Assembly (NCBI RefSeq): GCF_009758015.1
Contig: NZ_WSEL01000003.1
Span: 1,736,001-1,800,000 of the forward strand
Origin: Ramlibacter pinisoli
GTDB taxonomy: Bacteria; Pseudomonadota; Gammaproteobacteria; Burkholderiales; Burkholderiaceae_C
DNA length: 64,000 nt
Direction: 5' to 3'
The position numbers were made by a program, and so were the translations under genes. Positions 1 through 64,000 of this stretch are shown here, in pieces. The notes below the pieces were generated by a model, which did no database searches, was not told where the DNA came from, and saw nothing but the letters and a program-made list of their open reading frames with translations. Position 1 is the first letter of the stretch. Each line of letters begins with the position of its first letter.

Positions 1-814
1 TGTAGTTCTTGGGCACCACGCCCAGGGCGCGCGGGTTGATGTCCCAGCCGGTGACGCTGACGGTCATGTCGCGCGAGCCCTCGCCCAGCTCGCGCATCAC
101 CGCGCCGGTGCCGCCCGGGTAGTACTCGATGCAGGTGTTCAGGTCCTTCAGGTAGGCCCAGGTCTTGGCCCAGCCGTTGACCGGGTCCTTGGGGTCCTTG
201 TCGCCCAGCAGGTAGGGCAGTCCCATGAGGAAGGTGCGGCCCGGGCCCGAGTTGGCCGGCCGGGCGTAGATCAGCTTGTTCGGGTTGGCCTTGCACCAGG
301 CCAGCAGTTCCTGCGGCGTGGTGGGCACCTGCTTGACCTTGTCGGGGTTGTACTCGAGCAACGGTCCGCCGGTCATGAACACCACCGCCAGCGCCTGGTC
401 CTTGGCCAGTTCCTGCATCTTGCGCGCCTGCGGCAGGTAGTTGTCCATCAGCTTGGGGAACTTGGCCGCATGGTCGGGCAGCACCTTGAGCCACAGGCCC
501 TGCTCGACGCCGGCCGACAGGATGTCGGTGCCGCCCAGGACCATGTCGATGTCGACCCGGTTGGCGCCCTGCATGGCCTTGATCTTGCCGGGCAGCTCCG
601 GCGCCGGCGCCTTGGTGAAGGCGAAGCGCACGTTCGGGTTCTTGGCCGTGTAGCCCTCGATCGCGTCCTGCAGCAGCGCCAGGGCCCCGCCCACGTCGAC
701 CACGTTGATGGTGACGGTCTGTGCGTGGACCGCGCCGGCGGCCATGGCCAGGGCGGTGGCCGCGAGCAGCCGGCGCGCGCCGGCGGCCAAAGCGGGTTTG
801 AACAGCAGCTTCAT
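1..814 (-). CDS. ABC-type extracellular solute-binding protein, C-terminus cut off by the window edge
   Basis: The first 271 codons of a periplasmic binding protein are visible; the rest lies beyond the left edge. The start at 814 follows an AGGAG Shine-Dalgarno. An N-terminal signal peptide of about 31 residues ends in a typical ...GAVHA-QT cleavage site. The mature part begins TVTINVVDVGG and reads like a family 1 solute-binding fold (PBP type 2): 'DMVLGGTDILSAG' resembles the first-lobe ligand-loop region, and the sequence 'LIYARPANSGPGRTF' resembles the inter-lobe part of YnjB or polyamine/iron binding proteins. Role by family: delivers a substrate to an ABC importer in the inner membrane; the permease and ATPase would be expected beyond the left edge. 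The substrate cannot be told from what is visible. Confidence 0.85.
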   Translation of the reverse strand, partial: MKLLFKPALAAGARRLLAATALAMAAGAVHAQTVTINVVDVGGALALLQDAIEGYTAKNPNVRFAFTKAPAPELPGKIKAMQGANRVDIDMVLGGTDILSAGVEQGLWLKVLPDHAAKFPKLMDNYLPQARKMQELAKDQALAVVFMTGGPLLEYNPDKVKQVPTTPQELLAWCKANPNKLIYARPANSGPGRTFLMGLPYLLGDKDPKDPVNGWAKTWAYLKDLNTCIEYYPGGTGAVMRELGEGSRDMTVSVTGWDINPRALGVVPKNY

Positions 815-1231
815 GGATGTCTCCTGTGCCGCCGCAGCGGCTTGGTTCGATGCCTGCGAGCCGCCGCGGTGCGGGGCCCGCGCGACGGGTCCATTCAACC
901 AGCGCCGCCCGGCGCCCACCTCGGGACAGTCTCGGTTGACGCCGCCGGCCCGCTGTGCTCGGAAGAGGGGCCGCCGCAACGGCCGCTTACAACACCGTGC
1001 GGCTGAGCCAGGACCTCATCCATAGAATCGGGGCTCATCCGCTTGCAGCCTTTTGTCGTCATGTCGCGCCGCCGTTCCCGTGTGTCCTCCCGCAGCCTGC
1101 GCTGCTCCGCCGGCCGGCTGCGCAGGCATTGCCGTGGCGGACATCCAGGCCGCCCGCCGCGGGTGGGCCGCTGGGGTTGGTTGCTCATCGGCGGCTGAAG
1201 CACGGCAGCCGCTGCCGCCCCTGGCCGGCGC
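815..1231. other. Intergenic stretch with a possible plus-strand promoter and a doubtful small ORF
   Basis: About 417 bases without a confident gene. It holds the ribosome-binding site of the leftward binding-protein gene. On the plus strand there is a TAGAAT hexamer at 1023-1028 that would serve as a sigma-70 -10 box, though I see no good -35. It is followed by an ATG at 1061 opening a 45-codon arginine-rich frame that ends at 1198 with no clear Shine-Dalgarno. A short self-complementary stretch (GGCAGC-G-GCTGCC) at about 1202-1214 lies just past the stop of the lipoprotein gene and might end its transcript, but there is no T-tract. Confidence 0.4.
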
Positions 1232-1729
1232 CTACTTGCTGCCCTTGCCGAGGTCGGGGTCGTCGGGGTCGCGGCCGGTGGCAGTGCGCACGACGCGCTG
1301 GTCGGCGTCGAACCAGACGGTGAACACCATCGAGGTGTTGGGCGGCTCCAGCCAGCGCCAGTCCCAGGCCTGCTCGCGCTTGAGCGGCAACTGCAGCTGC
1401 CGCGCCGGCTTGCCCAGCATGCGGCGCACCTGCTCCAGCGGCAGGCCGGGCTGCACCCGGGCGAAGGTCTCGGGGGTGAGCACCTGGCGCAGCGCCGACA
1501 TGCGGCCGTCGGGGCCGATGGTGACCATGTAGTTGCGGTGGCCGGCCGGGTTGCGGTTGTATTCCAGCGTGTGGGCGCCGCCGGGCTCGTCCCAGACCTT
1601 CTCGGGCTGGCCGAACCGGGCGCGGACGTCGGCCTCGGTGGCCACGCCCTCCTCGAGTTCGGCGATCCTGCGTGAGTCGCAACCGACCAGCGCGGCCAGG
1701 CCGGCCAGCAGACCACCGACGAGCCCCAT
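1232..1729 (-). CDS. BamE/SmpA-like outer membrane lipoprotein
   Basis: A 165-residue lipoprotein. I chose the ATG at 1729 over an upstream in-frame start at 1759 because it follows an AGGGGG Shine-Dalgarno and directly begins a lipoprotein signal peptide, MGLVGGLLAGLAALVGC, with lipobox LVGC. The mature part has two copies of the BamE-type pattern: 'EGVATEADVRARFGQPEKVW' near residues 26-45 and 'PGLPLEQVRRMLGKPARQ' near 95-112, each an acidic helix followed by (L/F)GxP. This is the SmpA/OmlA fold used in outer membrane assembly or general envelope roles. It is divergent from true BamE (longer, duplicated motif), so I name the family only. It is a single gene, divergent from the DUF3460-scpA pair. 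Confidence 0.75.
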   Translation of the reverse strand: MGLVGGLLAGLAALVGCDSRRIAELEEGVATEADVRARFGQPEKVWDEPGGAHTLEYNRNPAGHRNYMVTIGPDGRMSALRQVLTPETFARVQPGLPLEQVRRMLGKPARQLQLPLKREQAWDWRWLEPPNTSMVFTVWFDADQRVVRTATGRDPDDPDLGKGSK

Positions 1730-1742
1730 GCGCCACCCCCTG

Positions 1743-1748
1743 TAAAAT
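1743..1748 (+). promoter_or_regulatory. Probable -10 box (TAAAAT) for DUF3460-scpA
   Basis: TAAAAT lies 23 bases before the ATG at 1771, an AT-rich patch in a GC-rich background and close to the sigma-70 -10 consensus. A convincing -35 is not visible at 16-18 bases upstream. Confidence 0.45.
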
Positions 1749-1770
1749 CGAGCGTCCACCGAACGAGTCT

Positions 1771-1989
1771 ATGTCCTCCAAGTTGCTTCGCATCTTCCGC
1801 CGTGCCGACTACCAGTCGGACGTCACGCAGTTCATCGAGCAGCTCAAGGCCGAGCGGCCCGAACTCGAGGCCCAGCAGCGCGCCGGCCGCGCCATCTGGT
1901 GGGACAAGCACCTCGACCGCGACGCGATCGGCGAGTGGAAGCAGGCCCGCGTGCCCCAGAAGCCCTACGTCTACGGCAGCGGCAGCTGA
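1771..1989 (+). CDS. DUF3460 family small protein
   Basis: A 72-residue protein matching the DUF3460 family of Burkholderiales: 'QFIEQLKAERPELEAQQRAG' followed by a Trp-rich 'AIWWDK' and a C-terminal 'VPQKPYVY'. The function is unknown. The family is typically found directly upstream of scpA and pantothenate genes in this order of bacteria, which matches the context here (scpA starts 26 bases downstream). The start at 1771 was chosen because it lies right after the -10-like TAAAAT; the longer in-frame extension to 1672 would run into the divergent lipoprotein gene. It is small, soluble and highly charged, with no membrane segment. Confidence 0.85.
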   Translation: MSSKLLRIFRRADYQSDVTQFIEQLKAERPELEAQQRAGRAIWWDKHLDRDAIGEWKQARVPQKPYVYGSGS

Positions 1990-2015
1990 GGCCGGCCGCG
2001 CGCCGGGCTGACGAC

Positions 2016-2873
2016 GTGAGCGACCCGACCGAGACCGTCCTGCCCGCGCCGGCCGACGGCGACGACGTGCCCGGCATGCCCGAGGTGGTCGACCAGGTGG
2101 CGCTGGCCCGCCTGTACGGCGAGCCGCTGTTCGCGCTGCCGACCGACCTGTACATCCCGCCCGACGCGCTGGAGGTCTTCCTCGAGGCGTTCGAGGGTCC
2201 GCTGGACCTGCTGCTGTACCTGATCCGCAAGCAGAACTTCAACATCCTCGACATCCCGATGGCGGCCGTCACCCGCCAGTACCTGGTCTATGTCGACGAG
2301 ATCCGCACCCGCAACCTGGAGCTGGCCGCCGAGTACCTGCTGATGGCGGCGATGCTGATCGAGATCAAGTCGCGCATGCTGCTGCCGCCCAAGAAGACGG
2401 CGGAAGGCGACGAGGCCGAGGATCCCCGCGCCGAGCTGGTGCGCCGGCTGCTCGAATACGAGCAGATGAAGTTGGCCGCCGCCCGCCTGAACGAGGTGCC
2501 GCAGCTCGGCCGCGACGTGCTGCGCGGCCAGGTCTACATCGAGCAGTCCCTGCAGCCGCGCTTTCCCGAGGTGCAGCTGGTCGACCTGCAGGAGGCCTGG
2601 CGCGACATCCTGAAGCGGGCCCGGCTGGTGCAGCACCACAGGATCACCCGCGAGGAGCTGTCGGTGCGCGAGCACATGAGCGTGGTGCTGCGCAAGCTCC
2701 AGGGCCGGCGCTTCGTCGAGTTCGAGCAGCTGTTCGACGTGCAGCGCGGCGTGCCGGTGCTCATCGTCACCTTCATCGCCATGCTCGAACTGGCCAAGGA
2801 GACCCTCATCGAGGTCACCCAGGCCGAGGCCTTCGCCCCCATCTACGTGCGGCTGGCCTACTCGCCGGCCTGA
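2016..2873 (+). CDS. scpA: Segregation and condensation protein A (kleisin)
   Basis: A 285-residue kleisin subunit that bridges the SMC head domains and, with ScpB, forms the chromosome-condensing complex. The family signature 'FEGPLDLLLYLIRKQNFNILDIP' covers residues 59-81, followed by the helical N-domain 'AEYLLMAAMLIEIKSRMLLP' and a C-terminal winged-helix part ('EHMSVVLRKLQGRRFVEFEQL', 'VPVLIVTFIAMLELAKE'). The GTG at 2016 is the best start: an upstream in-frame ATG would overlap DUF3460 deeply. The N-terminal 45-residue extension before the kleisin motif is common in Burkholderiales. No scpB is seen nearby. The 3' end overlaps the convergent membrane-protein gene by 16 bases. Confidence 0.93.
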   Translation: MSDPTETVLPAPADGDDVPGMPEVVDQVALARLYGEPLFALPTDLYIPPDALEVFLEAFEGPLDLLLYLIRKQNFNILDIPMAAVTRQYLVYVDEIRTRNLELAAEYLLMAAMLIEIKSRMLLPPKKTAEGDEAEDPRAELVRRLLEYEQMKLAAARLNEVPQLGRDVLRGQVYIEQSLQPRFPEVQLVDLQEAWRDILKRARLVQHHRITREELSVREHMSVVLRKLQGRRFVEFEQLFDVQRGVPVLIVTFIAMLELAKETLIEVTQAEAFAPIYVRLAYSPA

Positions 2874-3202
2874 CCGTCCGGCCGGCCGGCGGCCAGCGAG
2901 GCGCCGGCCAAGGTGCCCAGCGCCCACAGCACGACCATCAGCACGGGCAGCAGGTGCGAGCCCTCGCGGTCGCGGAACAGCGTGAACAGCAGGCCCAGCG
3001 GGGTCGCGCCGACCAGCAGCAGCAAGGCGGCGCGGCGCGGGTTGCCCGACCAGCGTGCCAGCGCCCAGGCCGTGGCGCCGAACGGCAGCACCACCAGCGC
3101 CTGCACCGGCCAGGCCATCGCGATCCAGAACAGGCCCATGGCCAGGAAGGACAGCGCGAAGCCGGCCGCCACGGCCAGCAGCGCGAGCCAGGCCTCCCTC
3201 AC
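2858..3202 (-). CDS. Small integral membrane protein of unknown function
   Basis: A 114-residue protein with four apparent membrane segments: residues about 3-27 ('AWLALLAVAAGFALSFLAMG'), 30-46, 55-70 ('ALLLLVGATPLGLLFTLF') and 78-98 ('LPVLMVVLWALGTLAGASLA'). I do not recognise the family. The GTG start at 3202 overlaps the TGA stop of the upstream lipoprotein gene (GTGA), so the two are almost certainly translated together. The tail overlaps scpA on the other strand. Function is unknown; it is probably an envelope pair with the lipoprotein. Confidence 0.6.
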   Translation of the reverse strand: MREAWLALLAVAAGFALSFLAMGLFWIAMAWPVQALVVLPFGATAWALARWSGNPRRAALLLLVGATPLGLLFTLFRDREGSHLLPVLMVVLWALGTLAGASLAAGRPDGQAGE

Positions 3203-3543
3203 CCCGCCGCCCCCACCGCCCCCGTGGCGGCCGGCCGCGCGCGCACGCAGCGCCCCTGCTTCTCCAGCCAGTACACGGCATTGCCGGCGACCACGATGCT
3301 GCCCGACACGACGGCGCTGGCGGCGGCGGTGGCGCCCGCGGCGGCCAGCAGCAGCGCACAGCCTTCGTTGTTGCAGCCGCTGATGCTGGCGATCTGGATG
3401 GCCTCCAGCTGCATGCGGCGGGCGGCGATCTGGCAGTCGGCGTCGTAGACCTCGGCCGTGCGCGGCACGAACACGCAGGCCTGCAGGGCCAACGCGGCGG
3501 CGAGGGCGAGTCTCGAGCCCGGCAGGCAGTCGGCCAGCTTCAT
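3199..3543 (-). CDS. Small lipoprotein of unknown function
   Basis: A 114-residue protein with a lipoprotein signal peptide (lipobox LQAC at about residues 20-23). The mature part has a cysteine-rich patch ('SISGCNNEGCALLL') and a hydrophobic Ala/Gly/Val stretch at about residues 68-90 that could be a membrane segment, then 'YWLEKQGRCV'. I do not recognise the family. The ATG at 3543 is preferred to the upstream start at 3693 because it begins the signal peptide directly. The stop overlaps the start of the downstream membrane-protein gene. Confidence 0.6.
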   Translation of the reverse strand: MKLADCLPGSRLALAAALALQACVFVPRTAEVYDADCQIAARRMQLEAIQIASISGCNNEGCALLLAAAGATAAASAVVSGSIVVAGNAVYWLEKQGRCVRARPAATGAVGAAG

Positions 3544-3637
3544 TGCTGACCATTCTGGCCCACCGCGCCGGCCGCCGGCGCCATGATTGAAAGCCGCCCG
3601 CCCTGCCCTCACCTGCGAGGATTCGCGAAAGGCTCCC

Positions 3638-4663
3638 ATGACCGTGTCCTCCCCCGTCCTGTCCGTCCAGCCGCTCGGTTTCCCCTGGGCCACCTCCGAC
3701 CCGTTCCTGTTCTGCGCCTACCACGACGACGCCTACCCGCGCGGCAACGGCCGCATGGGACCGGCGGAGTCGCTGGCCGGGCGTGACATCGGCCAGGACT
3801 TCAGCCGCAAGGATGGCTGGAGCATGTACCACGGCGACAGCGTGCCGGGCTTCCCGGCCCACCCGCACCGCGGCTTCGAGACCGTGACCATCGTGCGCAA
3901 GGGCCTGATCGACCACAGCGACTCGCTGGGCGCGACCGCGCGCTTCGGCGGCGGCGACGTGCAATGGGTCACCGCGGGCCGGGGCATCGTGCACTCCGAG
4001 ATGTTCCCGCTGCTCGAGACCGGGCAGGACAACCCGCTCGAACTGTTCCAGATCTGGCTGAACCTGCCCCAGCGCAGCAAGATGGCGCAGCCGCACTTCA
4101 CCATGCTGTGGAACGAGCAGGTGCCGCGGCGCGTGTTCACCGACGGCGAGGGCCGCCGCACCGAGGTGGCCGTCATCGCCGGCCGCTGCGGCGAGGTGGC
4201 GCCGCTCGCGCCGCCACCCGACTCCTGGGCGGCGCAGGCCGACGCCGACGTCGCCATCTGGACAGTGCGCATGGAGCCGGGCGCGACCTGGACCCTGCCG
4301 GCGGCAACCGGGGCCGGCACGCAGCGCACGCTGTACTTCTTCAAGGGCCAGGCGGCGCAGGTGGCGGGCGAGGCGGTGGCCGGCCCGGTCGCGATCCAGC
4401 TGCGCGCCGACGCCGAGGTCCCTCTGGTCGCCGGCGACGGCGCGTGCGAGTTCCTGCTGCTGCAGGGCCGCCCGATCGCCGAGCCGGTGGCCCAGTACGG
4501 CCCGTTCGTGATGAACACGGCGCAGGAGATCCAGCAGGCCCTGCAGGACTACCGCCGCACCCAGTTCGGCGGCTGGTCGTTCGGCGACGCCGCACCCGTG
4601 CACGGCAGCGAGCCGAAGCGGTTCGCGAAGTACCCGGACGGCCGGGTGGAGGAGCCCGCCTGA
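3638..4663 (+). CDS. Pirin family protein
   Basis: A 341-residue bicupin of the pirin family. The metal site is visible in the N-terminal cupin: 'HPHRGFETVT' near residue 75 supplies two histidines, and 'GRGIVHSEM' near residue 117 supplies a third His and a Glu. Family members are iron-binding proteins, some with quercetin dioxygenase activity, others regulatory. The protein is longer than the minimal pirin (about 230-290), with an extra C-terminal segment after residue 250. The start at 3638 follows GAAAGG; the track frame extends further upstream without a ribosome site. It stands alone between leftward genes, so context gives no hint of its partner. Confidence 0.85.
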   Translation: MTVSSPVLSVQPLGFPWATSDPFLFCAYHDDAYPRGNGRMGPAESLAGRDIGQDFSRKDGWSMYHGDSVPGFPAHPHRGFETVTIVRKGLIDHSDSLGATARFGGGDVQWVTAGRGIVHSEMFPLLETGQDNPLELFQIWLNLPQRSKMAQPHFTMLWNEQVPRRVFTDGEGRRTEVAVIAGRCGEVAPLAPPPDSWAAQADADVAIWTVRMEPGATWTLPAATGAGTQRTLYFFKGQAAQVAGEAVAGPVAIQLRADAEVPLVAGDGACEFLLLQGRPIAEPVAQYGPFVMNTAQEIQQALQDYRRTQFGGWSFGDAAPVHGSEPKRFAKYPDGRVEEPA

Positions 4664-4709
4664 GGTCGGAGGATCATGCCACCAGGGGAGGCGCTGCGGC
4701 GGCACGCCG

Positions 4710-4934
4710 TCAGCCGGCGTCGACCTCCACCAGCTTCAGCCGCGCTCCGCCGCCGACCTTGATGCGCACCGCCGCCTTCGGGCAGCCGAAGTGGCGGGCG
4801 ACCAGCCCCACCAGTTCGGCGTTGGCCTTGCCGTCCACCGGCGGCGCCTTCACATGGGCGACCCAGCTGCCATCGGCGGCCGGCTCCAGCAGGCTGGTCC
4901 GCGCGTTGGGCTTGACGCGGACCTGGACGATCAC
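4710..4934 (-). CDS. DUF167 (YggU-like) family protein
   Basis: A 74-residue protein with the family pattern: 'VIVQVRVKPNARTS' at the start, 'VHVKAPPVDGKANAEL'-like motif (here 'AHVKAPPVDGKANAEL', residues 26-41) and 'GLVARHFGCPKAAVRIKVGG'. The family is widespread and of unknown function, with a small alpha/beta fold. The GTG start at 4934 overlaps the TGA stop of the DHFR-fold gene upstream (GTGA), so the pair is translationally coupled. Confidence 0.85.
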   Translation of the reverse strand: MIVQVRVKPNARTSLLEPAADGSWVAHVKAPPVDGKANAELVGLVARHFGCPKAAVRIKVGGGARLKLVEVDAG

Positions 4935-5500
4935 GCGGCGGGCCCGGGGGCGCGCGGCACCTCGTAGCGCAGCTCGGCGAAGCCATCGCCGATGCGGCGC
5001 GCCGCCACCAGCCGCAGCGAGGGCTGGGTGATCCGGCGCGGCAGCAGCGGCTTGCCGCTGCCCAGCGTCACCGACCCGACCTGGACGATCACCTCGTCCA
5101 GCAGGCCGGCATCGTGGAACTGCCCGACCAGGTCGCCGCCACCCACCAGCCACAGGTTCTTGCCGCCGGCGGCGGCGCGCATCTCGGCGTGCACCGGCCG
5201 CACGTCGCCGCGCACGAAGCGGATGCGCGCGCCCGGCACCGGCGCATGCGAGCGGCTGGAGAACACCCAGGCCGGCTGCTCGTAGGGCCAGGCCCCGGGA
5301 TGGGCGGTGTTGGGGCGCACCACGTGCCGCAGCATCCACTCGTAGGTCGACGATCCCATCGCCAGCGCGCCGACCTCGGCAATGAAGGCGGGATAGCCGG
5401 TGGCGTTGATGTCGCCGAGCGGGAACAGCCACTCGAGCGAATCGTCCGGGGTGGCGATGAAGCCGTCCAGGCTGCTGGCCGTGTAGTACTGGGTCTTCAC
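4931..5500 (-). CDS. Dihydrofolate reductase family (RibD C-terminal fold) protein
   Basis: A 189-residue reductase of the RibD-C/DHFR superfamily: N-terminal 'YYTASSLDGFIATPDDSLEWL' (the SxDG[FY]IA signature) and C-terminal 'LWLVGGGDLVGQFHDAGLLDE' (NADPH-binding GGG motif at about residues 120-140) followed by 'LGSGKPLLP'. Members reduce pteridine- or flavin-related substrates with NADPH; the real substrate is unknown and it is unlikely to be the main folate enzyme. Two starts are possible: ATG at 5515 or GTG at 5500. I chose 5500 because homologues begin at (M)KTQYYT and because the small upstream ORF ends on it (GTGA overlap). It is translated with DUF167 downstream. Confidence 0.82.
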   Translation of the reverse strand: MKTQYYTASSLDGFIATPDDSLEWLFPLGDINATGYPAFIAEVGALAMGSSTYEWMLRHVVRPNTAHPGAWPYEQPAWVFSSRSHAPVPGARIRFVRGDVRPVHAEMRAAAGGKNLWLVGGGDLVGQFHDAGLLDEVIVQVGSVTLGSGKPLLPRRITQPSLRLVAARRIGDGFAELRYEVPRAPGPAA

Positions 5501-5556
5501 GGCCTCGACCCCCATCGGCGCGTCGCCGCGCGCTTGTCGACCAGCACCAGCATCAT
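5497..5556 (-). CDS. Putative 19-residue leader peptide coupled to the DHFR-fold gene
   Basis: ATG ATG at 5556 is preceded by a near-perfect AAGGAG (5563-5568) at good spacing, the strongest ribosome site in this area. The frame MMLVLVDKRAATRRWGSRP ends with TGA at 5497-5499, overlapping the GTG start of the DHFR-fold gene by 4 bases. The reductase gene itself has only a weak site, so translation may enter through this ORF. Alternatively it is the remnant of an older, frameshifted N-terminus. It is too short to judge by composition. Confidence 0.35.
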   Translation of the reverse strand: MMLVLVDKRAATRRWGSRP

Positions 5557-5615
5557 GTTCGGCTCCTTGTCGGGACGCAGAGGGAGGCGATGGTAGTCGG
5601 TGGTGCGCGGCTGCG

Positions 5616-7484
5616 TCAGGCCGGGACCACCCGCGCCGGGCTGGCCGGCTCGCCCTCGCCGCTTTGCTGCTGCAGGGCCCACATCTGGGCGTAGCGGCCG
5701 CCGCGCGCCAGCAGCTGCTGGTGGGTGCCGCGCTCGATGACCCGGCCGGCCTCCATCACCAGGATCTCGTGGGCGTCGATCACCGTGGACAGCCGGTGCG
5801 CGATCAGCAGCGTGGTCTTGTTCTGGGCCGCGCTCTTGAGCTCGGCCTGGATGGCGCGCTCGTTGGCCGAGTCGAGCGCCGAGGTGGCCTCGTCGAAGAT
5901 CAGGATCGGCGGGTTCTTCAGCAGCGTGCGCGCGATCGCCACCCGCTGCTTCTCGCCGCCCGACAGCTTGAGACCGCGCTCGCCCACCATGGTCTGGTAC
6001 CCGCGGGGCGTGGACTCGATGAAGGCGTGGATGCGCGCCGACCGTGCCGCCTCCTCGACCTGGGCGCGGGTGGCGCCGGGGCGGCCGTAGGCGATGTTGA
6101 ATTCGACCGTGTCGTTGAACAGCACGGTGTCCTGCGGGACGATGCCGATCGCCTGCCGCACGCTGGCCTGGGTGACGTCGCGCACGTCCTGGCCGCCGAT
6201 GCGGATGTGGCCCTGCTGCACGTCGTAGAAGCGGTAGAGCAGCCGCGCCAGCGTCGACTTGCCCGAGCCGGACGGACCGACCACGGCCACGGTCTTGCCG
6301 GCGGGGATCTCGAAGCTGACGTCGTGCAGGATCACGCGGGCCGGCTCGTAGCCGAAGGTGACGTGCTCGAAGCGCACCGTGGCCTGGCCGGGCGGCAGGC
6401 CCAGCGGCGCGGCGCCGGGCTTGTCGGCGACCTCGCGCTCCTTTTCCATCAGCACGAACATCTTGTCGAGGTCGGTCAGGCTCTGCTTGATCTCGCGGTA
6501 CAGCACGCCCAGGAAATTGAGCGGGATGTAGAGCTGGATCATGAAGGCGTTGATCATGACCAGGTCGCCCAGCGTCATGCGGCCGTCGACCACGCCCTGG
6601 GTGGCCCGCCACAGCATGGCCACCAGGCTGGTGGCGATGATCAGCTGCTGGCCGGTGTTGAGCAGCGACAGCGTGGTCTGGGCCTTGATGCGCGAGCGCC
6701 GGTAGCGGTCCAGGCTCTCGTCGTAGCGCCGCGCCTCGAAGGCCTCGTTGTTGAAGTACTTGACGGTCTCGTAGTTCAGCAGCGAATCGACGGCGCGGGT
6801 GTGCGCCGCCGAGTCGAACTCGTTGGCCTCGCGCCGGAACTTGGTGCGCCACTCGGTGATGCTGACCGTGAAGACGATGTAGACCGCCAGCGCGGCGATG
6901 GTGATCCAGGCGAACCAGACGTCGAACTTCACCGCCAGGATGCCCAGCACCAGCGCCAGCTCCACCAGCGTGGGCACGATGGAATAGAGCGAGTACGAGA
7001 TCAGCGACTCGATGCCGCGCACGCCGCGCTCGATGTCGCGCGTCATGCCGCCGGTCTGGCGCTCCAGGTGGAAGCGCAGCGACAGCGAGTGCAGGTGCTC
7101 GAAGGTCTGCAGCGCGATGCTGCGGGTGGCGCCCTGGGTGGCCTTGGAGAACACCAGCTCGCGCAGTTCCGTGAACAGCGAGGTGGACAGGCGCAGCAGG
7201 CCGTAGCCCAGCAGCAGGCCGATGGGCACCACCAGCACCGCCGCGGGGTCGCCCGGTTTCAGGCTCATGCTGTCGACCAGGGTCTTGAGCAGCACCGGCA
7301 CGCCGACGTTGGCCAGCTTGGCGCCGACCATGAACGCCAGGGCGGCCAGCGCCCGCCACTTGTATTGCAGCAGGTAGGGCAGCAGCCGCTTGAGGACGGC
7401 CCAGTCGGCGCCGCGGGCGGGCGCCGCGCCGGGCGCGGAACTGTGGGGAACGGGCAGGGGGGCGGCTTCGCCGGCGCGACGCAT
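5616..7484 (-). CDS. Atm1-type ABC transporter, fused permease and ATPase
   Basis: A 622-residue half-transporter: a six-helix transmembrane domain (residues about 30-330) followed by one nucleotide-binding domain. Walker A GPSGSGKST is at 403-411, the signature LSGGEKQR at 507-514, Walker B ILIFDEATSALD at 527-538, and the H-loop 'LLIAHRLSTV' follows. The segment 'LNFLGVLYREIKQSLTDLDKMF' before the ATPase is characteristic of the Atm1/ABCB7 group, which exports glutathione-linked compounds or confers heavy-metal tolerance. I chose the ATG at 7484; an upstream in-frame start (7538) would run through the divergent gene's promoter and start. It is divergent from the thioesterase gene with only 38 bases between starts. 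The leader-ORF/DHFR genes follow within 60 bases and may be co-transcribed. Confidence 0.9.
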   Translation of the reverse strand: MRRAGEAAPLPVPHSSAPGAAPARGADWAVLKRLLPYLLQYKWRALAALAFMVGAKLANVGVPVLLKTLVDSMSLKPGDPAAVLVVPIGLLLGYGLLRLSTSLFTELRELVFSKATQGATRSIALQTFEHLHSLSLRFHLERQTGGMTRDIERGVRGIESLISYSLYSIVPTLVELALVLGILAVKFDVWFAWITIAALAVYIVFTVSITEWRTKFRREANEFDSAAHTRAVDSLLNYETVKYFNNEAFEARRYDESLDRYRRSRIKAQTTLSLLNTGQQLIIATSLVAMLWRATQGVVDGRMTLGDLVMINAFMIQLYIPLNFLGVLYREIKQSLTDLDKMFVLMEKEREVADKPGAAPLGLPPGQATVRFEHVTFGYEPARVILHDVSFEIPAGKTVAVVGPSGSGKSTLARLLYRFYDVQQGHIRIGGQDVRDVTQASVRQAIGIVPQDTVLFNDTVEFNIAYGRPGATRAQVEEAARSARIHAFIESTPRGYQTMVGERGLKLSGGEKQRVAIARTLLKNPPILIFDEATSALDSANERAIQAELKSAAQNKTTLLIAHRLSTVIDAHEILVMEAGRVIERGTHQQLLARGGRYAQMWALQQQSGEGEPASPARVVPA

Positions 7485-7488
7485 CAGG

Positions 7489-7519
7489 GACAATCCAGGG
7501 GAGTCGAACGGAGATTGTG
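7489..7519. promoter_or_regulatory. Overlapping divergent promoter region, Atm1-type exporter and thioesterase
   Basis: Between the starts at 7484 (leftward) and 7523 (rightward) lie GACAAT (7489-7494, plus strand) and CACAAT (minus strand, plus positions 7514-7519). Both resemble sigma-70 -10 boxes and each is at a workable distance from its own gene. If both are real the promoters face across each other and compete. The -35 boxes would lie inside the opposite genes; TTCGCC at 7467-7472 is a poor candidate for the plus strand. Confidence 0.35.
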
Positions 7520-7522
7520 CCC

Positions 7523-7942
7523 ATGTCCCAGAAACCAAGTGCCCAGCCGCTCGGCCCCGCCGAACCCCCGACCGACAAGGAACTGGTCCTCAAGGTCATC
7601 CCGATGCCGGCCGACACCAACGGCAACGGCGACATCTTCGGCGGCTGGGTGATGGCGCACGTCGACCTGGCCGGCGCCGTCATCCCGGCGCGCCACGTCA
7701 ACGGCCGGATGGCCACGGTGGCGGTCAACGAGTTCGTCTTCAAGCAGCCCGTGCGGGTGGGCGACATCTGCTCCTTCTTCGCCGCCGTCACGCGCATCGG
7801 CCGCACCTCGATCACGGTGCAGGTCGAGGTCTACACCGAGCACTTCCGCTCCCAGGGCAGCTTCGTCAAGGTGACCGAAGCGACGCTGACCTACGTGGCG
7901 ATTGACGACAACGGAAAGCCCCGCCCGATCGCCGGCGTTTAG
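7523..7942 (+). CDS. Acyl-CoA thioesterase, YciA-type hotdog protein
   Basis: A 139-residue single-hotdog thioesterase. The segment 'ADTNGNGDIFGGWVMAHVDLAG' (residues about 31-52) carries the family's N-x-G-x-IFGG-W and the catalytic-type Asp in 'HVDLAG'; 'TVAVNEFVFKQPVRVGD' follows as in YciA. Such enzymes hydrolyse short- to medium-chain acyl-CoA in the cytosol. The ATG at 7523 is used; a GTG two codons upstream is also possible. The AI-2E-type permease gene begins 9 bases after the stop, so the two form an operon. Confidence 0.9.
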   Translation: MSQKPSAQPLGPAEPPTDKELVLKVIPMPADTNGNGDIFGGWVMAHVDLAGAVIPARHVNGRMATVAVNEFVFKQPVRVGDICSFFAAVTRIGRTSITVQVEVYTEHFRSQGSFVKVTEATLTYVAIDDNGKPRPIAGV

Positions 7943-7950
7943 GCTCGGCC

Positions 7951-9081
7951 ATGCCCGAAACGCCTGAAACGCCCCAGACGCCCGAACCGCTGCGCTCCCC
8001 CACCCTCGAGCACCGCACCCTGCTGTGGCTGGTGGTCGCGTTCACGGTGGCGTTCGTCTTCGTCATCGGGCCGCTGGCCGGCGCCGTCCTGTGGGCGCTG
8101 TTCCTGGCCATCGTGTTCTGGCCGATGCACCAGCGCTGCAAGCGGCTGGTGCATCGCCCGTCGGTGGCTGCCCTGCTCACCCTGCTGTCGATCGTGGTCA
8201 TCGTCATCGTGCCGCTGGCCCTGGTCAGCGCCTCGGTGGTCGAGGAGGCCTCGGCGCTCTACCAGAAGATCCGCTCCGGCGAGCTGCAGCCGGCGCAGTA
8301 CCTGCAGCAGGTGCTCGACGCCCTGCCGGCGTGGGTGCGGTCGGTGCTGCAGCGGTTCGGCCTGAACGACATCCCGGCCCTGTCGCACCGCACCGGCGAC
8401 CTGCTCTCGCGCAGCAGCCAGTTCCTCACCACCCGCCTGCTGGGCATCGGGCAGAACACGCTCAATTTCGTGGTGTCCTTCTTCATCATGCTGTACGTGC
8501 TGTACTTCCTGCTGCGCGACGGCTCCGAGCTGGGCCGGCACATCCACCGGGCGGTGCCGCTGCAGCCGCACCAGACCCGGCAGCTGCTGCAGCAGTTCGT
8601 CACCGTGGTGCGCGCCACCGTCAAGGGCAACGTGGTGGTCGCGCTCATCCAGGGCGCCCTGGGCGGCCTGGCGTTCTGGGTGCTCGGCCTGCCCGGCGTC
8701 GCCCTGTGGGGCGCCTTCATGGCGCTGCTGTCGCTGCTGCCCGCGGTGGGCGCCGCCCTGGTCTGGGGGCCGGTGGCGCTCTACAAGCTGTTCACCGGTG
8801 AACTGGTCGGGGGTATCGGCCTCATCGTCTGGGGGGTGCTGGTCATCGGGCTGGTCGACAACGTGCTGCGCCCTGTGCTGGTGGGCCGCGACACGCGCAT
8901 GCCCGACTACCTGGTGCTGGTCGCCACCGTCGGCGGCATCGGCCTGTTCGGGCTGAACGGCTTCGTCATCGGCCCGGTCATCGCCGCCATGTTCCTGGTC
9001 TGCTGGAACCTGCTGACCGAGGTGCGCGAGCAGACGCCGGGCTCGCCGGGATCGCCCGGCCCGGACCGCTCAGCCGGCTGA
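7951..9081 (+). CDS. AI-2E family (UPF0118) membrane permease
   Basis: A 376-residue membrane protein with about eight hydrophobic segments: two at residues 25-65, one at 75-95, a long soluble-looking middle (95-165), then 'TLNFVVSFFIMLYVLYFLLRDG' and the conserved 'GVALWGAFMALLSLLPAVGAAL' and 'LVDNVLRPVLVGRD' (about 310-325), which is diagnostic for this family. Named after the TqsA autoinducer-2 exporter, but most members have other or unknown cargo, including Na+/H+ exchange in some. It lies 9 bases downstream of the thioesterase. The 3' end overlaps aroD by 12 bases, convergently. Confidence 0.88.
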   Translation: MPETPETPQTPEPLRSPTLEHRTLLWLVVAFTVAFVFVIGPLAGAVLWALFLAIVFWPMHQRCKRLVHRPSVAALLTLLSIVVIVIVPLALVSASVVEEASALYQKIRSGELQPAQYLQQVLDALPAWVRSVLQRFGLNDIPALSHRTGDLLSRSSQFLTTRLLGIGQNTLNFVVSFFIMLYVLYFLLRDGSELGRHIHRAVPLQPHQTRQLLQQFVTVVRATVKGNVVVALIQGALGGLAFWVLGLPGVALWGAFMALLSLLPAVGAALVWGPVALYKLFTGELVGGIGLIVWGVLVIGLVDNVLRPVLVGRDTRMPDYLVLVATVGGIGLFGLNGFVIGPVIAAMFLVCWNLLTEVREQTPGSPGSPGPDRSAG

Positions 9082-9825
9082 GCGCAGCACCGCCAGCGCC
9101 GCCCGCAACTCGTCGATCGGGATCTGGCCCGGCGCCGAGGCCGCCTGGCCGACCGCGAACGTCAGCGCGGAGCCGAACACGCCGCCGCACACGCGCGACA
9201 CCGCGCCCAGGGGCCCCATCGCCATCCCGGCCACCGGGATGTCCAGCGTCTCGCTGGCCTGCAGCGTGGCCTGCAGCAGCACCAGCACGTCGGCCTTGCT
9301 GCGCGGCATGACGGCCAGCTTGCCGACGTCGGCGCCCAGGTCCTTCGCCTGCCGGAAGCGCGCCAGCAGTTCCTGCAGCGGCGGCGTGCGCTGGAAGTCG
9401 TGGAACGACAGCACCGTCGGCACGCCGTGCTGGCCGGCCGCGGCGACCATCGGGGCGACCAGGGGCGACTCCATCTCCACGTCGACCAGGTCGGCCACTT
9501 GCCGTTCGCACACCACGCGGTAGAGATCGGCGACCTGCGGCTCGTCGAGGGCGATGGCCTCGCCGCCCTCGCGCCGCGAGCGGCGCGTGAACAGCAGCGG
9601 CACGCCGGCGGCGGTCCGCAGCTCCTGCGCCAGCCCGGCCACCGCCGACGCGTCGGCGATGCCCTCGAAGAAGTCGACCCGCCACTCGACCAGGTGGGGC
9701 TGCTTGGCGGCGGCCGCCCGGGCCTCGGACAGCAGCGCAGGAGCGGTCTTGCCGACCAGGGGGATGCAGACGGCGGGCAGGGCGCCCTGGGCGAGCGGCT
9801 GGCCGCGAACGAGGATGGGTTTCAT
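9070..9825 (-). CDS. aroD: 3-dehydroquinate dehydratase, type I
   Basis: A 251-residue class I dehydroquinase, which removes water from 3-dehydroquinate through a Schiff base in the shikimate pathway. Visible active-site residues: 'EWRVDFFEG' (Arg49), 'VDVEMES' (Glu117/119), 'LSFHDFQRTP' (His142) and 'DVGKLAVMP' (Lys169, the Schiff-base lysine), followed by 'MGPLGAVSRVCGGVFGSALTF'. Burkholderiales usually carry a type II enzyme (aroQ) for biosynthesis, so this type I copy may serve quinate or shikimate breakdown or be a second isozyme. It follows a thioesterase gene by 1 base. Confidence 0.9.
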   Translation of the reverse strand: MKPILVRGQPLAQGALPAVCIPLVGKTAPALLSEARAAAAKQPHLVEWRVDFFEGIADASAVAGLAQELRTAAGVPLLFTRRSRREGGEAIALDEPQVADLYRVVCERQVADLVDVEMESPLVAPMVAAAGQHGVPTVLSFHDFQRTPPLQELLARFRQAKDLGADVGKLAVMPRSKADVLVLLQATLQASETLDIPVAGMAMGPLGAVSRVCGGVFGSALTFAVGQAASAPGQIPIDELRAALAVLRSAG

Positions 9826-9826
9826 G

Positions 9827-10312
9827 TCAGGACACGATGTAGGCGGCGCTGCCGGTGCACAGCAGCTTGCCGTCGGGGCCGAGAAATTCCATGCGCGTGG
9901 AGGCCACGCGCGAGCCCAGCCGCAGCACTTCCGCGCGCAAGTCGAAGTGGTCGCCGACCGCCGGGCGCAGGTAGTCGATGCGCAGGTCGATGGTGCCCAG
10001 CTTGCCGAAGCGGTGCAGCCGGTCGGACGGGGTCTCGTCCATGTGGCGTGCGCCGATGGCCGCCATGCAGGCCAGCCCGCCGATGGCGTCCAGGCCGGCC
10101 GAGACCACGCCGCCATGCAGCCGGTTGTGCAGCGGGTGCCCCACCAGCTGGGGCTGCATGGCGATGCGGCCCGCCACGCCGTCGGGGCGCACGCTGGTGA
10201 TCTTCAGCCCGAGCACGCCGTTGAACGGGATCTGGTGCTCGAAGATGCCCTGGAGGCCGGCCACGAACTCGGGCTCGAACTCGCGCACGGCGGCGGGTGG
10301 GTTCTTCGTCAT
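9827..10312 (-). CDS. PaaI/YigI-like hotdog thioesterase family protein
   Basis: A 161-residue hotdog-fold protein. The motif 'HNRLHGGVVSAGLDAIGG' (about residues 62-79) matches the HGG...D pattern of the PaaI/4HBT group, with the catalytic Asp in 'GLDAIGG'. 'FNGVLGLKITSVRPDGVAGRI' and 'RIDYLRPAVGDHFDLRAEVLRLGSRVA' are typical of the YigI branch. It likely hydrolyses an acyl-CoA. An insert 'HMDETPSDRLHRFGKLG' in the middle is longer than in minimal members. The stop is 1 base from the aroD start, so they are co-transcribed. Confidence 0.82.
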   Translation of the reverse strand: MTKNPPAAVREFEPEFVAGLQGIFEHQIPFNGVLGLKITSVRPDGVAGRIAMQPQLVGHPLHNRLHGGVVSAGLDAIGGLACMAAIGARHMDETPSDRLHRFGKLGTIDLRIDYLRPAVGDHFDLRAEVLRLGSRVASTRMEFLGPDGKLLCTGSAAYIVS

Positions 10313-10417
10313 CCCGCCATTGTCCCGCAGCCGCCCGGCTCATCCACACCTGGTCACCGCGGCCGCACAGCCCGCGGGCGCTGCGCCATACTGCCCAGGA
10401 CCGGAAGGACCTGTCCC

Positions 10418-10684
10418 GTGAAGAAGACCTACAAGCAGATGCTGGAAGAGATCGAGCGCCTCAAGAAGCAGGCCGAAGAGGTGCGCCAGCGCGAGGTCGA
10501 CGAGGTCATCGCGCGCATCAAGGTGGCGATCGCGTTCTACGGCCTGACCGAGGAAGACCTGGGCTTCCGCAAGAAGCCGGAAAAGGCCCCCACCCCGCCG
10601 CCGCCCGCGCCGGCGAAGAAGAAGCGCCGCTCGCGCTACACCGAGCGGCCGTTGGCCGGGCCGGTGCGGCAGGCCCGGCGCTAG
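10418..10684 (+). CDS. H-NS family protein lacking the usual DNA-binding motif
   Basis: An 88-residue protein. The N-terminal half ('TYKQMLEEIERLKKQAEEVRQREVDEVIARIK', residues 4-35) is a coiled coil like the H-NS/Bv3F oligomerisation domain, and 'FYGLTEEDLGF' is the usual following loop of betaproteobacterial H-NS proteins. The C-terminus is different: a Pro-rich linker and a basic 'AKKKRRSRY...' tail rather than the YRDP...W(S/T)GRGR..W motif. It might bind DNA weakly through the basic tail or act as a modifier of full-length H-NS. The GTG start at 10418 follows GGAAGGA at good distance. It is divergent from the thioesterase gene and convergent with the sigma factor. Confidence 0.8.
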   Translation: MKKTYKQMLEEIERLKKQAEEVRQREVDEVIARIKVAIAFYGLTEEDLGFRKKPEKAPTPPPPAPAKKKRRSRYTERPLAGPVRQARR

Positions 10685-10703
10685 GGGTTGCCGACGCCGG
10701 GGC

Positions 10704-11984
10704 CTACTCCGTCGGATCCGCCAGCTTCGCCGCCCGCTCCAGCAGCAACTCCTTCTCGCGCGCATTCCCCGCCAGCTGCGCCGCCGCCAGGAATGCCTCG
10801 CGGGCCTCGCTGTGGCGGCCCAGCTTCTCCAGCAGGTCGCCGCGCACGCTCGGCAGCCACTGGTAGCCGCGCAAGGCGGGCGCCTCCAGCAGCCGATCCA
10901 CGATGGCCAGCCCCGCGGCCGGCCCGTCCGCCATGCCGACCGCGACCGCGCGGTTGAGCTCCACCACCGGCGAGGGCGCGACCCCGGCCAGTTCCCCGTA
11001 CAGGGCGGCGATGCGCTGCCAGTCGGTGGCGTCCGCGCGCGCGGCCCGCGCATGGCAGGCCGCGATGGCCGCCTGCAACGTGTACGGCCCCCGGCTCGGC
11101 GCGAGCGCCTCGGCCCGCGCCAGCGCCAGCAGGCCGCGCCGGATCAGCAGGCGGTCCCAGCGGCCGCGGTCCTGGTCCGGCAGCAGCACCGGCCGGCCGG
11201 CGGCATCGGTGCGGGCCTGCATGCGCGAGGCCTGCAGCTCCAGCAGCGCGGCCAGCCCGTGCGCCTCGGGTTCCCGGGGTGCCAGCTCGGCGAGCATGCG
11301 CGCCAGCCGCAGCGCCTCGTCGGCCAGCGCCGGGCGCATCCAGTCCTCGCCGGCCGTGGCGGTGTAGCCCTCGTTGAAGACCAGGTACACCACCTCCAGC
11401 ACGGAGGCAAGCCGCCGCTGCAGCTCCTCGCCCTGCGGGGCCTCGAACGGCACCCCGGCGTCGCGCAGCTTCTGCTTGGCGCGCACGATGCGCTGGGCCA
11501 CCGTGGCCTCGGGGACGAGGTAGGCGCGCGCGATCTCGTGCGTGGTCAGGCCGGCCAGCAGCCGGAGCGTGAGCGCCACCCGGCCCTCGGTCGGCAGCAC
11601 CGGGTGGCAGGCGGTGAACATCAGGCGCAGCAGGTCGTCGCCGATCTGGTCCTGCCGGGCCGCATCGAGGGCGTCGGTGAAGTCGGGCACGATCAACGCC
11701 TCCTGCGCCTCCTGCTCGTGCCCGATCTCCTCGTGCTTGCGCGCGAGCAGCTGCTGGCGCCTCAGGTGGTCCAGCGCGCGGTTCTTGGCCGCGGCCATGA
11801 GCCAGGCGCCGGGCCGCTCGGGCAGCCCGTCGACCGGCCAGCGTTCCAGCGCGGTGACCAGCACCTCCTGCGCCAGGTCCTCGGCGACGGCGACGTCGCG
11901 CACCATGCGCGCGACCGTGGCCACCACCTTGGGCGCATCGATGCGCCAGGCCGCCGCGATGGCCTGGTGGGTCGCCGAATGCAT
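10704..11984 (-). CDS. ECF42-type RNA polymerase sigma factor with C-terminal helical extension
   Basis: A 426-residue sigma factor. Region 2 is at residues about 10-80 ('RDVAVAEDLAQEVLVTALERWP', 'PGAWLMAAAKNRALDHLRR') and region 4 at about 135-190 ('RVALTLRLLAGLTTHEIARAYLVPEATVAQRIVRAKQKLRDA'). The remaining 230 residues form an alpha-helical, TPR-like extension ('NEGYTATAGEDWMRPALADEALRLARML', 'VELNRAVAVGMADGPAAGLAIVDRL'). This architecture and the neighbouring DGPF/YciI genes define the ECF42 group, which works without a classical anti-sigma factor; the extension is needed for activity in studied members. It is the last gene of a seven-gene leftward run and starts 7 bases after the VOC gene. 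Confidence 0.92.
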   Translation of the reverse strand: MHSATHQAIAAAWRIDAPKVVATVARMVRDVAVAEDLAQEVLVTALERWPVDGLPERPGAWLMAAAKNRALDHLRRQQLLARKHEEIGHEQEAQEALIVPDFTDALDAARQDQIGDDLLRLMFTACHPVLPTEGRVALTLRLLAGLTTHEIARAYLVPEATVAQRIVRAKQKLRDAGVPFEAPQGEELQRRLASVLEVVYLVFNEGYTATAGEDWMRPALADEALRLARMLAELAPREPEAHGLAALLELQASRMQARTDAAGRPVLLPDQDRGRWDRLLIRRGLLALARAEALAPSRGPYTLQAAIAACHARAARADATDWQRIAALYGELAGVAPSPVVELNRAVAVGMADGPAAGLAIVDRLLEAPALRGYQWLPSVRGDLLEKLGRHSEAREAFLAAAQLAGNAREKELLLERAAKLADPTE

Positions 11985-11991
11985 GGACGGA

Positions 11992-12402
11992 TCAGGCCTG
12001 CGGCTGCACGGCGGCCGGGTCCATCCACATCAGTTCCCAGAGGTGGCCGTCCAGGTCCTCGAAGCCGTGGCCGTACATGAAGCCGTGGTCCTGCGGCGCG
12101 TTGGGCGTCCTGGCGCCGGCGGCCACCGCCTTGCGCACCAGGGTGTCGACCTCCTCGCGGCTGTCGCACGACAGGCACACCAGCACCTCCGTGCCCTTGG
12201 TCGCATCGGCCACCGGCTTCTTGGTGAAGGTCTGGAAGAACGGCTCGACCAGCAGCATCGCGAAGATGTCCTGCGTGATCACCATGCAGGCGCCCTTGTC
12301 GTTGGTGAACTGGGGGTTGAACGAGAAGCCCAGGGCGGTGAAGAACGCCTTGGCGCGCTCCATGTCCTTGATGGGCAGGTTGACGAAGATCTTGCGGGCC
12401 AT
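11992..12402 (-). CDS. VOC superfamily (glyoxalase-like) protein
   Basis: A 136-residue two-module VOC-fold protein ('KIFVNLPIKDMERAKAFFTALGF', then 'YGHGFEDLDGHLWELMWMDP' with the C-terminal metal-type Glu). I chose the ATG at 12402, which has TTGGAG upstream; the frame could extend to a TTG at 12417. The family includes glyoxalases, dioxygenases and resistance proteins, and this subgroup is mostly of unknown function. It is next to the sigma-factor gene within the ECF42 cluster. Confidence 0.82.
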   Translation of the reverse strand: MARKIFVNLPIKDMERAKAFFTALGFSFNPQFTNDKGACMVITQDIFAMLLVEPFFQTFTKKPVADATKGTEVLVCLSCDSREEVDTLVRKAVAAGARTPNAPQDHGFMYGHGFEDLDGHLWELMWMDPAAVQPQA

Positions 12403-12421
12403 GGGCGGATGCTCCAATATT

Positions 12422-12868
12422 TCAGCGTGCCGAGGCCAGTTCGGCCTCCAGGCGGTCGAGATTCTGTTCGTTGGCGGGGATGCAGACGGCCGCCACCTTG
12501 CGGCAGGTGTCGGCGTCGTCGAACACCTGGCGCCAGCCCAGCCGCGTGCCGCCGCCTTCCGGCGCCAGCGTGATGGTGAGCCGGAAGTCGGGACCGACGT
12601 GGCGGACCACCACGCAGCCGGGATCGACGGCTTCGAACACCGCCTCGTTCGGGTAGCGGGTGCCGTCCGGGCCTTCCATCTCGTGCTGCCAGCGGCCGCC
12701 GGGGTGGAACTCGAACACCGCGAAGTGGTTGCGGAAACCCGCCGGTCCCCACCAGCGCGCCAGGCGCGCCGGGTCGCGGATGGCGTCGAAGACCGCCGCC
12801 GGGGAGGCCGCCAGGTTCCGGCTGGTGGCCAGTGCCCGGTCGTCGTCGGGGGAGGCAGCGGCGCTCAT
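12422..12868 (-). CDS. SRPBCC/AHSA1 family protein
   Basis: A 148-residue START-like protein: 'TSRNLAASPAAVFDAIRDPARLARWWGPAGFRN' (residues about 15-47) is the AHSA1 N-terminal pattern with the W-W-GP motif, and 'WHEME'-type strands follow ('GGRWQHEMEGPDG'). The fold binds small hydrophobic ligands or co-chaperone partners; the exact role is unknown. The start overlaps the TGA of the upstream YciI gene (ATGA at 12865-12868). Genes of this family are frequent partners of DGPF proteins. Confidence 0.82.
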   Translation of the reverse strand: MSAAASPDDDRALATSRNLAASPAAVFDAIRDPARLARWWGPAGFRNHFAVFEFHPGGRWQHEMEGPDGTRYPNEAVFEAVDPGCVVVRHVGPDFRLTITLAPEGGGTRLGWRQVFDDADTCRKVAAVCIPANEQNLDRLEAELASAR

Positions 12869-13284
12869 AGCGTGCCCAGCTCGCGGAAGCGCTCGGCGCC
12901 GTGGATGCCCTTCTGCTCGAAGTGCTCCAGCTCGTACAGCGGCCGCACCTCGATCGCGCCGGCCCGGCCCCGGCCCATCGGGTTGGGGTAGCGGCGCGCC
13001 CACTCCAGCGCCTCCTCGCGGCTGCGCACCTGGATCAGCGTGTAGCCGGCGACCAGTTCCTTGCTCTCGGCGAACGGGCCGTCGACCACGCGCTGGCCAC
13101 GCCCGTCCCACTCGACGCGGAAACCCGCGGACGAGGGCTGCAGGCCGGAGACGTCGAGCAGCACGCCGGCGCGCGCCAGTTCCTCGTGGAAGGCGGCCAT
13201 GTCGGCCATCAGCTGGTCGACGTCGTCCGGGAACAGCCCGGCCTCGGTGTCGGCGTTGGCCCGCACCATGATCATGTAGCGCAT
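12865..13284 (-). CDS. YciI-like DGPF-domain protein
   Basis: A 139-residue protein beginning 'MRYMIMVRANADTE' and carrying the name-giving motif in 'VVDGPFAESKELVAGYTLIQV' (residues about 66-86). Such proteins are dimeric ferredoxin-like folds, the typical targets and neighbours of ECF42 sigma factors; their biochemical role is unknown. This copy has a C-terminal extension after 'IEVRPLYELEHFEQ'. It is placed between VOC and SRPBCC genes in the same transcription unit. Confidence 0.88.
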   Translation of the reverse strand: MRYMIMVRANADTEAGLFPDDVDQLMADMAAFHEELARAGVLLDVSGLQPSSAGFRVEWDGRGQRVVDGPFAESKELVAGYTLIQVRSREEALEWARRYPNPMGRGRAGAIEVRPLYELEHFEQKGIHGAERFRELGTL

Positions 13285-13295
13285 GCGCCCTCCCC

Positions 13296-13685
13296 TCAGG
13301 CCTTGGGCAGCGGCTGCAGCATGCTGGAGCGGTTGCCTTCGGTGTCCAGGAAGGCGACGTAGGCGCCCACGGTGGGGATGTCCATCGGCTCGCCCAGCAC
13401 CTGGCCGCCGGCCTCGGTGACCTTGCGCATCGACGCGCGGATGTCCTGCACCGCCACGACGATGCCCGGGAACTGGGCCGGCATGTCGGCCGTCTTGGTG
13501 AAGAAGCCGCCGTTGATGGCGCCGCGGTGGCCCATCGGGCCATCCTTGTCGGCCGTGGTCACCACCACGTAGTTGCCCATCTCGGGTCCCAGCATCTGGG
13601 TGGTCCAGCCGAAGACCTGGCTGAAGAAGCGGCTGATGCGCTCGCGGTTGTCGCAGGGCAGTTCGAAGTGCACGACGGGATCCAT
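13296..13685 (-). CDS. VOC superfamily protein
   Basis: A 129-residue VOC protein: 'VVHFELPCDNRERISRFFSQVFGW' at the N-terminus with a metal-type His, 'GAINGGFFTK' in the middle and 'VAFLDTEGNRSSMLQP' at the end. The last part lacks the usual C-terminal Glu of glyoxalase (an S-M-L sequence replaces it), so it may not bind metal in the canonical way. It is 10 bases upstream of the YciI gene, in the ECF42 cluster. Confidence 0.82.
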   Translation of the reverse strand: MDPVVHFELPCDNRERISRFFSQVFGWTTQMLGPEMGNYVVVTTADKDGPMGHRGAINGGFFTKTADMPAQFPGIVVAVQDIRASMRKVTEAGGQVLGEPMDIPTVGAYVAFLDTEGNRSSMLQPLPKA

Positions 13686-13707
13686 GGTCGATTCTCCTGG
13701 TGGGTGG

Positions 13708-14175
13708 TCAACGGGCGGCGGCCTGCAATGCGCGCAGGTCGAGCTTCTTCATGCCCATGAGGGCGGACATCACGCGCTGGCGGCGCGCGGCGTCGGGGTC
13801 CTGCAGCAGGTCGAACAGCTGCTCGGGAACGATCTGCCAGGACACGCCGAACCGGTCGCAGACCCAGCCGCACTGCTCGGCCTGCGGGACGGCCGAGAGC
13901 GCATTCCAGTAATGGTCGACCTCGTCCTGGGTGCGGCAGTGCACGACGATGGACACGGCCGGCGAGAGCTTGAACACCGGCCCGCCGTTCAGGCCGGTGT
14001 AGCTGCGGCCGTCGAGCTCGAACGTGACCGTCAGCACGCTGCCCTCGGGCATGGGGGCGCCGGGGCCGTAGTGCGTCACCGCGGTGATGCGGGAGTTGGG
14101 GAACAGGGCGACGTAGAAGTCGGCCGCCTCCCGGGCCTGGTTGTCGAACCAGAGGCAGGTGCTGGTCTGGGGCAT
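13708..14175 (-). CDS. VOC/PhnB-like protein (3-demethylubiquinone methyltransferase-like fold)
   Basis: A 155-residue PhnB-type VOC protein: 'STCLWFDNQAREAADFYVALFPNS' at the start, 'GPVFKLSPAVSIVVHC', 'EVDHYWNALS' and 'CGWVCDRFGVSWQIVP', all hallmarks of this subfamily. Despite the old name it is not a methyltransferase. C-terminal 'RRQRVMSALMGMKKLDLRALQAA' is also typical. It is the first gene after a 105-base gap in the cluster that contains a candidate ECF-type promoter, so it may lead its own transcript. Confidence 0.85.
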   Translation of the reverse strand: MPQTSTCLWFDNQAREAADFYVALFPNSRITAVTHYGPGAPMPEGSVLTVTFELDGRSYTGLNGGPVFKLSPAVSIVVHCRTQDEVDHYWNALSAVPQAEQCGWVCDRFGVSWQIVPEQLFDLLQDPDAARRQRVMSALMGMKKLDLRALQAAAR

Positions 14176-14218
14176 CGCGGGTCCTTTGCTGGGGCCGCCA
14201 CCGGCCCGTCACCACCAC

Positions 14219-14245
14219 GACGACCGAGCGGACCGGATTTCGACG
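14219..14245 (-). promoter_or_regulatory. Candidate ECF42-type promoter
   Basis: On the minus strand CGTCGA (plus 14240-14245) is followed after 17 bases by CGTC (plus 14219-14222). The reported ECF42 consensus is TGTCGA at -35 and CG(A/T)C at -10, so this is one mismatch from ideal. It lies 44-70 bases upstream of the VOC/PhnB start at 14175, in the only sizeable gap of the cluster. Confidence 0.4.
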
Positions 14246-14280
14246 GTCCCGCCCTCAGGGAAAACCCCGATCGGCCCGCC

Positions 14281-14628
14281 TCAGGTGTAACAGGGGCCCG
14301 TCGCCCGGACCTCGACCGTGGCCCAGCGGGCCGCCGGGCACTCGCGCGCCAGCGCCACGGCTTCGTCGTGCGTGCGGCAGTCGACCAGGAAGAAGCCGCC
14401 GATCAGTTCCTTGGCCTCGGCGAAGGGGCCGTCGACGAGCCGGGCAGCGCCCTCGCGCACCTGGACGCGCGTGCCGCCGCTGCTGAGCGACTCGACGCCT
14501 CGCAGCAGGCCGCGCTGCTTGAGCGCGTCGGCGTACTCCACCATCTGCTGGTAGACCGCGTGGCCCTCGGCCTCGCTGCGGGTGCCGCGCTGGGCCGGGT
14601 CTTCGACGATGAGCAGCATGTAGGCCAT
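14281..14628 (-). CDS. YciI-like DGPF-domain protein, second copy
   Basis: A 115-residue DGPF protein: 'MAYMLLIVEDPAQRG' at the start and 'RLVDGPFAEAKELIGGFFLVDC' at residues about 63-84, the conserved motif. It is close to the minimal length of the family, unlike the other copy at 12865-13284, and only moderately similar to it, so this is not a recent duplication. It begins 16 bases downstream of the enoyl-CoA hydratase stop and could be read from the fatty-acid transcript, or belong to the ECF42 set, or both. Confidence 0.88.
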   Translation of the reverse strand: MAYMLLIVEDPAQRGTRSEAEGHAVYQQMVEYADALKQRGLLRGVESLSSGGTRVQVREGAARLVDGPFAEAKELIGGFFLVDCRTHDEAVALARECPAARWATVEVRATGPCYT

Positions 14629-14644
14629 GGTGTGCCGCCCCGAC

Positions 14645-15412
14645 TCAGAACTTCGACAGGTCGGGCTTGCGCTTGTCCATGAAGGCGCCGAAGGCCTCGC
14701 GCGCGGCCGGCTCGCGCAGCATGCGGCCGAACACCTCGGCCTCCTGCGTCATCTGCTGCTGGACCGCGGCCAGCTGCCCTTCCTTCATCAGCCGCTTGGT
14801 CTCGGCCAGCGCGGTGGAGGGCTTGGCGGCCAGCTTGCGCGCCTGCGCCTGCGCGTAATTGCTGGCCTCGGTCGGCGGCAGCACGCGGTTGACCAGCCCG
14901 GCCTCGAGCGCGGCCTCGGCCATGAACGGTTCGCCCAGCAGCAGGGCCTCGGCGGCGCGGTGGTAGCCGAACATGCGCGGCACCAGCAGGCTGGAGGCGG
15001 CCTCCGGGCACAGGCCCAGGTTGACGAAAGGCATCGAGAACGCCGCGTTGTCGCCCGCGTACACCAGGTCGCAGTGGAACAGCAGGGTGGTTCCGACGCC
15101 GACAGCGGGTCCGCACACGGCGGCCAGCAGCGGCTTGGGGAAGGCCGCGATGCCGCGCAGGAAGCGGAACACCGGCGCGTCGAGGCCGCCCGGTGGCTGG
15201 TTCAGGAAGTCGCCGATGTCGTTGCCGGCCGAGAACACGGTCTCGTGCCCCTGCAGCACGACCACCCGCACGGCCGCATCCGCCTGCGCCTGCCCGAGCG
15301 CCTCGGCCATGGCGCCGTACATGGCGGAGGTGATGGAGTTCTTGCGCTCCAGCCGGTTGAGCGTGATGGTCATCACGCCGCCTTCGACGTGGGTGAGGAT
15401 GTCCTGGGTCAT
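14645..15412 (-). CDS. Enoyl-CoA hydratase/isomerase family protein
   Basis: A 255-residue crotonase-fold enzyme. The oxyanion-hole segments are visible: 'VFSAGNDIGDFL' (about residues 60-71) and 'AAVCGPAVGVGTTLLFHCDLVYAG' (about 97-120). The position of the second catalytic Glu of true hydratases reads 'FVNLGLCPEAASS' here, with a Pro-Glu that fits an isomerase-type arrangement as well. Family role: hydration or isomerisation of enoyl-CoA in beta-oxidation. It is the last fatty-acid gene before the ECF42 cluster. Confidence 0.88.
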   Translation of the reverse strand: MTQDILTHVEGGVMTITLNRLERKNSITSAMYGAMAEALGQAQADAAVRVVVLQGHETVFSAGNDIGDFLNQPPGGLDAPVFRFLRGIAAFPKPLLAAVCGPAVGVGTTLLFHCDLVYAGDNAAFSMPFVNLGLCPEAASSLLVPRMFGYHRAAEALLLGEPFMAEAALEAGLVNRVLPPTEASNYAQAQARKLAAKPSTALAETKRLMKEGQLAAVQQQMTQEAEVFGRMLREPAAREAFGAFMDKRKPDLSKF

Positions 15413-15431
15413 GTCGGGTCTCCGTGGCGTT

Positions 15432-16022
15432 CTAGGCCAAAGCTTGTTGCACGAAATCGAGCCGGTCCTGGCCCCAGTAGAGCGTGTCGCCGACGAAGAA
15501 CGAGGGCGCGCCGAACACGCCGCGCGCCACCGCCTCCTGGGTGACGGTCTTGAGCCGCTCCTTCACCTCGGGGTCCTGGGTGAGCGCCAGCAGCACCTGC
15601 GGCTCGAAGCCGGCCTGCTGCAGCACCGCGCCGACCTCGGCCGGGTCGTTCATGTTGCGGCCGTCGACCCAGATCGCCCGGTACACCGCGTCGCCGTAAG
15701 GCAGCAGGCGGTCGGGCTGGCGCATCTGCAGCCCGGTGGCGCCGCGCATGAGCATCAGCGTGTTGATGGGGAAGTGCGGGTTGTGGCGGTACGGCACGCC
15801 GTAGCGGACAGCGTAGCGCGCCAGGTCGTCCTGCATGAAGCGGCTCTTGGCCGGCACTTCCATCGGCGAGCGGTTGCCGGTGGCCTGGAACACGCCGCCC
15901 AGCAGGAACGGCCGGTAGTGCACCTGCGCGCCGGTGGCGGCGGACAGCCGCGGGATCTGCGTCCAGGCCAGGTAGGCGGCCGGGCTGCCGACGTCGAAGT
16001 AGAACTCCAGGTCCTTGGCCAT
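15432..16022 (-). CDS. 2-hydroxychromene-2-carboxylate isomerase family protein (DsbA-like, GST kappa-like)
   Basis: A 196-residue thioredoxin-fold protein: 'EFYFDVGSPAAYLAWTQIPRL' (residues 6-26) is the family start with Ser in place of the DsbA Cys, 'YRPFLLGGVFQATGN' binds glutathione in homologues, and 'GVFGAPSFFVGDTLYWGQDRLDFV' is the C-terminal hallmark. The known reaction is glutathione-dependent isomerisation in naphthalene breakdown; most paralogues act on unknown compounds. The start overlaps the TGA of the upstream SDR gene by one base (TGATG). Its place within an acyl-CoA cluster suggests a detoxifying or side-chain role. Confidence 0.87.
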   Translation of the reverse strand: MAKDLEFYFDVGSPAAYLAWTQIPRLSAATGAQVHYRPFLLGGVFQATGNRSPMEVPAKSRFMQDDLARYAVRYGVPYRHNPHFPINTLMLMRGATGLQMRQPDRLLPYGDAVYRAIWVDGRNMNDPAEVGAVLQQAGFEPQVLLALTQDPEVKERLKTVTQEAVARGVFGAPSFFVGDTLYWGQDRLDFVQQALA

Positions 16023-16747
16023 CAGAACTTCTCCATCCAGGGTCGCAGGTCCAGCTCGTGGGTCCAGGCGTCGCGCGGCTGGCAGTGCAGCATCCAGTAC
16101 TGGTCGGCGATGTGGGCCGGATTGACGATGCCGTCCTGGTCCTTCAGCGCGTACCGCTCGGGGAAATTCTCGCGGATGAACTCGGTGTCGATGGCGCCGT
16201 CGATCACCACGTGGCAGACGTGGATGCCGCGCGGCCCCAGCTCGCGCGCCATGCTCTGGGCCAGCGCACGGAGGGCGTGCTTGGCGCCGGCGAACGCCGC
16301 GAAGTTGGCACTGCCGCGCAGGGAGGCGGTGGCGCCGGTGAAGATGATGGTGCCGCGGCCGCGCTGGACCATGCGGCGCGCCACCTCGCGGCCGGCCAGG
16401 AAACCGCTCAGGCAGGCCATCTCCCAGATCTTGAAGAACTTGCGGGCGGTCTCGTCCAGGATGCTGCTGGGCACGTTGGCGCCGATGTTGAACACCATCG
16501 CCTCGATCGGGCCGACAGTGGTCTCGACCAGGTCGACCAGCGCGACCACCTCGTCCTCCTTGCGCGCGTCGGTGGGAAAGGCGCGCGCCAGGCCGCCCTC
16601 GGCCTGGATGCGGTCGACGAGGGGCTGCAGCTTGTCGGCCGATCGGCGCGTGACGCAGGCGACGTAGCCCTCGCGCGCGAAGCGGCGGGCGATGGCGCCA
16701 CCGGTGGCGTCGCCGGCACCGATGACGAGGCAGGCCTTGGCTTCCAT
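16022..16747 (-). CDS. SDR family protein with Phe in place of the catalytic Tyr
   Basis: A 241-residue Rossmann protein. The cofactor motif is a variant, 'VIGAGDATGGAIA' (residues 8-20), instead of TGxxxGIG. Ser142 ('FTGATASL') is at the catalytic Ser position, but the YxxxK motif reads F152-A-G-A-K156, so the proton-donating Tyr is absent while the Lys is kept. It may bind NAD(P) without normal oxidoreductase activity, or use another residue. The start at 16747 is supported by the nearby stop of the thioesterase gene 6 bases upstream. It is in the acyl-CoA cluster with overlapping neighbours. Confidence 0.85.
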   Translation of the reverse strand: MEAKACLVIGAGDATGGAIARRFAREGYVACVTRRSADKLQPLVDRIQAEGGLARAFPTDARKEDEVVALVDLVETTVGPIEAMVFNIGANVPSSILDETARKFFKIWEMACLSGFLAGREVARRMVQRGRGTIIFTGATASLRGSANFAAFAGAKHALRALAQSMARELGPRGIHVCHVVIDGAIDTEFIRENFPERYALKDQDGIVNPAHIADQYWMLHCQPRDAWTHELDLRPWMEKF

Positions 16748-16752
16748 GGTGT

Positions 16753-17574
16753 TCACTCCTTGTAGTAGACGACCTGGTGGGTGGTGGCGAGCAGGTCGCC
16801 GCCCTCCGTCCACAGCTGGGCCGTCTGGTCGAAGTATCCGCCGCGGAAGGCCTGCGCCTGCGCCTGGCCGAGCAGGTAGCCGGTGCCGGCGGCACGCAAC
16901 TGGTCGGCACCGGCGTGAAAGTACACCGTCATGCTCACCGTCCCGATGGGCACCAGCACCGGTCGGCGGCGCCACACGCGCGGGAAGAACACGTCGGCCA
17001 GCGCGGTGAGGGACGCGAAATCGATGGCGCGCGGCGGCGCATCGCGCAGCCACAGCCGGCTGCGGCTGTCGCCCTGCTCCTGGCCGTCCCAGGTGGTCGG
17101 CAGGGCGCCATCGATGAAGCGCATCTCGTAGCGGCCGACCCACTCGACACGCCGGGGGCCGCCCGCCCGCGGCACGTCGGCCGCCCGGGGAACGGCGGGC
17201 ATCTCGTGTTCGATGCGGTCCCAGGTGGCGCGGCGCAGCGCCGTGAAGGCGGTGCCGGTCAGGACGGCCTCGCCCTGCTGCCGGATCTCCAGCATCCAGT
17301 GCTGCGTCGAGCGGTTGGTGCGCACGGGCCTGGCCTGCACCTCGAACGGGCCGTCGGCCAGGGCGGCGGCGAAGTTGACGGTAAGCGCGACCGGTTCGCC
17401 CAGCAGGCCGGGATGGCGCAGCACGGCCGACAGGGCCTGCGCCGCCGTCACGCCGCCGAACGGCCCGACCATGTTGCCGTAGGCCGCACTGGTGTGGCCG
17501 CGCCAGAGATCGTCGCCGACCGGCTCGAGCGCGACCGCGTCGTCGAAGGGATGCGTGAGGGTCTCCTGCTCCAT
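16753..17574 (-). CDS. TesB-like double-hotdog acyl-CoA thioesterase
   Basis: A 273-residue thioesterase family protein with two hotdog domains: 'GNMVGPFGGVTAAQALSAVLRHPG' (about residues 33-56) in the first and 'FASLTALADVFFPRVWRRR' / 'SMTVYFHAGADQLRAAGTGYLLGQAQAQAFRGGYFDQ' in the second. Homologues release free acids from acyl-CoA in the cytosol. The ATG at 17574 has AGGAG upstream; the longer frame to 17610 would begin inside the transcription terminator, which supports the shorter start. Confidence 0.85.
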   Translation of the reverse strand: MEQETLTHPFDDAVALEPVGDDLWRGHTSAAYGNMVGPFGGVTAAQALSAVLRHPGLLGEPVALTVNFAAALADGPFEVQARPVRTNRSTQHWMLEIRQQGEAVLTGTAFTALRRATWDRIEHEMPAVPRAADVPRAGGPRRVEWVGRYEMRFIDGALPTTWDGQEQGDSRSRLWLRDAPPRAIDFASLTALADVFFPRVWRRRPVLVPIGTVSMTVYFHAGADQLRAAGTGYLLGQAQAQAFRGGYFDQTAQLWTEGGDLLATTHQVVYYKE

Positions 17575-17591
17575 CGTGGTCTCCTGCAGGG

Positions 17592-17623
17592 CAAGAAAGG
17601 AAAAGGCCACCTCGCGGTGGCCT
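17592..17623 (-). terminator. Rho-independent terminator after the thiolase gene
   Basis: Read on the minus strand: AGGCCACC, loop GCGA, GGTGGCCT (a perfect 8-base-pair stem, plus positions 17604-17623), followed by TTTCCTTTCTT. It lies 13 bases past the thiolase stop and 18 bases before the thioesterase start, so part of the cluster is separated from what follows unless there is read-through. Confidence 0.85.
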
Positions 17624-17635
17624 GGGTGCGGACGC

Positions 17636-18844
17636 TCAGACGCGTTCGAAGATGCCGGCAGCCCCCTGGCCCATGCCGACGCACATGGTCACCATGCCGT
17701 ACTTCAGATTCTTGCGGCGCAGCGCGTGCACCACTGTCGCCGACCGGATAGCCCCGGTGGCGCCCAGCGGATGGCCCAGCGCGATGGCGCCGCCCAGGGG
17801 ATTGACCTTGGCCGGGTCCAGGCCGAGGGTGTTCAGGACAGCCAGCGACTGCGCCGCGAAGGCCTCGTTGAGCTCGATCCAGTCGAGGTCGTCCTGCCGC
17901 AGGCTGGCCGCCTTCAGCGCGGCGGGAATGGCCTCGACCGGCCCGATGCCCATGATGTGCGGCGGCACGCCGCGGCTGGCGAAGCTGACGAAGCGCGCCA
18001 GCGGCTGCAGGCCGAAGCGCTTCACGGCCGCTTCGCTGGCCAGGATGAGCGCACCGGCGCCGTCGGATGTCTGCGAGCTGTTGCCCGCCGTCACGCTGCC
18101 GCGGGCTGCGAACACCGTCTTGAGCTTGGCCAGCCCCTCCAGCGTGGTGTCCGGCCGCGCGCCTTCGTCGAGGGTCACGGTGCGGGTGCGGACGGTGACG
18201 TCGGCCGAGTCGAGGTCGACGGAGCGCTCGGCCACCTCGACCGGCGTGATCTCGTCGGCGAACTCGCCGGCCTGCATGGCGGCGACGGCACGCATGTGCG
18301 ACTGGTAGGCGAAGGCGTCCTGCGCCTCGCGGCCGACCTTCCACTGCTGCGCCACCTTCTCGGCCGTGAGGCCCATGCCGTAGGCGATGCCGTAGCTCTC
18401 CAGGTCGTCCGGGTTGGCGAAGATCGCCGGCGAGAGCGACGGCGAGTTGCCCATCATCGGCACCATGCTCATGCTCTCGGTGCCGGCCGCGACCATCACG
18501 TCGGCTTCGCCGACGCGGATGCGATCGGCGGCCATCTGCACCGCCGACAGCCCTGAGGCACAGAAGCGGTTGACCGTGATGCCGCCCACGCTCCTGGGCA
18601 GGCCCGCCAGCACGGCGCCGATGCGCGCCACGTTCAGGCCCTGCTGCGCCTCGGGGATGGCACAGCCGCAGACGATGTCCTCGATAGCGCCCGGGTCCAG
18701 CCCCGGCGCCTGCGCCAGCGCCGCGCGCAGCGCGGTGGCCAGCAACTCGTCCGGCCGGGTGTGGCGGAAGAAGCCGCGGTGCGACCGCCCGATGGGGGTG
18801 CGGGTGGCGGCGACGATGTAGGCGTCTTGCACTTGTTTGCTCAT
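17636..18844 (-). CDS. fadA: Acetyl-CoA C-acyltransferase (3-ketoacyl-CoA thiolase)
   Basis: A 402-residue thiolase that splits 3-ketoacyl-CoA with CoA to release acetyl-CoA, the last step of beta-oxidation. Active-site residues visible: nucleophilic Cys95 in 'VNRFCASGLS', His358 in 'ALGHPLGATGA', Cys388 in 'MCVGMGQGAAGIFE', and 'NEAFA' near 326-330. It is of full length. It starts 9 bases after the HAD/ECH fusion gene and is followed by a strong terminator. The three preceding genes make the complete oxidation spiral. Confidence 0.94.
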   Translation of the reverse strand: MSKQVQDAYIVAATRTPIGRSHRGFFRHTRPDELLATALRAALAQAPGLDPGAIEDIVCGCAIPEAQQGLNVARIGAVLAGLPRSVGGITVNRFCASGLSAVQMAADRIRVGEADVMVAAGTESMSMVPMMGNSPSLSPAIFANPDDLESYGIAYGMGLTAEKVAQQWKVGREAQDAFAYQSHMRAVAAMQAGEFADEITPVEVAERSVDLDSADVTVRTRTVTLDEGARPDTTLEGLAKLKTVFAARGSVTAGNSSQTSDGAGALILASEAAVKRFGLQPLARFVSFASRGVPPHIMGIGPVEAIPAALKAASLRQDDLDWIELNEAFAAQSLAVLNTLGLDPAKVNPLGGAIALGHPLGATGAIRSATVVHALRRKNLKYGMVTMCVGMGQGAAGIFERV

Positions 18845-18853
18845 GTCCTGTCC

Positions 18854-21316
18854 TCAGTTCCGCACCGGCTTGCCCGTGCTCAGCATCCCCAGGATCCGCT
18901 CCTGCGTCTTCGGGTGCTGCACCAGCTCGCAGAAGGCCTGGCGCTCCAGCGTCATCAGGTACTCCTCGCTCACCAGGGTGCCGGCATCGACGTCGCCGCC
19001 GGTCACCACGTGCGCGATCAGGGAGGCGATGCGGAAATCGTGCGGGCTGATGAAGCCGCCGTCGCGCAGGTTCACCAGCTGGCCCTGGATGGTCGCCTTG
19101 CCGCTGCGGCCCGCCACCGGGAACAGGCGCCGCAGTGGCGCGCGCCAGCCGCTCTCGGCCATGGACCGGGCCTCGGCGATGGTGACGTGCAGGAGTTCAT
19201 CCTTGTTCGGCACGATGACGTCGCTGTCCAGCAAGTACCCGAGCTTGCGCGACTCCAGCGCGCTGGTGCCCACCTTAGCCATCGCCGCGGCGCTGAAGCC
19301 ATCGGTGAGGAAGGGCAGCAGGTCCTTGTGCGCGGTCCGGGCCTGCAGCTCGGCCGCGCGGCGCGCGATGTAGGCCAGGCCGCCGGCACCCGGCACCAGG
19401 CCCACGCCCACTTCTACCAGGCCGATGTAGCTTTCCATCGCGGCCACCCGGCGCTGCGAGTACAGGGCCAGCTCGCAGCCACCGCCCAGCGCCATGCCGC
19501 GGATGGCGGAGACCACCGGCACGCTGGCATAGCGCAGCCGCAGCATGGTCTGCTGCATGAAGCCCTCGGCGTCCTCGACCGCCGCCACGCCCACCGCCAT
19601 GAAGGCGGGCAGCAGCGCCTGCAGGTCGGCGCCGACCGAGAACGGCTCGTCGCCCGACCAGATCACCAGGCCGGTGAACTGCTGCTCGGCGGTCTCGACG
19701 GCCTGCTGCAGTCCCTCGCACAGCTCGGGGCTGATGGCGTGCATCTTGGTCTTGATGCTGGCAATGAGCACCTGGCCGTCGAGCGTCCACAGTCGGATGG
19801 TCTTGTCCTCGTGCAGCGTGTGCCCGGCACTGTCCCAGCGCGGCGCGCCGCTGCCCAGCACGGCCTCGGGGAACAGCTGGCGCTGGTGCACCGGCAGCAG
19901 GCGGCGCGGCTCGAACCGGCCGCTGGTGGGGTTCCACGACCCCTCCGGCGTGTGCACCCCGCCGGCCTGCGCGACCGGCCCCTGGAACACCCACGCGGGC
20001 AGCGGCGCGGTCGACAGCGCCCGGCCGGCGTCGATGTCCTCCTGGATCCACTGCGCCACCTGCAGCCAGCCGGCCTCCTGCCACAGCTCGAACGGGCCCT
20101 GCTGCATGCCGAAGCCCCAGCGCATCGCGAAGTCGACGTCGCGCGCCGTCTCGGCGATCGCGGCCAGGTGCACCGCCGCGTAGTGGAAGCTGTTGCGCAG
20201 GATGGCCCAGAGGAAGCGCCCCTGCGGCCCCTCGGCGTGGCGCAGCAGCCGCAGGCGTTCGGCCGCCGGCTTGCGCAGCATGCGGCCGTACACCTCGTCG
20301 GCCTTCTGGCCGCCCGGCACGTAGGTCCGGCTGTCCAGCTCGAAGCGCAGGATGTCGCGGCCGACCTTCTTGTAGAAGCCGGCCTTGCTCTTCTGGCCCA
20401 GGTGGCCCATCTCGAGCAGGGCCTGCAGCACCGCCGGCGTGCCGAAGCTGGGGTAGAACGGATCGGCGTCGGCGTCCAGGTTGTCCTGCAGTGTCCGGAT
20501 CACGTGCGCTAGGGTGTCCAGGCCCACCACGTCGGCCGTGCGGAAGGTGCCGCTGGAGGCGCGCCCCAGCTTCTTGCCGGTGAGGTCGTCGACCACGTCG
20601 TACGACAGGCCGAAGTTCTCGACCTCGCGCATCGTCGCCAGCATGCCGGCGATGCCGACCCGGTTGGCGATGAAGTTGGGCGTGTCCTTGGCGCGCACGA
20701 CGCCCTTGCCGAGCCCGCGCACGACGAAGGTCTCCAGGTCGTCCAGCACCTGCGGCAGCGTCGCCGGCGCGGCGATCAGCTCCACCAGGTACATGTAGCG
20801 CGGCGGGTTGAAGAAGTGGATGCCGCAGAAGCGCGGCCGGATGGCCTCGGGCAGCGCCTCGGCCAGCCTGGTGATCGACAGGCCCGAGGTGTTGGACGCC
20901 ACGATGGCGTGCGGCGCGAGCGCCGGCGCCATCCGGCGGTACAGGTCGAGCTTCCAGTCCATCCGTTCAGCGATGGCCTCGATCACCAGGTCGCATTCGC
21001 CCAGCAGGTCCAGGTGCTCCTCGTAGTTGGCCTGCTGGATCAGGGCGGCGTCCTCGGCCACGCCGAGCGGCGCCGGCTTGAGCTTCTTCAGCCCCTCGAC
21101 CGCCTTGGCCACGATGCCGTTTTTCAGTCCTTCCCGGGCCGGCAGGTCGAACAGCACCACTGGCACCTTCACGTTGACGAGATGGGCGGCGATCTGCGCC
21201 CCCATCACGCCGGCGCCGAGCACGGCCACCTTCTTCACCCGGAACCGGTTCATCGCGCTGGCCGCGTCGCCGTGGGTCGCGCCGGCCGTGGCGCGTTCGT
21301 CGAGTTGCTGATCCAT
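18854..21316 (-). CDS. 3-hydroxyacyl-CoA dehydrogenase/enoyl-CoA hydratase fusion (HAD first)
   Basis: An 820-residue bifunctional beta-oxidation enzyme. Unlike E. coli FadB, the dehydrogenase comes first: Rossmann motif 'VAVLGAGVMGAQIAAHL' (about residues 30-46), 'FCGIHFFNPP' with the catalytic His, 'DTPNFIANRVG', and the second HAD domain. The crotonase domain is C-terminal: 'AIRGMALGGGCELALYSQR' and 'YIGLVEVGVGLVPGAGG' (about residues 625-665). This order is usual in Betaproteobacteria. The ATG at 21316 begins two bases after the stop of the acyl-CoA dehydrogenase gene; the frame is open far upstream as a shadow only. Confidence 0.92.
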   Translation of the reverse strand: MDQQLDERATAGATHGDAASAMNRFRVKKVAVLGAGVMGAQIAAHLVNVKVPVVLFDLPAREGLKNGIVAKAVEGLKKLKPAPLGVAEDAALIQQANYEEHLDLLGECDLVIEAIAERMDWKLDLYRRMAPALAPHAIVASNTSGLSITRLAEALPEAIRPRFCGIHFFNPPRYMYLVELIAAPATLPQVLDDLETFVVRGLGKGVVRAKDTPNFIANRVGIAGMLATMREVENFGLSYDVVDDLTGKKLGRASSGTFRTADVVGLDTLAHVIRTLQDNLDADADPFYPSFGTPAVLQALLEMGHLGQKSKAGFYKKVGRDILRFELDSRTYVPGGQKADEVYGRMLRKPAAERLRLLRHAEGPQGRFLWAILRNSFHYAAVHLAAIAETARDVDFAMRWGFGMQQGPFELWQEAGWLQVAQWIQEDIDAGRALSTAPLPAWVFQGPVAQAGGVHTPEGSWNPTSGRFEPRRLLPVHQRQLFPEAVLGSGAPRWDSAGHTLHEDKTIRLWTLDGQVLIASIKTKMHAISPELCEGLQQAVETAEQQFTGLVIWSGDEPFSVGADLQALLPAFMAVGVAAVEDAEGFMQQTMLRLRYASVPVVSAIRGMALGGGCELALYSQRRVAAMESYIGLVEVGVGLVPGAGGLAYIARRAAELQARTAHKDLLPFLTDGFSAAAMAKVGTSALESRKLGYLLDSDVIVPNKDELLHVTIAEARSMAESGWRAPLRRLFPVAGRSGKATIQGQLVNLRDGGFISPHDFRIASLIAHVVTGGDVDAGTLVSEEYLMTLERQAFCELVQHPKTQERILGMLSTGKPVRN

Positions 21317-21318
21317 GG

Positions 21319-23115
21319 TCAGGCCAGCGCCTCCTGGGTGTCGAGCAGCACCCGGGCGCCCGAGCGCGCGGTGCGCATCAGCATCGCCGTCTCGGGGAAC
21401 AGGCGGGCGAAGTAGAAGCGCGCCGTCTGCAGCTTGGCCTGGTAGAACGGGTCGGCGTTGCCGGCCGCGATCTCGCGCAGCGCCACCTGTGCCATCCGGG
21501 CCCACAGGTAGCCGAACACCAGGTGGCCGGCCACGCGCAGGTAGTCGACGGCCGCGGCGCCCACCTCGTCGGGATTCTGGAACGCCTTGAAGCCGATCTC
21601 GGTGGTGAACTTGGTCATCTGCTCGCCCAGGGCGGCGATCGGGTTGATGAACTCGGCCATCTTCTCGTTCACGCCCTCCTCCTCGACCAGCTGCGCCACC
21701 AGCTTGCCGAACTTCTTCAGCGTCGCGCCCTGGTTGCCCAGCACCTTGCGGCCCAGCAGGTCGAGCGACTGCACGGTGTTCGTGCCCTCGTAGATCATGT
21801 TGATGCGGTTGTCGCGCACGTACTGCTCCATCCCCCACTCCCGCACGAAGCCATGGCCGCCAAACACCTGCATGCAGGCATTGGTGGCGACGTGGCCGTT
21901 GTCGGTGAGGAAGGCCTTGACGATGGGGGTGAGCAGCGCCACCAGCTCCTCGGCCTCCTGGCGCACCTTGGCGTCCGGGTGGTGCAGCTCGCGGTCGATC
22001 AGCAGCGAGCAGTACATGGTGAGCGCGCGGCCGCCCTCGGCGTAGGCCTTGGCGGTGAGCAGCATCTTGCGCACGTCGGGGTGCACGATGATGGGGTCGG
22101 CCGGCTTGTCCTTGGCCTTGACGCCGCTGAGCGAGCGCATCTGGATGCGGTCCTTGGCGTAGGCCAGGGCGTTCTGGTAGGCCACCTCGGTCAGGCCGAG
22201 CGACTGCATGCCGACGCCGATGCGGGCGGCGTTCATCATCACGAACATGGCCTGCAGGCCCTTGTTCGGCTCGCCCACCAGCGTGCCCACCGCGTCCTCC
22301 AGCACCAGCTGCGCCGTGGCATTGCCGTGGATGCCCATCTTGTGCTCCAGGCCGCCGCAGTGGATGCCGTTGCGCGCGCCCGGCGAGCCGTCCGGGTTGA
22401 CGTGGTACTTGGGCACGACGAACAGGCTGATGCCCTTGCTGCCCTTGGGCGCGTCGGGCAGCCGGGCCAGCACGAGGTGGACGATGTTCGGCACCATGTC
22501 GTGCTCGCCGGCCGAGATGAAGATCTTGTTGCCGGTGAGGCGGTAGCTGCCGTCCGGCTGCGGTTCGGCCCTGGTCCGCAGCATCCCCAGGTCGGTGCCG
22601 CAATGCGGCTCGGTCAGGCACATGGTGCCGGTCCACTCGCCGCTCACCAGCTTGGGCAGGTAGACCTTCTTCTGCTCGTCGGTGCCGTGCGCATGCAGCG
22701 CCTCGTAGGCCCCGTGCGACAGGCCCGGATACATGGTCCAGGCCTGGTTGGCCGAATTCAGCATCTCGTAGAAGGCCTGGTTCACCACGATGGGCAGGCC
22801 CTGGCCGCCGTATGCCGGATCGCACGACAGCGCCGGCCAGCCGCCTTCGATGAAGCGGGCGTAGGCCTCCTTGAAGCCGGTGGGCGTGGTCACCTCATGG
22901 GTGGCGGTGTCGAGCGTGCAACCTTCCTCGTCACCGCTGCCGTTGAGCGGGAACGTCACCTCGCTGGCGAACTTGCCGCCCTCCTCCAGGACGGCGTTGA
23001 TGGTGTCGGCGTCGACCTCCGCGTAGCGCGGCATGGCCTGGTACTCGTCGGCGACCTTCAGCACTTCGTGCATCACGAACTGCATGTCGCGCAGGGGCGG
23101 GGTGTAGGTGGGCAT
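21319..23115 (-). CDS. Acyl-CoA dehydrogenase, long (DmdC/FadE-like) type
   Basis: A 598-residue flavoenzyme. 'TGTMCLTEPHCGTDLGMLRTRAEPQPDGSYRLTGNKIFISAGEHD' spans the FAD- and substrate-binding middle domain (about residues 160-205), 'CMQVFGGHGFVREWGMEQYVRDNRI' and 'NMIYEGTNTVQSLDLLGRK' the C-terminal helical domain with the catalytic Glu in 'YEGTN'. Length and the extra C-terminal domain fit the approx. 600-residue class that acts on branched, thio- or medium/long-chain acyl-CoA. It lies 4 bases downstream of the TetR gene and leads into the HAD/ECH fusion and the thiolase. Confidence 0.92.
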   Translation of the reverse strand: MPTYTPPLRDMQFVMHEVLKVADEYQAMPRYAEVDADTINAVLEEGGKFASEVTFPLNGSGDEEGCTLDTATHEVTTPTGFKEAYARFIEGGWPALSCDPAYGGQGLPIVVNQAFYEMLNSANQAWTMYPGLSHGAYEALHAHGTDEQKKVYLPKLVSGEWTGTMCLTEPHCGTDLGMLRTRAEPQPDGSYRLTGNKIFISAGEHDMVPNIVHLVLARLPDAPKGSKGISLFVVPKYHVNPDGSPGARNGIHCGGLEHKMGIHGNATAQLVLEDAVGTLVGEPNKGLQAMFVMMNAARIGVGMQSLGLTEVAYQNALAYAKDRIQMRSLSGVKAKDKPADPIIVHPDVRKMLLTAKAYAEGGRALTMYCSLLIDRELHHPDAKVRQEAEELVALLTPIVKAFLTDNGHVATNACMQVFGGHGFVREWGMEQYVRDNRINMIYEGTNTVQSLDLLGRKVLGNQGATLKKFGKLVAQLVEEEGVNEKMAEFINPIAALGEQMTKFTTEIGFKAFQNPDEVGAAAVDYLRVAGHLVFGYLWARMAQVALREIAAGNADPFYQAKLQTARFYFARLFPETAMLMRTARSGARVLLDTQEALA

Positions 23116-23119
23116 GGGT

Positions 23120-23821
23120 TCAGTCCTTGGGGGATTTGCTGCTGCGGGCCCGCGCGGGCGGGTCGGGAATGTCGGCGCCCAGGCGGCGCAGGATGTTGTC
23201 GAAACCGGTGTTGGCGCGGACTATGCAGCCCGGCGTGCGCAGGAAGCGCGCCTCGTAGTGCAGGGCCAGGATCAGGCCGTGGATCTCGAACAGAACCTGC
23301 TCCTCGTCCACGTCGGCATGCAGGTGCTTCTCTTCCTTGGCGACCGTGATGGCCCGCTTCATGGCCGCGTGCCAGGTCGACACCGAACTGGCGAGCGCGT
23401 CGCGCACCGGCCCCGGCCGGTCGTCGAACTCGACCGCGCCGCTGATGTAGATGCAGCCCGAATCGAGTTCGACCGAGGTGCGTGCCATCCAGTTGCGGAA
23501 CAGGGCCCGCAGGCGCGGCAGCCCGCGCGGCTCGGCCATGGCGGGGTAGAACACCTCATCCTCGAAGCGCGCGTGGTACTCGCGCACCACCGAGATCTGC
23601 AGTTCCTCGCGCGAGCCGAAATGGGCGAACACGCCCGACTTGCTCATCTGCGCCACCTCGGCGAGGGCGCCGATGGACAGGCCCTCGAGGCCGATCTGCG
23701 TGGCCAGGCCGAGCGCGGCATCGACGATGGCGGCCTTGGTCTGCTGGCCCTTCTGCAGCGCGCGCCCGTCGCGCTCGCGCGGTGCGCGGGCCGGCTTCAG
23801 GGAGAACTCGGAAACGGACAT
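23120..23821 (-). CDS. TetR family transcriptional regulator of the acyl-CoA cluster
   Basis: A 233-residue TetR protein. The N-terminal helix-turn-helix is clear: 'QQTKAAIVDAALGLATQIGLEGLSIGALAEVAQMSKSGVFAHFGSREELQ' covers residues about 26-75. The C-terminal ligand domain reads 'FYPAMAEPRGLPRLRALFRNWMA' and is like those of regulators of fatty-acid degradation. It is the first gene of the unit, so it probably represses itself and the dehydrogenase, fusion and thiolase, with an acyl-CoA as inducer (inference). A palindrome suited to be its operator lies 19 bases before its start. The N-terminal 25 residues are basic and variable. Confidence 0.9.
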   Translation of the reverse strand: MSVSEFSLKPARAPRERDGRALQKGQQTKAAIVDAALGLATQIGLEGLSIGALAEVAQMSKSGVFAHFGSREELQISVVREYHARFEDEVFYPAMAEPRGLPRLRALFRNWMARTSVELDSGCIYISGAVEFDDRPGPVRDALASSVSTWHAAMKRAITVAKEEKHLHADVDEEQVLFEIHGLILALHYEARFLRTPGCIVRANTGFDNILRRLGADIPDPPARARSSKSPKD

Positions 23822-23839
23822 GGGCAGGAGGAATGAAAC

Positions 23840-23851
23840 GAACGGTCGTTC
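23840..23851. promoter_or_regulatory. Palindrome GAACGGTCGTTC, likely TetR operator
   Basis: GAACG-GT-CGTTC is a perfect inverted repeat of two 5-base arms just upstream of the TetR start at 23821. An AT-rich patch (CAAAATAG on the minus strand, 23852-23859) beside it could be the -10 box, so a bound repressor would block it. This is typical autoregulation for the family. Confidence 0.6.
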
Positions 23852-24038
23852 TATTTTGCAGGCATTCGGGCCGCCGGACGATGCGGTCTGCCCCATGAGG
23901 TGTCGCGCGCGATACAGGTGGACCCGGCCGGGCTGCGGGCATCGGCGCCCGCAGGCATGCACCATCAGGACAGGACTACACGGGTGGCCGGCGCACGTGT
24001 CGAGACTGGGACATCCTGCCCATGCTCCCGGAGATTCC

Positions 24039-24566
24039 ATGAAACCGATCGCACTTGGCGCGGCACTGGCCAGCGCCTGCCTGCTCGCCGCCTGCGGCAA
24101 GGCCGAGGACCCCTCCAGCGCCAAGGGCCCGCCCGCAACGCCGGGCAGCACGGCGGCCACCGCGCCGTCCGGCACCGGCACGCCGCCGGGATCGGGTGCG
24201 AGGTCGAGCTCGACGACTGCTTCCACCACGGCCCCGACGGCGCCCACTGCGCCTGCTGCACCCACCTCCACGGCACCGGGCGCACCCGGCGGCCCGGCCA
24301 CGATGGGCGCCGCCGCCGACGGCCAGAAGGTGTATGCGGCCACCTGCGTGGCCTGCCATGGCGCGGGCATCGCCGGCGCGCCCAAGATCGGCGACAAGGC
24401 CGACTGGGAACCGCGGGTGGCCCAGGGCAAGGACACGCTGTACCAGCACGCCCTCCAGGGCTTCCAGGGCAAGAAGGGCGTCATGCCCCCCAAGGGCGGC
24501 AACACGGCGCTGCCCGACCCCGAGGTGAAGGCGGCGGTCGACTACATGGTGTCGCAGGCCCGCTGA
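24039..24566 (+). CDS. Cytochrome c5-like lipoprotein
   Basis: A 175-residue protein with a lipoprotein signal peptide (lipobox LAAC, residues 16-19), then a low-complexity Thr/Ala/Pro linker to about residue 90, and a single cytochrome c domain. The haem site is 'CVACHGAGIAGAPKIGD' (CxxCH) and the axial Met is in 'KGVMPPKGGN'. The domain belongs to the c5 class of small periplasmic electron carriers, here tethered to a membrane by lipid. The ATG at 24039 follows GGAG. It stands alone, convergent with the hydrolase gene. Confidence 0.88.
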   Translation: MKPIALGAALASACLLAACGKAEDPSSAKGPPATPGSTAATAPSGTGTPPGSGARSSSTTASTTAPTAPTAPAAPTSTAPGAPGGPATMGAAADGQKVYAATCVACHGAGIAGAPKIGDKADWEPRVAQGKDTLYQHALQGFQGKKGVMPPKGGNTALPDPEVKAAVDYMVSQAR

Positions 24567-24584
24567 AGGCCCGCGCCCCGAGCG

Positions 24585-25433
24585 TCAGGCCTTGAAGCCG
24601 ACGACCTGCTGCCGCTGCTCGCCCAGGCCCTGGATGCCCAGGGTCATGACGTCGCCCTTCTTGAGGAAGCGCGGCGGCTTCATGCCCAGGCCGACGCCGG
24701 GCGGGGTGCCGGTCGTGATGACGTCGCCGGGCAGCAGCGTCATGAACTGGCTGACGTAGCTGACCAGGTGCGCGGCGCCGAAGATCATGGTCTTCGTGTT
24801 GCCGGTCTGCATCCGCTCGCCGTTCACGTCCAGCCACATGTCCAGGCGCTGCACGTTCTCGATCTCGTCGGTGGTCACCAGCCAGGGGCCGATGGGCCCG
24901 AAGGTGTCGCAGCCCTTGCCCTTGTCCCACTGCGGTCCGCGCTCGAGCTGGAACTCGCGCTCGCTGACGTCGTTGATCACGCAGTAGCCGGCCACGTACG
25001 ACAGCGCGTCCTTCTTGGACACGTAGCGGGCGCGGCTGCCGATGACGATGCCCAGCTCGACCTCCCAGTCGCTCTTGACCGAGCCCTTGGGCAGCATCAC
25101 GTCGTCGTCCGGGCCCTGGATGCAGCTGGTGGCCTTCATGAACACCACCGGCTCCTTGGGGATGGGCATGCCGGACTCGGCCGCGTGGTCGGTGAAGTTC
25201 AGGCCGATGGCGATGAACTTGCCGACGTTGGCCACCGGGCACCCCATGCGCGGCTTGCCGCGCACCAGCGGCAGCTTGGCCGGGTTGGCCTTGCGGATCT
25301 TGGCCAGCACCGCCGGCGCCAGCTGCGCCGGCCCCAGCTCGGGCACCACCGCACTGAGGTCGCGCAGCTTGCCGTCGGCATCGATGAGGCCGGGCTTTTC
25401 CTTGCCCGGGTTGCCATAGCGAACGAGTTTCAT
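24585..25433 (-). CDS. Fumarylacetoacetate hydrolase family protein (2,4-diketo-3-deoxy-acid hydrolase-like)
   Basis: A 282-residue FAH-fold hydrolase. The metal-binding acids are visible: 'SDWEVELGIVIG' (E-x-E, residues about 121-132) and 'GYCVINDVSERE' (Asp), and the C-terminal 'GDVITTGTPPGVG' is the family hallmark. The N-terminal 'MKLVRYGNPGKEKPGLID' matches the branch that includes L-rhamnose-pathway LRA6 and L-fucose-pathway hydrolases, which cleave 2,4-diketo-3-deoxy acids to pyruvate and a small hydroxy acid. Placed downstream of two SDR genes it fits the last step of a non-phosphorylative sugar-acid pathway (inference). Confidence 0.87.
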   Translation of the reverse strand: MKLVRYGNPGKEKPGLIDADGKLRDLSAVVPELGPAQLAPAVLAKIRKANPAKLPLVRGKPRMGCPVANVGKFIAIGLNFTDHAAESGMPIPKEPVVFMKATSCIQGPDDDVMLPKGSVKSDWEVELGIVIGSRARYVSKKDALSYVAGYCVINDVSEREFQLERGPQWDKGKGCDTFGPIGPWLVTTDEIENVQRLDMWLDVNGERMQTGNTKTMIFGAAHLVSYVSQFMTLLPGDVITTGTPPGVGLGMKPPRFLKKGDVMTLGIQGLGEQRQQVVGFKA

Positions 25434-25464
25434 CGGTTCTTCTTTCTTCCGTTGTCGAGGGATT

Positions 25465-26211
25465 TCAATACGTGGCGCGGCCGCCGGAGAGGTCGAACAC
25501 GGCGCCGGTGGAGAACGAGCACTCCTCGGTGCACAGCCAGCCGACCATGGCGGCGATCTCCTCGGGCATGCCGAAGCGGCCCATCGGGATCTTGCTCAGC
25601 ATGAACTGGATGTGCTCGGGCGTCATCTGGTCGAAGATGGCCGTCTTCACCGCCGCCGGGGTCACGCAGTTGACCCGCACGTCGACGTCGGCCAGTTCCT
25701 TGCCCAGCGACTTGGTCAGGCCGATCACACCTGCCTTGCTGGCGCTGTAGGCGCTGGCGTTCGGGTTGCCGTCCTTGCCGGCGACCGAGGCGATGTTGAC
25801 GATGCGGCCGTAGCCCTGCTGGCGCATCAGCGCCGCCACTTCGCGGCAGCAGTGGAACACGCCCAGCAGGTTGACCTCGAGCACCTGGCGCCAGGCCTCC
25901 GGCGGGTAGTCCCAGACCCTGGTGTTGGGGCCGGTGATGCCGGCGCTGTTGACGAGGGCGTCGATGCGGGCAGCCTGCGCGGTGGTGCGCCGGACCGCCT
26001 CCTGCACCGACGCGAAGTCGGCCACGTCGACGTGGATCGCCCGCGCCTTGCCACCCAGCGTGAGGGCCGCCTGCTGCGCAGCGGCCTCGTCACGGTCCCA
26101 GAGGGACACGGTGCCGCCGGACTGCACCAGGCGCTGCGCGATGGCGTAGCCCAGGCCGGTGGCGCCGCCGGTGATGACCGCATGCCGGCCCTGGAAGTCG
26201 AGCTGGTTCAA
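25465..26211 (-). CDS. SDR family oxidoreductase
   Basis: A 248-residue classical SDR. Cofactor motif 'VITGGATGLGYAIA' (residues about 12-25), acidic 'DRDEAAA' favouring NAD, catalytic Ser in 'NIASVAG', and YSASK for Tyr-x3-Lys. The best start is TTG at 26211, whose last bases overlap the TGA stop of the upstream SDR gene (TTGA); no ATG or GTG is available nearby. It is similar to 3-oxoacyl-ACP reductase-like sugar dehydrogenases. Role in context: one oxidation step of the sugar-acid route, with the second SDR gene doing another, or acting on another epimer. Confidence 0.86.
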   Translation of the reverse strand: MNQLDFQGRHAVITGGATGLGYAIAQRLVQSGGTVSLWDRDEAAAQQAALTLGGKARAIHVDVADFASVQEAVRRTTAQAARIDALVNSAGITGPNTRVWDYPPEAWRQVLEVNLLGVFHCCREVAALMRQQGYGRIVNIASVAGKDGNPNASAYSASKAGVIGLTKSLGKELADVDVRVNCVTPAAVKTAIFDQMTPEHIQFMLSKIPMGRFGMPEEIAAMVGWLCTEECSFSTGAVFDLSGGRATY

Positions 26212-26945
26212 ATCGTCATCCCCCCGTCGGCGGCGTAGGCCTGGCCGGTGACGAAGGCGGCCTCGTCGCTGGCCAGGAACACCACCACCGGCGCGATCTC
26301 GTGCGCCTGCGCCAGCCGGCCCATCGGCTGGCGGGCGATGAAGTTCTTGCGCGCCTCGACCGGGTCGTCGTAGGCGTTGATGCGGTCCTGAAGCGACGGC
26401 GTGTCCACCGTGCCGGGACACACCGCATTGCAGCGCACGTTCTGGCCGACATAGTCGGCGGCGACGCTCTTGGTCAGGCCCAGCACGGCCGCCTTGCTGG
26501 CGCCGTAGATGAAGCGGTTGGGCAGGCCCTTGATGCTGCTGCACACGCTGGCCATGTTGATGATGCTGCCGCCGCGGCCCTGCTCCAGCATGCGCGGAAG
26601 CACGGTCTGGATGGCCCAGAACTGCGCCCGGGCATTGAGGTTGAACGCGAACGCCCAGTCGTCGTCGTTGGCCTGCAGGATGGTGCCGTTGTGCACCACG
26701 CCGGCGCAGTTGAACAGCACGTCGACGGCCGGCATCTCGCCCACCACGCGGGCGATGGCCGCCTTGTCCAGGACGTCGAGCCGCCTCGCCGTCACCCGCT
26801 CGACCCCCGCGAAGCCGGCCAGCAAGTCCTCGTTGACGTCGGTCGCCCACACCTGCGCGCCCTCCGCCGCCATGGCCAGCGCACTCGCGCGGCCGATTCC
26901 CTGACCGGCCGCGGTGACCAGCGCGGTCTTGCCCTTCAAACGCAT
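26208..26945 (-). CDS. SDR family oxidoreductase, 2-keto-3-deoxy-L-fuconate dehydrogenase-like
   Basis: A 245-residue SDR. 'KTALVTAAGQGIGRASALAMAAEGAQVWATDVNED' (residues about 5-40) binds NAD, 'IINMASVCSSIKGLPNRFIYGASKAA' carries the Ser and YGASK, and 'FIARQPMGRLAQAHEIAPVVVFLASDE' follows. These segments match the branch with DHRS6 and L-fuconate-pathway 4-dehydrogenases, which oxidise 2-keto-3-deoxy acids at C4. The product would suit the FAH-type hydrolase two genes on. The ATG at 26945 follows AGGAGG; the longer frame has no such site. It is divergent from the GntR gene. Confidence 0.88.
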   Translation of the reverse strand: MRLKGKTALVTAAGQGIGRASALAMAAEGAQVWATDVNEDLLAGFAGVERVTARRLDVLDKAAIARVVGEMPAVDVLFNCAGVVHNGTILQANDDDWAFAFNLNARAQFWAIQTVLPRMLEQGRGGSIINMASVCSSIKGLPNRFIYGASKAAVLGLTKSVAADYVGQNVRCNAVCPGTVDTPSLQDRINAYDDPVEARKNFIARQPMGRLAQAHEIAPVVVFLASDEAAFVTGQAYAADGGMTI

Positions 26946-27020
26946 CGGTGCCTCCTGTTCGCGCCTGCCCACGGGTTTTGCCGGATGCGCGGGACAGGCG
27001 CGGGACGGATATTAATTGGC

Positions 27021-27036
27021 CTGACCACTTGGCCAG
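27021..27036. promoter_or_regulatory. Candidate GntR/FadR-type operator
   Basis: CTGACCA-CT-TGGCCAG is an imperfect inverted repeat (6 of 7 bases match) between the divergent SDR and GntR genes, resembling the TGGTC/GACCA half-sites of FadR-subfamily regulators. An adjacent AT-rich patch (ATATTAATT, about 27009-27017) would be the -10 region of the leftward operon, so binding here would control it. Confidence 0.5.
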
Positions 27037-27073
27037 TCATGGCGAACCCTTAGTGGCTGGCCGCCCCCCAACG

Positions 27074-27805
27074 ATGCCACTGCAAGCCGTCGAATCGCAA
27101 CGCCTGTACCGGCAGATCGCCGAGCAGTTGCGTTCGCTCATCGGCAAGGGCGAGTTCGACACCGGCAGCCGCCTGCCGGCCGAACGGGACCTGGCGCGCC
27201 AGCTGGGCGTGAGCCGCCCCTCGGTGCGCGAGGCGCTGATCGCGCTGGAGGTCGAGGGCCTGGTGGAAGTGCGCATCGGCTCCGGCGTCTACGTGCGCCC
27301 GCCGGCCGGCGCCAGGCTGAACAGCAAGCCCCCGGGCCACGCCGCCACGGCCGCAGCCGCCGAATGGGGCCCGCTCGAACTGATGCGGGCGCGCGAACTG
27401 GTCGAGGGCGAGGTCGCTGCGCTGGCCGCGCGCCACGCGCGCAAGGCGCAGATCGCGGCCATGGCCGAGGCCCTCCAGCAGATGCGCGATGCCGCCGCGG
27501 CCGGCATCGTCCCGCGCGAGGGCGACGGCGCCTTCCACTCGGCCATCGCCGCTGCCTGCGGCAACGGCGTGCTGCACGACACCGTGGTGAGCTACTGGGA
27601 CGCGCGCAGCGGCGTGCTGTTCGAACGGATGAGCGACTACTTCGAGAACGCGGCCTCGTGGAGCGCCGCGATCGGCGAGCACGAGCAGGTGCTCGAGGCC
27701 ATCCGGCAGCACGACGACAACGCCGCCCGCGCCGCCATGCAGCACCACCTGAAGAAGGCCTATGCCCGTTACAGCGCGAGCTGGCGCCGCGCCAACAGTT
27801 CCTGA
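27074..27805 (+). CDS. GntR family regulator, FadR subfamily
   Basis: A 243-residue regulator. The winged helix-turn-helix is at residues about 10-75 ('RLYRQIAEQLRSLIGKGEFDTGSRLPAERDLARQLGVSRPSVREALIALEVEGLVEVRIGSGVYV'-like segment, split here by key motifs LPAERDLA and SRPSVREAL). The C-terminal FCD ligand domain has 'LMRARELVEGEVAALAA', and a metal-type His in 'AFHSAIAAACGN' and 'EHEQVLEAIRQHD'. FCD regulators bind sugar acids or short organic acids. It lies between the leftward SDR/hydrolase genes and the rightward TRAP genes, 34 bases before dctP, so it likely controls both arms. Confidence 0.9.
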   Translation: MPLQAVESQRLYRQIAEQLRSLIGKGEFDTGSRLPAERDLARQLGVSRPSVREALIALEVEGLVEVRIGSGVYVRPPAGARLNSKPPGHAATAAAAEWGPLELMRARELVEGEVAALAARHARKAQIAAMAEALQQMRDAAAAGIVPREGDGAFHSAIAAACGNGVLHDTVVSYWDARSGVLFERMSDYFENAASWSAAIGEHEQVLEAIRQHDDNAARAAMQHHLKKAYARYSASWRRANSS

Positions 27806-27839
27806 CGCCAGAACCCCCAACGACAAAGGAGACAGACCG

Positions 27840-28817
27840 ATGCACAAGCGACTCACCCTGAAACTCGTCGCCGCCTGCGCCCTCGCGGCCGCGGTGGCCG
27901 CGCCCGCGTTCGCACAGACCAAGCTCAAGTGGGCCCACGTCTACGAGACCTCCGAGCCGTACCACAAGTGGTCGGTGTGGGCCGGCGAGGAATTCAAGAA
28001 GCGCACCAACGGCAAGTACGAGATCCAGGTGTTCCCGGCTTCCAGCCTGGGCAAGGAAAGCGAGATCAACCAGGGCCTGCAGCTGGGCACGGTGGACATC
28101 ATCCTGACCGGCGCCTCGTTCGCAGCCACCTCGTTCCCGCGCCTGGCGGTCAGCTACTACCCGTTCACCTTCCGTGACGCCGACCACGTCATCAAGTACA
28201 GCAAGAGCGACGTCTTCAAGGAGCTCGCCGAGGGCTACAAGAAGGCCACCGGCAACACCGTCACGGCGCTCACGTACTACGGGGCCCGCCACGCCACCAG
28301 CAACAAGCTGTTCAAGACCTGCGACGAGATGAAGGGCCTGAAGATGCGGGTGCCCGACGCGCCGGCCTACACCGCCCTGCCCCGTGCCTGCGGCGCCAAC
28401 CCGACGCCGATCGCGTTCGCCGAGGTCTACCTGGCGCTGCAGAACGGCACCGTCGACGCGCAGGAGAACCCGCTGCCCACCATCGAGGCCAAGAAGTTCT
28501 TCGAGGTGCAGAAGAACATCATCCTGACCGGCCACATCGCCGACTCGCTGCTCACCATCGTCTCGCCCACGTTGCTGGGCAAGCTGTCGCCGGCCGAGCA
28601 GAAGATCCTGGTGGAAGTCACGCAGGAAGCCGCGGAGAAGGCCACCAACGACATCCGCAAGCGCGAGGGTGAACTGGTCGACGAGTTCAAGAAGAAGGGC
28701 GTGAACGTCGTCACCGTCGACCGCAACGACTTCCAGCAACGCGTGCTCAAGGCCATCAGCTTCGAATCGATGAAGCTGGACAAGAAGGACTGGGACCGCG
28801 TCGTCGGCCTGAAGTAA
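27840..28817 (+). CDS. TRAP transporter solute-binding protein, DctP family
   Basis: A 325-residue periplasmic receptor with a signal peptide (residues 1-25, cut after ...AFA). The family features are present: 'KLKWAHVYETSEPYHKWSVWAGEEFKKRTNGKYEIQVFP', 'MKGLKMRVPDAPAY' with the conserved Arg that binds the carboxylate of the ligand (about residue 173), and 'AEVYLALQNGTVDAQENPL'. It binds an organic or sugar acid and hands it to the Q-M membrane pair. ATG at 27840 follows AAAGGAG. Ligand unknown; sugar-acid genes around it suggest a hexonate or deoxy-hexonate. Confidence 0.92.
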   Translation: MHKRLTLKLVAACALAAAVAAPAFAQTKLKWAHVYETSEPYHKWSVWAGEEFKKRTNGKYEIQVFPASSLGKESEINQGLQLGTVDIILTGASFAATSFPRLAVSYYPFTFRDADHVIKYSKSDVFKELAEGYKKATGNTVTALTYYGARHATSNKLFKTCDEMKGLKMRVPDAPAYTALPRACGANPTPIAFAEVYLALQNGTVDAQENPLPTIEAKKFFEVQKNIILTGHIADSLLTIVSPTLLGKLSPAEQKILVEVTQEAAEKATNDIRKREGELVDEFKKKGVNVVTVDRNDFQQRVLKAISFESMKLDKKDWDRVVGLK

Positions 28818-28836
28818 GCCGCGACCGACCAGAGCC

Positions 28837-28855
28837 CCGGGCCGGCACGGCCCGG
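28837..28855 (+). terminator. Strong intercistronic hairpin between dctP- and dctQ-type genes
   Basis: CCGGGCCG-GCA-CGGCCCGG is a perfect 8-base-pair stem with a 3-base loop, 19 bases after the dctP stop. No T-run follows, so it is probably not a full terminator but an mRNA-stabilising or partial-termination element that gives more receptor than membrane subunits. Confidence 0.55.
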
Positions 28856-28881
28856 CCGCCCCCTTGCAGGAGACTCAAGCG

Positions 28882-29478
28882 ATGTCAGCCGACCTCGGAA
28901 CCGCTGCCACCAGCAGCATCGACGACATGCCCCGCGTCATGGGCGACGACGGGGAATTCCATGCCCAGGACGAAGCCGTGGTGCTGTCCGGCACCCCGCC
29001 GGAGGCCTGGGTGGCGCTGGCGTTCTTCTGGATCCTGGGGAGCGTGGTGTTCTACCAGTTCATCACCCGCTACGTGTTCAACGACTCGGCCGCCTGGACC
29101 GAGGAGATCGCCCGCTACCTGCTGATCGCCACCGTGTTCACGGGCGCGACCATCGGGGTGGTCAAGAACAACCACATCCAGGTCGACTTCTTCTACCGCT
29201 ACATGCCGGCCGGCTTCAGCCGGCTGCTGGCCACGGCCGTCGACGTGCTGCGCATCACCTTCTTCGCGGCGGCCACGGTGCTGACGGTGATGATGATGCT
29301 CAAGCTGGGCAGCAACTCGCGCATGACCATGGTCGACCTGCCGATGAACTACGTGTACGGCGTCTGCCTGCTCGGGTTCGCGGCCATGGCGGTGCGCTCG
29401 GTGCTCGTCGCGCGCACCCACTGGCGGCGCGGCTACTCCGTGCTGGAGCGGCCGGAATCCACCATGGACGACCGCTGA
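28882..29478 (+). CDS. TRAP transporter small permease, DctQ family
   Basis: A 198-residue membrane protein with four segments: about residues 42-62 ('VALAFFWILGSVVFYQFITRYVF'), 75-97, 115-140 and 155-175. 'NDSAAWTEEIARYLLIATVFTGATIGVVKNNHIQVDFF' is the conserved first loop and second helix of this family. An unusual acidic N-terminal extension of about 35 residues precedes the first helix. ATG at 28882 follows AGGAG. It forms the transporter with the neighbouring receptor and large subunit. Confidence 0.9.
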   Translation: MSADLGTAATSSIDDMPRVMGDDGEFHAQDEAVVLSGTPPEAWVALAFFWILGSVVFYQFITRYVFNDSAAWTEEIARYLLIATVFTGATIGVVKNNHIQVDFFYRYMPAGFSRLLATAVDVLRITFFAAATVLTVMMMLKLGSNSRMTMVDLPMNYVYGVCLLGFAAMAVRSVLVARTHWRRGYSVLERPESTMDDR

Positions 29479-29503
29479 ACCCCCGCCCACGAGAAGAACA
29501 CCC

Positions 29504-30901
29504 ATGCTCAAGATCATCTTCCTCGGCCTGATGGCCAGCGGCCTGCCGGTGGCCGTCGCGATGGCCGGCTCGGCCCTGCTGTTCATCCTGCTGTCCGACA
29601 GCACCCTGCCCGGCTTCGTCGTCATCCACCGCATGGTCAGCGGCATCGACAGCTTCCCGTTGCTGGCGGTGCCGTTCTTCATCCTGGCCGGCAACCTGAT
29701 GAACAACGCCGGCATCACCAACCGCATCTACAACTACGCCCTGGCGCTGGTGGGCTGGCTCAAGGGCGGGCTGGGCCACGTCAACGTGGTCGGCTCGGTG
29801 GTGTTCGCCGGCATGAGCGGCACGGCCATCGCCGACGCCGCCGGCCTGGGCACCATCGAGATCAAGGCCATGAAGGATCATGGCTACGAGACCGAGTTCG
29901 CGGTCGGCGTCACCGCCGCCTCGGCCACCCTGGGCCCCATCATCCCGCCGTCGCTGCCCTTCGTGATCTACGGGATGATGGCCAACGTCAGCGTCGGCGC
30001 GCTGTTCCTGGCCGGCATCCTGCCGGGCGTGCTGATGGCGGTGCTGATGATGCTCACCGTTGCCTACTTCGCGCACAAGAACGGCTGGGGCGGCGACATC
30101 GCCTTCGAATGGGGCCGCCTGGGCAAGGCCGTCGGCGAGACGGCGGTCGTGGTCGGCTGGCCGCTGGCGCTGTGGCTGCTGATCGTGAAGGCCGGCCTGC
30201 CCGCGCAGGCCACGGTGGCCGCCGGGCTGGTGGTTCTGTTCGGCATGGACCGCGTGTTCCGCTTCCAGGCGGTGCTGCCGATCATGACGCCGGTGCTGCT
30301 CATCGGCGGCATGACCACCGGCCTGTTCACCCCCACCGAAGGCGCCATCGCGGCCTGCATCTGGGCCATGGTGCTGGGCTTCGCCTGGTACCGCACGCTG
30401 ACCTGGAAGATGTTCGTGAAGGTCTGCCTGGACACCGTCGAGACCACCTCCACCGTGCTGCTCATCGTCGCGGCGGCCAGCATCTTCGGCTGGATGCTCA
30501 CCGCCACCGGCGTCACCGCGGCCATCGCGCAATGGGTGCTGGCCTTCACCAAGGAACCCTGGGTGTTCCTGCTGCTGGCCAACGCGCTGATGCTGTTCGT
30601 CGGCTGCTTCCTGGAACCGACGGCGGCCATCACGATCCTGGTGCCCATCCTGGTGCCGATCTGCCAGCAGCTGGGCATCGACCTGGTCCACTTCGGCCTG
30701 GTGATGGTGCTCAACCTGATGATCGGCCTGCTGCACCCGCCCATGGGCATGGTGCTGTTCGTGCTGGCGCGCGTGGCAAAGTTGTCGGTCGAGCGCACGA
30801 CGATGGCCATCCTGCCGTGGCTGGTGCCGCTGCTGCTGTCGCTGGGCATCATCACGTACTTCCCCAAGCTGGTGCTCTGGCTGCCGAAGATGTTCTACTG
30901 A
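29504..30901 (+). CDS. TRAP transporter large permease, DctM family
   Basis: A 465-residue membrane protein with about 12 segments, the Na+-coupled transport subunit. Hallmarks: 'FPLLAVPFFILAGNLMNNAGI', 'GSVVFAGMSGTAIADAAGLGTIEIKAM', 'ASATLGPIIPPSLPFVIYG' and 'FLEPTAAITILVPILVPI'. It is some 35-40 residues longer than the usual 425; the extra length is in the middle ('GLVVLFGMDRVFRFQAVLPIMTPV'), a hydrophobic stretch. It ends one base before the UxaA gene start, in the same operon. Confidence 0.92.
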   Translation: MLKIIFLGLMASGLPVAVAMAGSALLFILLSDSTLPGFVVIHRMVSGIDSFPLLAVPFFILAGNLMNNAGITNRIYNYALALVGWLKGGLGHVNVVGSVVFAGMSGTAIADAAGLGTIEIKAMKDHGYETEFAVGVTAASATLGPIIPPSLPFVIYGMMANVSVGALFLAGILPGVLMAVLMMLTVAYFAHKNGWGGDIAFEWGRLGKAVGETAVVVGWPLALWLLIVKAGLPAQATVAAGLVVLFGMDRVFRFQAVLPIMTPVLLIGGMTTGLFTPTEGAIAACIWAMVLGFAWYRTLTWKMFVKVCLDTVETTSTVLLIVAAASIFGWMLTATGVTAAIAQWVLAFTKEPWVFLLLANALMLFVGCFLEPTAAITILVPILVPICQQLGIDLVHFGLVMVLNLMIGLLHPPMGMVLFVLARVAKLSVERTTMAILPWLVPLLLSLGIITYFPKLVLWLPKMFY

Positions 30902-30902
30902 C

Positions 30903-32429
30903 ATGACCCCCTTCATCCGCCTCCATCCCCAGGACGATGTCCTGATCGCCCGCTCGCAGCTCGTGGGCGGCACCACCGTCGAAGGCGTCCAGGTCCGCGG
31001 CCTGGTGCCTCCCGGCCACAAGGTCGCCCTGCGCGACATCGCTCCGGGCCAGCCGGTGCGCCGCTACAACCAGATCATCGGTTTCGCCAGCAAGCCCATC
31101 GCGGCCGGCGACCATGTGCACACGCACAACCTGGGCGTGGGGGCCGAAGGCGGCGCCTTTGCGCGCGACTACGCCTTCGGCGCCGACGTCAAGCCCGAGC
31201 CGGGCCGCCGCGAGGCCACCTTCCTGGGCATCCGGCGCGCCGACGGCCGGGTCGCCACCCGCAACTACATCGGCGTGCTGTCCAGCGTCAACTGCTCGGC
31301 GACCGCCGCGCGCGCCATCGCCGACCACTTCTCGCGCCAGAGCAACCCGGGTGCGCTGGCCGACTATCCCAACATCGACGGCGTGGTCGCCCTCACCCAC
31401 GGCACCGGCTGCGGCATGGACACCGAGGGCCTGGGCATGCAGCTGCTGGAGCGCACGCTGGCCGGCTACGCCACCCACGCGAACTTCTGGGGCGTCGTCG
31501 TGGTCGGCCTGGGCTGCGAGGCCAACCAGATCAACGCCTGGCTGGCGCACAGCAGCCTGCGCGAAGGCGACACGCTGCGCGTGTTCAACATCCAGGACAC
31601 GGGCGGCACCCGCAAGACGGTCGAGAAGGGCATCGCGCTGGTGCGCGAGATGCTGCCGGCCGCCAACCGCGTCAAGCGCGAGCCGTGCGGCGCCGAGCAC
31701 ATCACGATCGGCCTGCAATGCGGCGGCTCGGACGGCTACTCGGGCATCAGCGCCAACCCGGCGCTGGGCGCCGCGGTCGACCTGCTGGTGGCGCACGGCG
31801 GCACGGCCATCCTGTCGGAGACGCCCGAGATCTACGGCGCCGAACACCTGCTCACCCGCCGCGCCGTCCGGCGCGACGTGGGCGAGAAGCTGATCTCGCG
31901 CATCAAGTGGTGGGAGGACTACACCCGCATCAACTCCGGCGAGATGAACAACAACCCCTCGCCCGGCAACAAGGCCGGCGGGCTGACCACCATCCTGGAG
32001 AAGTCGCTCGGCGCCGTCGCCAAGGGCGGCACCACCAACCTGCAGGCGGTGTACGAGTACGCCGAGCCGGTCACGGCGCACGGCTTCGTCTACATGGACA
32101 CCCCCGGCTACGACCCGGTCAGCGCCACCGGCCAGGTGGCCGGCGGGGCCAACATGATCTGCTTCACCACCGGGCGCGGCTCGGCCTACGGCTGCGCGCC
32201 ATCGCCCTCGCTCAAGCTGGCGACCAACAGCGCGCTGTGGCAGCGCCAGGAAGAGGACATGGACATCAACTGCGGCGAGATCATCGACGGCACGTCGTCG
32301 GTGCAGCAGATGGGCGAGCGCATCTTCCGGCTGGTGCTGGCCACCGCGTCGGGCGAGCACAGCAAGAGCGAGCGTCACGGCTACGGACAGAACGAGTTCG
32401 TGCCGTGGCAGGTCGGGGCGGTGATGTAG
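30903..32429 (+). CDS. UxaA/GarD-type sugar-acid dehydratase
   Basis: A 508-residue full-length altronate/galactarate dehydratase family enzyme. The N-terminal SAF domain ('PQDDVLIARSQLVGGTTVEGVQVRG...GHKVALRDIAPGQPVRRYNQIIGF') spans residues about 8-65, followed by the UxaA part: 'GYCV'-like 'RRADGRVATRNYIGVLSSVNCSATAA', 'HGTGCGMDTEG', 'VVGLGCEANQ', 'QCGGSDGYSGISANPALG' and the Gly-rich 'GGANMICFTTGRGSAYGCAPSPSLKLATNS'. Iron-dependent members convert aldonates or aldarates to 2-keto-3-deoxy acids. It is the probable first step of the pathway encoded around it; the substrate is unknown. It lies 1 base after the DctM gene. Confidence 0.9.
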   Translation: MTPFIRLHPQDDVLIARSQLVGGTTVEGVQVRGLVPPGHKVALRDIAPGQPVRRYNQIIGFASKPIAAGDHVHTHNLGVGAEGGAFARDYAFGADVKPEPGRREATFLGIRRADGRVATRNYIGVLSSVNCSATAARAIADHFSRQSNPGALADYPNIDGVVALTHGTGCGMDTEGLGMQLLERTLAGYATHANFWGVVVVGLGCEANQINAWLAHSSLREGDTLRVFNIQDTGGTRKTVEKGIALVREMLPAANRVKREPCGAEHITIGLQCGGSDGYSGISANPALGAAVDLLVAHGGTAILSETPEIYGAEHLLTRRAVRRDVGEKLISRIKWWEDYTRINSGEMNNNPSPGNKAGGLTTILEKSLGAVAKGGTTNLQAVYEYAEPVTAHGFVYMDTPGYDPVSATGQVAGGANMICFTTGRGSAYGCAPSPSLKLATNSALWQRQEEDMDINCGEIIDGTSSVQQMGERIFRLVLATASGEHSKSERHGYGQNEFVPWQVGAVM

Positions 32430-32431
32430 CC

Positions 32432-33484
32432 ATGGCCATCACCCTGTCCCCGCAGGAACTCGAGGCGCGCGTCGACGCCATCCTCCGAGCCGCCGGCAGC
32501 AGCGCGGCCGAGGCCCGGACCGTGGCCGCCAACCTGGTGCTGGCCAACCTCTCGGGCCACGACTCGCACGGCGTCGGCATGGTGCCGCGCTACGTCGACG
32601 CGGTGCTCGAAGGCGGCCTCAAGCCCAACACCGCCGCCCGGGTCACGCTCGACGCCGGCGCGCTGCTCAGCGTCGAAGGCGGGCGCGGCTACGGCCAGGT
32701 CGTCGGCGAACAGGCGATGCAACTCGCCATCGAACGCGCGAAGAGCCTGGGCAGCTGCATCCTGGCCCTGGCCCATGCGCACCACCTGGGGCGCATCGGG
32801 CATTTCGCCGAAATGGCGGTGGCGCAGGGGCTGGTGTCGGTCCACTTCGTCAACGTGCTGTCGCGTCCGGTGGTGGCGCCGTTCCAGGGCGGCGACGGCC
32901 GCTTCGGCACCAACCCGTGCTGCATCGGCGTGCCGCTGGCCGGTCGCGAGCCGTTCGTGCTCGACTTCGCCACCAGCCGGGTCGCGCAGGGCAAGATGCG
33001 CGTCGCCCACAACGAGGGCCGCCGGATCGAGCCCGGCACCCTCATCGACGAGGACGGCCGCCCGACCACCGATCCCGGGGTGGTCGTGGTGCAGCAGCCG
33101 CGCGGTGGCTTCGGCGCCCTGATGCCCTTCGGCGAGCACAAGGGCTATGGCATGGCCGTCGCCTGCGAGCTGCTGGGGGGCGCGCTCACCGGCAGCGGCA
33201 CCTGGCACCGGCCGGCCGACGCCGCCCGGGCCGTGCTCAACGGCATGTTCACGGTGCTGGTCGACCCGGTGAAGCTGGGCACGGCCAACGCCTTCGCGCA
33301 GGAGGCGCTGGCCTTCGTCGACTGGCTGCGGCAGAGCCCCGCCGCGGCCGGCACCGACGGCGTGCTGCTGGCCGGGGAGCCCGAGCGCGCCGCCCGCGCC
33401 GAGCGCGCCCGCGACGGCATCGCCATCGACGACACCACCTGGGCCGAGATCCAGGCCGCCGGCCGGAAGGTCGGGCTGGCCTAG
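32432..33484 (+). CDS. Ldh family (malate/L-lactate dehydrogenase-like) oxidoreductase
   Basis: A 350-residue NAD(P)-dependent enzyme of the YlbC/DpkA type. 'ANLSGHDSHGVGMVPRYVDAVLEGGLKPN' (about residues 38-66) carries the catalytic-type His in 'DSHGVG', 'AHHLGRIGHFAEMA' and 'GTNPCCIGVPLAGREPFVLDFATS' the substrate and cofactor segments, and 'PFGEHKGYGMAVACELLGGALTGSG' is diagnostic. Members reduce or oxidise 2-keto/2-hydroxy acids. Here it could oxidise the sugar acid or the small hydroxy acid released by the hydrolase. It is the last gene of the TRAP operon, 2 bases after uxaA. Confidence 0.9.
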   Translation: MAITLSPQELEARVDAILRAAGSSAAEARTVAANLVLANLSGHDSHGVGMVPRYVDAVLEGGLKPNTAARVTLDAGALLSVEGGRGYGQVVGEQAMQLAIERAKSLGSCILALAHAHHLGRIGHFAEMAVAQGLVSVHFVNVLSRPVVAPFQGGDGRFGTNPCCIGVPLAGREPFVLDFATSRVAQGKMRVAHNEGRRIEPGTLIDEDGRPTTDPGVVVVQQPRGGFGALMPFGEHKGYGMAVACELLGGALTGSGTWHRPADAARAVLNGMFTVLVDPVKLGTANAFAQEALAFVDWLRQSPAAAGTDGVLLAGEPERAARAERARDGIAIDDTTWAEIQAAGRKVGLA

Positions 33485-33488
33485 CCGC

Positions 33489-34292
33489 TCACGGCAGGAA
33501 CGCCGACCAGGGAACGGTCGCCGTCCTGTCGGTGACGCCGTCCCGGTTGTCGTCGAAGGTCGCGCTGATGCTCGGGCCCAGCACCAGGGTGGCACCGAAC
33601 GGGCTGGCCACCTGCAGGGTCTGGCGCGTGACGTCGCCGATGATCTGCCAGTCGACGGCGCCCGGCAGGCGCATCACCAGGTTGTCGAGCGTGCCGGCCA
33701 GCACGGTCGCGTCCAGGCTGGGCAGGGTCTCGCCGCCGGCCCGCACCAGCGCCCGGCGGAAGCCGGCCGCGTCGGTCACCGACTGGTACTGCGTGCCCAC
33801 CACCCGCTCGGTCGCGCTGCCGTAGCCGTAGCGCGCGGTCGACAGGTCGATGGTGGCCGCCAGCTGGCAGACCGTCCCGGCCGGACAGGCGCCGCTCGCG
33901 CCGAAGCTGGAGCTCGTGACGGTGAACCGCCAGGTGCCCGCGTAGACCAGCGTGTCGTCGGTGCGCAGCCGGCAATCCGCCGGGGACAGCTCGGCCGTCG
34001 TCGCGGTGACCTTGCGCACCCGGATCGTGCCGCCGCCGGCGCAGGCGCTGGTGACGTCCACCCCCGACGGCCCTTCGATGACGGAGTAGCCGTTGGACGC
34101 GGCCAGCATGCGCTCGACACCGGCCACGGCGTCGAACAGGCTGACCGCCGTGACGGTGCGGTCGGCGGACGGGTCGGCCACCGCCAGCGTGCGGCCGGGG
34201 TCGGTGCCGGTGGCCACGCCGCCGCCGCAGCCCGACAGGCATCCCAGGGCCAGTGCGGCCGCGACCGCGGCCACCAAGCTGTTGCGCTGCAT
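33489..34292 (-). CDS. Lipoprotein of unknown function
   Basis: A 267-residue protein with a lipoprotein signal peptide ('VAAAALALGCLSGC'-like, lipobox LSGC at about residues 19-22). I do not recognise the family. The mature part has four cysteines in pairs ('VTSACAGGGTIRV', 'SPADCRLRTDD', 'SGACPAGTVCQLAA') that could form disulphides, beta-strand-like Thr/Val runs, and a C-terminal 'ISATFDDNRDGVTDRTATVPWSAFLP' with an acidic DDNRDGVTD stretch similar to a calcium loop. ATG at 34292; a hairpin (34305-34322) sits directly upstream in the leader. It is convergent with the Ldh gene and downstream of pdeM by 120 bases. Confidence 0.65.
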   Translation of the reverse strand: MQRNSLVAAVAAALALGCLSGCGGGVATGTDPGRTLAVADPSADRTVTAVSLFDAVAGVERMLAASNGYSVIEGPSGVDVTSACAGGGTIRVRKVTATTAELSPADCRLRTDDTLVYAGTWRFTVTSSSFGASGACPAGTVCQLAATIDLSTARYGYGSATERVVGTQYQSVTDAAGFRRALVRAGGETLPSLDATVLAGTLDNLVMRLPGAVDWQIIGDVTRQTLQVASPFGATLVLGPSISATFDDNRDGVTDRTATVPWSAFLP

Positions 34293-34304
34293 CGCCTTGC
34301 TCCC

Positions 34305-34322
34305 GTCCGCCGGCGGGCGGAC
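34305..34322 (-). repeat. Hairpin just upstream of the lipoprotein start
   Basis: GTCCGCC-GGCG-GGCGGAC is a perfect 7-base-pair stem with a 4-base loop ending 13 bases before the ATG at 34292. It may block or tune ribosome access, or end read-through from pdeM. There is no T-tract. Confidence 0.4.
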
Positions 34323-34413
34323 CCCCAACCATTGGAGCGGCGGCCGACAGCCGCGCTTGTGGGCCGCCGCCGCATCTTGCGCAGCTTGCCCGCCGACGCT
34401 CAGCCGTGGGCGC

Positions 34414-35100
34414 TCAGTCGGACGGCACCGGCGGCAGCGCGCGCACCGTCCCGTCGGCCACTGGAAAGATGCGGTCGCCCGCGGCCGGCTCGATGCGGTG
34501 CATGCCGGTGAAGCTGCCGAAGGCCGGCAGCACCCCGACCGCCCGTCCGGGCTGCGCGCCGCTGTCGTCGCCGAGCCAGAAACAGGGCAGGCGCAGGCGC
34601 TCGAAGGCGCGACCGCGCACGCTGACGCAGGGGTGCCAGTGGCCGGCCAGCACGTAGGCGCCGGCCACCGGCTTGGGGTGGTGGCACAGGGCGAAGGGGC
34701 CGAGGCGGCACGGCTCGTCGCTGGCGGCGATGTCCAGGTCGGGCGGCGGGTCGCCGGCGCGGTCGTCGTGGTTGCCGCGCACCAGCCGCAGGCCGAGCGC
34801 CGGCTGGCGGCCCCGCCACTGGCGCAGGCTGGCCAGGGTGTCGCGCGCATGCGAGCGGGCCGAGTGCAGGAAGTCGCCGAGGAACACGACCTGGCGGGCG
34901 CCGGTCTGCGCGACGGCGGCATCCAGCGCCGCCAGGGTGGCGCCGGTGGTGGCCTCGGGCACCGGCACGCCCAGCATGCGGTAGCTCACCGCCTTGCCGA
35001 CATGGGCGTCGGCCACCAGCAGGGTGTCGTGGCCGGGCAGGAACAGCGCGCCGCTCGGATGCAGCAGCACGTCCTCGCCGGCGAGGCGGACCTGCAGCAC
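34414..35100 (-). CDS. pdeM: Calcineurin-like phosphoesterase, PdeM family
   Basis: A 228-residue metallophosphoesterase. The five metal motifs are visible: 'LLVADAHVGK' (D-x-H, about residues 28-37), 'VVFLGDFLHS' (GD), 'RGNHDD' (GNHD), 'LCHHPKP' and 'LAGHWHP' (GHxH). This matches the 'ligase-associated DNA damage response endonuclease PdeM' family, whose genes usually sit with an ATP-dependent ligase, a DEAD helicase (Lhr-type) and an exonuclease. None of those is adjacent here. The start is 13 bases after the stop of slmA. Confidence 0.85.
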   Translation of the reverse strand: MLQVRLAGEDVLLHPSGALFLPGHDTLLVADAHVGKAVSYRMLGVPVPEATTGATLAALDAAVAQTGARQVVFLGDFLHSARSHARDTLASLRQWRGRQPALGLRLVRGNHDDRAGDPPPDLDIAASDEPCRLGPFALCHHPKPVAGAYVLAGHWHPCVSVRGRAFERLRLPCFWLGDDSGAQPGRAVGVLPAFGSFTGMHRIEPAAGDRIFPVADGTVRALPPVPSD

Positions 35101-35113
35101 GCCCGGGAATCCG

Positions 35114-35767
35114 CTAGAGCATGCAGGCGAGGCTGGCGTCGAGGTGCTCCGACGGGCTGCGGCGGAATCCCGAGCGGGCGAAGCGCTGCAGCCGCCCGAC
35201 CACGAACGCGGTGAGCATGGAGGCGCGCACCTGGGCGTCCAGCGTCGGCGTGGCCGAGCCCTCGCTGTCGGCGGCGCCGCGCAGGCTCTGGCGCAGCGTG
35301 GCCTCGATCTTGTCGAAGAACTGGTTCATGCGCTGCTGCAGCCGCTCGTTCTCGTAGACCAGCGCGTCGCCGACCATGACGCGCGTCATGCCGGGGTTCT
35401 TCTCGGCGAACTGCACCAGCATGGCGACGATGCGGGCGGCCTGGCGGGCGCCGGTGTCGGCCTCGCCGTTGCCGGCGCGCTCCTGGATCTGGTTGACCAG
35501 GGTGAAGACGCTCTGCTCGATGAATTCGATCAGGCCCTCGAACATCTGGGCCTTGCTGGCGAAGTGGCGGTAGAGGGCCGCTTCGCTGACGTCCAGCCGG
35601 GCTGCCAGCGCGGCAGTGGTGATGCGGTCGGCGCCGGGCTGCTCCAGCATCATGGCCAGCGCCTGCAGGATCTGGACGCGCCGCTCGCCGGGCTTGGGGC
35701 GCTTGCGGGGAACCGCCGCTGCGGGTGCAACGGGACTGTCGGGGGAGCTGATCTCGGCGTCGGGCAT
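35114..35767 (-). CDS. slmA: Nucleoid occlusion factor SlmA (TetR fold)
   Basis: A 217-residue TetR-like protein that binds chromosomal sites and blocks FtsZ ring assembly over the nucleoid. 'KPGERRVQILQALAMMLEQPGADRITTAALAARLDVSEAALYRHFASKAQMFEGLIEFIEQSVF' spans residues about 24-85; the SEAALYRHFASK sequence and 'IEFIE' are SlmA hallmarks. The C-terminal part with 'NPGMTRVMVGDALVYENERLQQRMNQFFDKIE' also fits. It lacks a ligand pocket role, being a division regulator. Located near argB as in relatives, here with a two-component system between them. Confidence 0.93.
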   Translation of the reverse strand: MPDAEISSPDSPVAPAAAVPRKRPKPGERRVQILQALAMMLEQPGADRITTAALAARLDVSEAALYRHFASKAQMFEGLIEFIEQSVFTLVNQIQERAGNGEADTGARQAARIVAMLVQFAEKNPGMTRVMVGDALVYENERLQQRMNQFFDKIEATLRQSLRGAADSEGSATPTLDAQVRASMLTAFVVGRLQRFARSGFRRSPSEHLDASLACML

Positions 35768-35868
35768 GGCTGGACAACGGATGGGTTGAAACCATTCTCG
35801 CACACCGATGGGCAGGGTTCTCCCGCACGCTGCCCTGTGAAGGCGCGGCCTTGCGCCCAAGTGCGCAC

Positions 35869-37302
35869 TTACAACGAGGCGAAGGGAAGCCCGCGCTGGA
35901 GCGGCAGCGTGACCCGCAACCCGCGGCCGCCGTCGCCCGCGCCCAGTTCGAGCTGGCTGTGGTGCACGCGGGCGATCTCCTGCGCGATGGCCAGGCCCAG
36001 GCCGTTGCCCTCGCCGACCGTGCCCTGGACCCGGTAGAACCGCTCCAGCACCCGGGCGCGCTCGTGCGGCGGCACGCCGGGCCCGTCGTCCTCCACCTCG
36101 AGGAAGGCGCCGGTGTCGCGCCGGCCGCAGCGGATGGTGACGGTGCCGCCATCGGGCGTGTAGCGCACCGCGTTGTCCACCAGGTTGGACAGCAGCTCGC
36201 GCAGCAGCCACTCGTGCCCCATCACCTGAACCGGTTCGGCATCCAGCCCCAGGTCCAGCCGCTTGGCCGAGGCGGCGTCCAGGTGCGCCTGCAGCATGTC
36301 CTCGCAAAGCGCCTTCAGGTCGACCCGCTGCATCGGCTGCGACTGCATGGTGCGGGCGTCGGCGCGCGACAGCGCCAGCAGCTGGTTGGCCAGCTGCGAG
36401 GTGCGCCGGGTGGCGCTGCGCAGCTTGTAGACCTGGTCGCGCTGCAGCTCGACGGCGCCGCCGCGGCCGGCCGCATTGGCCGCCTGCGCCCAGGCCTCGA
36501 CCTGCGCCTGCAGGCCGGCCAGCGGCGTGCGCAGCTGGTGGGCGGCATCGGCGACGAAGCGGCGCTGGCTTTCGGCCTGCGCGTTGACCAGGCCGAACAG
36601 CCGGTTGAGCGATTGCACCAGGGGCCGCGCCTCCTCCGGCGAGGCGTCCTCGTCGATGGCGCTCAGGTCGCGCGGCGACCGGCGCTCGACCGCGTCCTTC
36701 AGGTCGAGCAGCGGCTTCAGGGCGCGCTCCACCGCCCAGCCGACCGCGAACGCCGCCGCCGCGATCAGCACCAGGTTGGGCAGCAGCACCTTCAGCACGA
36801 TGGAGCGGGCCCACTGCTGGCGCGGGTCCGAGCCGTCGGCGATGGCCACCACCACCTCGCCGATGACGGTCTGCTGACGCTGGCGGACGATGCGGAAGGT
36901 GACGCCGCCATCCTCCTCGCTGTGGAACTCGGGCTCGGCATCGCTGGGCGGCAGCGAGGCCAGCCAGTGCTCGCCCACCAGCAGCTGGCCGTCGGGGTCG
37001 GTCAGGCTCCAGGAGGCGAAGCCGCCCCGGTCGTTGAGGAACTGCTCGAGCGCCGGCGCCAGCAGGATCACCGGCGGGCCGCCGGCGCGGGCGCCCTCGG
37101 CGATCACCGAGTCGGCCACCAGCGGCACCAGGGCCGCCAGCCGCTTGTCCTGCTGCAGCGCGACGTTGTCGGCCGAGCGGTAGTCGAACCAGGCATTGAG
37201 CAGCGCCAGCACGACCAGCGGCGCCAGCAGCATGACCAGCAGCCGCCGCCGCAGGCCGGACAGCATGCGGGTCCCGCCGCGGCGGCGCGGCCAGCGGACC
37301 AT
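35869..37302 (-). CDS. Sensor histidine kinase, TctE/QseC type
   Basis: A 477-residue membrane kinase. TM1 is at about residues 17-37, a periplasmic sensor of the 2CSK_N type at 40-165, TM2 at 168-190. The phosphoacceptor is His255 in 'FVADAAHQLRTPLAGLQAQ'; the ATPase domain has 'LLRELLSNLVDNAVRYTPDGG' (N box), 'EVEDDGPGVPP' (G1) and 'GEGNGLGLAIAQEIARVHHS' (G2). A HAMP domain is short or absent between TM2 and the H box. The start overlaps the TGA of the regulator gene (TGATG), so the pair is coupled. 2CSK_N kinases often sense tricarboxylates; the signal here is unknown. Confidence 0.92.
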   Translation of the reverse strand: MVRWPRRRGGTRMLSGLRRRLLVMLLAPLVVLALLNAWFDYRSADNVALQQDKRLAALVPLVADSVIAEGARAGGPPVILLAPALEQFLNDRGGFASWSLTDPDGQLLVGEHWLASLPPSDAEPEFHSEEDGGVTFRIVRQRQQTVIGEVVVAIADGSDPRQQWARSIVLKVLLPNLVLIAAAAFAVGWAVERALKPLLDLKDAVERRSPRDLSAIDEDASPEEARPLVQSLNRLFGLVNAQAESQRRFVADAAHQLRTPLAGLQAQVEAWAQAANAAGRGGAVELQRDQVYKLRSATRRTSQLANQLLALSRADARTMQSQPMQRVDLKALCEDMLQAHLDAASAKRLDLGLDAEPVQVMGHEWLLRELLSNLVDNAVRYTPDGGTVTIRCGRRDTGAFLEVEDDGPGVPPHERARVLERFYRVQGTVGEGNGLGLAIAQEIARVHHSQLELGAGDGGRGLRVTLPLQRGLPFASL

Positions 37303-38003
37303 CACGGCGCCGTGGTGCCCTGCAACTCCAGCCGGTAGCCGAAGCCCCGGATCGAGCGCAACGCGACCCCGTGCGGCTCGAGCTTGCCGCGCAGGCGCGA
37401 GATGTAGACCTCGACCGCGTTGGGCGTGATCTCCTTGTCCCAGCCGGTCAGCGCCTGCAGCAGCTTTTCCTTGCTGGCCGGCTTGGGGGCGTGGATCAGG
37501 AGGTATTCCATGACGGTCCACTCGCGCGGGCCGAGCTCGATGGCCACCTTCTGGCTGCCGCGGGTGGCACTGGCGCGCCGGTTGGCCGTGTCGAGCTCGA
37601 TCGGGCCGAAGCTGAGCACGGCGCTGGTGGCCGCCTGCGAGCGCCGCAGCAGCGCTCGCAGCCGCGCCAGCAGCTCGGGCAGCTCGAACGGCTTGACCAT
37701 GTAGTCGTCGGCGCCCAGGTCCAGGCCCTGCACCCGGTCCTGCAGGGCGTCGCGGGCGGTGAGGATGAGCACCGGCATCTGCCGGCTGGCCATCTCGGGC
37801 TTGCGCAGGCGGCGGGTCAGTTCCAGGCCGTCCATGTGCGGCAGGCCGATGTCGATGATGGCGGCGTCGAACGGCTCGGTGCGCAGCACTTCCTCAGCGC
37901 GCTCGCCGCTGCCGACCCAGTCGACCGCGTAGCCGGCATCGGTGAGGCCCAGCTTGATGCCGCTGGCGACCATCACGTCGTCTTCCACCAGGAGCAGCCG
38001 CAT
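37302..38003 (-). CDS. Response regulator, OmpR/QseB type
   Basis: A 233-residue regulator: receiver domain (residues 1-118) with Asp51 in 'AIIDIGLPHMDG', acidic 'VEDD' at 7-9 and Lys in 'YMVKPFEL', and a C-terminal winged helix ('LGPREWTVMEYLLIHAPKPASKEKLLQ', 'NAVEVYISRLRGKLEPHGVALRSIRGFGYRL'). It pairs with the kinase gene that overlaps its stop. It begins 59 bases after argB ends, so it may be read from its own promoter or with argB. Confidence 0.94.
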   Translation of the reverse strand: MRLLLVEDDVMVASGIKLGLTDAGYAVDWVGSGERAEEVLRTEPFDAAIIDIGLPHMDGLELTRRLRKPEMASRQMPVLILTARDALQDRVQGLDLGADDYMVKPFELPELLARLRALLRRSQAATSAVLSFGPIELDTANRRASATRGSQKVAIELGPREWTVMEYLLIHAPKPASKEKLLQALTGWDKEITPNAVEVYISRLRGKLEPHGVALRSIRGFGYRLELQGTTAP

Positions 38004-38062
38004 GTCAGTTCACCGCCATCCGGCTGCCTGCCCGCTGGTGGCGGGGGCATGTCGGGACAGAG

Positions 38063-38953
38063 TCATTTCGACCGGATCATCGTCCCGTAGGCCTGGTCGG
38101 TCAGGATCTCGAGCAGCATCGAGTGCGGCACCCGGCCGTCGATGATGTGGACCGAGTTCACGCCGCTCTTGGCGGCGTCGAGTGCGCCGCTGATCTTGGG
38201 CAGCATGCCGCCCGAGATGGTGCCGTCGGCGAACAGGGCGTCGATCTCGCGGGCGGTCAGGTCGGTGAGCAGCCGGCCGTTCTTGTCCAGCACGCCCGGC
38301 GTGTTGGTCAGCAGCACCAGCTTCTCGGCCCGCAGCACCGTGGCCAGCTTGCCGGCCACGACGTCGGCATTGATGTTGTAGCTCTCGTTCTCGTCGCCAA
38401 AGCCGATCGGGCTGACCACGGGGATGAAGTGGTCCTCCAGCAGCGCGCGCACCACGCCGGGGTCGATCTCGACGATGTCGCCCACCTGGCCGACGTCGTG
38501 TTCCTTGGAGGGATCCTTGTTGTCGACCATCCGGAGCTTGCGCGCCCGCATCAGGCCGCCGTCGCGCCCGGTCAGGCCCACGGCCCTGCCGCCGGCCTTG
38601 TGGATGAAGCCCACGATGTCCTGCTGCACCTCGCCGGCCAGCACCCACTCGACGACCTCCATGGTCTCGGCGTCGGTCACGCGCATGCCCTGGATGAATT
38701 CGCCCTTCTTGCCGAGCCGGTTGAGCGCCTGCTCGATCTGCGGGCCGCCGCCGTGCACCACCACCGGGTTCATGCCCACCAGCTTGAGCAGCACGATGTC
38801 CTCGGCGAAGTCGGCCTGCAGCTCCGGGTCGGTCATGGCGTTGCCGCCGTACTTGATCACCATGGTCTTGCCATGGAACTGGCGGATGTAGGGCAGCGCC
38901 TGGGCCAGGATCTCGGCCTTGTCACGCGCGGCGATGTGGGAGACGTCGGTCAT
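38063..38953 (-). CDS. argB: Acetylglutamate kinase
   Basis: A 296-residue enzyme that phosphorylates N-acetyl-L-glutamate, the second step of arginine synthesis. '[11 protein letters not shown]' (residues about 30-40) holds the catalytic Lys, '[19 protein letters not shown]' the glycine-rich substrate loop, 'PVVSPIGFG...[11 protein letters not shown]' the nucleotide site and '[16 protein letters not shown]' the ATP loop. The N-terminal helix '[18 protein letters not shown]' is of the hexameric, arginine-inhibited class. A CACAAT (plus 38982-38987) lies 29 bases upstream and may be its -10 box. Confidence 0.96.
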
Positions 38954-39016
38954 GGAGGTGGAAAAGCGGGGGATTGCGCAAATTGTGCCCTAGCGGGTTG
39001 ACCGCCTCCGGCCGGG

Positions 39017-39952
39017 TCAGCGCCCCGGCGCGAGCAGCCCGGTGTGCACGGTGGGATAGCGCAGTTGCACGCGCAGTTCACGCTTCAGTCGCGTGTTGTC
39101 CAGGCGGCGCGACTCGCCCATGAAGCTCAGGAGCATGAGCGGCAGTTCATCCTGCGCCGTGCTGCGGGCCACCCGCGGTGGCCGCGGCAGCCGGTACAGG
39201 TCGGCCGCCAGGTCGAAGTAGTCGCCCATTTTCAGTTCGGAGTCGTCGCTGGCGTGGACCACGCGCAACGGCCGCCCGCGCCACAGCGCCGCCACGACGG
39301 CCCGGGCCAGGTCGTCGGCATGGATGTGGTTGGTGTAGACGTCGTCCTGCGCCACCAGCACTGGCGTGCCCTTGCGCAGCCGCTCGCGCGGGGTGCCGCC
39401 TTCGCGATCGGGCGCGTAGATGCCGGGGATGCGCAGGATGCTGGCGCGCACCTGGGCGACGCGGCCGAAGTGGCGCACCGCGGCTTCGGCATTGACGCGC
39501 CGCTGCGCCCGCGGCGTGGCCGGGGACACCGCCCGCGCCTCGGTGACGCGCGCACCGCCGCAGTCGCCGTACACCCCGGAGGTCGAGCCGTAGACCAGCG
39601 ATGCCGGCGGCGTGCGCAGGCGCAGCGCGGCCAGCAGGGCCGTCGTGCGGGCATCGCGCCACCAGGCCTCGTCGCCCTCGGCCGGTGGCGGCGCCAGGTG
39701 CACGACGCGCGTGCCCAGCGCGGCCAGCCGCGCCAGCGTCGCCGGCTGGTCGAGGTTGCCCTGCAGCGGCACGATGCCCTGGGCCCGCAACCCGGCCACC
39801 CGCTGCGGCGAGGAGGTGAGCGCGAGCAGGCGCACCCGCGGCCCGAGCGCGCGGGCGACGCGCAGGCCGACGTCGCCGCAGCCGACCACGAGCACGCGCT
39901 CGCGCCGGAAGCGCGCCGGCAGCGCGCCGAGGGGGGTCTGGTTCGAAGGCAA
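39017..39952 (-). CDS. YeeZ-like NAD-dependent epimerase/dehydratase family (extended SDR)
   Basis: An extended SDR of about 311 residues. 'RVLVVGCGDVGLRVARALGPRVRLLALTSSPQR' is the NAD(P)-binding fold, 'LVYGSTSGVYGDCGGARVTE' (about 120-140) resembles the epimerase Ser-Tyr region, and 'RASILRIPGIYAPDREGGTPRERLRKGTPVL...YTNHIHADDLARAV' the downstream pattern of the YeeZ/YbjT group. The usual YxxxK Tyr is replaced by 'RRVNAEAA', so a redox reaction is doubtful. The start is uncertain: TTG at 39952 is the longest sensible choice, and a later GTG in 'RVLVVGCG' is possible. It is divergent from the reductase gene at 40002. Confidence 0.75.
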   Translation of the reverse strand: MPSNQTPLGALPARFRRERVLVVGCGDVGLRVARALGPRVRLLALTSSPQRVAGLRAQGIVPLQGNLDQPATLARLAALGTRVVHLAPPPAEGDEAWWRDARTTALLAALRLRTPPASLVYGSTSGVYGDCGGARVTEARAVSPATPRAQRRVNAEAAVRHFGRVAQVRASILRIPGIYAPDREGGTPRERLRKGTPVLVAQDDVYTNHIHADDLARAVVAALWRGRPLRVVHASDDSELKMGDYFDLAADLYRLPRPPRVARSTAQDELPLMLLSFMGESRRLDNTRLKRELRVQLRYPTVHTGLLAPGR

Positions 39953-40001
39953 AATACGAAGTGAAACGCGTGAAGACCAGCTTCGACAGGATAACCAACC
40001 C

Positions 40002-41063
40002 ATGACCAGCGCCCCGGCCGCCGCAGGCCCGTTCCAGGTGACCGTGCAGCCCAGCGGGCGCGCCTTCACCGCCAACGCCGACGAGTTCCTGCTGGCCGCG
40101 GCCATCCGCCAGGGTATCGGCCTTCCCTACGGCTGCAAGGACGGCGCCTGCGGATCCTGCAAGTGCAAGAAGCTCGAGGGCGAGGTGCACCACCGCGTCC
40201 ACCAGAGCAAGGCCCTGACGGCCGAAGAGGAAGCCAACGGCTACGTGCTCACCTGCAGCGCCGTCGCCCTGTCCGACGTGGTGCTCGAATCGCGCCAGGT
40301 CACCGACGAGAGCGCGTTCCCGATCAAGAAGATGCCCTCGCGCGTGCTGGCGCTGGAGAAGAAGTCGCACGACGTGATGGTGGTCAAGCTGCAGCTGCCG
40401 GCCAACGACACCATGCGCTACCACGCCGGCCAGTACGTGGAGTTCATCCTGCGCGACGGCGCACGCCGCAGCTACTCGATGGCCAACGCGCCGCACAACG
40501 GCCCGCATGTAGAACTGCACATCCGCCACATGCCGGGCGGCAAGTTCACCGACCACGTGTTCGGCGCCATGAAGGAAAAGGAAATCCTGCGCGTGGAGGG
40601 CCCCTACGGCAGCTTCTACCTGCGCGAGGACTCCGACAAGCCCATGGTGCTGCTGGCGTCGGGCACCGGCTTCGCGCCCATCAAGGCCATCATCGAGCAC
40701 CTGCAGTTCAAGGGCATCGACCGGCCGGCGGTGCTGTACTGGGGCGGGCGGCGGCCGGCCGACCTGTACCTGGACGACTGGGTCAAGGCCAAGTGCGCCG
40801 AGATGGGCAGCCTCACGTACGTGCCGGTGGTCTCCAACGCCCTGCCCGAGGACGACTGGACCGGCCGCACCGGGTTCGTCCACAAGGCGGTGATGGAGGA
40901 CTTCCCGGACCTGTCGGCCCACCAGGTGTATGCCTGCGGCGCGCCCATCGTGGTGGATTCGGCCCGGGCGGAGTTCGCCGAGCGCTGCGGTTTGCCGGCC
41001 GAGGAGTTCCACGCCGACGCCTTCACCACCGAGGCCGACAAGCACAAGGACGTCGGCACCTGA
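40002..41063 (+). CDS. 2Fe-2S ferredoxin/FNR-type reductase (AscD/CDP-6-deoxy-glucoseen reductase-like)
   Basis: A 353-residue electron-transfer protein. An N-terminal plant-type 2Fe-2S domain has Cys45-x4-Cys50-x2-Cys53 ('YGCKDGACGSCKCKK') and Cys85 ('VLTCSAV'); the FAD domain has 'RRSYSMANAP' (RxYS) and the NAD domain 'LLASGTGFAPIKAIIEHL' and 'YACGAP'. This order (Fe-S first) is that of AscD/DdhD and of many oxygenase reductases. In Comamonadaceae this gene is usually a stand-alone reductase annotated as CDP-6-deoxy-delta-3,4-glucoseen reductase; no deoxysugar genes except galU are nearby, so its true partner is unknown. Confidence 0.9.
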   Translation: MTSAPAAAGPFQVTVQPSGRAFTANADEFLLAAAIRQGIGLPYGCKDGACGSCKCKKLEGEVHHRVHQSKALTAEEEANGYVLTCSAVALSDVVLESRQVTDESAFPIKKMPSRVLALEKKSHDVMVVKLQLPANDTMRYHAGQYVEFILRDGARRSYSMANAPHNGPHVELHIRHMPGGKFTDHVFGAMKEKEILRVEGPYGSFYLREDSDKPMVLLASGTGFAPIKAIIEHLQFKGIDRPAVLYWGGRRPADLYLDDWVKAKCAEMGSLTYVPVVSNALPEDDWTGRTGFVHKAVMEDFPDLSAHQVYACGAPIVVDSARAEFAERCGLPAEEFHADAFTTEADKHKDVGT

Positions 41064-41076
41064 GTACCGCGCCGGC

Positions 41077-42078
41077 TCAGCGGATGACGACGGGTTCGGT
41101 GCCGGACGTGCGCCGGCCCTCCAGGTCCATCATGCCGGTGGGCGTGCCCTCGAAGCCCGAGTGGGGCGCCGTCAGCGTCTCGTGGATGCGATGGGCCAGG
41201 TACCAGCTGGCGCGCAGGCGCGCCTCGCGTGTGAAGGAACCCAGGCGCGGCGTCAGGTACAGGTTCTCGCAGCTGTGCAGCGGGGTGCCACGGGAAGCGA
41301 AGCCCGCCTCCGCGCCGTCGAGCATGGCGGCCTCGATGCGCCCGTCGTCCAGCGCGGCCGCCAGCGCCGCACCGTCGAACAGTTGCGATCGGCTGGTGCC
41401 CACCCAGATCTGGCCCGGCTTGCAATGCGCCAGCAGCTTGGCGTTGACGAAGCCCTGGTAGCGCGAGGCGTACATCACCTGGACCGACACGGCGTCCGCG
41501 GCGCCCATCATCTCCTGCAGCCCGACCGGCTGGATGTTCAGGCGCGCCCAGACCGGCGCGGTGTGGTGGATGGCCGGGTCATACCCGACCAGGCGTGCAC
41601 CGAGCGAGTGCAGCATCATGGCCAGCGCATGGGCCGAGGGCGCCAGCCCCAGGATGCCGACGACGCTGCCGTGCAGTTCGCGGCCCAGCCGCACCTCGCC
41701 GTGGCGCTGGCCGGCCAGGGTGGTGCCGATGCCGCGCCGGAACAGCAGCAGCAGCGCGGTGAGCAGGTACTCGGCGTTGGAGCGCACGTTGGCGGCGTTG
41801 GCCTGGATGACACGGACGCTGCGCTCGCGGCAGGCTTCGAGGTCGGTGTTGTCGGTGGCGCCGTGCAGGCGGGCGACGGCCTTGAGCAGGGGCGCGAAGT
41901 CGAGAAACTCGCGCGTGATGACCATCTTGCGCGGCAACACCAGCGCCTGGGTGTTGTAGATCGCCTTGCGCAGGCCGCTGGGGTCGGTGGCGAGATCGGG
42001 CCGGAACTCGACCGAATGCCTCTCCTGCAGCCACTTCTGGGCCTCCGGGACAAGTCGTTCGACCAGTAAGATGTCCAA
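41077..42078 (-). CDS. D-2-hydroxyacid dehydrogenase-like protein with degenerate active site
   Basis: A 333-residue protein with the two-domain fold of D-isomer 2-hydroxyacid dehydrogenases: 'NVRSNAEYLLTALLLLFRRG' and 'LHGSVVGILGLAPSAHALAMMLHSLGARLVGYDP'. The dinucleotide loop is altered (GLAPSA, residues 144-149, in place of GxGxxG). Arg230 ('GTSRSQLFDG') and Glu257 ('LDGAEAGF') remain, but the catalytic His is replaced by Arg278 ('YLTPRLGSFT' instead of LTPHxGG). It is therefore probably not a working dehydrogenase. It is divergent from galU with 106 bases between. It could be a sensor or structural paralogue such as CtBP-like proteins. Confidence 0.85.
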   Translation of the reverse strand: MDILLVERLVPEAQKWLQERHSVEFRPDLATDPSGLRKAIYNTQALVLPRKMVITREFLDFAPLLKAVARLHGATDNTDLEACRERSVRVIQANAANVRSNAEYLLTALLLLFRRGIGTTLAGQRHGEVRLGRELHGSVVGILGLAPSAHALAMMLHSLGARLVGYDPAIHHTAPVWARLNIQPVGLQEMMGAADAVSVQVMYASRYQGFVNAKLLAHCKPGQIWVGTSRSQLFDGAALAAALDDGRIEAAMLDGAEAGFASRGTPLHSCENLYLTPRLGSFTREARLRASWYLAHRIHETLTAPHSGFEGTPTGMMDLEGRRTSGTEPVVIR

Positions 42079-42184
42079 CCGAGTTCCGCCTTTGTCCGAC
42101 AGGAAGATCAGCCGATGCGAACAGATGAGACGGCTGGCTCGTGAAAAACTGCGCGGACTTTAACCAGAAACACCTCTCCAGTCG

Positions 42185-43072
42185 ATGAAAAATGTCACGA
42201 GGATCAACAAGGCCGTGTTCCCGGTCGCCGGCCTTGGCACCCGATTCCTGCCCGCCACCAAGGCAGCTCCCAAGGAGATGCTCCCCGTCGTCGACAAGCC
42301 GCTGATCCAGTACGCGGTCGAGGAGGCCTACGAGGCCGGCATCCGGCACATGATCTTCGTCACCGGCCGCAACAAGCGCGCGATCGAGGACCATTTCGAC
42401 ACCGCCTACGAACTCGAGCACGAGCTCGAGGCCAGCGGCAAGAAGGAATTGCTGGAGCTGGTGCGCTCTCTCACGCCCGAGGACATGTTCTTCTCGTTCG
42501 TGCGCCAGCCGCGCGCCCTGGGCCTGGGCCACGCGGTCCTGTGCGCCGCGCCGCTGGTCAACGGCGACCCCTTCGCCGTGCTGCTGGCCGACGACCTGAT
42601 GTGCGGCCCGGACGGCGGCCCTTCGGTGATGGGGCAGATGGTCGAGCAGTTCGCCCGCACGCCCACCTGCATCCTGGCGGTGCAGGAAGTCCCGCGCGAC
42701 CACGTCAAGCGCTACGGCATCGTGGCCGGCGACAAGGTGGGCGATCACCTCATCAAGGTCAACCAGATGGTGGAAAAGCCCAGCCCCGAGAAAGCGCCCT
42801 CGCGCATGGGCGTGGCCGGCCGCTACATCCTCACCCCCGCCGTGTTCGACATGATCCGCTCCAATCCGCGCGGCGCGGGCGGCGAGATCCAGCTCACCGA
42901 CGGCATCGCCCGCCTGATCGACACCGAAGGCGTGCACGCCTACGAATACAAGGGTCGCCGCTACGACTGCGGCAGCAAGCAGGGCTTCCTGGAAGCGACG
43001 GTCGACTTCGCTCTCAAGCACCAGGAAGTCGGCGCCGATTTCCGCGAGTACCTCAAGGCCCTGAAGGCCTGA
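42185..43072 (+). CDS. galU: UTP-glucose-1-phosphate uridylyltransferase
   Basis: A 295-residue enzyme that makes UDP-glucose from UTP and glucose 1-phosphate for surface polysaccharides. 'KAVFPVAGLGTRFLPATKAAPKEMLPVVDKPLIQYAVEEA' (residues 9-48) is the nucleotide-binding start, 'VRQPRALGLGHAVLCA' (about 103-118) and 'VVEKPSPEKAPSRMGVAGRYILTP'-like segment (here MVEKPSPEKAPS) and 'GGEIQLTDGIARL' complete the family pattern. It stands alone. The last 20 bases overlap the convergent TPR gene of the flagellar operon. Confidence 0.96.
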   Translation: MKNVTRINKAVFPVAGLGTRFLPATKAAPKEMLPVVDKPLIQYAVEEAYEAGIRHMIFVTGRNKRAIEDHFDTAYELEHELEASGKKELLELVRSLTPEDMFFSFVRQPRALGLGHAVLCAAPLVNGDPFAVLLADDLMCGPDGGPSVMGQMVEQFARTPTCILAVQEVPRDHVKRYGIVAGDKVGDHLIKVNQMVEKPSPEKAPSRMGVAGRYILTPAVFDMIRSNPRGAGGEIQLTDGIARLIDTEGVHAYEYKGRRYDCGSKQGFLEATVDFALKHQEVGADFREYLKALKA

Positions 43073-44231
43073 CCGGCGGGGCCGCCACGCGGTCCTGCAC
43101 TTCGGCCGCCAGCGACCGCCGGAAGAACCCGGGCCGGTCGAGCAGGCGGCCCGCCAGCGCCGGCACGCCGTCGGCGCTGGCCTCCCCGGCCATGACGGCG
43201 CGCGCATAGCGGGCCGTGACGCAGGCCGGGTCGAGCTTCAGCGCGGTGCGCAGGGACGCCTCGGCCGCCTCGGCATCCCCGCCCAGCGCCTGGGCCAGCC
43301 CGACCGCGCCGTGGCTCTCGCCGAACGCCGGATCCAGGAACAGCGCCCGTTCGAACGCCCGCAGTGCCGCCTCACGATCGCCCGCCAGCAGGCAGGCCCA
43401 CCCCAGCCCGTGCCAGGTACCGATGTGGCCGGGCATGCCGCCGATGGCGCGCTGGAAGCGCAGCCGCGCCTGGCCTGTATCGCCACGCTGCAGGCTGGCC
43501 ATGCCAGCCAGGGACCAGGTGCGTCCTTCCGCCGGCCGCGCGGCCAGTGCCCGGTCGATGAACGCCTCGGCCGGCGCGTCCTGGCGCCGCAGGAGGGCCA
43601 GACTGGCCAGGGTGAGCAGCGCGTCCGCATGGGCGGCATCGGTTGCCAGCGCAGCCTGCGCCAGTCGCTCGGCCAGGTCGAGTTCCCCCGCGTCCCAGGC
43701 CAGCACGCTGGCGACGCCTTGCCCCGCCGGTTGCAGTCGGCCCGCCGCCTCCTCGCCCACAGTCCACTCGAGGGCAGCCTGGTGCCGGCCAGCCTGCTGC
43801 AGCGTCCTCAGCCACAGGACCTGGAGCGAGGCCAACACGGTCGGCTCGAGCGGGGGATCGTCCGCGCCCGCCAAGTGCGGCCGCAACAGGTCCAGGCAGT
43901 GGTCGGTCTGGCCGGCCTGGTGCGCGATCCAGGCCAGGTCGTGGTTGACCACGGCCGCCGGCGCACCGGCTGCGCGGGCCCGCGCCAACAGTGCCCGCGC
44001 CGACGGCACATCGCGTTGCGCCAGTCGGACCTGGGCCAGCCGGTGCAACCACGCCCCGGCCTCGGCGCCGTCCGCCACGCCGGCCTCGGCATGCAGGGCC
44101 GCGGCGTCGAGCCGCCCGGCGCCGCGGGCCGCTTCGAAGGCGGACAGGCGCAAGGCGGCATTGCCCGCATCCTGCCGCAGCCAGCCCTCCAGCAGGGCGA
44201 GACGGGCGGTGGCCGGTGTCATGGGCGACAT
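43053..44231 (-). CDS. Tetratricopeptide-repeat protein, last gene of the flagellar operon
   Basis: A 392-residue, almost all-helical protein rich in Ala, with about eight TPR-like units; clear ones are 'GRTWSLAGMASLQRGDTGQARLRFQRAIG' and 'GTWHGLGWACLLAGDREAALRAFERALFLDPAFGESH' (residues about 245-320). No signal peptide or membrane segment, so it is probably cytosolic. It lies 10 bases downstream of the fliA-type gene. TPR proteins occur with flagellar and type III genes as chaperones or assembly regulators; its role here is unknown. It overlaps galU convergently. Confidence 0.8.
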   Translation of the reverse strand: MSPMTPATARLALLEGWLRQDAGNAALRLSAFEAARGAGRLDAAALHAEAGVADGAEAGAWLHRLAQVRLAQRDVPSARALLARARAAGAPAAVVNHDLAWIAHQAGQTDHCLDLLRPHLAGADDPPLEPTVLASLQVLWLRTLQQAGRHQAALEWTVGEEAAGRLQPAGQGVASVLAWDAGELDLAERLAQAALATDAAHADALLTLASLALLRRQDAPAEAFIDRALAARPAEGRTWSLAGMASLQRGDTGQARLRFQRAIGGMPGHIGTWHGLGWACLLAGDREAALRAFERALFLDPAFGESHGAVGLAQALGGDAEAAEASLRTALKLDPACVTARYARAVMAGEASADGVPALAGRLLDRPGFFRRSLAAEVQDRVAAPPVRPSGP

Positions 44232-44241
44232 GCGCGGCGCC

Positions 44242-45024
44242 TCAGCAGCTGAGATCCAAGCCGGCCTCGGCCAGCCCGGCGCGCAGGCGCTGCATCGCCT
44301 GCTTGTGGATCTGCGAGATGCGCCCCTTGGTCAGGCCCAGCGTGGCTGCGATCTGGTCAAAGCGCTGCTCTTGCAGATAGTGCGACCGCACCACGGTTTT
44401 TTCCGCCGGCGGCAGGGCTTCGACCAGGGCATGCAGCCGCTGGCGCATCTGGCGCAGCTCCGCCTGGCGGTAGAACGGCGCCGTCACCGTGCCCTCGCCG
44501 GTGTCGACCATCGCGGTGCCCTCCAGCAGCCAGGCCAGCGCCAGGCCGATGCCCACCTCGGCCACATAGCGCAGCAACTGCTCGGGCCGGCGCAGCGCTG
44601 CGTGGTCGGCGGCACCACTGTCGGCCAATGCCGCGGCCTTGACGGCCTGGGCATGCTCGGCCCGCAGGCGCTGGCGGGCGGCGATCTGCTGCTGCTTCTC
44701 GGTCAGCCGCTCGATCCCGTTCAGGATCGCGCCATGCATGCGGCGGGCGGCGAAGGTCCTGAACTGCGCGCCCTGGTCGGGGTCGAAGCGGTCCATCGCT
44801 TCCAGCAGGCCGATCTGGGCGTACTGCAGGTAGTCGCCGAATTCGATGTCGTCGTGGAAGCGACGCGCATAGTAGGTCGCCGCGAGCACACGCGAATAGT
44901 CGAGGTGGAGGTCAAGCAAGGCGCCGCGCGCCGCCTCGTCGCCGCCGGTCCTGAACCTGCGCCAGAGCTGGGCCTCCTCGAGCGGCAGCGCAGTCGATGG
45001 ACGGGCTTGGCTGGCTTGCTCCAT
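44242..45024 (-). CDS. fliA: Flagellar sigma factor FliA-like (sigma-28 family)
   Basis: A 260-residue sigma factor. Region 2: 'FGDYLQYAQIGLLEAMDRFDPDQGAQFRTFAARRMHGAILNGIE' (about residues 62-105) is characteristic of FliA; region 4: 'AETLPPAEKTVV'-like helix and 'FDQIAATLGLTKGRISQIHKQAMQRLRAGL' at the end. It is slightly longer than E. coli FliA. ATG at 45024 was chosen over GTG at 45030. It is the penultimate gene of the operon, so its level should rise with basal-body expression. No anti-sigma flgM is seen in the window. Confidence 0.9.
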   Translation of the reverse strand: MEQASQARPSTALPLEEAQLWRRFRTGGDEAARGALLDLHLDYSRVLAATYYARRFHDDIEFGDYLQYAQIGLLEAMDRFDPDQGAQFRTFAARRMHGAILNGIERLTEKQQQIAARQRLRAEHAQAVKAAALADSGAADHAALRRPEQLLRYVAEVGIGLALAWLLEGTAMVDTGEGTVTAPFYRQAELRQMRQRLHALVEALPPAEKTVVRSHYLQEQRFDQIAATLGLTKGRISQIHKQAMQRLRAGLAEAGLDLSC

Positions 45025-45031
45025 GGCCACG

Positions 45032-45856
45032 TCAATGGAACGAGCCGACCAGCGCCTTGAGCAGCAAGGCCCAGCCGTCCACGAGGACGAACACCAGGAT
45101 CTTCAGCGGAAGCGCAACCGTGGACGGGGGCAGCATCATCATGCCCAGGCTCATCAACGAAGCCGACACCACGAGATCGATGAGCAGGAACGGCAGCCAG
45201 ACGACGAAGCCGATCTGGAACGCAGCCCGCAGCTCCGACAGCATGAAGGCCGGGATGAGCTGCACGTTGCTCACCTCGGCCAGGCTGGCAGGCGGACGTG
45301 CATGCGACAGCTCCACCGTCAGCGCCAGGTCCTCCTCCCGGGTCTGTCGCACCATGAACTCGCGCAGCGGGCCGGCCCCCCGCTCATAGGCGGCGTCCAT
45401 GGCGAGTGTGCCGTCCATGAAGGGCTGGAAAGCCTGGTGGTTCACTTGGTGCAACACCGGGGCCATGGTGAAGAGCGTCAGGAACAGCGCCAGACCGATC
45501 ACCACCGGGTTGGGCGGCGTTTCCGGCATGCCGAGGGCGTGGCGCAGCATCGACAGCACGATGACGATCCGGAGAAAGGAGGTCAGGCAGACGAGCAGGG
45601 CGGGAAGAACCGCCAGCGCCGTCAGACCGAGCACGATGCGCAAGGCTTGCGACGTGCCCTGCTGCTGGCCCGGCGACGGCAGATCCGCCACCAGGCCCTT
45701 CCGCGCCGGCGTGCTGGTCTGCAAGCGAACTGCAGCCCGTTGCGCGCCGGGTCCCGCTCCTGGCACAGCTTCCTGCGGGGCCGCCGCTGCCCATCCGCCG
45801 AACGACAGCCAGGCGGCGACCGCCAGCCAGCCCAGGACGCGGCACCAGCGCCTCAT
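45032..45856 (-). CDS. fliP: Flagellar export gate protein FliP
   Basis: A 274-residue export-gate subunit with a cleavable signal peptide (residues 1-27) and a long periplasmic linker to about residue 70. Hallmarks: 'SFLRIVIVLSMLRHALGMPETPPNPVVIGLALFLTLFTMAPV' (about 100-140) and 'LIPAFMLSELRAAFQIGFVVWLPFLLIDLVVSASLMSLGMMMLPP' (C-terminal). It is longer than minimal FliP (about 245) because of the linker. The ATG overlaps the fliO stop (ATGA). With FliQ, FliR, FlhA and FlhB it forms the channel for hook and filament subunits. Confidence 0.95.
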   Translation of the reverse strand: MRRWCRVLGWLAVAAWLSFGGWAAAAPQEAVPGAGPGAQRAAVRLQTSTPARKGLVADLPSPGQQQGTSQALRIVLGLTALAVLPALLVCLTSFLRIVIVLSMLRHALGMPETPPNPVVIGLALFLTLFTMAPVLHQVNHQAFQPFMDGTLAMDAAYERGAGPLREFMVRQTREEDLALTVELSHARPPASLAEVSNVQLIPAFMLSELRAAFQIGFVVWLPFLLIDLVVSASLMSLGMMMLPPSTVALPLKILVFVLVDGWALLLKALVGSFH

Positions 45857-46290
45857 GCGGGCTCCGCAAATCCGCTTGCGCCCTGCCGTCGCGCCAGCAG
45901 GATGACCTGGCCCTCGGTGCAGCCGATCAGGAGTTCCTCGTCGTGCCAGCGCACGGCATGGACCGCGGCGCCCTTGCCGAGCATCTGGCTGGACAGCCGC
46001 TCGATGGCCGCGCGCCCCGTGCGGCCCCGGCGCGCCCCCAGCGCGCGCAGGCCACCGGACTGCAAGGCGACCAGCAGGCCGCCGCCCAGGCTCAGGCCGA
46101 GCACGAGGAGGACCGTGACGGCCGACACGTCGCTGACCGCAGGCTCGCCACGGCGCAAGGGCAAGGCAGCAGAGACCCGTGGGAGTTCCACCTGCGGTTC
46201 GGTGTCCGCTGCGTCCACCCCACGCGCCGGCGAGCAGCACAGGAACGCCGCCAACGCCGCGGCCAGCCAACCGGAATGCGCGCGCCGCAT
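45853..46290 (-). CDS. fliO: FliO-like flagellar export accessory protein
   Basis: A 145-residue protein with a signal peptide (1-27), a short periplasmic part, one membrane segment (about residues 56-78, 'AVTVLLVLGLSLGGGLLVALQ') and a small cytosolic domain ending 'VHAVRWHDEELLIGCTEGQVILLAR'. Size, topology and place between fliN and fliP identify it as FliO, which helps assemble the FliP ring. Sequence identity to known FliO is low, as usual. Its stop overlaps fliP. Confidence 0.8.
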   Translation of the reverse strand: MRRAHSGWLAAALAAFLCCSPARGVDAADTEPQVELPRVSAALPLRRGEPAVSDVSAVTVLLVLGLSLGGGLLVALQSGGLRALGARRGRTGRAAIERLSSQMLGKGAAVHAVRWHDEELLIGCTEGQVILLARRQGASGFAEPA

Positions 46291-46301
46291 CGCCCGTCCG
46301 G

Positions 46302-46652
46302 CTAGATGCCCAGCGGCAACGGCAGTTCGGTGACGCGGACCGCGAAGCGATCCTCCACCGCGACGAGCTGGCCCCGGGCGACGACGCGGCCGTTCAAGAG
46401 CAGGTCCACCGGGGCGTCGAGCGTGCGATCGACGGGCAGCACCGCCTGCTCCCGGGCCCCCAGCAACTCGCCCACCGTAAGGACGACCTCGCCCACGCAG
46501 GCCTGCAGGCGAATGTCCACGGCGTGGAGTGGATTCACCGCGGGCGCCAACGCGACCGTGGCCTGCGGCTCGGCAGCTTCTTCCAGCGTGATGGTGTGCG
46601 CCGGCAGCGGCTCATCGATCAGCTCGATGCCGGGCCAGGTGTCTTGCGTCAT
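46302..46652 (-). CDS. fliN: Flagellar switch/C-ring protein FliN
   Basis: A 116-residue protein with the SpoA domain at the C-terminus: 'DIRLQACVGEVVLTVGELLGAREQAVLPVDRTLDAPVDLLLNGRVVARGQLVAVEDRFAVRVTEL' spans residues about 46-110 with the 'G..V...G..VAVEDRFAVRVTE' hallmark. The N-terminal 40 residues are acidic and variable. It forms the base of the C-ring with the FliM-like protein. ATG at 46652 overlaps the stop of the fliM-like gene (ATGA). Confidence 0.93.
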   Translation of the reverse strand: MTQDTWPGIELIDEPLPAHTITLEEAAEPQATVALAPAVNPLHAVDIRLQACVGEVVLTVGELLGAREQAVLPVDRTLDAPVDLLLNGRVVARGQLVAVEDRFAVRVTELPLPLGI

Positions 46653-47467
46653 GGGAACTCCTTGGGGACGGATGCGAGGGGTGCCAGCACGATGGCCTTT
46701 CGGTCGCCGCGCCGGGCCAGGTGCGCCGCGAAGCAGGGTCGGCCTTGCCCGTCGGTGACGGTGGCGGGCTGCTGCAGGCCGTGGTCGAGGCGCACGACGT
46801 CGTCGATGCGCAGCCCGGCCAACGCGCCGAGGTCGACCGTGCAGCCAGCGAGACGGACCTGCAATGCGAGACGCCGGTTGCGCAGCGCCTCATCCAGGCC
46901 CACCAGGGCCGCAGGCTCGGACCGTTGCGGTGCAACTCGGGGAATGAGGGGGTCGATTGCTTCGGCGGACAGCAGGAGCAACTGGCGACGCGGCGCCAGT
47001 GCCTGCTCGACCAGCACCGCGCCGGACCAGGGCGCCACGTCGTCCACCGTCGGTCCCCGGCTGGGCGATGGCGCCACTATCAGGCCGAGGAGGGACGCCA
47101 GCCGTGACTGCAGGTCGGCGGCGCACTGCCCTCCCAGCGCGGCAGCGAGCGGCCCCGCCGGCACGTCGCCCCACAGGATGCGGCGCAGGTCCGCACCCAG
47201 CATCGTGTCGCCCATCCACGCGCGGACCTCGCCGTCCGAGGTGGTGAGCGCCACCCAGGTGGCCAGGTGCAGGTCGGCCGCTCCGGCCGCTCGCGCCGTG
47301 CAGCCCCCGGCCGGAGCCGACAGGCCCCAGGCGAGCGACCACGCGGCCTGCACCGTGTCCAGGCGCTGGCAGGCGGACTGCAGCTGCGACTGGCTCCACC
47401 CGCGCAGGGGACGCCAGGCCGGGACGTGTGGCGCGCAGGCGCGGGCGGGACCCGCCGTGCCGCCCAT
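46649..47467 (-). CDS. fliM: FliM-like C-ring protein, short and without a CheY-binding N-terminus
   Basis: A 272-residue protein in the fliM position, before fliN. The C-terminal SpoA domain is recognisable ('VRLAGCTVDLGALAGLRIDDVVRLDHGLQQPATVTDGQGRPCFAAHLARRGDRKAIVL', residues about 203-262). The middle part is divergent from the CheC-like FliM domain. It is about 60 residues shorter than usual FliM and lacks the N-terminal LSQ-E-IDALL type peptide that binds CheY-phosphate; the start has instead a Pro/Trp-rich 'VPAWRPLRGW'. It resembles injectisome SctQ in this. It starts 2 bases after the hook gene stop. Confidence 0.78.
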   Translation of the reverse strand: MGGTAGPARACAPHVPAWRPLRGWSQSQLQSACQRLDTVQAAWSLAWGLSAPAGGCTARAAGAADLHLATWVALTTSDGEVRAWMGDTMLGADLRRILWGDVPAGPLAAALGGQCAADLQSRLASLLGLIVAPSPSRGPTVDDVAPWSGAVLVEQALAPRRQLLLLSAEAIDPLIPRVAPQRSEPAALVGLDEALRNRRLALQVRLAGCTVDLGALAGLRIDDVVRLDHGLQQPATVTDGQGRPCFAAHLARRGDRKAIVLAPLASVPKEFP

Positions 47468-47469
47468 GG

Positions 47470-48648
47470 CTACTTCGCCTTCATGTTGAGCAGCTCCTGG
47501 AGCATGTCGTTCGCGGTCGAGATGACTTGCGACGACGCCTGGTAGCCACGCTGCATCACCACCAGTTCGCTGAACTCGCGCGCCAGGTCGACGTTGGACA
47601 TCTCGAGCTGGCCCGCATGCACCGCGCCGAAGCCGCCGTCGCCGGCCGTTCCCAGTTCCCAGGGCTGGCCGCCCGCGGCGACAAAGCGATTGCCGCCGGC
47701 GCTCTCCGTGGCGTCGGCCGAACGCGCCCGCGCCAGCAGCAAGCGGGCGCCTTCGACCTCCTGGCCGTTCGAATAGGTCGCGACCAAAGCGCCGCGCGCG
47801 TTGAACGTCAGCTTGGTGAGGCTGCCGGGCGGGCGTCCGTCCTGGGCGGACATGGCCAGCGTCGAGAGATTGCCCGCCGCGTACGAGGTGACGTCGGCGG
47901 AGAAATCCAGGACGACCACCTGCGCCGCCTTGCCCGCCGGCGTGTAGGTGAAGCTCGGCTTGCCACTGGCGGCGTCGGGGCGGCCGTCGATGAACTGCAT
48001 CGTGGCCTCCCCGACGGTGGTGGCGCCGTCCAGCAGCTCCACCTTCCAGCTCCCGATGGCCTGGTCGTCCGTGCGGGTGAACTTCACCGCCAGTTCATGC
48101 GTCTCGCCCATGGCGTCATGCACGTGCACCGAGGGAATGGTCTGCGTCTCGACCGTGCTCGACAGGTTGCCGGCGAAGCGGGCGACCGCGGTGGGGGCGC
48201 CCGCCGTCGTCTTCAGGCCCAACAGCGAGAGCGGCGCGTCGACCCCGGCGGCATCCCGTCCCAGCACCAGAGCGCCGTTGGCGCGGTCGACCAGGCGGCC
48301 GTCCGCGTCGAACTGGAAATTGCCGGCGCGGGTGTAGCGCGTGCTGCCGTCCTCGGGCCGCAGGACGAAGAGGCCATCGCCATCGATGGCGAGGTCGAAC
48401 GGGTTGCCCGTGTCGCGCAGATCGCCCTGGCGCAGGTCGAGCTGCGTCCCCGTGGTCGCCAGTCCGTGCCCCAGCTGCGTGGCTCGTCCGCCGGCCTGAT
48501 CGGCGCCGGTGTAGAACAGGTCGGCGAACTGCAACGAGCTGGCCTTGTAGCCGGGCGTGTCCAGGTTGGCGGTGTTGTTGGCGATGACGCGCAGGCCGCG
48601 CGAATAGCCCTGCAGGCCGGTCATTCCCACGTGGATGGAATCGAGCAT
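47470..48648 (-). CDS. flgE: Flagellar hook protein FlgE
   Basis: A 392-residue axial protein. 'MTGLQGYSRGLRVIANNTANLDTPGYKASSLQFADLFYTG' (residues 9-48) is the hook/rod N-terminal helix with the ANNTANLDTPGYK motif, and the C-terminal 'LEMSNVDLAREFSELVVMQRGYQASSQVISTANDMLQELLNM' completes the coiled-coil D0 domain. 'GDGLFVLRPEDGSTRYTRAGNFQFDADGRLV' is typical. It forms the hook polymer exported through the channel. Length is near that of E. coli FlgE (402). Confidence 0.96.
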   Translation of the reverse strand: MLDSIHVGMTGLQGYSRGLRVIANNTANLDTPGYKASSLQFADLFYTGADQAGGRATQLGHGLATTGTQLDLRQGDLRDTGNPFDLAIDGDGLFVLRPEDGSTRYTRAGNFQFDADGRLVDRANGALVLGRDAAGVDAPLSLLGLKTTAGAPTAVARFAGNLSSTVETQTIPSVHVHDAMGETHELAVKFTRTDDQAIGSWKVELLDGATTVGEATMQFIDGRPDAASGKPSFTYTPAGKAAQVVVLDFSADVTSYAAGNLSTLAMSAQDGRPPGSLTKLTFNARGALVATYSNGQEVEGARLLLARARSADATESAGGNRFVAAGGQPWELGTAGDGGFGAVHAGQLEMSNVDLAREFSELVVMQRGYQASSQVISTANDMLQELLNMKAK

Positions 48649-48657
48649 GGGACGGCC

Positions 48658-49059
48658 TCAACGCACGGAGACGATGCGGCTGAGGTCCACGTCGGCCACC
48701 ACCGAGCCCGCCGTGGTGGTGATGCTCACCAGCGGGGACGTGCCTTGCAGCGACAGGCTCGAGACGACACCGGAAATGCTGCCGCTATCGCCGGTGGCGC
48801 TCACCGTCTTGCCGATCAGCCCGATGGACTGGAGGGCGGCCTGGTTCGCCACCAGCAGTTCCAGCTTGTCGTTCAGGCGTTGTGACTGCTCCAGCGACGT
48901 GAACTGCGCCATCTGGGCCATGAACGCCTGGTTGTCCATGGGCTTGAGCGGGTCCTGGTAGTTCAGCTGGGTCAGCAGGACCTTCAGAAAGTCCTGCAGG
49001 CCCATCGCCTGTCCGGCGGCGGAGGCCGCCGTGCCGCTGATCGCACCGAGTTCCATCAT
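48658..49059 (-). CDS. flgD: Hook cap protein FlgD, short form
   Basis: A 133-residue protein. The N-terminal 'MGLQDFLKVLLTQLNYQDPLKPMDNQAFMAQMAQFTSLEQSQRLNDKLELL' (residues 19-69) is the strongly conserved FlgD part that caps the growing hook. The rest ('IGLIGKTVSATGDSGSISGVV') is a small beta domain only; the usual FlgD (about 230) has an extra tudor/fibronectin portion that is missing. Starts at one of two adjacent ATG codons, 49059 or 49056. It overlaps the fliK-type gene's end. Confidence 0.93.
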   Translation of the reverse strand: MMELGAISGTAASAAGQAMGLQDFLKVLLTQLNYQDPLKPMDNQAFMAQMAQFTSLEQSQRLNDKLELLVANQAALQSIGLIGKTVSATGDSGSISGVVSSLSLQGTSPLVSITTTAGSVVADVDLSRIVSVR

Positions 49060-49808
49060 GGCTCCTGGTTGTGCCCGGCCGGGCCGGGCGGATGCAAGGG
49101 ACGCGAAGGCTTGATCCCGCCGCGATCGAGCAGGACGCCGTTCAAAACCACAGTGGCCAGCCTGTCCGGCAGGCCGCGCTGCAGGGCCGCCTGCAACCCG
49201 GGCTGCCGCAGCAACAGGTCGGCCACCCCGGCCGGAGCACCGAGCCAGATGTGCAGGCCATCGGGCTGGTGCTCCACGTGCACGTGCACGGAGCGGTGGG
49301 CCGGGTCGCCGGTCGCGGAGCGAGGCCGGGCCGGCGAAGCGCCCTCTTCACCGGGAACCGGCTCGGTGGGCACGCCGCGGGGACCGATGACGCCGGTGGT
49401 GCTGACGGTGGCCTGCTGCTTCGAAGCGAGGGTTCCGGGGCTCGATAGGCCAGCGCCTGTCCTGTCGGGGCGCGCGAGGCCGGGCGCGGTGGCAGGGAGT
49501 GGCGGCTTGCAGGTAGGCGCTGGCGTGGGCGACACGATCCCGGTGCCTTCTGCCGGTGTCCCGATGCCTTCCGCAGGTCCATTGCGGCGCGCCGTCGACA
49601 GGGCATGGACCCGGGGCATGCCAGCGTCCGACGCAGCGGACCGCGAGGCCACGTCGAAACCTGAATGGCCCGCCAGGGGCCCCCGGAACCAGGCCTCGCC
49701 TTGTGCCTTGTCGATCGCACGCTGCCAACCGCGGCAGACCGACACGCTGCCGGGCGCAAGAACCGGCAGCGGTGCACGGGGGGCGGGCATTGGCAAGACG
49801 GAGGTCAT
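49056..49808 (-). CDS. fliK: FliK-like hook-length control protein
   Basis: A 250-residue protein: a Pro/Ala/Thr-rich, disordered-looking N-terminal two thirds (the 'ruler') and a compact C-terminal domain at residues about 175-235 ('VHVHVEHQPDGLHIWLGAPAGVADLLLRQPGLQAALQRGLPDRLATVVLNG') resembling the FliK substrate-specificity switch domain. It is short compared with enteric FliK (405), which would fit a short hook. Both ends overlap neighbours by ATGA, between fliJ and flgD. Confidence 0.82.
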   Translation of the reverse strand: MTSVLPMPAPRAPLPVLAPGSVSVCRGWQRAIDKAQGEAWFRGPLAGHSGFDVASRSAASDAGMPRVHALSTARRNGPAEGIGTPAEGTGIVSPTPAPTCKPPLPATAPGLARPDRTGAGLSSPGTLASKQQATVSTTGVIGPRGVPTEPVPGEEGASPARPRSATGDPAHRSVHVHVEHQPDGLHIWLGAPAGVADLLLRQPGLQAALQRGLPDRLATVVLNGVLLDRGGIKPSRPLHPPGPAGHNQEP

Positions 49809-50278
49809 GACCGCTCCTGCGTTCTGCGGGCGACGATCCACGCAGCATCGGCAACGTTCCAGGCTTGGCGCGTGCGGTTGGCGAGGTGATCCGCAGCGTT
49901 GCGCTCCTGCGCCCGACGGACCATGTCGAGCTCCCGGTGCCGGGCTTGCAGCGCCAGGCGGCATTGGTCCGCAAGCGCCGCGCGCCGGGTCAGTTCCTGA
50001 TCGGACCGCCGCGCCTCGGCCGCCAGCCGGGCCAGGTGGTCCAGCGTGCGCCGATGCAGGACGGGGTCGGGCTGGATGGCGTGCGCGGACGACCACGCCA
50101 GAGCGGACGCCAAGCCCTCGCCGGCCACCCGCGCGGAGCAGCTGGCGGTGTCCGCTGCATGCCGGGCCTTCTGCAGCTCGATGCGGGCGGCGTCGAGCCG
50201 CCAGGCGCGCAGGAGCGCCAGCGATGCCAGCGCGCCCGCCTGGTCGGCCATCGGGGCCCGCGTCGACGACGGGCTCAT
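49805..50278 (-). CDS. fliJ: FliJ-like central stalk protein of the export ATPase
   Basis: A 157-residue protein, all-helical and rich in Ala, Arg, Gln and Glu, with long heptad-like stretches ('RAWRLDAARIELQKARHAADTAS', 'HLARLAAEARRSDQELTRRAALADQCRLALQARHRELDMVRRAQERNAADHL'). It has no strong family signature, but size, coiled-coil nature and place after fliI and before fliK are those of FliJ, the shaft that links FliI to FlhA. Start overlaps the fliI stop (ATGA). Confidence 0.78.
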   Translation of the reverse strand: MSPSSTRAPMADQAGALASLALLRAWRLDAARIELQKARHAADTASCSARVAGEGLASALAWSSAHAIQPDPVLHRRTLDHLARLAAEARRSDQELTRRAALADQCRLALQARHRELDMVRRAQERNAADHLANRTRQAWNVADAAWIVARRTQERS

Positions 50279-51594
50279 GCCGCGCCCCCGGTCGCCAGCA
50301 ATTCGCGCAGCTCCCGCAACGCGGTCGCGCGAGCGACGCCGCCTTCTGCCTGCCGCATCCACGCCAGCAGCTGCGGCTCCAGCGCCAGCGCGCGGTCGAG
50401 CGCCGGCTGCGCGCCCGGCTGGTAGGCGCCCAGGTCGACGAGTGGCCGGTTGCGATCGAGGAGCGCCAGCAGGTTGCGCGCGGCCTGCGCCGCTTCGCGC
50501 TCCGCCGGGTCGGCGAGGTGGTGCTGCAGGCGGCTGACGCTGCGCAGGACATCGATCGGCGGGAAATGGCCCTGCTGTGCCAGCTCCCGCGACAACACGA
50601 TGTGGCCGTCGAGCAGCGCCCGCAGGCTGTCCGCGACGGGTTCGTCGAGATCGCCGCCTTCGACGAGCACGGTCCACAGGGCCGTCACCGAGCCGCCGGA
50701 GGCATCGGTGCCGCAGCGCTCGCACAGGCCCGGAAGTTCGGCAAACACCGACGGCGTGTAGCCCCTGGCCGTGGCCGGCTCGCCCGATGCCAGCCCGATC
50801 TCCCGGCGTGCCATCGCCAGCCGCGTGACCGAGTCCATGGTCAGCACGACATGACGACCGGTGCGCGCGAATTGGCGGGCGATGTCGACCGCCGTGTGCG
50901 CGGCGCGCACACGCGCCAGCGCGGGCTGGTCGGAGGTGGCGACCACCACCACCGAACGCGCCAGGCCAGCCGGCCCGAGGTGCCGGTCGATGAACTCGCG
51001 CACCTCGCGGCCCCTTTCGCCGATGAGCGCGACCACGTTCACGTCGGCCTGCACGTGACGCGCCACCAGTCCCAGCAAGCTGCTCTTGCCGACGCCACTG
51101 CCGGCAAAGATGCCGACCCGCTGGCCGCGCCCGAGCGTCAGCAGCGCATCGATGACGCGGACGCCGGTTTCCAGCACCTGGTCGATCGGCGGACGGTCCA
51201 GCGGGTTGGTGTCCGGCTGCACCGAAACGGCTGCGGGCCGCGGGGCGGGCTCAGAGCCATCCAGCGGCTCCCCGAAGGCGTCGATCACGCGGCCCAGCAA
51301 TGCCGGGCCCGCCTGCACCGCCAGCGGAGCGTCGACCGCTACCACGGCGGCATCGGCACCGATGCCGTGCAGGGAACCGTAGGCGAGCAAGGTGCGCTCG
51401 TCGCCCTGGCACCCGACCACCTCCGCGAGGACAGCGGCTCCGCCGGACGCGGGCACGACACGGCACAACTGCCCGACCGCCACCGCGGGACCGAGCGAAC
51501 CGAGCGCCAGCCCCTGGATGCGGCAGACCCGGCCGGACCGGGCCTGCAACGGGGCTTCGCGCAGGGTGGCCAGGCAACTGCGCAGCACGCTCAT
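50275..51594 (-). CDS. fliI: Flagellum-specific ATPase FliI
   Basis: A 439-residue F1-beta-like ATPase that powers protein export. Walker A AGSGVGKS is at residues 164-171 ('GIFAGSGVGKSSLLG'), the 'ALIGERGREVREFIDRHLG' loop follows, and Walker B is 'HVVLTMDSVTRLAMARREIGLASGEPATARGYTPSVFAELPGLCERCG' with the export-ATPase signature. ATG at 51594 overlaps the fliH stop. The protein is full length and all catalytic motifs are intact. Confidence 0.96.
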   Translation of the reverse strand: MSVLRSCLATLREAPLQARSGRVCRIQGLALGSLGPAVAVGQLCRVVPASGGAAVLAEVVGCQGDERTLLAYGSLHGIGADAAVVAVDAPLAVQAGPALLGRVIDAFGEPLDGSEPAPRPAAVSVQPDTNPLDRPPIDQVLETGVRVIDALLTLGRGQRVGIFAGSGVGKSSLLGLVARHVQADVNVVALIGERGREVREFIDRHLGPAGLARSVVVVATSDQPALARVRAAHTAVDIARQFARTGRHVVLTMDSVTRLAMARREIGLASGEPATARGYTPSVFAELPGLCERCGTDASGGSVTALWTVLVEGGDLDEPVADSLRALLDGHIVLSRELAQQGHFPPIDVLRSVSRLQHHLADPAEREAAQAARNLLALLDRNRPLVDLGAYQPGAQPALDRALALEPQLLAWMRQAEGGVARATALRELRELLATGGAA

Positions 51595-52322
51595 GCAGCG
51601 CCCTCCAGCGCGCGACCAGCCGCTTCGCGATGCCGGATCCTGCCCGCCAGCAGGGCCGCCTTGAACGCATCCACGACGACCTCGAGCCGCGCGTCCAGCG
51701 TCTGCGCCGCCGCCCGCACCATGCAACCGCCCAACGCCACCTGCGGGTCCGCGACCCAGGACAGGGACGCCCCGGCCGCGTGCGAGGCGTTGTCACCTTG
51801 CAGGCTCACCGCATCGGCCGGATGCACGTGGACCCGGATCGCACCTGCTGACGGGTGCTGCGCCAGCAGACCATCGACTTGCGCCCGCACGCCCTCGGCC
51901 GACGCCAGTGCAGGCCCCACGACGCGGCACAGTGCATCCATGCACAGCACGACCAGTTCGTCTTCGGCAGCGGACAGCACGCCGGCCAGCACCCGCTCGA
52001 GCGACTGCGCCAGCGCCGTCAGCCGCTCCTGCTGTTCCTGGCCGCGGCGCTGCACCTCCTCGCGTGCCGAAGCCAGTTCCTCCTGGCCTTGCGCACGACC
52101 TTCCGCCAGCCCCCGGACCAGGCCCTGCTGGTGGCCACGCTGAACGCCCGCCTCGTGGCCCTGCCGCGCTCCCTCGTCCAGCCCGCGCCGCAGCCCCTCC
52201 TCGTAGCCGTTGCGCCCGGCATCGGCGGGCGGCAGGGCTTCCGGAACCGGACGCAGCCCGGGAAGCAGGCGCACAGCATCCCCCTGCCAGGCAACGGAGC
52301 GCAGCACCGCGGCGGCATTCAT
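51591..52322 (-). CDS. fliH: FliH-like regulator of the export ATPase
   Basis: A 243-residue protein. It has the hallmark N-terminal glycine-repeat helix: from residue about 39, a run of G-x3-G units ('GYEEGLRRGLDEGARQGHEAG', 'GHQQGLVRGLAEGRAQG') that packs two helices of a FliH dimer. A coiled coil follows ('EVQRRGQEQQERLTALAQSLERVL') and then a V-ATPase E-subunit-like domain ('IRVHVHPADAV', 'LGGCMVRAAAQTLDARLEVVVDAFKAAL'). It anchors FliI to the C-ring via FliN. Overlaps fliI and the preceding gene. Confidence 0.92.
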   Translation of the reverse strand: MNAAAVLRSVAWQGDAVRLLPGLRPVPEALPPADAGRNGYEEGLRRGLDEGARQGHEAGVQRGHQQGLVRGLAEGRAQGQEELASAREEVQRRGQEQQERLTALAQSLERVLAGVLSAAEDELVVLCMDALCRVVGPALASAEGVRAQVDGLLAQHPSAGAIRVHVHPADAVSLQGDNASHAAGASLSWVADPQVALGGCMVRAAAQTLDARLEVVVDAFKAALLAGRIRHREAAGRALEGAA

Positions 52323-52855
52323 GGACGGCCCCTGCGCCGGAAGATCTCCCGCCAGCGGCCGCCGGGCGGTACTGGCGGCATGGCGGCACCGCTGGCCGGC
52401 AGTGCCGCGGCGACCGCCTCAAGCAGCGCGGCATCGAGCGCAGGCGCGGGCGGCAAGTCGGCAGGAGCATCGGGCCCGTCGGCCGCGTGCACGCCCAGTT
52501 CGCGAGCGACGGCGGCGCGCCAGGGCCAGTCGTGCAGGTGCAGCAGGCGGATCACGAGGCCAGGCGGCTCGCTGCGCAACCGGCTGACCAGCCTGGCGAC
52601 ACCTTCTGCATCCAGCCGCTCCAGGCGTTCAGTGGGGGACAGCACGGATGCCGGCCGGTGCTGGCGCAGCACCTCCTGCAGCAGGTCATGGTCTGGCGGG
52701 ATGCGCAGGGTCTGCAGTTCCCTCAGAAGATCGGCCAGCACGCCGCGCGGCCCCGGCTCGAGGCGATCCAGCAACCAGTCGCGGTCGTGCGCCGGCAGCC
52801 CATGGGCCAGCAACGCAGCCTGGCGGGCCGGCAGGGACAGCAGGTCGACGTTCAT
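52319..52855 (-). CDS. 178-residue protein in the fliG position, not a normal FliG
   Basis: A 178-residue, helix-rich protein encoded between fliF and fliH, where fliG is expected; both ends overlap the neighbours by ATGA. FliG is about 330 residues with three domains; this is half that. A possible trace of the FliG middle domain is 'RLVSRLRSEPPGLVIRLLHLHDWPW' (residues about 91-115), similar in pattern to L-x2-E-HPQ-x2-A-x2-L. The torque helix with its charged residues and the C-terminal domain are not recognisable. The C-terminus ends 'GRWREIFRRRGRP', very basic. In position and size it also equals SctK of injectisomes, encoded between SctJ and SctL. Confidence 0.75.
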   Translation of the reverse strand: MNVDLLSLPARQAALLAHGLPAHDRDWLLDRLEPGPRGVLADLLRELQTLRIPPDHDLLQEVLRQHRPASVLSPTERLERLDAEGVARLVSRLRSEPPGLVIRLLHLHDWPWRAAVARELGVHAADGPDAPADLPPAPALDAALLEAVAAALPASGAAMPPVPPGGRWREIFRRRGRP

Positions 52856-54300
52856 GGGTCGCTCCTCGGCACGGCGACCGCCGTGGCACCGGCCGGCTCG
52901 CCCGCGAGCCAAGCTCGCACCTGCCCCAAGGCCAGCTGGCGCTGGGGTTCGGTCAGATCGCGCGGATCGACCGCGGCCACCGTCGGGCGGCGACGCATCC
53001 AGAGCAGGACCGAGGCCAGGAGAGCGGCGGCCGTCACGGCAACGCCCGCGCCCCACCCCATCGAAACGGCCGGATCGGCGTGGTCTCCGCTGCGCGGGAC
53101 GTCGGCAGCAGCGAGCGCCAGGCCGGCCGGATCGGGCGTGCGCGGCGGCGCGATCGCGGCCGCGTCGAAAGCCTGGACCAGCACCGTGTCGCCACGCTCC
53201 ACCGAAGCGCCAACCGCCGCGCCGACCAGCTGGCGCACCTGGTCCTGCTGGACCTGCGACAAGGCCTGGCGCACGACGGCGACCACGTGGAGGCGCCGCA
53301 CCGAGCCGGGCTGGCTGACGACCTGCTCCAGCCGGCGTCCCGCCTGGTAGTCGGCATCGCGCTGCATGCTGCTGCCACGCAGGGAGCGCCCGTCGCCCCG
53401 GCCGTCCGGGGCGGCGCTGTCGCGGGTCGACTCACGTTCGCGCACCAGGACGCCCGTGGCCGGACCACCCTTGCCATCGGGGGCCGGCAGCACGTCCTCG
53501 GTGGTCGTTCGCACCTGGTCCATGTCCAGGGTGGCGTCGACGCTGGCCAGCGCCTGACCCGGTCCCAGTGCGCGCTCGAGCACGGCCCCCGCCTTGCGGG
53601 ACAGGTAGCTCTCGATGTCGCGCTTGAGGTCCAGGGATGCCGCAGGGCCAGCAGCACTGTCGGTGGCGGCCCCGCGGCTGAGTGCCACGCCGTGGTCGTC
53701 CACGATCGTCACTTCGTGCGCGGCCAGCCCCGGGACGGCCGCGGCCAGCAGGCGCTGGATGCCGGTGACCTGTTCGCCCCGCAGTGCCTGGTTCTGGCGC
53801 AGCGCGAGGGTCACGGCCGCCTTGGGCACCGCCGAGGCCGGCTTGAACAGGCCCTGCTCCGGCAGCGCGAGGTGCACCCGGGCCTGCCGCACCTCGGGGA
53901 ACGAGAGGATGGTGCGCGTCAGCTCCCCCTGCAGCGCGCGCTGGTAGTTGATCTTCTGCGCGAACTCGGTCATGCCGAAGTCGGCGTTGTTGAACAACTC
54001 GAAGCCGACCGCGCCATGCAGTGGCAGGTCCTTGCCCATCAACTTCAGCCGGGTGGCATGCACCTGCGCCCGGTCGACCAGCAGGGTCGTGCCGCCCGCG
54101 GCCACCGTGTAGGGCACCTTGGCCTTGTCGAGTTCAGCCGCCAGCAAGGCCGCGTCCTGCGGACCCAGGTCGGCGAACAGCACGGCCGGTTCGGGGCGCC
54201 AGAGCCACCAGGTGCCCAGGCCGGCGGCCAGCAACAGGACCAGGCCGATGCCGACACCCACCCGCGCCTGCCGCTGCAATCCTTGCCACCACTGTGTCAT
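52852..54300 (-). CDS. fliF: MS-ring protein FliF
   Basis: A 482-residue protein. TM1 is at about residues 14-33 ('VGVGIGLVLLLAAGLGTWWLW'), the ring-building motifs RBM1-3 follow, including 'GFELFNNADFGMTEFAQKINYQRALQGELTRTILSFPEVRQARVHLALPE' (about 96-145), and TM2 at about 415-435 ('GWGAGVAVTAAALLASVLLWM'). The cytosolic tail after TM2 is about 45 residues ('LTEPQRQLALGQVRAWLAGEPAG') and retains a helix like that which binds FliG. It is about 70 residues shorter than enteric FliF. ATG at 54300; followed directly by the fliG-position gene. Confidence 0.94.
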   Translation of the reverse strand: MTQWWQGLQRQARVGVGIGLVLLLAAGLGTWWLWRPEPAVLFADLGPQDAALLAAELDKAKVPYTVAAGGTTLLVDRAQVHATRLKLMGKDLPLHGAVGFELFNNADFGMTEFAQKINYQRALQGELTRTILSFPEVRQARVHLALPEQGLFKPASAVPKAAVTLALRQNQALRGEQVTGIQRLLAAAVPGLAAHEVTIVDDHGVALSRGAATDSAAGPAASLDLKRDIESYLSRKAGAVLERALGPGQALASVDATLDMDQVRTTTEDVLPAPDGKGGPATGVLVRERESTRDSAAPDGRGDGRSLRGSSMQRDADYQAGRRLEQVVSQPGSVRRLHVVAVVRQALSQVQQDQVRQLVGAAVGASVERGDTVLVQAFDAAAIAPPRTPDPAGLALAAADVPRSGDHADPAVSMGWGAGVAVTAAALLASVLLWMRRRPTVAAVDPRDLTEPQRQLALGQVRAWLAGEPAGATAVAVPRSDP

Positions 54301-54323
54301 CACGCTGCCGCTCCTCCTTGGCC

Positions 54324-54632
54324 TCAGAGCTGCATCCGCATCACGTCCTGGTAGGCCTCCAGGACGCGGTTGCGTGCTTGCAGCAGCAGCTGGAACGCGA
54401 TGCGGCCCTCTTCCATCCGCACCATCACCTCGTGCAGGTTGCGGGACTCGCCCAGCGCCAGGGCCTGCAGGTCCGACTGGCTGGCGGCCAGGCGCTGGTC
54501 GACGGCCCGCAAGCCTTCGGTGACCAGCCGGCCGAACGGCAGTTCGTCGCCCCCGACGACTGGCGCTGGCTGGAAAGCGGCCGGCTGCACCTCGTCGTGC
54601 AGCCCGATCGCGGCAATGGCGTCCGGGCTCAT
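54324..54632 (-). CDS. fliE: Rod base protein FliE
   Basis: A 102-residue protein that joins the MS ring to the rod. The C-terminal part 'SQSDLQALALGESRNLHEVMVRMEEGRIAFQLLLQARNRVLEAYQDVMRMQL' (residues about 51-102) matches FliE throughout, including the terminal '(A)YQDVMRMQ(V/L)'. The N-terminal half is variable as usual. ATG overlaps the flgC stop. Confidence 0.94.
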   Translation of the reverse strand: MSPDAIAAIGLHDEVQPAAFQPAPVVGGDELPFGRLVTEGLRAVDQRLAASQSDLQALALGESRNLHEVMVRMEEGRIAFQLLLQARNRVLEAYQDVMRMQL

Positions 54633-55054
54633 GCGCTTCTGCCGATCTCGAGCGTCTTGAGGGCGAGCGCCCGCGCCGTGGTGAGCGCCGCCACATTGGC
54701 CTCGTAGGAACGCAATGCGCCCGTGAGCGTGACCATTTCGGTTGCGGTGTCCACGCCCGGGTAGCGCACGAAGCCTTCGGCATCGGCGAGCGGATGCCCG
54801 GGCTCGTGCAGGCGGCGCACGGGGCCCGAAGCGGGGACGACCTGGACCTCGATGGCTTCGGGCAGGCGCTCGTGGACCAGCGACGGGAAGCTGGCGGCGC
54901 CCGCGCGGGCGACCACGCGCAGGGGCTGGAAGCCGGATCCATTCGGGTCCTGCACGGTGTTGGCGTGCGCCAGGTTGGTCGCGGCTGTTTCGACACGCAT
55001 GCGCTCGACGGACATGCCGGCCGCACTGATCGCGAATGCCTGCAGGTAATCCAT
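54629..55054 (-). CDS. flgC: Proximal rod protein FlgC
   Basis: A 141-residue rod protein. 'AFAISAAGMSVERMRVETAATNLAHANTVQ' (residues 6-35) is the N-terminal D0 helix with the conserved ATNLAHANT motif, and the C-terminal 'MVTLTGALRSYEANVAALTTARALALKTLEIGR' closes it. 'RYPGVDTATEMV' is the typical 'YPNVD...EM' segment. It is co-translated with fliE. Confidence 0.95.
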   Translation of the reverse strand: MDYLQAFAISAAGMSVERMRVETAATNLAHANTVQDPNGSGFQPLRVVARAGAASFPSLVHERLPEAIEVQVVPASGPVRRLHEPGHPLADAEGFVRYPGVDTATEMVTLTGALRSYEANVAALTTARALALKTLEIGRSA

Positions 55055-55057
55055 GGA

Positions 55058-55441
55058 TCACTTCCTCCCTTCGCTCGCCGCCAGCGCAAGCACGCCGAGA
55101 TGGCGGGACAGCCCTTGCAGCAAGGCCTGGTAGTGGACGGCATTGCGGGCCAGTTGCGTCATCTGCTCGTCCACCGACTGGAGGACGGGTTGGCCCGCGG
55201 CGTCGAGGGCCGGCTCGAGTTCGGGATGCAGCGCGGCGACGGTGTCGCGGCGCAGGACGCCGGCGGTGGCGAGTTCCTCCCGGGCCTGGTCGAGCTGCGA
55301 TTCGAAGGCCAGCGCCAGGGGCGTCGTGCCCTGCACGCCGGCGCGCGAAATGTTGGCCGCGATCGCCTGGTGGCGCAGGCTGGCGGCGTCCAGTGCCACC
55401 GACAGCACCGCGGTCGTGACGGCTTCGACGGAACCACTCAT
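55058..55441 (-). CDS. flgB: Proximal rod protein FlgB
   Basis: A 127-residue rod protein. N-terminal helix 'AVLSVALDAASLRHQAIAANISRAGVQGTTPLALAFESQL' (residues 11-50) follows the FlgB pattern with ANI-x-N replaced by ANISRAGVQG; the C-terminal 'VDEQMTQLARNAVHYQALLQGLSRHLGVLALAASEGRK' matches FlgB ('E...M..N...Y......'). Located upstream of flgC as usual. Confidence 0.93.
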   Translation of the reverse strand: MSGSVEAVTTAVLSVALDAASLRHQAIAANISRAGVQGTTPLALAFESQLDQAREELATAGVLRRDTVAALHPELEPALDAAGQPVLQSVDEQMTQLARNAVHYQALLQGLSRHLGVLALAASEGRK

Positions 55442-55451
55442 GCGGCCGCCC

Positions 55452-56573
55452 TCACTGGACCACCAGTTCGGCGTGCAGCGCGCCGGCGGCCTTGACGGCC
55501 CGCAGGATGGAAATCATGTCGCGCGTGCTGGTCTTCAGGCGGGCGAGCGACTGCACCAGGTCGGCCACTGTGCCGCCGGTGGCGAGATAGCCGACCCCGG
55601 CCGGCTCTTCGACGTCGACGGTGGTGTTGGTCAGCACCGCGGTGCCCACGCCGGACCCGACGTGCGAGACGAACGCCGGTTGCGACGCCGTGACCTGGCT
55701 GGCGATGGTGACCTTCAGGTCGCCATGGGAGATGGCCACGCGCGACAGGCGGACGTCGCCGCCCGAGACCACGGTGCCGGTGCGCTCGTTGACCACCACC
55801 CGCGCACGCCGGTCGGGTTCGACGGTGACGTCCTCGAGCCGGGCCAGGAAGCCCACCAGCTCCGTGCGCAGCGCCGCCGGCACCTCCACCTCGATCCCCG
55901 ATGCGTCGCGGGCCCGCGCCAGGCCCGGGCCGAGCTGGCCATTGATGGCCGCCGCGACCCTGTTGGCGGTCGTGTAATCGGGTTCGGACAGGACGAAGGT
56001 GACGTGGCTGGGCGGCGTGGGCGCCGGCAGGGCCAGGCCGACCTCCACCGTGGCGCCGTTCGGGATGGAGCCCGCCGTGGGATGGTTCTTCTGCACCACG
56101 TTGCCGTTGGCGTCGTAGCGGTGGCCGCCAACCGACACGGGGCCCTGCGCGAGCGCATAGACCCGGCCGTTGGGGCCGCGCAGCGAGGTGAGCAGGAGAT
56201 TGCCGCCCACCAGGCTGCGGGCGTCGCCACTGGACGCGACCGCCACGTCCAGCGTGTCGCCTTCGCGCGCGAACGTCGGCAGCGACGCACTCACCACCAC
56301 CACGGCGACGTTGCGGCTGCTCACCTGGTCGGGCGCGATGGTCAGGTTGAACTGCGCCAGCACGTTGGCAAGCGCTTGGCGCGAGGCGCGGTTGCCAGGT
56401 GCGTCGCCCGTGCCGGCCAGGCCGGTGACGATGCCGGTGCCCACCAACACGTTCTCGCGCCAGCCCTGCAGCTTGCCCAGGTCCTTGACGCGCAGCGGGG
56501 CAGCCTGGGCCGCGGCCACCAGCAGCACGGGGACGGCCATCAAGACGGCCCTCGAAAGTCTGAAGCAGCTCAT
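55452..56573 (-). CDS. flgI: P-ring protein FlgI
   Basis: A 373-residue periplasmic ring protein with a signal peptide (1-25, ...AQA-APL). Hallmarks: 'VKDLGKLQGWRENVLVGTGIVTGLAGTGD' (about residues 29-57), 'NVAVVVVSASLPTFAREGDTLDVAVASSGDARSLVGGNLLLTSLRGPNGRVYALAQGPVSVGG' and the C-terminal 'VADLVQSLARLKTSTRDMISILRAVKAAGALHAELVV'. Intact and of usual length, so a rod bushing in peptidoglycan is expected. ATG at 56573 directly starts the signal peptide. Confidence 0.96.
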   Translation of the reverse strand: MSCFRLSRAVLMAVPVLLVAAAQAAPLRVKDLGKLQGWRENVLVGTGIVTGLAGTGDAPGNRASRQALANVLAQFNLTIAPDQVSSRNVAVVVVSASLPTFAREGDTLDVAVASSGDARSLVGGNLLLTSLRGPNGRVYALAQGPVSVGGHRYDANGNVVQKNHPTAGSIPNGATVEVGLALPAPTPPSHVTFVLSEPDYTTANRVAAAINGQLGPGLARARDASGIEVEVPAALRTELVGFLARLEDVTVEPDRRARVVVNERTGTVVSGGDVRLSRVAISHGDLKVTIASQVTASQPAFVSHVGSGVGTAVLTNTTVDVEEPAGVGYLATGGTVADLVQSLARLKTSTRDMISILRAVKAAGALHAELVVQ

Positions 56574-56574
56574 G

Positions 56575-57147
56575 TCAGAAGCCCAGCGCATCGACCAACC
56601 GCCGCCACCAGGACCGGCGCGAGCGGTCGGAGACGTCGCCCTCGCCCACATAGGTGATGCGCCCGTCGGCAATGCGGGTCGACTGGACGAGGTTGGCATC
56701 GCTGATGTCGGCCGGACGCACCAGGCCTTCCAGCGTCACCTGCTGCAGTTCGTCGTTGACCTGGATCGACTGGGTGCCAGCGATGCGCAGCTGGCCCGAC
56801 GGCAGCACTTCGCGGACGGACACGGTCACGGTGGTGAGCAGCCGGTTGGTTCTCTGCGTGCGTCCACCGCCGTCGAAGTCACCCGCCACGTTCAGCGTGG
56901 TCTGCCCCACTGACGTGCCACCGTGGGCCAGTTCGGCGCGCAGGTTGTTGGTGCGCCGGGTGCCGGTGTCGGCGCTGGCCACGGCCGTGGTGTTCTCGTA
57001 GACCTGGACCGTGAGGACGTCGCCCGGGCGGTAGGCCTTGTTGTCGGCAGTGAGGCCGCGCCAGGCCTCCTCGCGGTACAGGCTCTCGGCCTGCACCGGC
57101 CACGCGGTTGTCGCCAGGACGGTGACTGCCAAGGCGATGCGTTTCAT
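56575..57147 (-). CDS. flgH: L-ring protein FlgH, without a lipobox cysteine
   Basis: A 190-residue protein. 'SLYREEAWRGLTADNKAYRPGDVLTVQVYENTTAVASADTGTRRTNN' (residues 22-68) and the C-terminal 'EGLVRPADISDANLVQSTRIADGRITYVGEGDVSDRSRRSWWRRLVDALGF' are clearly FlgH. FlgH is normally a lipoprotein; here the signal peptide MKRIALAVTVLATTAWPVQA ends in a signal-peptidase-I site and there is no cysteine, so it would not be lipidated. It is slightly short for the family. Start overlaps the flgA stop (ATGA). Confidence 0.94.
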   Translation of the reverse strand: MKRIALAVTVLATTAWPVQAESLYREEAWRGLTADNKAYRPGDVLTVQVYENTTAVASADTGTRRTNNLRAELAHGGTSVGQTTLNVAGDFDGGGRTQRTNRLLTTVTVSVREVLPSGQLRIAGTQSIQVNDELQQVTLEGLVRPADISDANLVQSTRIADGRITYVGEGDVSDRSRRSWWRRLVDALGF

Positions 57148-57968
57148 CGGTCGAGCTCCAAAAGCTCCGGGCCGATCACACGCGCCGACAGGGGCGCCGG
57201 CGCGGAGGCGGACCGAACCAGCACCCGGTCGCCTGCCTGGCCATCCTGCAGGACCTCGACCCGCCGCTCCGCCACGACCAGGCCGGTTCCGGCGCGCAGG
57301 GTGGCGGAATGGCCCCGCTCCACGGCCGGTGCCCGCGCATCCGGTGAGGCGCCGCGCCGCGGTACCTCGGGTGCGGATCGGGTCGGCGATGCCATCGGCG
57401 CCACGGCCACGTGCGCCTGCGGATCGGCCTCCAGCCGCTCGATGGACACGGCCACTTCGCGCACGACCTGCCCGCCACTGCGGATTTCGACCCACACCAA
57501 TTGCCTGCGACTGGCGGCCGGCAGCATCGAGGCGCGGGCCGTGAGCGTCACCTCGCCGGACGTAACACGCACGTCGCGCGGAGGCCGCGTCAGGCGCGCT
57601 GGCCCCGGCACCGCACCCAAGGCAGCGCGCGCCACCGCCTCGCCGGTGACAAGGGCTGTCGCGGATTCGATATCGCAGGCCAGCGCCCCCGACCACTGCA
57701 CGGCCGTGCCGGCCAGCTGCGGCAAGCGGCGCAGCGACGCCTCGATGTCGCTTCGCTGCACGCTTTGCGACCGGGCCGAGACTGCGGGGCGGCCCAAGGG
57801 CCAGTCGGCGACAGCTCGCAGCAGCGAGAGGTCGTCGGAGGCCAGCCGGGCCAGCTGGCCCATGTGCAGCGGCCCGGATGCCGCCTCCACCCGCGGCCGC
57901 AGGTCGATGCGCAATTCCGCCCCACACGCGGGGGCGGCCAGCAGACCGGAGAGCACGACCAGGCGCAT
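57144..57968 (-). CDS. flgA: P-ring assembly chaperone FlgA
   Basis: A 274-residue periplasmic protein with a short signal peptide (about 1-16, 'LLAAPACGA'). The C-terminal SAF-like domain 'SATLRAGTGLVVAERRVEVLQDGQAGDRVLVRSASAPAPLSARVIGPELLEL' (about residues 220-272) is the FlgA/CpaB hallmark ('G..G..I.V.n...g..l.a.V'). The N-terminal part is divergent. The start overlaps the flgG stop by one base (TGATG). It helps FlgI polymerise around the rod. Confidence 0.9.
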   Translation of the reverse strand: MRLVVLSGLLAAPACGAELRIDLRPRVEAASGPLHMGQLARLASDDLSLLRAVADWPLGRPAVSARSQSVQRSDIEASLRRLPQLAGTAVQWSGALACDIESATALVTGEAVARAALGAVPGPARLTRPPRDVRVTSGEVTLTARASMLPAASRRQLVWVEIRSGGQVVREVAVSIERLEADPQAHVAVAPMASPTRSAPEVPRRGASPDARAPAVERGHSATLRAGTGLVVAERRVEVLQDGQAGDRVLVRSASAPAPLSARVIGPELLELDR

Positions 57969-58729
57969 CACCGGCGCAGCCCGTTGACCAGGCCCAGCAT
58001 CTCGTCGGACGCCTGCACGACCTTGACGCTGGCCTCGTATGCGCGTTGGGCCACCATGAGCTGGACCATCTCCTCCACCAGCTTGACGTTCGATCCTTCC
58101 AGGTAGCCCTGCGCCAAGGTCCCGGCGCCCTCCTCGCCCGGCCGCGTGGCCTGCGGCTCGCCGGACGCTTCGGTGGCCCGGTAGACATTGCCCCCTTGGG
58201 GCAGGAGCTCTTGCGCGTTGCCGAACCGCACCAGTTCCAGCTGCCCGGCCTCCGCCAGCGCCGATTGCCCGGCGACCCGGACCTGGACCCGCCCGGTGGC
58301 GGAGATGACGATGGCTTCGGCGTTGTCGGGAATGGCGATGCCCGGCTTCAGGGGCAGGCCCGCCTGCGTGGCGAGCTGGCCGTCGGCATTCACCTTCAAC
58401 GTGCCGCCGCGGGTGTACGCGCGGCTCCCGTCCGGCATCGCGATCTCCAGGAAGCCGTCGCCCTGGATCGCGAGGTCGAGCGGCGCGTCCGTCTTGCGCA
58501 GTTCGCCGGGATCGAACAGCTTGCCCGCCGAGGTGGCCGTCACGCCGAGCGTCGTGGCTGCCTGGGCGCCCGCGCCGTCCAGGAGCGCCCGGCCGACGAG
58601 GTCGGTGAAGACGACCCGCGTCTTCTTGTAGGCCGGCGTGTTGACGTTGGCCAGGTTGTTGGCGATGGCATCGACCTGCAGTTGCTGGGCGTGCATGCCG
58701 GTGGCGCCGATGGCCAGGGCGTTGGTCAT
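57968..58729 (-). CDS. flgG: Distal rod protein FlgG
   Basis: A 253-residue rod protein. 'ALAIGATGMHAQQLQVDAIANNLANVNTPAYKKTRVVFTDL' (residues 4-44) and the C-terminal 'LEGSNVKLVEEMVQLMVAQRAYEASVKVVQASDEMLGLVNGLRR' are the strong FlgG pattern with ANNLANVNT and the EMV-Q-R-AYE box. 'LDLAIQGDGFLEIAMPDGSRAYTRGGTLKVNADGQL' is typical. It is the normal length (260). Confidence 0.96.
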   Translation of the reverse strand: MTNALAIGATGMHAQQLQVDAIANNLANVNTPAYKKTRVVFTDLVGRALLDGAGAQAATTLGVTATSAGKLFDPGELRKTDAPLDLAIQGDGFLEIAMPDGSRAYTRGGTLKVNADGQLATQAGLPLKPGIAIPDNAEAIVISATGRVQVRVAGQSALAEAGQLELVRFGNAQELLPQGGNVYRATEASGEPQATRPGEEGAGTLAQGYLEGSNVKLVEEMVQLMVAQRAYEASVKVVQASDEMLGLVNGLRR

Positions 58730-58746
58730 GGTCGTTCCTCTCTCGA

Positions 58747-59484
58747 TCAGGACATCTCGCCGAGCCGCCGGATGGCATTGCCCAGCATCTCGTCGTAGCC
58801 CAGCCCGACTTTCTGCAGGGTCTCGGCATGGCGCATCGCCTGCACCAGTTGCACCATCTCGCGCGCCGGGTCGACGTTCGAGTTCTCCAGGTGACCTTGC
58901 CGGACCTCGGCCTGCAGGGCGCCAGCGGTCTCGGGTTCGACCAGCAGCCGGACCAGTCCCTGACCGAGGCGTTCCACGGGCGCTGAGGCCGGGACCTGGA
59001 CCACCTTCAGCTGCGCGACCGCGTCTGCCAGGCGACGGCTCGTGGTGGTGCCCGGTGCCGCATCGAAGATGCGCCCCTGGGTGTCGATCACCGGGTTGCT
59101 GGACGTGAGCCGGATCTCACCGCCGACTCCCATCACGGCGTGGCCCTGCGCCGTGACCAGCCGGCCCAGCGCATCGACCCGGAACTCGCCCTGGCGCGTG
59201 TAGGCCGGCCCGCGGTCGGTGCGGACCTCGAACCACCCGGGGCCGGCGAGCGCGACATCCAGTGCGCGCCCCGTGGAGCGCAGCGTTCCTGGCCGGGCAT
59301 CCAGATGAACGCCACCGGCCAGAACCGGTGCGCCGGCATCGATCCTGCGCGCGAAGCCCGCGCTGGCCGTCACCTCGCGCTTGAATGCCGGCGTCTGCAC
59401 GTTCGCCAGGTTGATCGCGACCTGGTCGAGGCGGGCCATGTCGGCTTGCAGGCCCTGGAGCGTGAGTTGGAGGATGGGCGCCAC
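58747..59484 (-). CDS. flgF: Proximal/distal rod protein FlgF
   Basis: A 245-residue rod protein. N-terminal 'LQGLQADMARLDQVAINLANVQTPAFKREV' (residues about 9-38) and C-terminal 'GHLENSNVDPAREMVQLVQAMRHAETLQKVGLGYDEMLGNAIRRLGEM' are axial-protein D0 helices; 'ALDVALAGPGWFEVRTDRGPAYTRQGEFRVDALGRLV' is typical. Placed before flgG as usual, so FlgF is the best name. It starts 13 bases after flhA's stop. Confidence 0.9.
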   Translation of the reverse strand: MAPILQLTLQGLQADMARLDQVAINLANVQTPAFKREVTASAGFARRIDAGAPVLAGGVHLDARPGTLRSTGRALDVALAGPGWFEVRTDRGPAYTRQGEFRVDALGRLVTAQGHAVMGVGGEIRLTSSNPVIDTQGRIFDAAPGTTTSRRLADAVAQLKVVQVPASAPVERLGQGLVRLLVEPETAGALQAEVRQGHLENSNVDPAREMVQLVQAMRHAETLQKVGLGYDEMLGNAIRRLGEMS

Positions 59485-59497
59485 GGTGTGACTCCGG

Positions 59498-61543
59498 TCA
59501 CGTGGCGGCGACCGTGCCGAACGCCTTCAGCTCCACGGCCTGCGGGACTTCGACCATGGACAGCACGCGCAGGTGCGGCACGCCGCGCTCGGACAGCGAG
59601 CGCAGGTGACGCCGCAATTCCGGCGCGCACAGCAGGACCGGCAACAGATTGCTCTGCATCATCCGGTTCGCCTGCTGGCCCAGGTTGGCCAGGAACCGCT
59701 CGAGGAGCCGCGGCTCCAGCGCGGGCGCGGCGCCGAGATCGGCGGCCGTGACCGATTGCAGCAGGCGGCTTTCCAGTGCTGGATCGATGGTCAGGACGTG
59801 CAGCGCTCCGGTGTTGCCCGTCAGGCCCTGGCAGATGGCCGCGGCCAGCCGTTGCCGCACGACTTCGGTCAGGCGGGCTGGATCCTTGGTCGCTCGGCCG
59901 GCATCGGCCAACGTCTCGAGGATGGCTTCGACGTGGCGGATCGAGACCTTCTCGCGCAGCAGGTTCTGCAAGATCTTCTGCACGTCGCCCAGCGACAGGA
60001 CCGTGGGGATGCACTCCTCCACCAGCGAGGGATTCGCCTGCCGGACCCGGGCCACGATGCGATCGGTCTCGCTGCGGGTCAGGAGCAGGGCCGACTCGCG
60101 CCGCAGCACCTCCGTAAGCTGGGTGAGGAACACCGACTCGGCGTCGACCAGCGTGTAGCGCGCGTCCGATGCCGCGCCGCGCTGCGACGGCTCGATCCAC
60201 AGGGCCGGCAGGCCGTAGGTGGGATCACGGGTCGGCTCGCCCGCCACCGAGCGCTGGTCGCCGCCAGGGTGAATGGCGAGCAGGCGGTCCTGCCGGGCCT
60301 GGCCGCGCGCCGCCAAGGCACCGTCGAGGTGGATCTCGTAGGCATCTGGCGCGAGGCCGGGCTCGGCCCGGAACCGCACCCGCGGCAGGACGAAGCCGCT
60401 GTCGCGGGCGTGCTGCTGGCGGAACGCGCCGATGCGGGCCTGGAACAGGCTGCCGTCGCCGGCCACCGCGGCGGCCCAGCGCGCCCCCACCCGCACCTCG
60501 ATCGGCTCGATGGCCAGGTCGGCATCAGTCGCATCGGATGCCATCGAGTGATCCGCTCCGCTGTCGACGGCGGCAGCGGCCGGCGTCGCGCGCAGTCGCG
60601 CCGCGGCCCAGGCGACTCCGACTGCTGCCATGGCCAGGGCCAGCGCCGGCCAGGCCGGGATGCCGGGCAAGAGGAGCAGGCCACCGAGGGCGGCCGCCAC
60701 CAGCAGCTGCGCCTTGGGAAAGGCCGTGATCTGCCGCAAAGCTTCGCGCCCCAGGTTGCCGTCGTTGGCCGAGCGCGTGACGATGATGCCGGTGCCCACC
60801 GCGATGACCAGCGCCGGCACCTGGGTGACGATGCCGTCGCCGACCGTCAGCAGGGTGTAGGTCTGCAGCGCCTGCGCCCAGGGCAGCTGGTGCTGCATCA
60901 CCCCGATCACCAGGCCGCCGACGATGTTGATCAAAAGAATGACGATGCCGGCGACGGCGTCGCCCTTGACGAACTTCGAGGCGCCGTCCATGGCGCCATA
61001 GAAGCCGGCCTCGCGTTCCAGCCCGCGCCGACGGCGCTGTGCCTCGGACTGGTCGATGAAGCCCATGTTCAGGTCGGCATCGATGCTCATTTGCTGGCCC
61101 GGCATGCTGTCCAGCGCGAACCGGGCCGCCACTTCGGAGACGCGCTGGGCCCCGTTCGTAACGACGACAAACTGGACCACCACCAGAATGAAAAAAACCA
61201 CCAGTCCGACGATGGCGTAGCCGCCCACGACGTAGGAGCCGATGGCGGCAATCACCCGCCCGGCATCTGCGTCGGCCAGGATCAGGCGCGTGGCGGCGAC
61301 GTTCAGCGCCAGCCGGAACAGCGTGGCCACAAGCAGCAAGGAAGGGAACGTGGAGAACTCGACCGGCCGCGACACGACGAACGTGAGCAGGAGCACCAGC
61401 AGGGCGAAGCTGAAGTTCGCCAGCACCAGGAAGTCGAGCAGCGGGCTGGGGATGGGGATGAACAGCACCAGCAGCACGCCGAGCACGGCGAGCACGATGG
61501 CCACGTCGGCGTGGCGGGCCAAGCGGTCCTGAATGCCGCTCAT
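59498..61543 (-). CDS. flhA: Export gate platform protein FlhA
   Basis: A 681-residue membrane protein. The N-terminal half has about eight membrane segments and the conserved FHIPEP-type loop ('SMPGQQMSIDADLNMGFIDQSEAQRRRRGLEREAGFYGAMDGASKFVKGDAVAGIVI', about residues 145-205); the C-terminal cytosolic domain includes 'LPRVRFRAEPGLAPDAYEIHLDG' and 'VEECIPTVLSLGDVQKILQNLLREKVSIRHVEAILETLAD'. It is full length. ATG at 61543 overlaps the flhB stop (ATGA). A helix-rich region (about 325-350) rich in Ala/Asp is variable. Confidence 0.96.
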   Translation of the reverse strand: MSGIQDRLARHADVAIVLAVLGVLLVLFIPIPSPLLDFLVLANFSFALLVLLLTFVVSRPVEFSTFPSLLLVATLFRLALNVAATRLILADADAGRVIAAIGSYVVGGYAIVGLVVFFILVVVQFVVVTNGAQRVSEVAARFALDSMPGQQMSIDADLNMGFIDQSEAQRRRRGLEREAGFYGAMDGASKFVKGDAVAGIVILLINIVGGLVIGVMQHQLPWAQALQTYTLLTVGDGIVTQVPALVIAVGTGIIVTRSANDGNLGREALRQITAFPKAQLLVAAALGGLLLLPGIPAWPALALAMAAVGVAWAAARLRATPAAAAVDSGADHSMASDATDADLAIEPIEVRVGARWAAAVAGDGSLFQARIGAFRQQHARDSGFVLPRVRFRAEPGLAPDAYEIHLDGALAARGQARQDRLLAIHPGGDQRSVAGEPTRDPTYGLPALWIEPSQRGAASDARYTLVDAESVFLTQLTEVLRRESALLLTRSETDRIVARVRQANPSLVEECIPTVLSLGDVQKILQNLLREKVSIRHVEAILETLADAGRATKDPARLTEVVRQRLAAAICQGLTGNTGALHVLTIDPALESRLLQSVTAADLGAAPALEPRLLERFLANLGQQANRMMQSNLLPVLLCAPELRRHLRSLSERGVPHLRVLSMVEVPQAVELKAFGTVAAT

Positions 61544-62628
61544 CCGGCCGCCCCCTGACCCTGCGCGCGGCGCTGGCGCATGGCGAAGACCCACACGATG
61601 ATGCGCGCCACTTCGGCATGGAACGCAGGCGGCAGCACCTGGTCGATGTCGACGGCCCCGAACAGGCGACGGGCGAGCGCCGGGCTGGGGACCACCACGA
61701 CGGCGTGGCGGCGCGCGATCTCGCGCATGGCGGCCGCGAGCTGGCCCGCCCCCTTGGCCACCACCTGCGGCGCGTCCATCTGCCCGTGCACGTAGCGCAA
61801 GGCGACGGCGACGTGCGTGGGATTGGTCAGCACGACGTCGGCGGAGCGGGTATTGCGCAGCGCCTTGCTGCGCTTGAGAAGCTGGACGCGCAACTCGCGC
61901 AGCCGAGCGCGCACGCGCGGGTCGCCTTCGCGCTGCCGGTGTTCGTCCTTCAGTTCCCGGCGGCTCATGCGCATGCGGGCGCCGTACTCGCGCCGGGTCC
62001 AGAGCAGGTCGATGGCAGCGATGACGGCCAGCACCACGGCCATGCGGAACCCCAGCGCCGTGGTCTCGTCGATGAAGGCCAGCACCATGGCCGGCGGCGG
62101 CAGGTCAGCCAGCGCCGGCGACCGCGGCAGCAGCGCCTGGAGCGCAAGTCCAGCCGCCACCACCAGCACGACCAGCTTGAGCACGGCCCGCGCCGCGTCG
62201 AACGAGGTGCGGCCGGAGAACAGCCGCCGCAAGCCCGTTGCCGGATGGATGCGGCTCAGGTCCGGCTTGAGCGGATCGAATGACAGCAGCACGCCGGTCT
62301 GCGCCAGCGAGGCCAGGATGGCCGCTCCCATGACGGTGAGCAGCAAGGGGCCGAGGATGGACAGCACCTCCCATCCCAGCGCACCGACCTGAGCCGAGAC
62401 CCAGGCGGCATCGATGGCCGGCACGGCCGCCGCCGCCAGGGCGCCGCGGACCAGGTCGAGGAACGACGCCACCATGGCGGCGCCGTGCCAGGAAGCAACA
62501 GCCATCGCCGCCGCGAAGCCGGCGACCGCCACCACGTCGGGGCTGCGCGGCGCCTTGCCTTGGTCGCGCGCCTTCTGCAGCTTGAACGGCGTGGCCGCTT
62601 CGTTGCGGTCAAGGTCCTGCTCGGCCAT
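61540..62628 (-). CDS. flhB: Export gate switch protein FlhB
   Basis: A 362-residue membrane protein with four segments in the first 210 residues and a cytosolic autocleavage domain. The cleavage motif Asn269-Pro270-Thr271-His272 is intact ('VVLTNPTHVAVALRYV'), so it can switch from hook to filament subunits. 'KTEDPTPKK'-like start reads 'NEAATPFKLQKARDQGKAPRS', typical. The start overlaps the fliR stop (TGATG). Confidence 0.96.
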   Translation of the reverse strand: MAEQDLDRNEAATPFKLQKARDQGKAPRSPDVVAVAGFAAAMAVASWHGAAMVASFLDLVRGALAAAAVPAIDAAWVSAQVGALGWEVLSILGPLLLTVMGAAILASLAQTGVLLSFDPLKPDLSRIHPATGLRRLFSGRTSFDAARAVLKLVVLVVAAGLALQALLPRSPALADLPPPAMVLAFIDETTALGFRMAVVLAVIAAIDLLWTRREYGARMRMSRRELKDEHRQREGDPRVRARLRELRVQLLKRSKALRNTRSADVVLTNPTHVAVALRYVHGQMDAPQVVAKGAGQLAAAMREIARRHAVVVVPSPALARRLFGAVDIDQVLPPAFHAEVARIIVWVFAMRQRRAQGQGAAG

Positions 62629-63425
62629 CAGCGGCCTCCCGGCGCCGGGGCCTGCAGCACCGCCGACCAGCCGCGCCACCAGGCCGAGTGCAACCGGCCG
62701 GCGGCCGTTCCCATGACCGCCGCCCACAGCGACAGGGCCAGCAGCCCGACCACGATCTTCACTGGAATGCCCAGCGCCAGCATGTTCAATTGCGGCAGGT
62801 TGCGGGCGATGACTCCGAGGGCGAAGTCGACCAGGAACAGGCACAGGACCACCGGCGCGGCCAAGGCGAACCCGAGGGCGAACAGCGCCGAGGCCTGCTG
62901 GACGATGGAAGCGGCCGCGCCCTGGCCGGGCCAGGCCCGGCCGATCGGGAAGCGCTCGAGGCTGAAGGCGATGCCGCGCAGCACGGCGTGGTGTCCGTCG
63001 GCCAGGATGAACAGCAACACGCCCACGAGGCCGATGACCGACGTGAGGATGGGCACCTGGCTGCGGGTGAGCGGGTCGAACACCTGGGCCACCCCGAAGC
63101 CGATCTGGACGTCGAGGAGTCGCCCGGCCACCGCGAAGCCAGCGAACGCCAGCAGGATTCCCAGCCCCAGCGTGGCGCCCAGCGCGGCTTCGCCCAGCAG
63201 GGCCACCAGCAACTCGCCGAGCGAATGCGGCTGCCAGGCACTACTGGCCGCCAGCGGCAGCGCCAGGGCGGCGGCCAGCCCGAGCACGATGGCCAGGCGC
63301 ACCGGCCCGGGCACGGGAATGGCCTGCAGCAGCGGCGTCATGAGCAGGGTGGCCCCCAGCCGCGTCGCCATCAGCAGCGTCGTGGACAGCCAGGTCGTGC
63401 CGAACATGGTGGCGAAGTCCCCCAT
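62628..63425 (-). CDS. fliR: Export gate protein FliR
   Basis: A 265-residue membrane protein with about six segments. Family pattern: 'ATRLGATLLMTPLLQAIPVPGPVRLAIVLGLAAALALPL' (residues about 20-58), 'LGILLAFAGFAVAGRLLDVQIGFGVAQVFDP', 'QVPILTSVIGLVGVLLFILADGHHAVLRGIAFSLERFPIG' and 'NMLALGIPVKIVVGLLAL'. It forms the gate with FliP and FliQ. It starts 3 bases after the fliQ stop. Confidence 0.95.
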   Translation of the reverse strand: MGDFATMFGTTWLSTTLLMATRLGATLLMTPLLQAIPVPGPVRLAIVLGLAAALALPLAASSAWQPHSLGELLVALLGEAALGATLGLGILLAFAGFAVAGRLLDVQIGFGVAQVFDPLTRSQVPILTSVIGLVGVLLFILADGHHAVLRGIAFSLERFPIGRAWPGQGAAASIVQQASALFALGFALAAPVVLCLFLVDFALGVIARNLPQLNMLALGIPVKIVVGLLALSLWAAVMGTAAGRLHSAWWRGWSAVLQAPAPGGR

Positions 63426-63428
63426 GGC

Positions 63429-63695
63429 CTAGAGCAGCGAGGGGATGCGCGACCAGAGCTGGACGTGGTACTGGCAGAGCAAGCGGAGCATCCAAGGCCC
63501 GAAGGCCACCAGCGCGACACCTGCTGCCACCAGTTTCGGCACGGCGCTCAGCGACATGTCCTGGACCTGCGTCACGACTTGCAGCAGGCCGATCCCCAGC
63601 CCCACCAGCATGGTGATCCCCAGGATCGGCAGGCTCGCGAGCAGCCCGGTCCAGAGCAGATCCGCCGTCACCTTCAGCACCCAATCACCCGTCAT
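63429..63695 (-). CDS. fliQ: Export gate protein FliQ, first gene of the operon
   Basis: An 88-residue protein with two membrane segments (about residues 14-38 and 52-75) and the family pattern 'LPILGITMLVGLGIGLLQVVTQVQDMSLSAVPKLVAAGVAL'. ATG at 63695 follows a strong GGGAGGA site. It is the first gene of the 26-gene leftward unit; the promoter must lie in the 300 bases to the right. Confidence 0.95.
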   Translation of the reverse strand: MTGDWVLKVTADLLWTGLLASLPILGITMLVGLGIGLLQVVTQVQDMSLSAVPKLVAAGVALVAFGPWMLRLLCQYHVQLWSRIPSLL

Positions 63696-64000
63696 CCCGT
63701 CCTCCCTGCGTTTGTCGCAAAGGTAGTGCGGGTGGGGCGCAGGGGCATCCTCGGATTGCGGGATCAGCGAGGGTGACGAAGCCCGGTGCCCTGCAATTGG
63801 AGGACAAGTTCTCTCGTGACGGCTTGGGGCGCCTCTCGCGGCGGCCGCTTCATCAGATCCGCCTTCGTGCGCGCCTGGCCAGCTCAGGCCGCGGATCCTG
63901 ACACTCCGCCAAGCGCGTGTTGCTACCTAGTTCGCCAGACCGAGCGCAAACTGATTCCGCGTGGACGCCAGCCGCGTTTTCGACGTCATCGTCACCCAGC
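63696..64000. other. Leader/promoter region of the flagellar operon, no confident gene
   Basis: About 305 bases up to the window edge. It must hold the operon promoter or part of it. I looked on the minus strand for a sigma-54 box (GG-N10-GC), a FliA box (TAAA-N15-GCCGATAA) and good sigma-70 boxes and saw no clear match. The frame from GTG at 63816 to the edge on the plus strand has GGAGG upstream, but its translation (61 codons, Arg/Pro rich) looks like noise. A 49-codon open frame on the minus strand ending near 63855 could be a gene tail from the right, but it is not convincing. Confidence 0.4.

Follow-up and report, generated by a model that had tools for sequence, protein, structure and literature searches.

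The window, the whole 64,000-nucleotide stretch of Ramlibacter pinisoli DNA analysed here, carries a cluster of 26 genes that spans fliQ (63695) to a TPR gene (43053) in the order fliQR, flhBA, flgFGAHIBC, fliEF, X, fliHIJK, flgDE, fliM'NOP, fliA and tpr, every gene being an open frame on the minus strand. Most of these genes were confirmed by profile, several of them under the curated cut-off, and the fliJ and fliK positions were assigned by gene order alone. The part upstream of X comprises fliQ (63429..63695), fliR (62628..63425), flhB (61540..62628; its NPTH self-cleavage motif is retained), flhA (59498..61543; FHIPEP 1.5e-232), flgF (58747..59484; FlgF 9e-44, below cut-off), the distal rod gene flgG (57968..58729; rod/hook models and position), flgA (57144..57968), flgH for the L ring (56575..57147), flgI for the P ring (55452..56573), flgB (55058..55441; NCBIfam FlgB 1e-8, below cut-off), flgC (54629..55054; Flg_bbr_C 8.8e-9 and position), fliE (54324..54632) and the MS ring gene fliF (52852..54300; 482 aa, Pfam YscJ_FliF 1.3e-54). 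Downstream of X follow fliH (51591..52322; Pfam FliH 3.6e-13), the ATPase gene fliI (50275..51594), the fliJ-position gene (49805..50278), the fliK-position gene (49056..49808), flgD for the hook cap (48658..49059; NCBIfam FlgD 5e-29, below the curated cut-off), flgE for a 392-aa hook protein (47470..48648; Pfam Flg_bbr_C, LlgE_F_G_D1 and FlgE_D2), fliM' (46649..47467), fliN (46302..46652; FliMN_C 1.8e-17), fliO (45853..46290; NCBIfam FliO 2e-6, below cut-off), fliP (45032..45856), a fliA-like sigma factor gene (44242..45024; FliA_WhiG 5.6e-26, below the curated cut-off, plus Sigma70_r4) and the gene for a 392-aa TPR protein (43053..44231). The fliJ-position protein (157 aa) had no match in NCBIfam and the fliK-position protein (250 aa) none in Pfam or NCBIfam, and FliI scored above the FliI/YscN subfamily cut-off and below each FliI and SctN equivalog cut-off among the 25 families listed out of 38. 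Past the fliQ end of the window (L002, 9532-17180) there is a 1,934-aa frame, after which come genes that by eye resemble the ABC transporter, fusion and outer membrane components of a type I secretion system.

Gene X (52319..52855, minus strand) is intact from ATG to stop and encodes 178 residues; the fliF stop and the fliH start each share four bases with it. A sequence-only reading of the window had described a 178-residue gene between fliF and fliH in place of fliG, and this is confirmed, both neighbours being identified by profile. The window protein matches no Pfam or NCBIfam model up to E 10, and its search against PDB sequences returned just plasminogen chains at E about 0.9. The profile search against the FliG families that had been proposed gave weak results across 16 members of the X family: Pfam FliG_M was matched in three (best E 6e-4, below cut-off; the single member with a displayed score reached 17.1 bits, the cut-off being 25) and FliG_N in two (best E 0.22). 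The "faint middle-domain pattern" described earlier is therefore real but weak. In structure comparison the first three ranks are all FliG, and the VIA structure alignment places X residues 7-162 on FliG residues 7-192. The X motif EPP aligns with EHPQ of FliG_M, so that X has EP(P) instead of EHPQ, and the X profile in turn matches normal FliG. X is too short to include the FliG_C torque domain, in agreement with the earlier statement that no torque helix was recognizable. Taken together, the FliG identity of X is the best reading of several weak tests that agree, and X is very probably a FliG reduced to its N and middle domains, from which the torque-bearing C domain has gone.

The same reading had left the choice between a reduced FliG and an adaptor of the SctK type, and the evidence favours the first of these. 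Injectisomes have a SctK/SctQ/SctL sorting platform, in which SctK links the SctJ side to the platform. If X were such an adaptor, the cluster would be an injectisome-like system with flagellar parts; SctK is indeed similar to X in size and position, and FliP scores above the broad EscR/YscR/HrcR subfamily cut-off. However, SctK gave zero matches in the Pfam scans of the 16 X family members and in the PDB sequence searches, and is not among the entries of the VIA and Foldseek structure-match lists, in which FliG comes first. FliP also lies above the flagellar FliP cut-off and below the SctR (yscR) equivalog cut-off. Moreover, the cluster encodes P and L rings, rod and hook (FlgI, FlgH, FlgG and FlgE) rather than a secretin and needle, with zero matches to secretin models among the 26 cluster proteins, and its FliG-like and FliM-like folds set it apart from the injectisome. 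The gene order, which had been read as a pointer to SctK, does not favour it, because normal flagella likewise have the order F-G-H-I-J-K. We consider the SctK explanation very unlikely.

The FliF C-terminal tail LTEPQRQLALGQVRAWLAGE is similar to the FliG-binding tail of normal FliF, and X-type FliF tails retain the V..W helix found there. FliM' has both the middle CheC-like domain and the SpoA C-domain of FliM and a shortened N-terminus. The N-terminus of FliM carries the CheY-binding peptide; in the window protein about 22 residues of low pLDDT precede the first domain, and the CheY-binding motif is absent by eye. Among six aligned relatives, three (L040, L042 and L044) retain an LLS.[EQ].S-like start. 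The cluster shares with the flagellar FliG/FliM/FliN switch its gene order, rod, P/L rings, hook, export gate and FliF tail as well as the FliG N+M-like and FliM middle folds, and differs from it in the shortened FliM N-terminus and a separate FliF branch (see below), and in what its genome lacks.

Motor and filament genes were searched for across the entire genome, which measures 5.5 Mb and is 99.98% complete. FliG_C, Flagellin_N and MotB_plug each had zero matches, while four flagellated control genomes were positive for all three. A split fliG, or a full-length fliG elsewhere, which it had been proposed to look for, is ruled out by the absence of FliG_C matches. There were four MotA_ExbB matches, with TolR, TonB/ExbD, leuS and lpxK as neighbours by eye; they were rejected as stators, being TolQ/ExbB-like by these neighbours. 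The first three ranks of FliG in the structure comparison and the absence of FliG_C and the MotB plug support the earlier proposal that X, as a reduced FliG, builds a C-ring without rotation. We regard it as highly probable that the ring does not rotate, and hold with equal confidence that the cluster encodes a motorless, flagellum-derived type III machine built on a FliG without its C domain.

Among 197 relatives, FliG_C was found in 108 and flagellin in 109. Both were missing from 17 of the 24 genomes with X and both were present in the other seven (G025, G046, G138, G142, G149, G172 and G193), so that X systems occur mostly alone and otherwise beside a normal flagellum. R. tataouinensis is said to be without flagellar genes in an excerpt of PMC3164672. 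An excerpt of the description of R. pallidus HM2 reports monotrichous flagella by TEM (PMC9731981), which conflicts with the lack of any flagellin or FliG_C match in this strain (G027, locus L043); the observation may be mistaken, or the structure seen may be a long hook or some other appendage. This report is what might speak for a system that still rotates by means of an unrecognised torque protein and stator, with the R. pallidus "flagellum" as its product. Against such rotation stand the unmatched FliG_C, MotB plug and flagellin models in the window genome and the TolQ/ExbB-like character of its four MotA-family matches, and we find it extremely improbable.

X is no chance ORF, because a search of the 197 relatives matched 24 genomes. 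Two loci were excluded from the family, L032 (the sole match of G004) and L033 (the second match of G056), each a 3.3-kb locus without a match to any other cluster protein; one more X genome (G050) came from a profile search of 12 chosen genomes, which deliberately took in six giant-positive genomes (see below). The family is conserved at 161-209 aa in 23 genomes, and in all 23 a FliF frame with a conserved tail immediately precedes X. Its conserved features are R-x-A-A-L, D-R-x-W-L-L and E-L-x-x-L-G-I-P, then E-P-P and W-P-W, and a basic C-terminus with a conserved W close by. In an order sample of 399 genomes X matched 13, of which 11 were accepted and two (G273 and G276) were discarded by eye as spurious. 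A class sample of 360 genomes gave 10 matches: the window, three that were strong (G812, G776 and G733; E 2e-21 to 7e-29) and six that were weak. Of the latter, three are normal FliG (two of them nearly identical), G636 is MgtE-like and was rejected, and G574 and G633 look wrong-frame. Variovorax paradoxus DS1452 carries the X cluster twice, on separate contigs (L038 and L041).

The cluster of rod, P/L rings, hook, export gate, ATPase, FliM', FliN and sigma factor also occurs in other Comamonadaceae, in further families of the order and in further orders of the class. Gene order was taken from tblastn because codon-GC gene calling mis-called several genes; the gene set was recovered in this way in 11 named loci, of which three are short contigs and one (L037) has broken frames, and also in the further contexts read; in some of these, tblastn missed the fast genes fliJ, fliK, fliO and fliM'. 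The fliQR-flhBA block of G172 stands at the opposite end of the cluster. In a FliF tree of 25 X-type and 13 normal rows, based on about the last 300 residues, with long branches and no outgroup root, the X type falls on one side of a branch with 100/100 support, a split that includes G193 and G149, which carry both FliF types.

A decaying flagellum, left after the loss of motility and with X as a truncated pseudogene, could also account for a genome in which flagellin, the MotB plug and FliG_C are absent. R. terrae strain H242 (L037) fits such decay, since the species is described, in an excerpt of PMC9705899, as having no flagellum and no gliding, and its copy of the cluster looks broken, with matches in short broken segments and a FliF frame of just 256 aa, a state due to either assembly errors or decay. 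On the other hand, all 26 cluster genes of the window are open, distant families have the same gene set, the length and motifs of X are similar across 23 genomes, and X-type FliF forms one branch apart from normal FliF even where a genome has both. Decay is therefore most improbable, and a non-rotating machine is the preferred reading.

In some relatives the cluster has three further neighbours, namely a giant ORF and two small genes, of which one encodes a TPR protein of about 200 aa and the other a product of about 125 aa. The first 129 residues of the giant gave 26 matches among the 197 relatives, of which 25 were accepted, and 16 among the 399 genomes of the order, of which 14 were accepted; G145 and G334 were discarded (E about 1e-4). 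Among 17 giants read, the 13 with both ends measure 4,048-5,314 aa and four are cut by the end of the stretch. Residues 1-2400 of the R. pallidus giant were matched in all 16 others and residues 2401-4200 in 8-16 of the 16, while the last 400 residues were matched in one. Pfam found RHS_repeat in all 10 giants scanned, LysM in two, and nuclease domains (GH-E, AHH and Tox-HNH-HHH) at the tips of three; DUF6531 occurred in three of nine. Six ORFs downstream of giants included SUFU, which we take to be an immunity gene, and Imm26, both above cut-off, the others being Imm11 and DUF6392 below cut-off and two without a match. By sequence, the giants have the layout of Rhs polymorphic toxins, with RHS repeats, a variable C-terminal tip and an immunity-like gene downstream. 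G138 has four matches to the giant N-terminus in a single genome, and two genomes of the order sample, G365 and G395, have open frames of 7,719 and 7,112 aa at such matches.

The association of the cluster with giant Rhs toxin-like proteins had escaped the sequence-only reading. Giants were found in 20 of the 24 genomes with X (19 of 23 without G050) and in nine of the 11 X genomes of the order sample; Fisher values for this co-occurrence ignore kinship, the two genome sets overlap and the genus size of 60 is approximate. Giant and cluster share a stretch in nine of 22 contexts with flanks (11 + 10 + Variovorax PDNC026; eight families), namely in G027, G172, G193, G812 (a short piece of giant at the end of the stretch), G776, G733, G502, G504 and Variovorax PDNC026; L038-L042 and L044 were left out of the 22, as their stretches end at or near the tpr gene. 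Homologues of the cluster TPR protein are encoded behind fliA in other clusters and also beside unlinked giants in four genomes (G047, G025, G021 and G011; loci L113, L114, L120 and L121), and these TPR proteins have a weak likeness, far below cut-off, to SycD-type chaperones. PAAR was reported neither in the N-terminal 900 aa of nine giants nor in the whole G027 giant. Together, linkage and co-occurrence make it reasonably likely that giant polymorphic Rhs toxins are the cargo.

The exporter might instead be non-rotating and carry another cargo, such as an attachment hook-like appendage or other proteins, with the giants leaving by a T6SS or another route and sharing genomes with X for ecological reasons. 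In the window genome the giant is unlinked: it lies at about C3:1,187,060-1,192,735 (L107), some 600 kb from the cluster, and has about 1,525 aa. A lipoprotein-like ORF follows it downstream, and the small TPR gene and the gene of the 125-aa type lie upstream in divergent orientation. In addition, ten genomes have a giant with no detected X (and five X with no giant), and the appendage of R. pallidus, in the excerpt of PMC9731981, would suit this explanation. The shared stretches in several families, the co-occurrence, the TPR homologues beside unlinked giants and the lack of reported PAAR all argue against it, and we see it as a serious possibility that is nonetheless unlikely. In G003, G004 and G021 a giant Rhs gene occurs with X, FliG_C and flagellin all undetected, and in G004 and G021 TPR genes adjoin it; these giants may have either another export route or a lost cluster.

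Sites upstream of the giants were scored against the sigma-28 consensus. From 24 regions examined (G812 gave no giant start, as its stretch ends there), the mean score of the best sigma-28-type site ahead of each of 23 giants was 8.9, compared with 7.7 for GC-matched windows (maximum of 1000 draws 8.3) and 7.7 for shuffles (maximum of 200, 8.2). A narrower form, TAAA-N14-16-NNNGATGT, picked post hoc with the sites already in view, stands upstream of 11 of the 23 giants, 10 of these 11 being from the genus of the window (control mean 0.7, maximum 3). A candidate promoter form is CTAAAC...GATGTACT, and G027, G046 and G049 have two motif copies back to back. The window itself has zero matches to the promoter-like motif, so the cluster's own promoters do not have that form.

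These observations suggest the following model. Of the FliG domains, X would have kept the one that grips the tail of FliF and the one that grips FliM, but not the one in contact with the stator. It would hold a reduced C-ring of FliM' and FliN beneath the MS ring, and this ring would serve a flagellar-type export gate as a fixed platform for docking and sorting. The machine would build a rod, P/L rings and a hook, with neither filament nor motor, and the late substrates would probably be the giant Rhs/YD proteins. TPR proteins may bring the giants as chaperones, and the cluster's own sigma factor may read the giants' promoter motif. The variable tips would act on other bacteria, and the small downstream gene would protect the producer. 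As a whole, the explanation by reduced FliG, fixed platform, hook-basal body and giant Rhs export appears probable to us.

Several known systems resemble this machine in part. With the injectisome platform of SctK, SctQ and SctL it would share a platform that does not rotate, placed below an ATPase-equipped export gate and used for protein delivery. The NF-T3SS of Myxococcales (Abby and Rocha 2012), as excerpted from PMC3459982, derives from the flagellum without motility parts and is said to lack FlgBCDEK, FliEG, FlgH and MotAB, whereas the window cluster keeps FlgBCDE, FliE, FlgH, FlgI and a reduced FliG. Enterobacterial flag-2, according to passages of PMC6993521, has 39 conserved flagellar genes and variable cargo, which in one strain includes a 1556-aa Rhs protein and Imm26 beside a T6SS VgrG; the likeness lies in a flagellar locus with Rhs and Imm26 among its cargo, whereas the system found here has no motor and is repeatedly accompanied by giant Rhs proteins, across several families. 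Rhs polymorphic toxins are delivered by T6SS (e.g. an excerpt of PMC11461821) and have in common with the giants the RHS shell, variable toxic C-terminus and downstream immunity-like gene. Unlike those toxins, as far as that excerpt goes, the giants reach about 4,000-5,300 aa when read whole, have no reported PAAR and are linked to a flagellar-type export cluster.

Among the open-access papers listed in our literature searches, we found no account of the cluster with Rhs cargo. On balance we incline slightly to see here a further kind of type III secretion, spread over several orders of the class. A motorless hook-basal body, fixed by a FliG without its C domain and under the control of a FliA-like sigma factor of its own, would fire giant Rhs toxins at neighbouring bacteria or display them against these, and an elongated form of its hook may account for the "flagellum" that TEM showed in R. 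pallidus. In nature, a FliG without its C domain separates the role of the C-ring in export from its role as a motor, and it exemplifies, in a living organism, the transition from flagellum to secretion machine postulated by models of T3SS evolution. If the Rhs cargo is true, type III secretion would acquire a class of antibacterial toxins several thousand residues long, and the passage of such chains through the narrow FliPQR pore would become testable.
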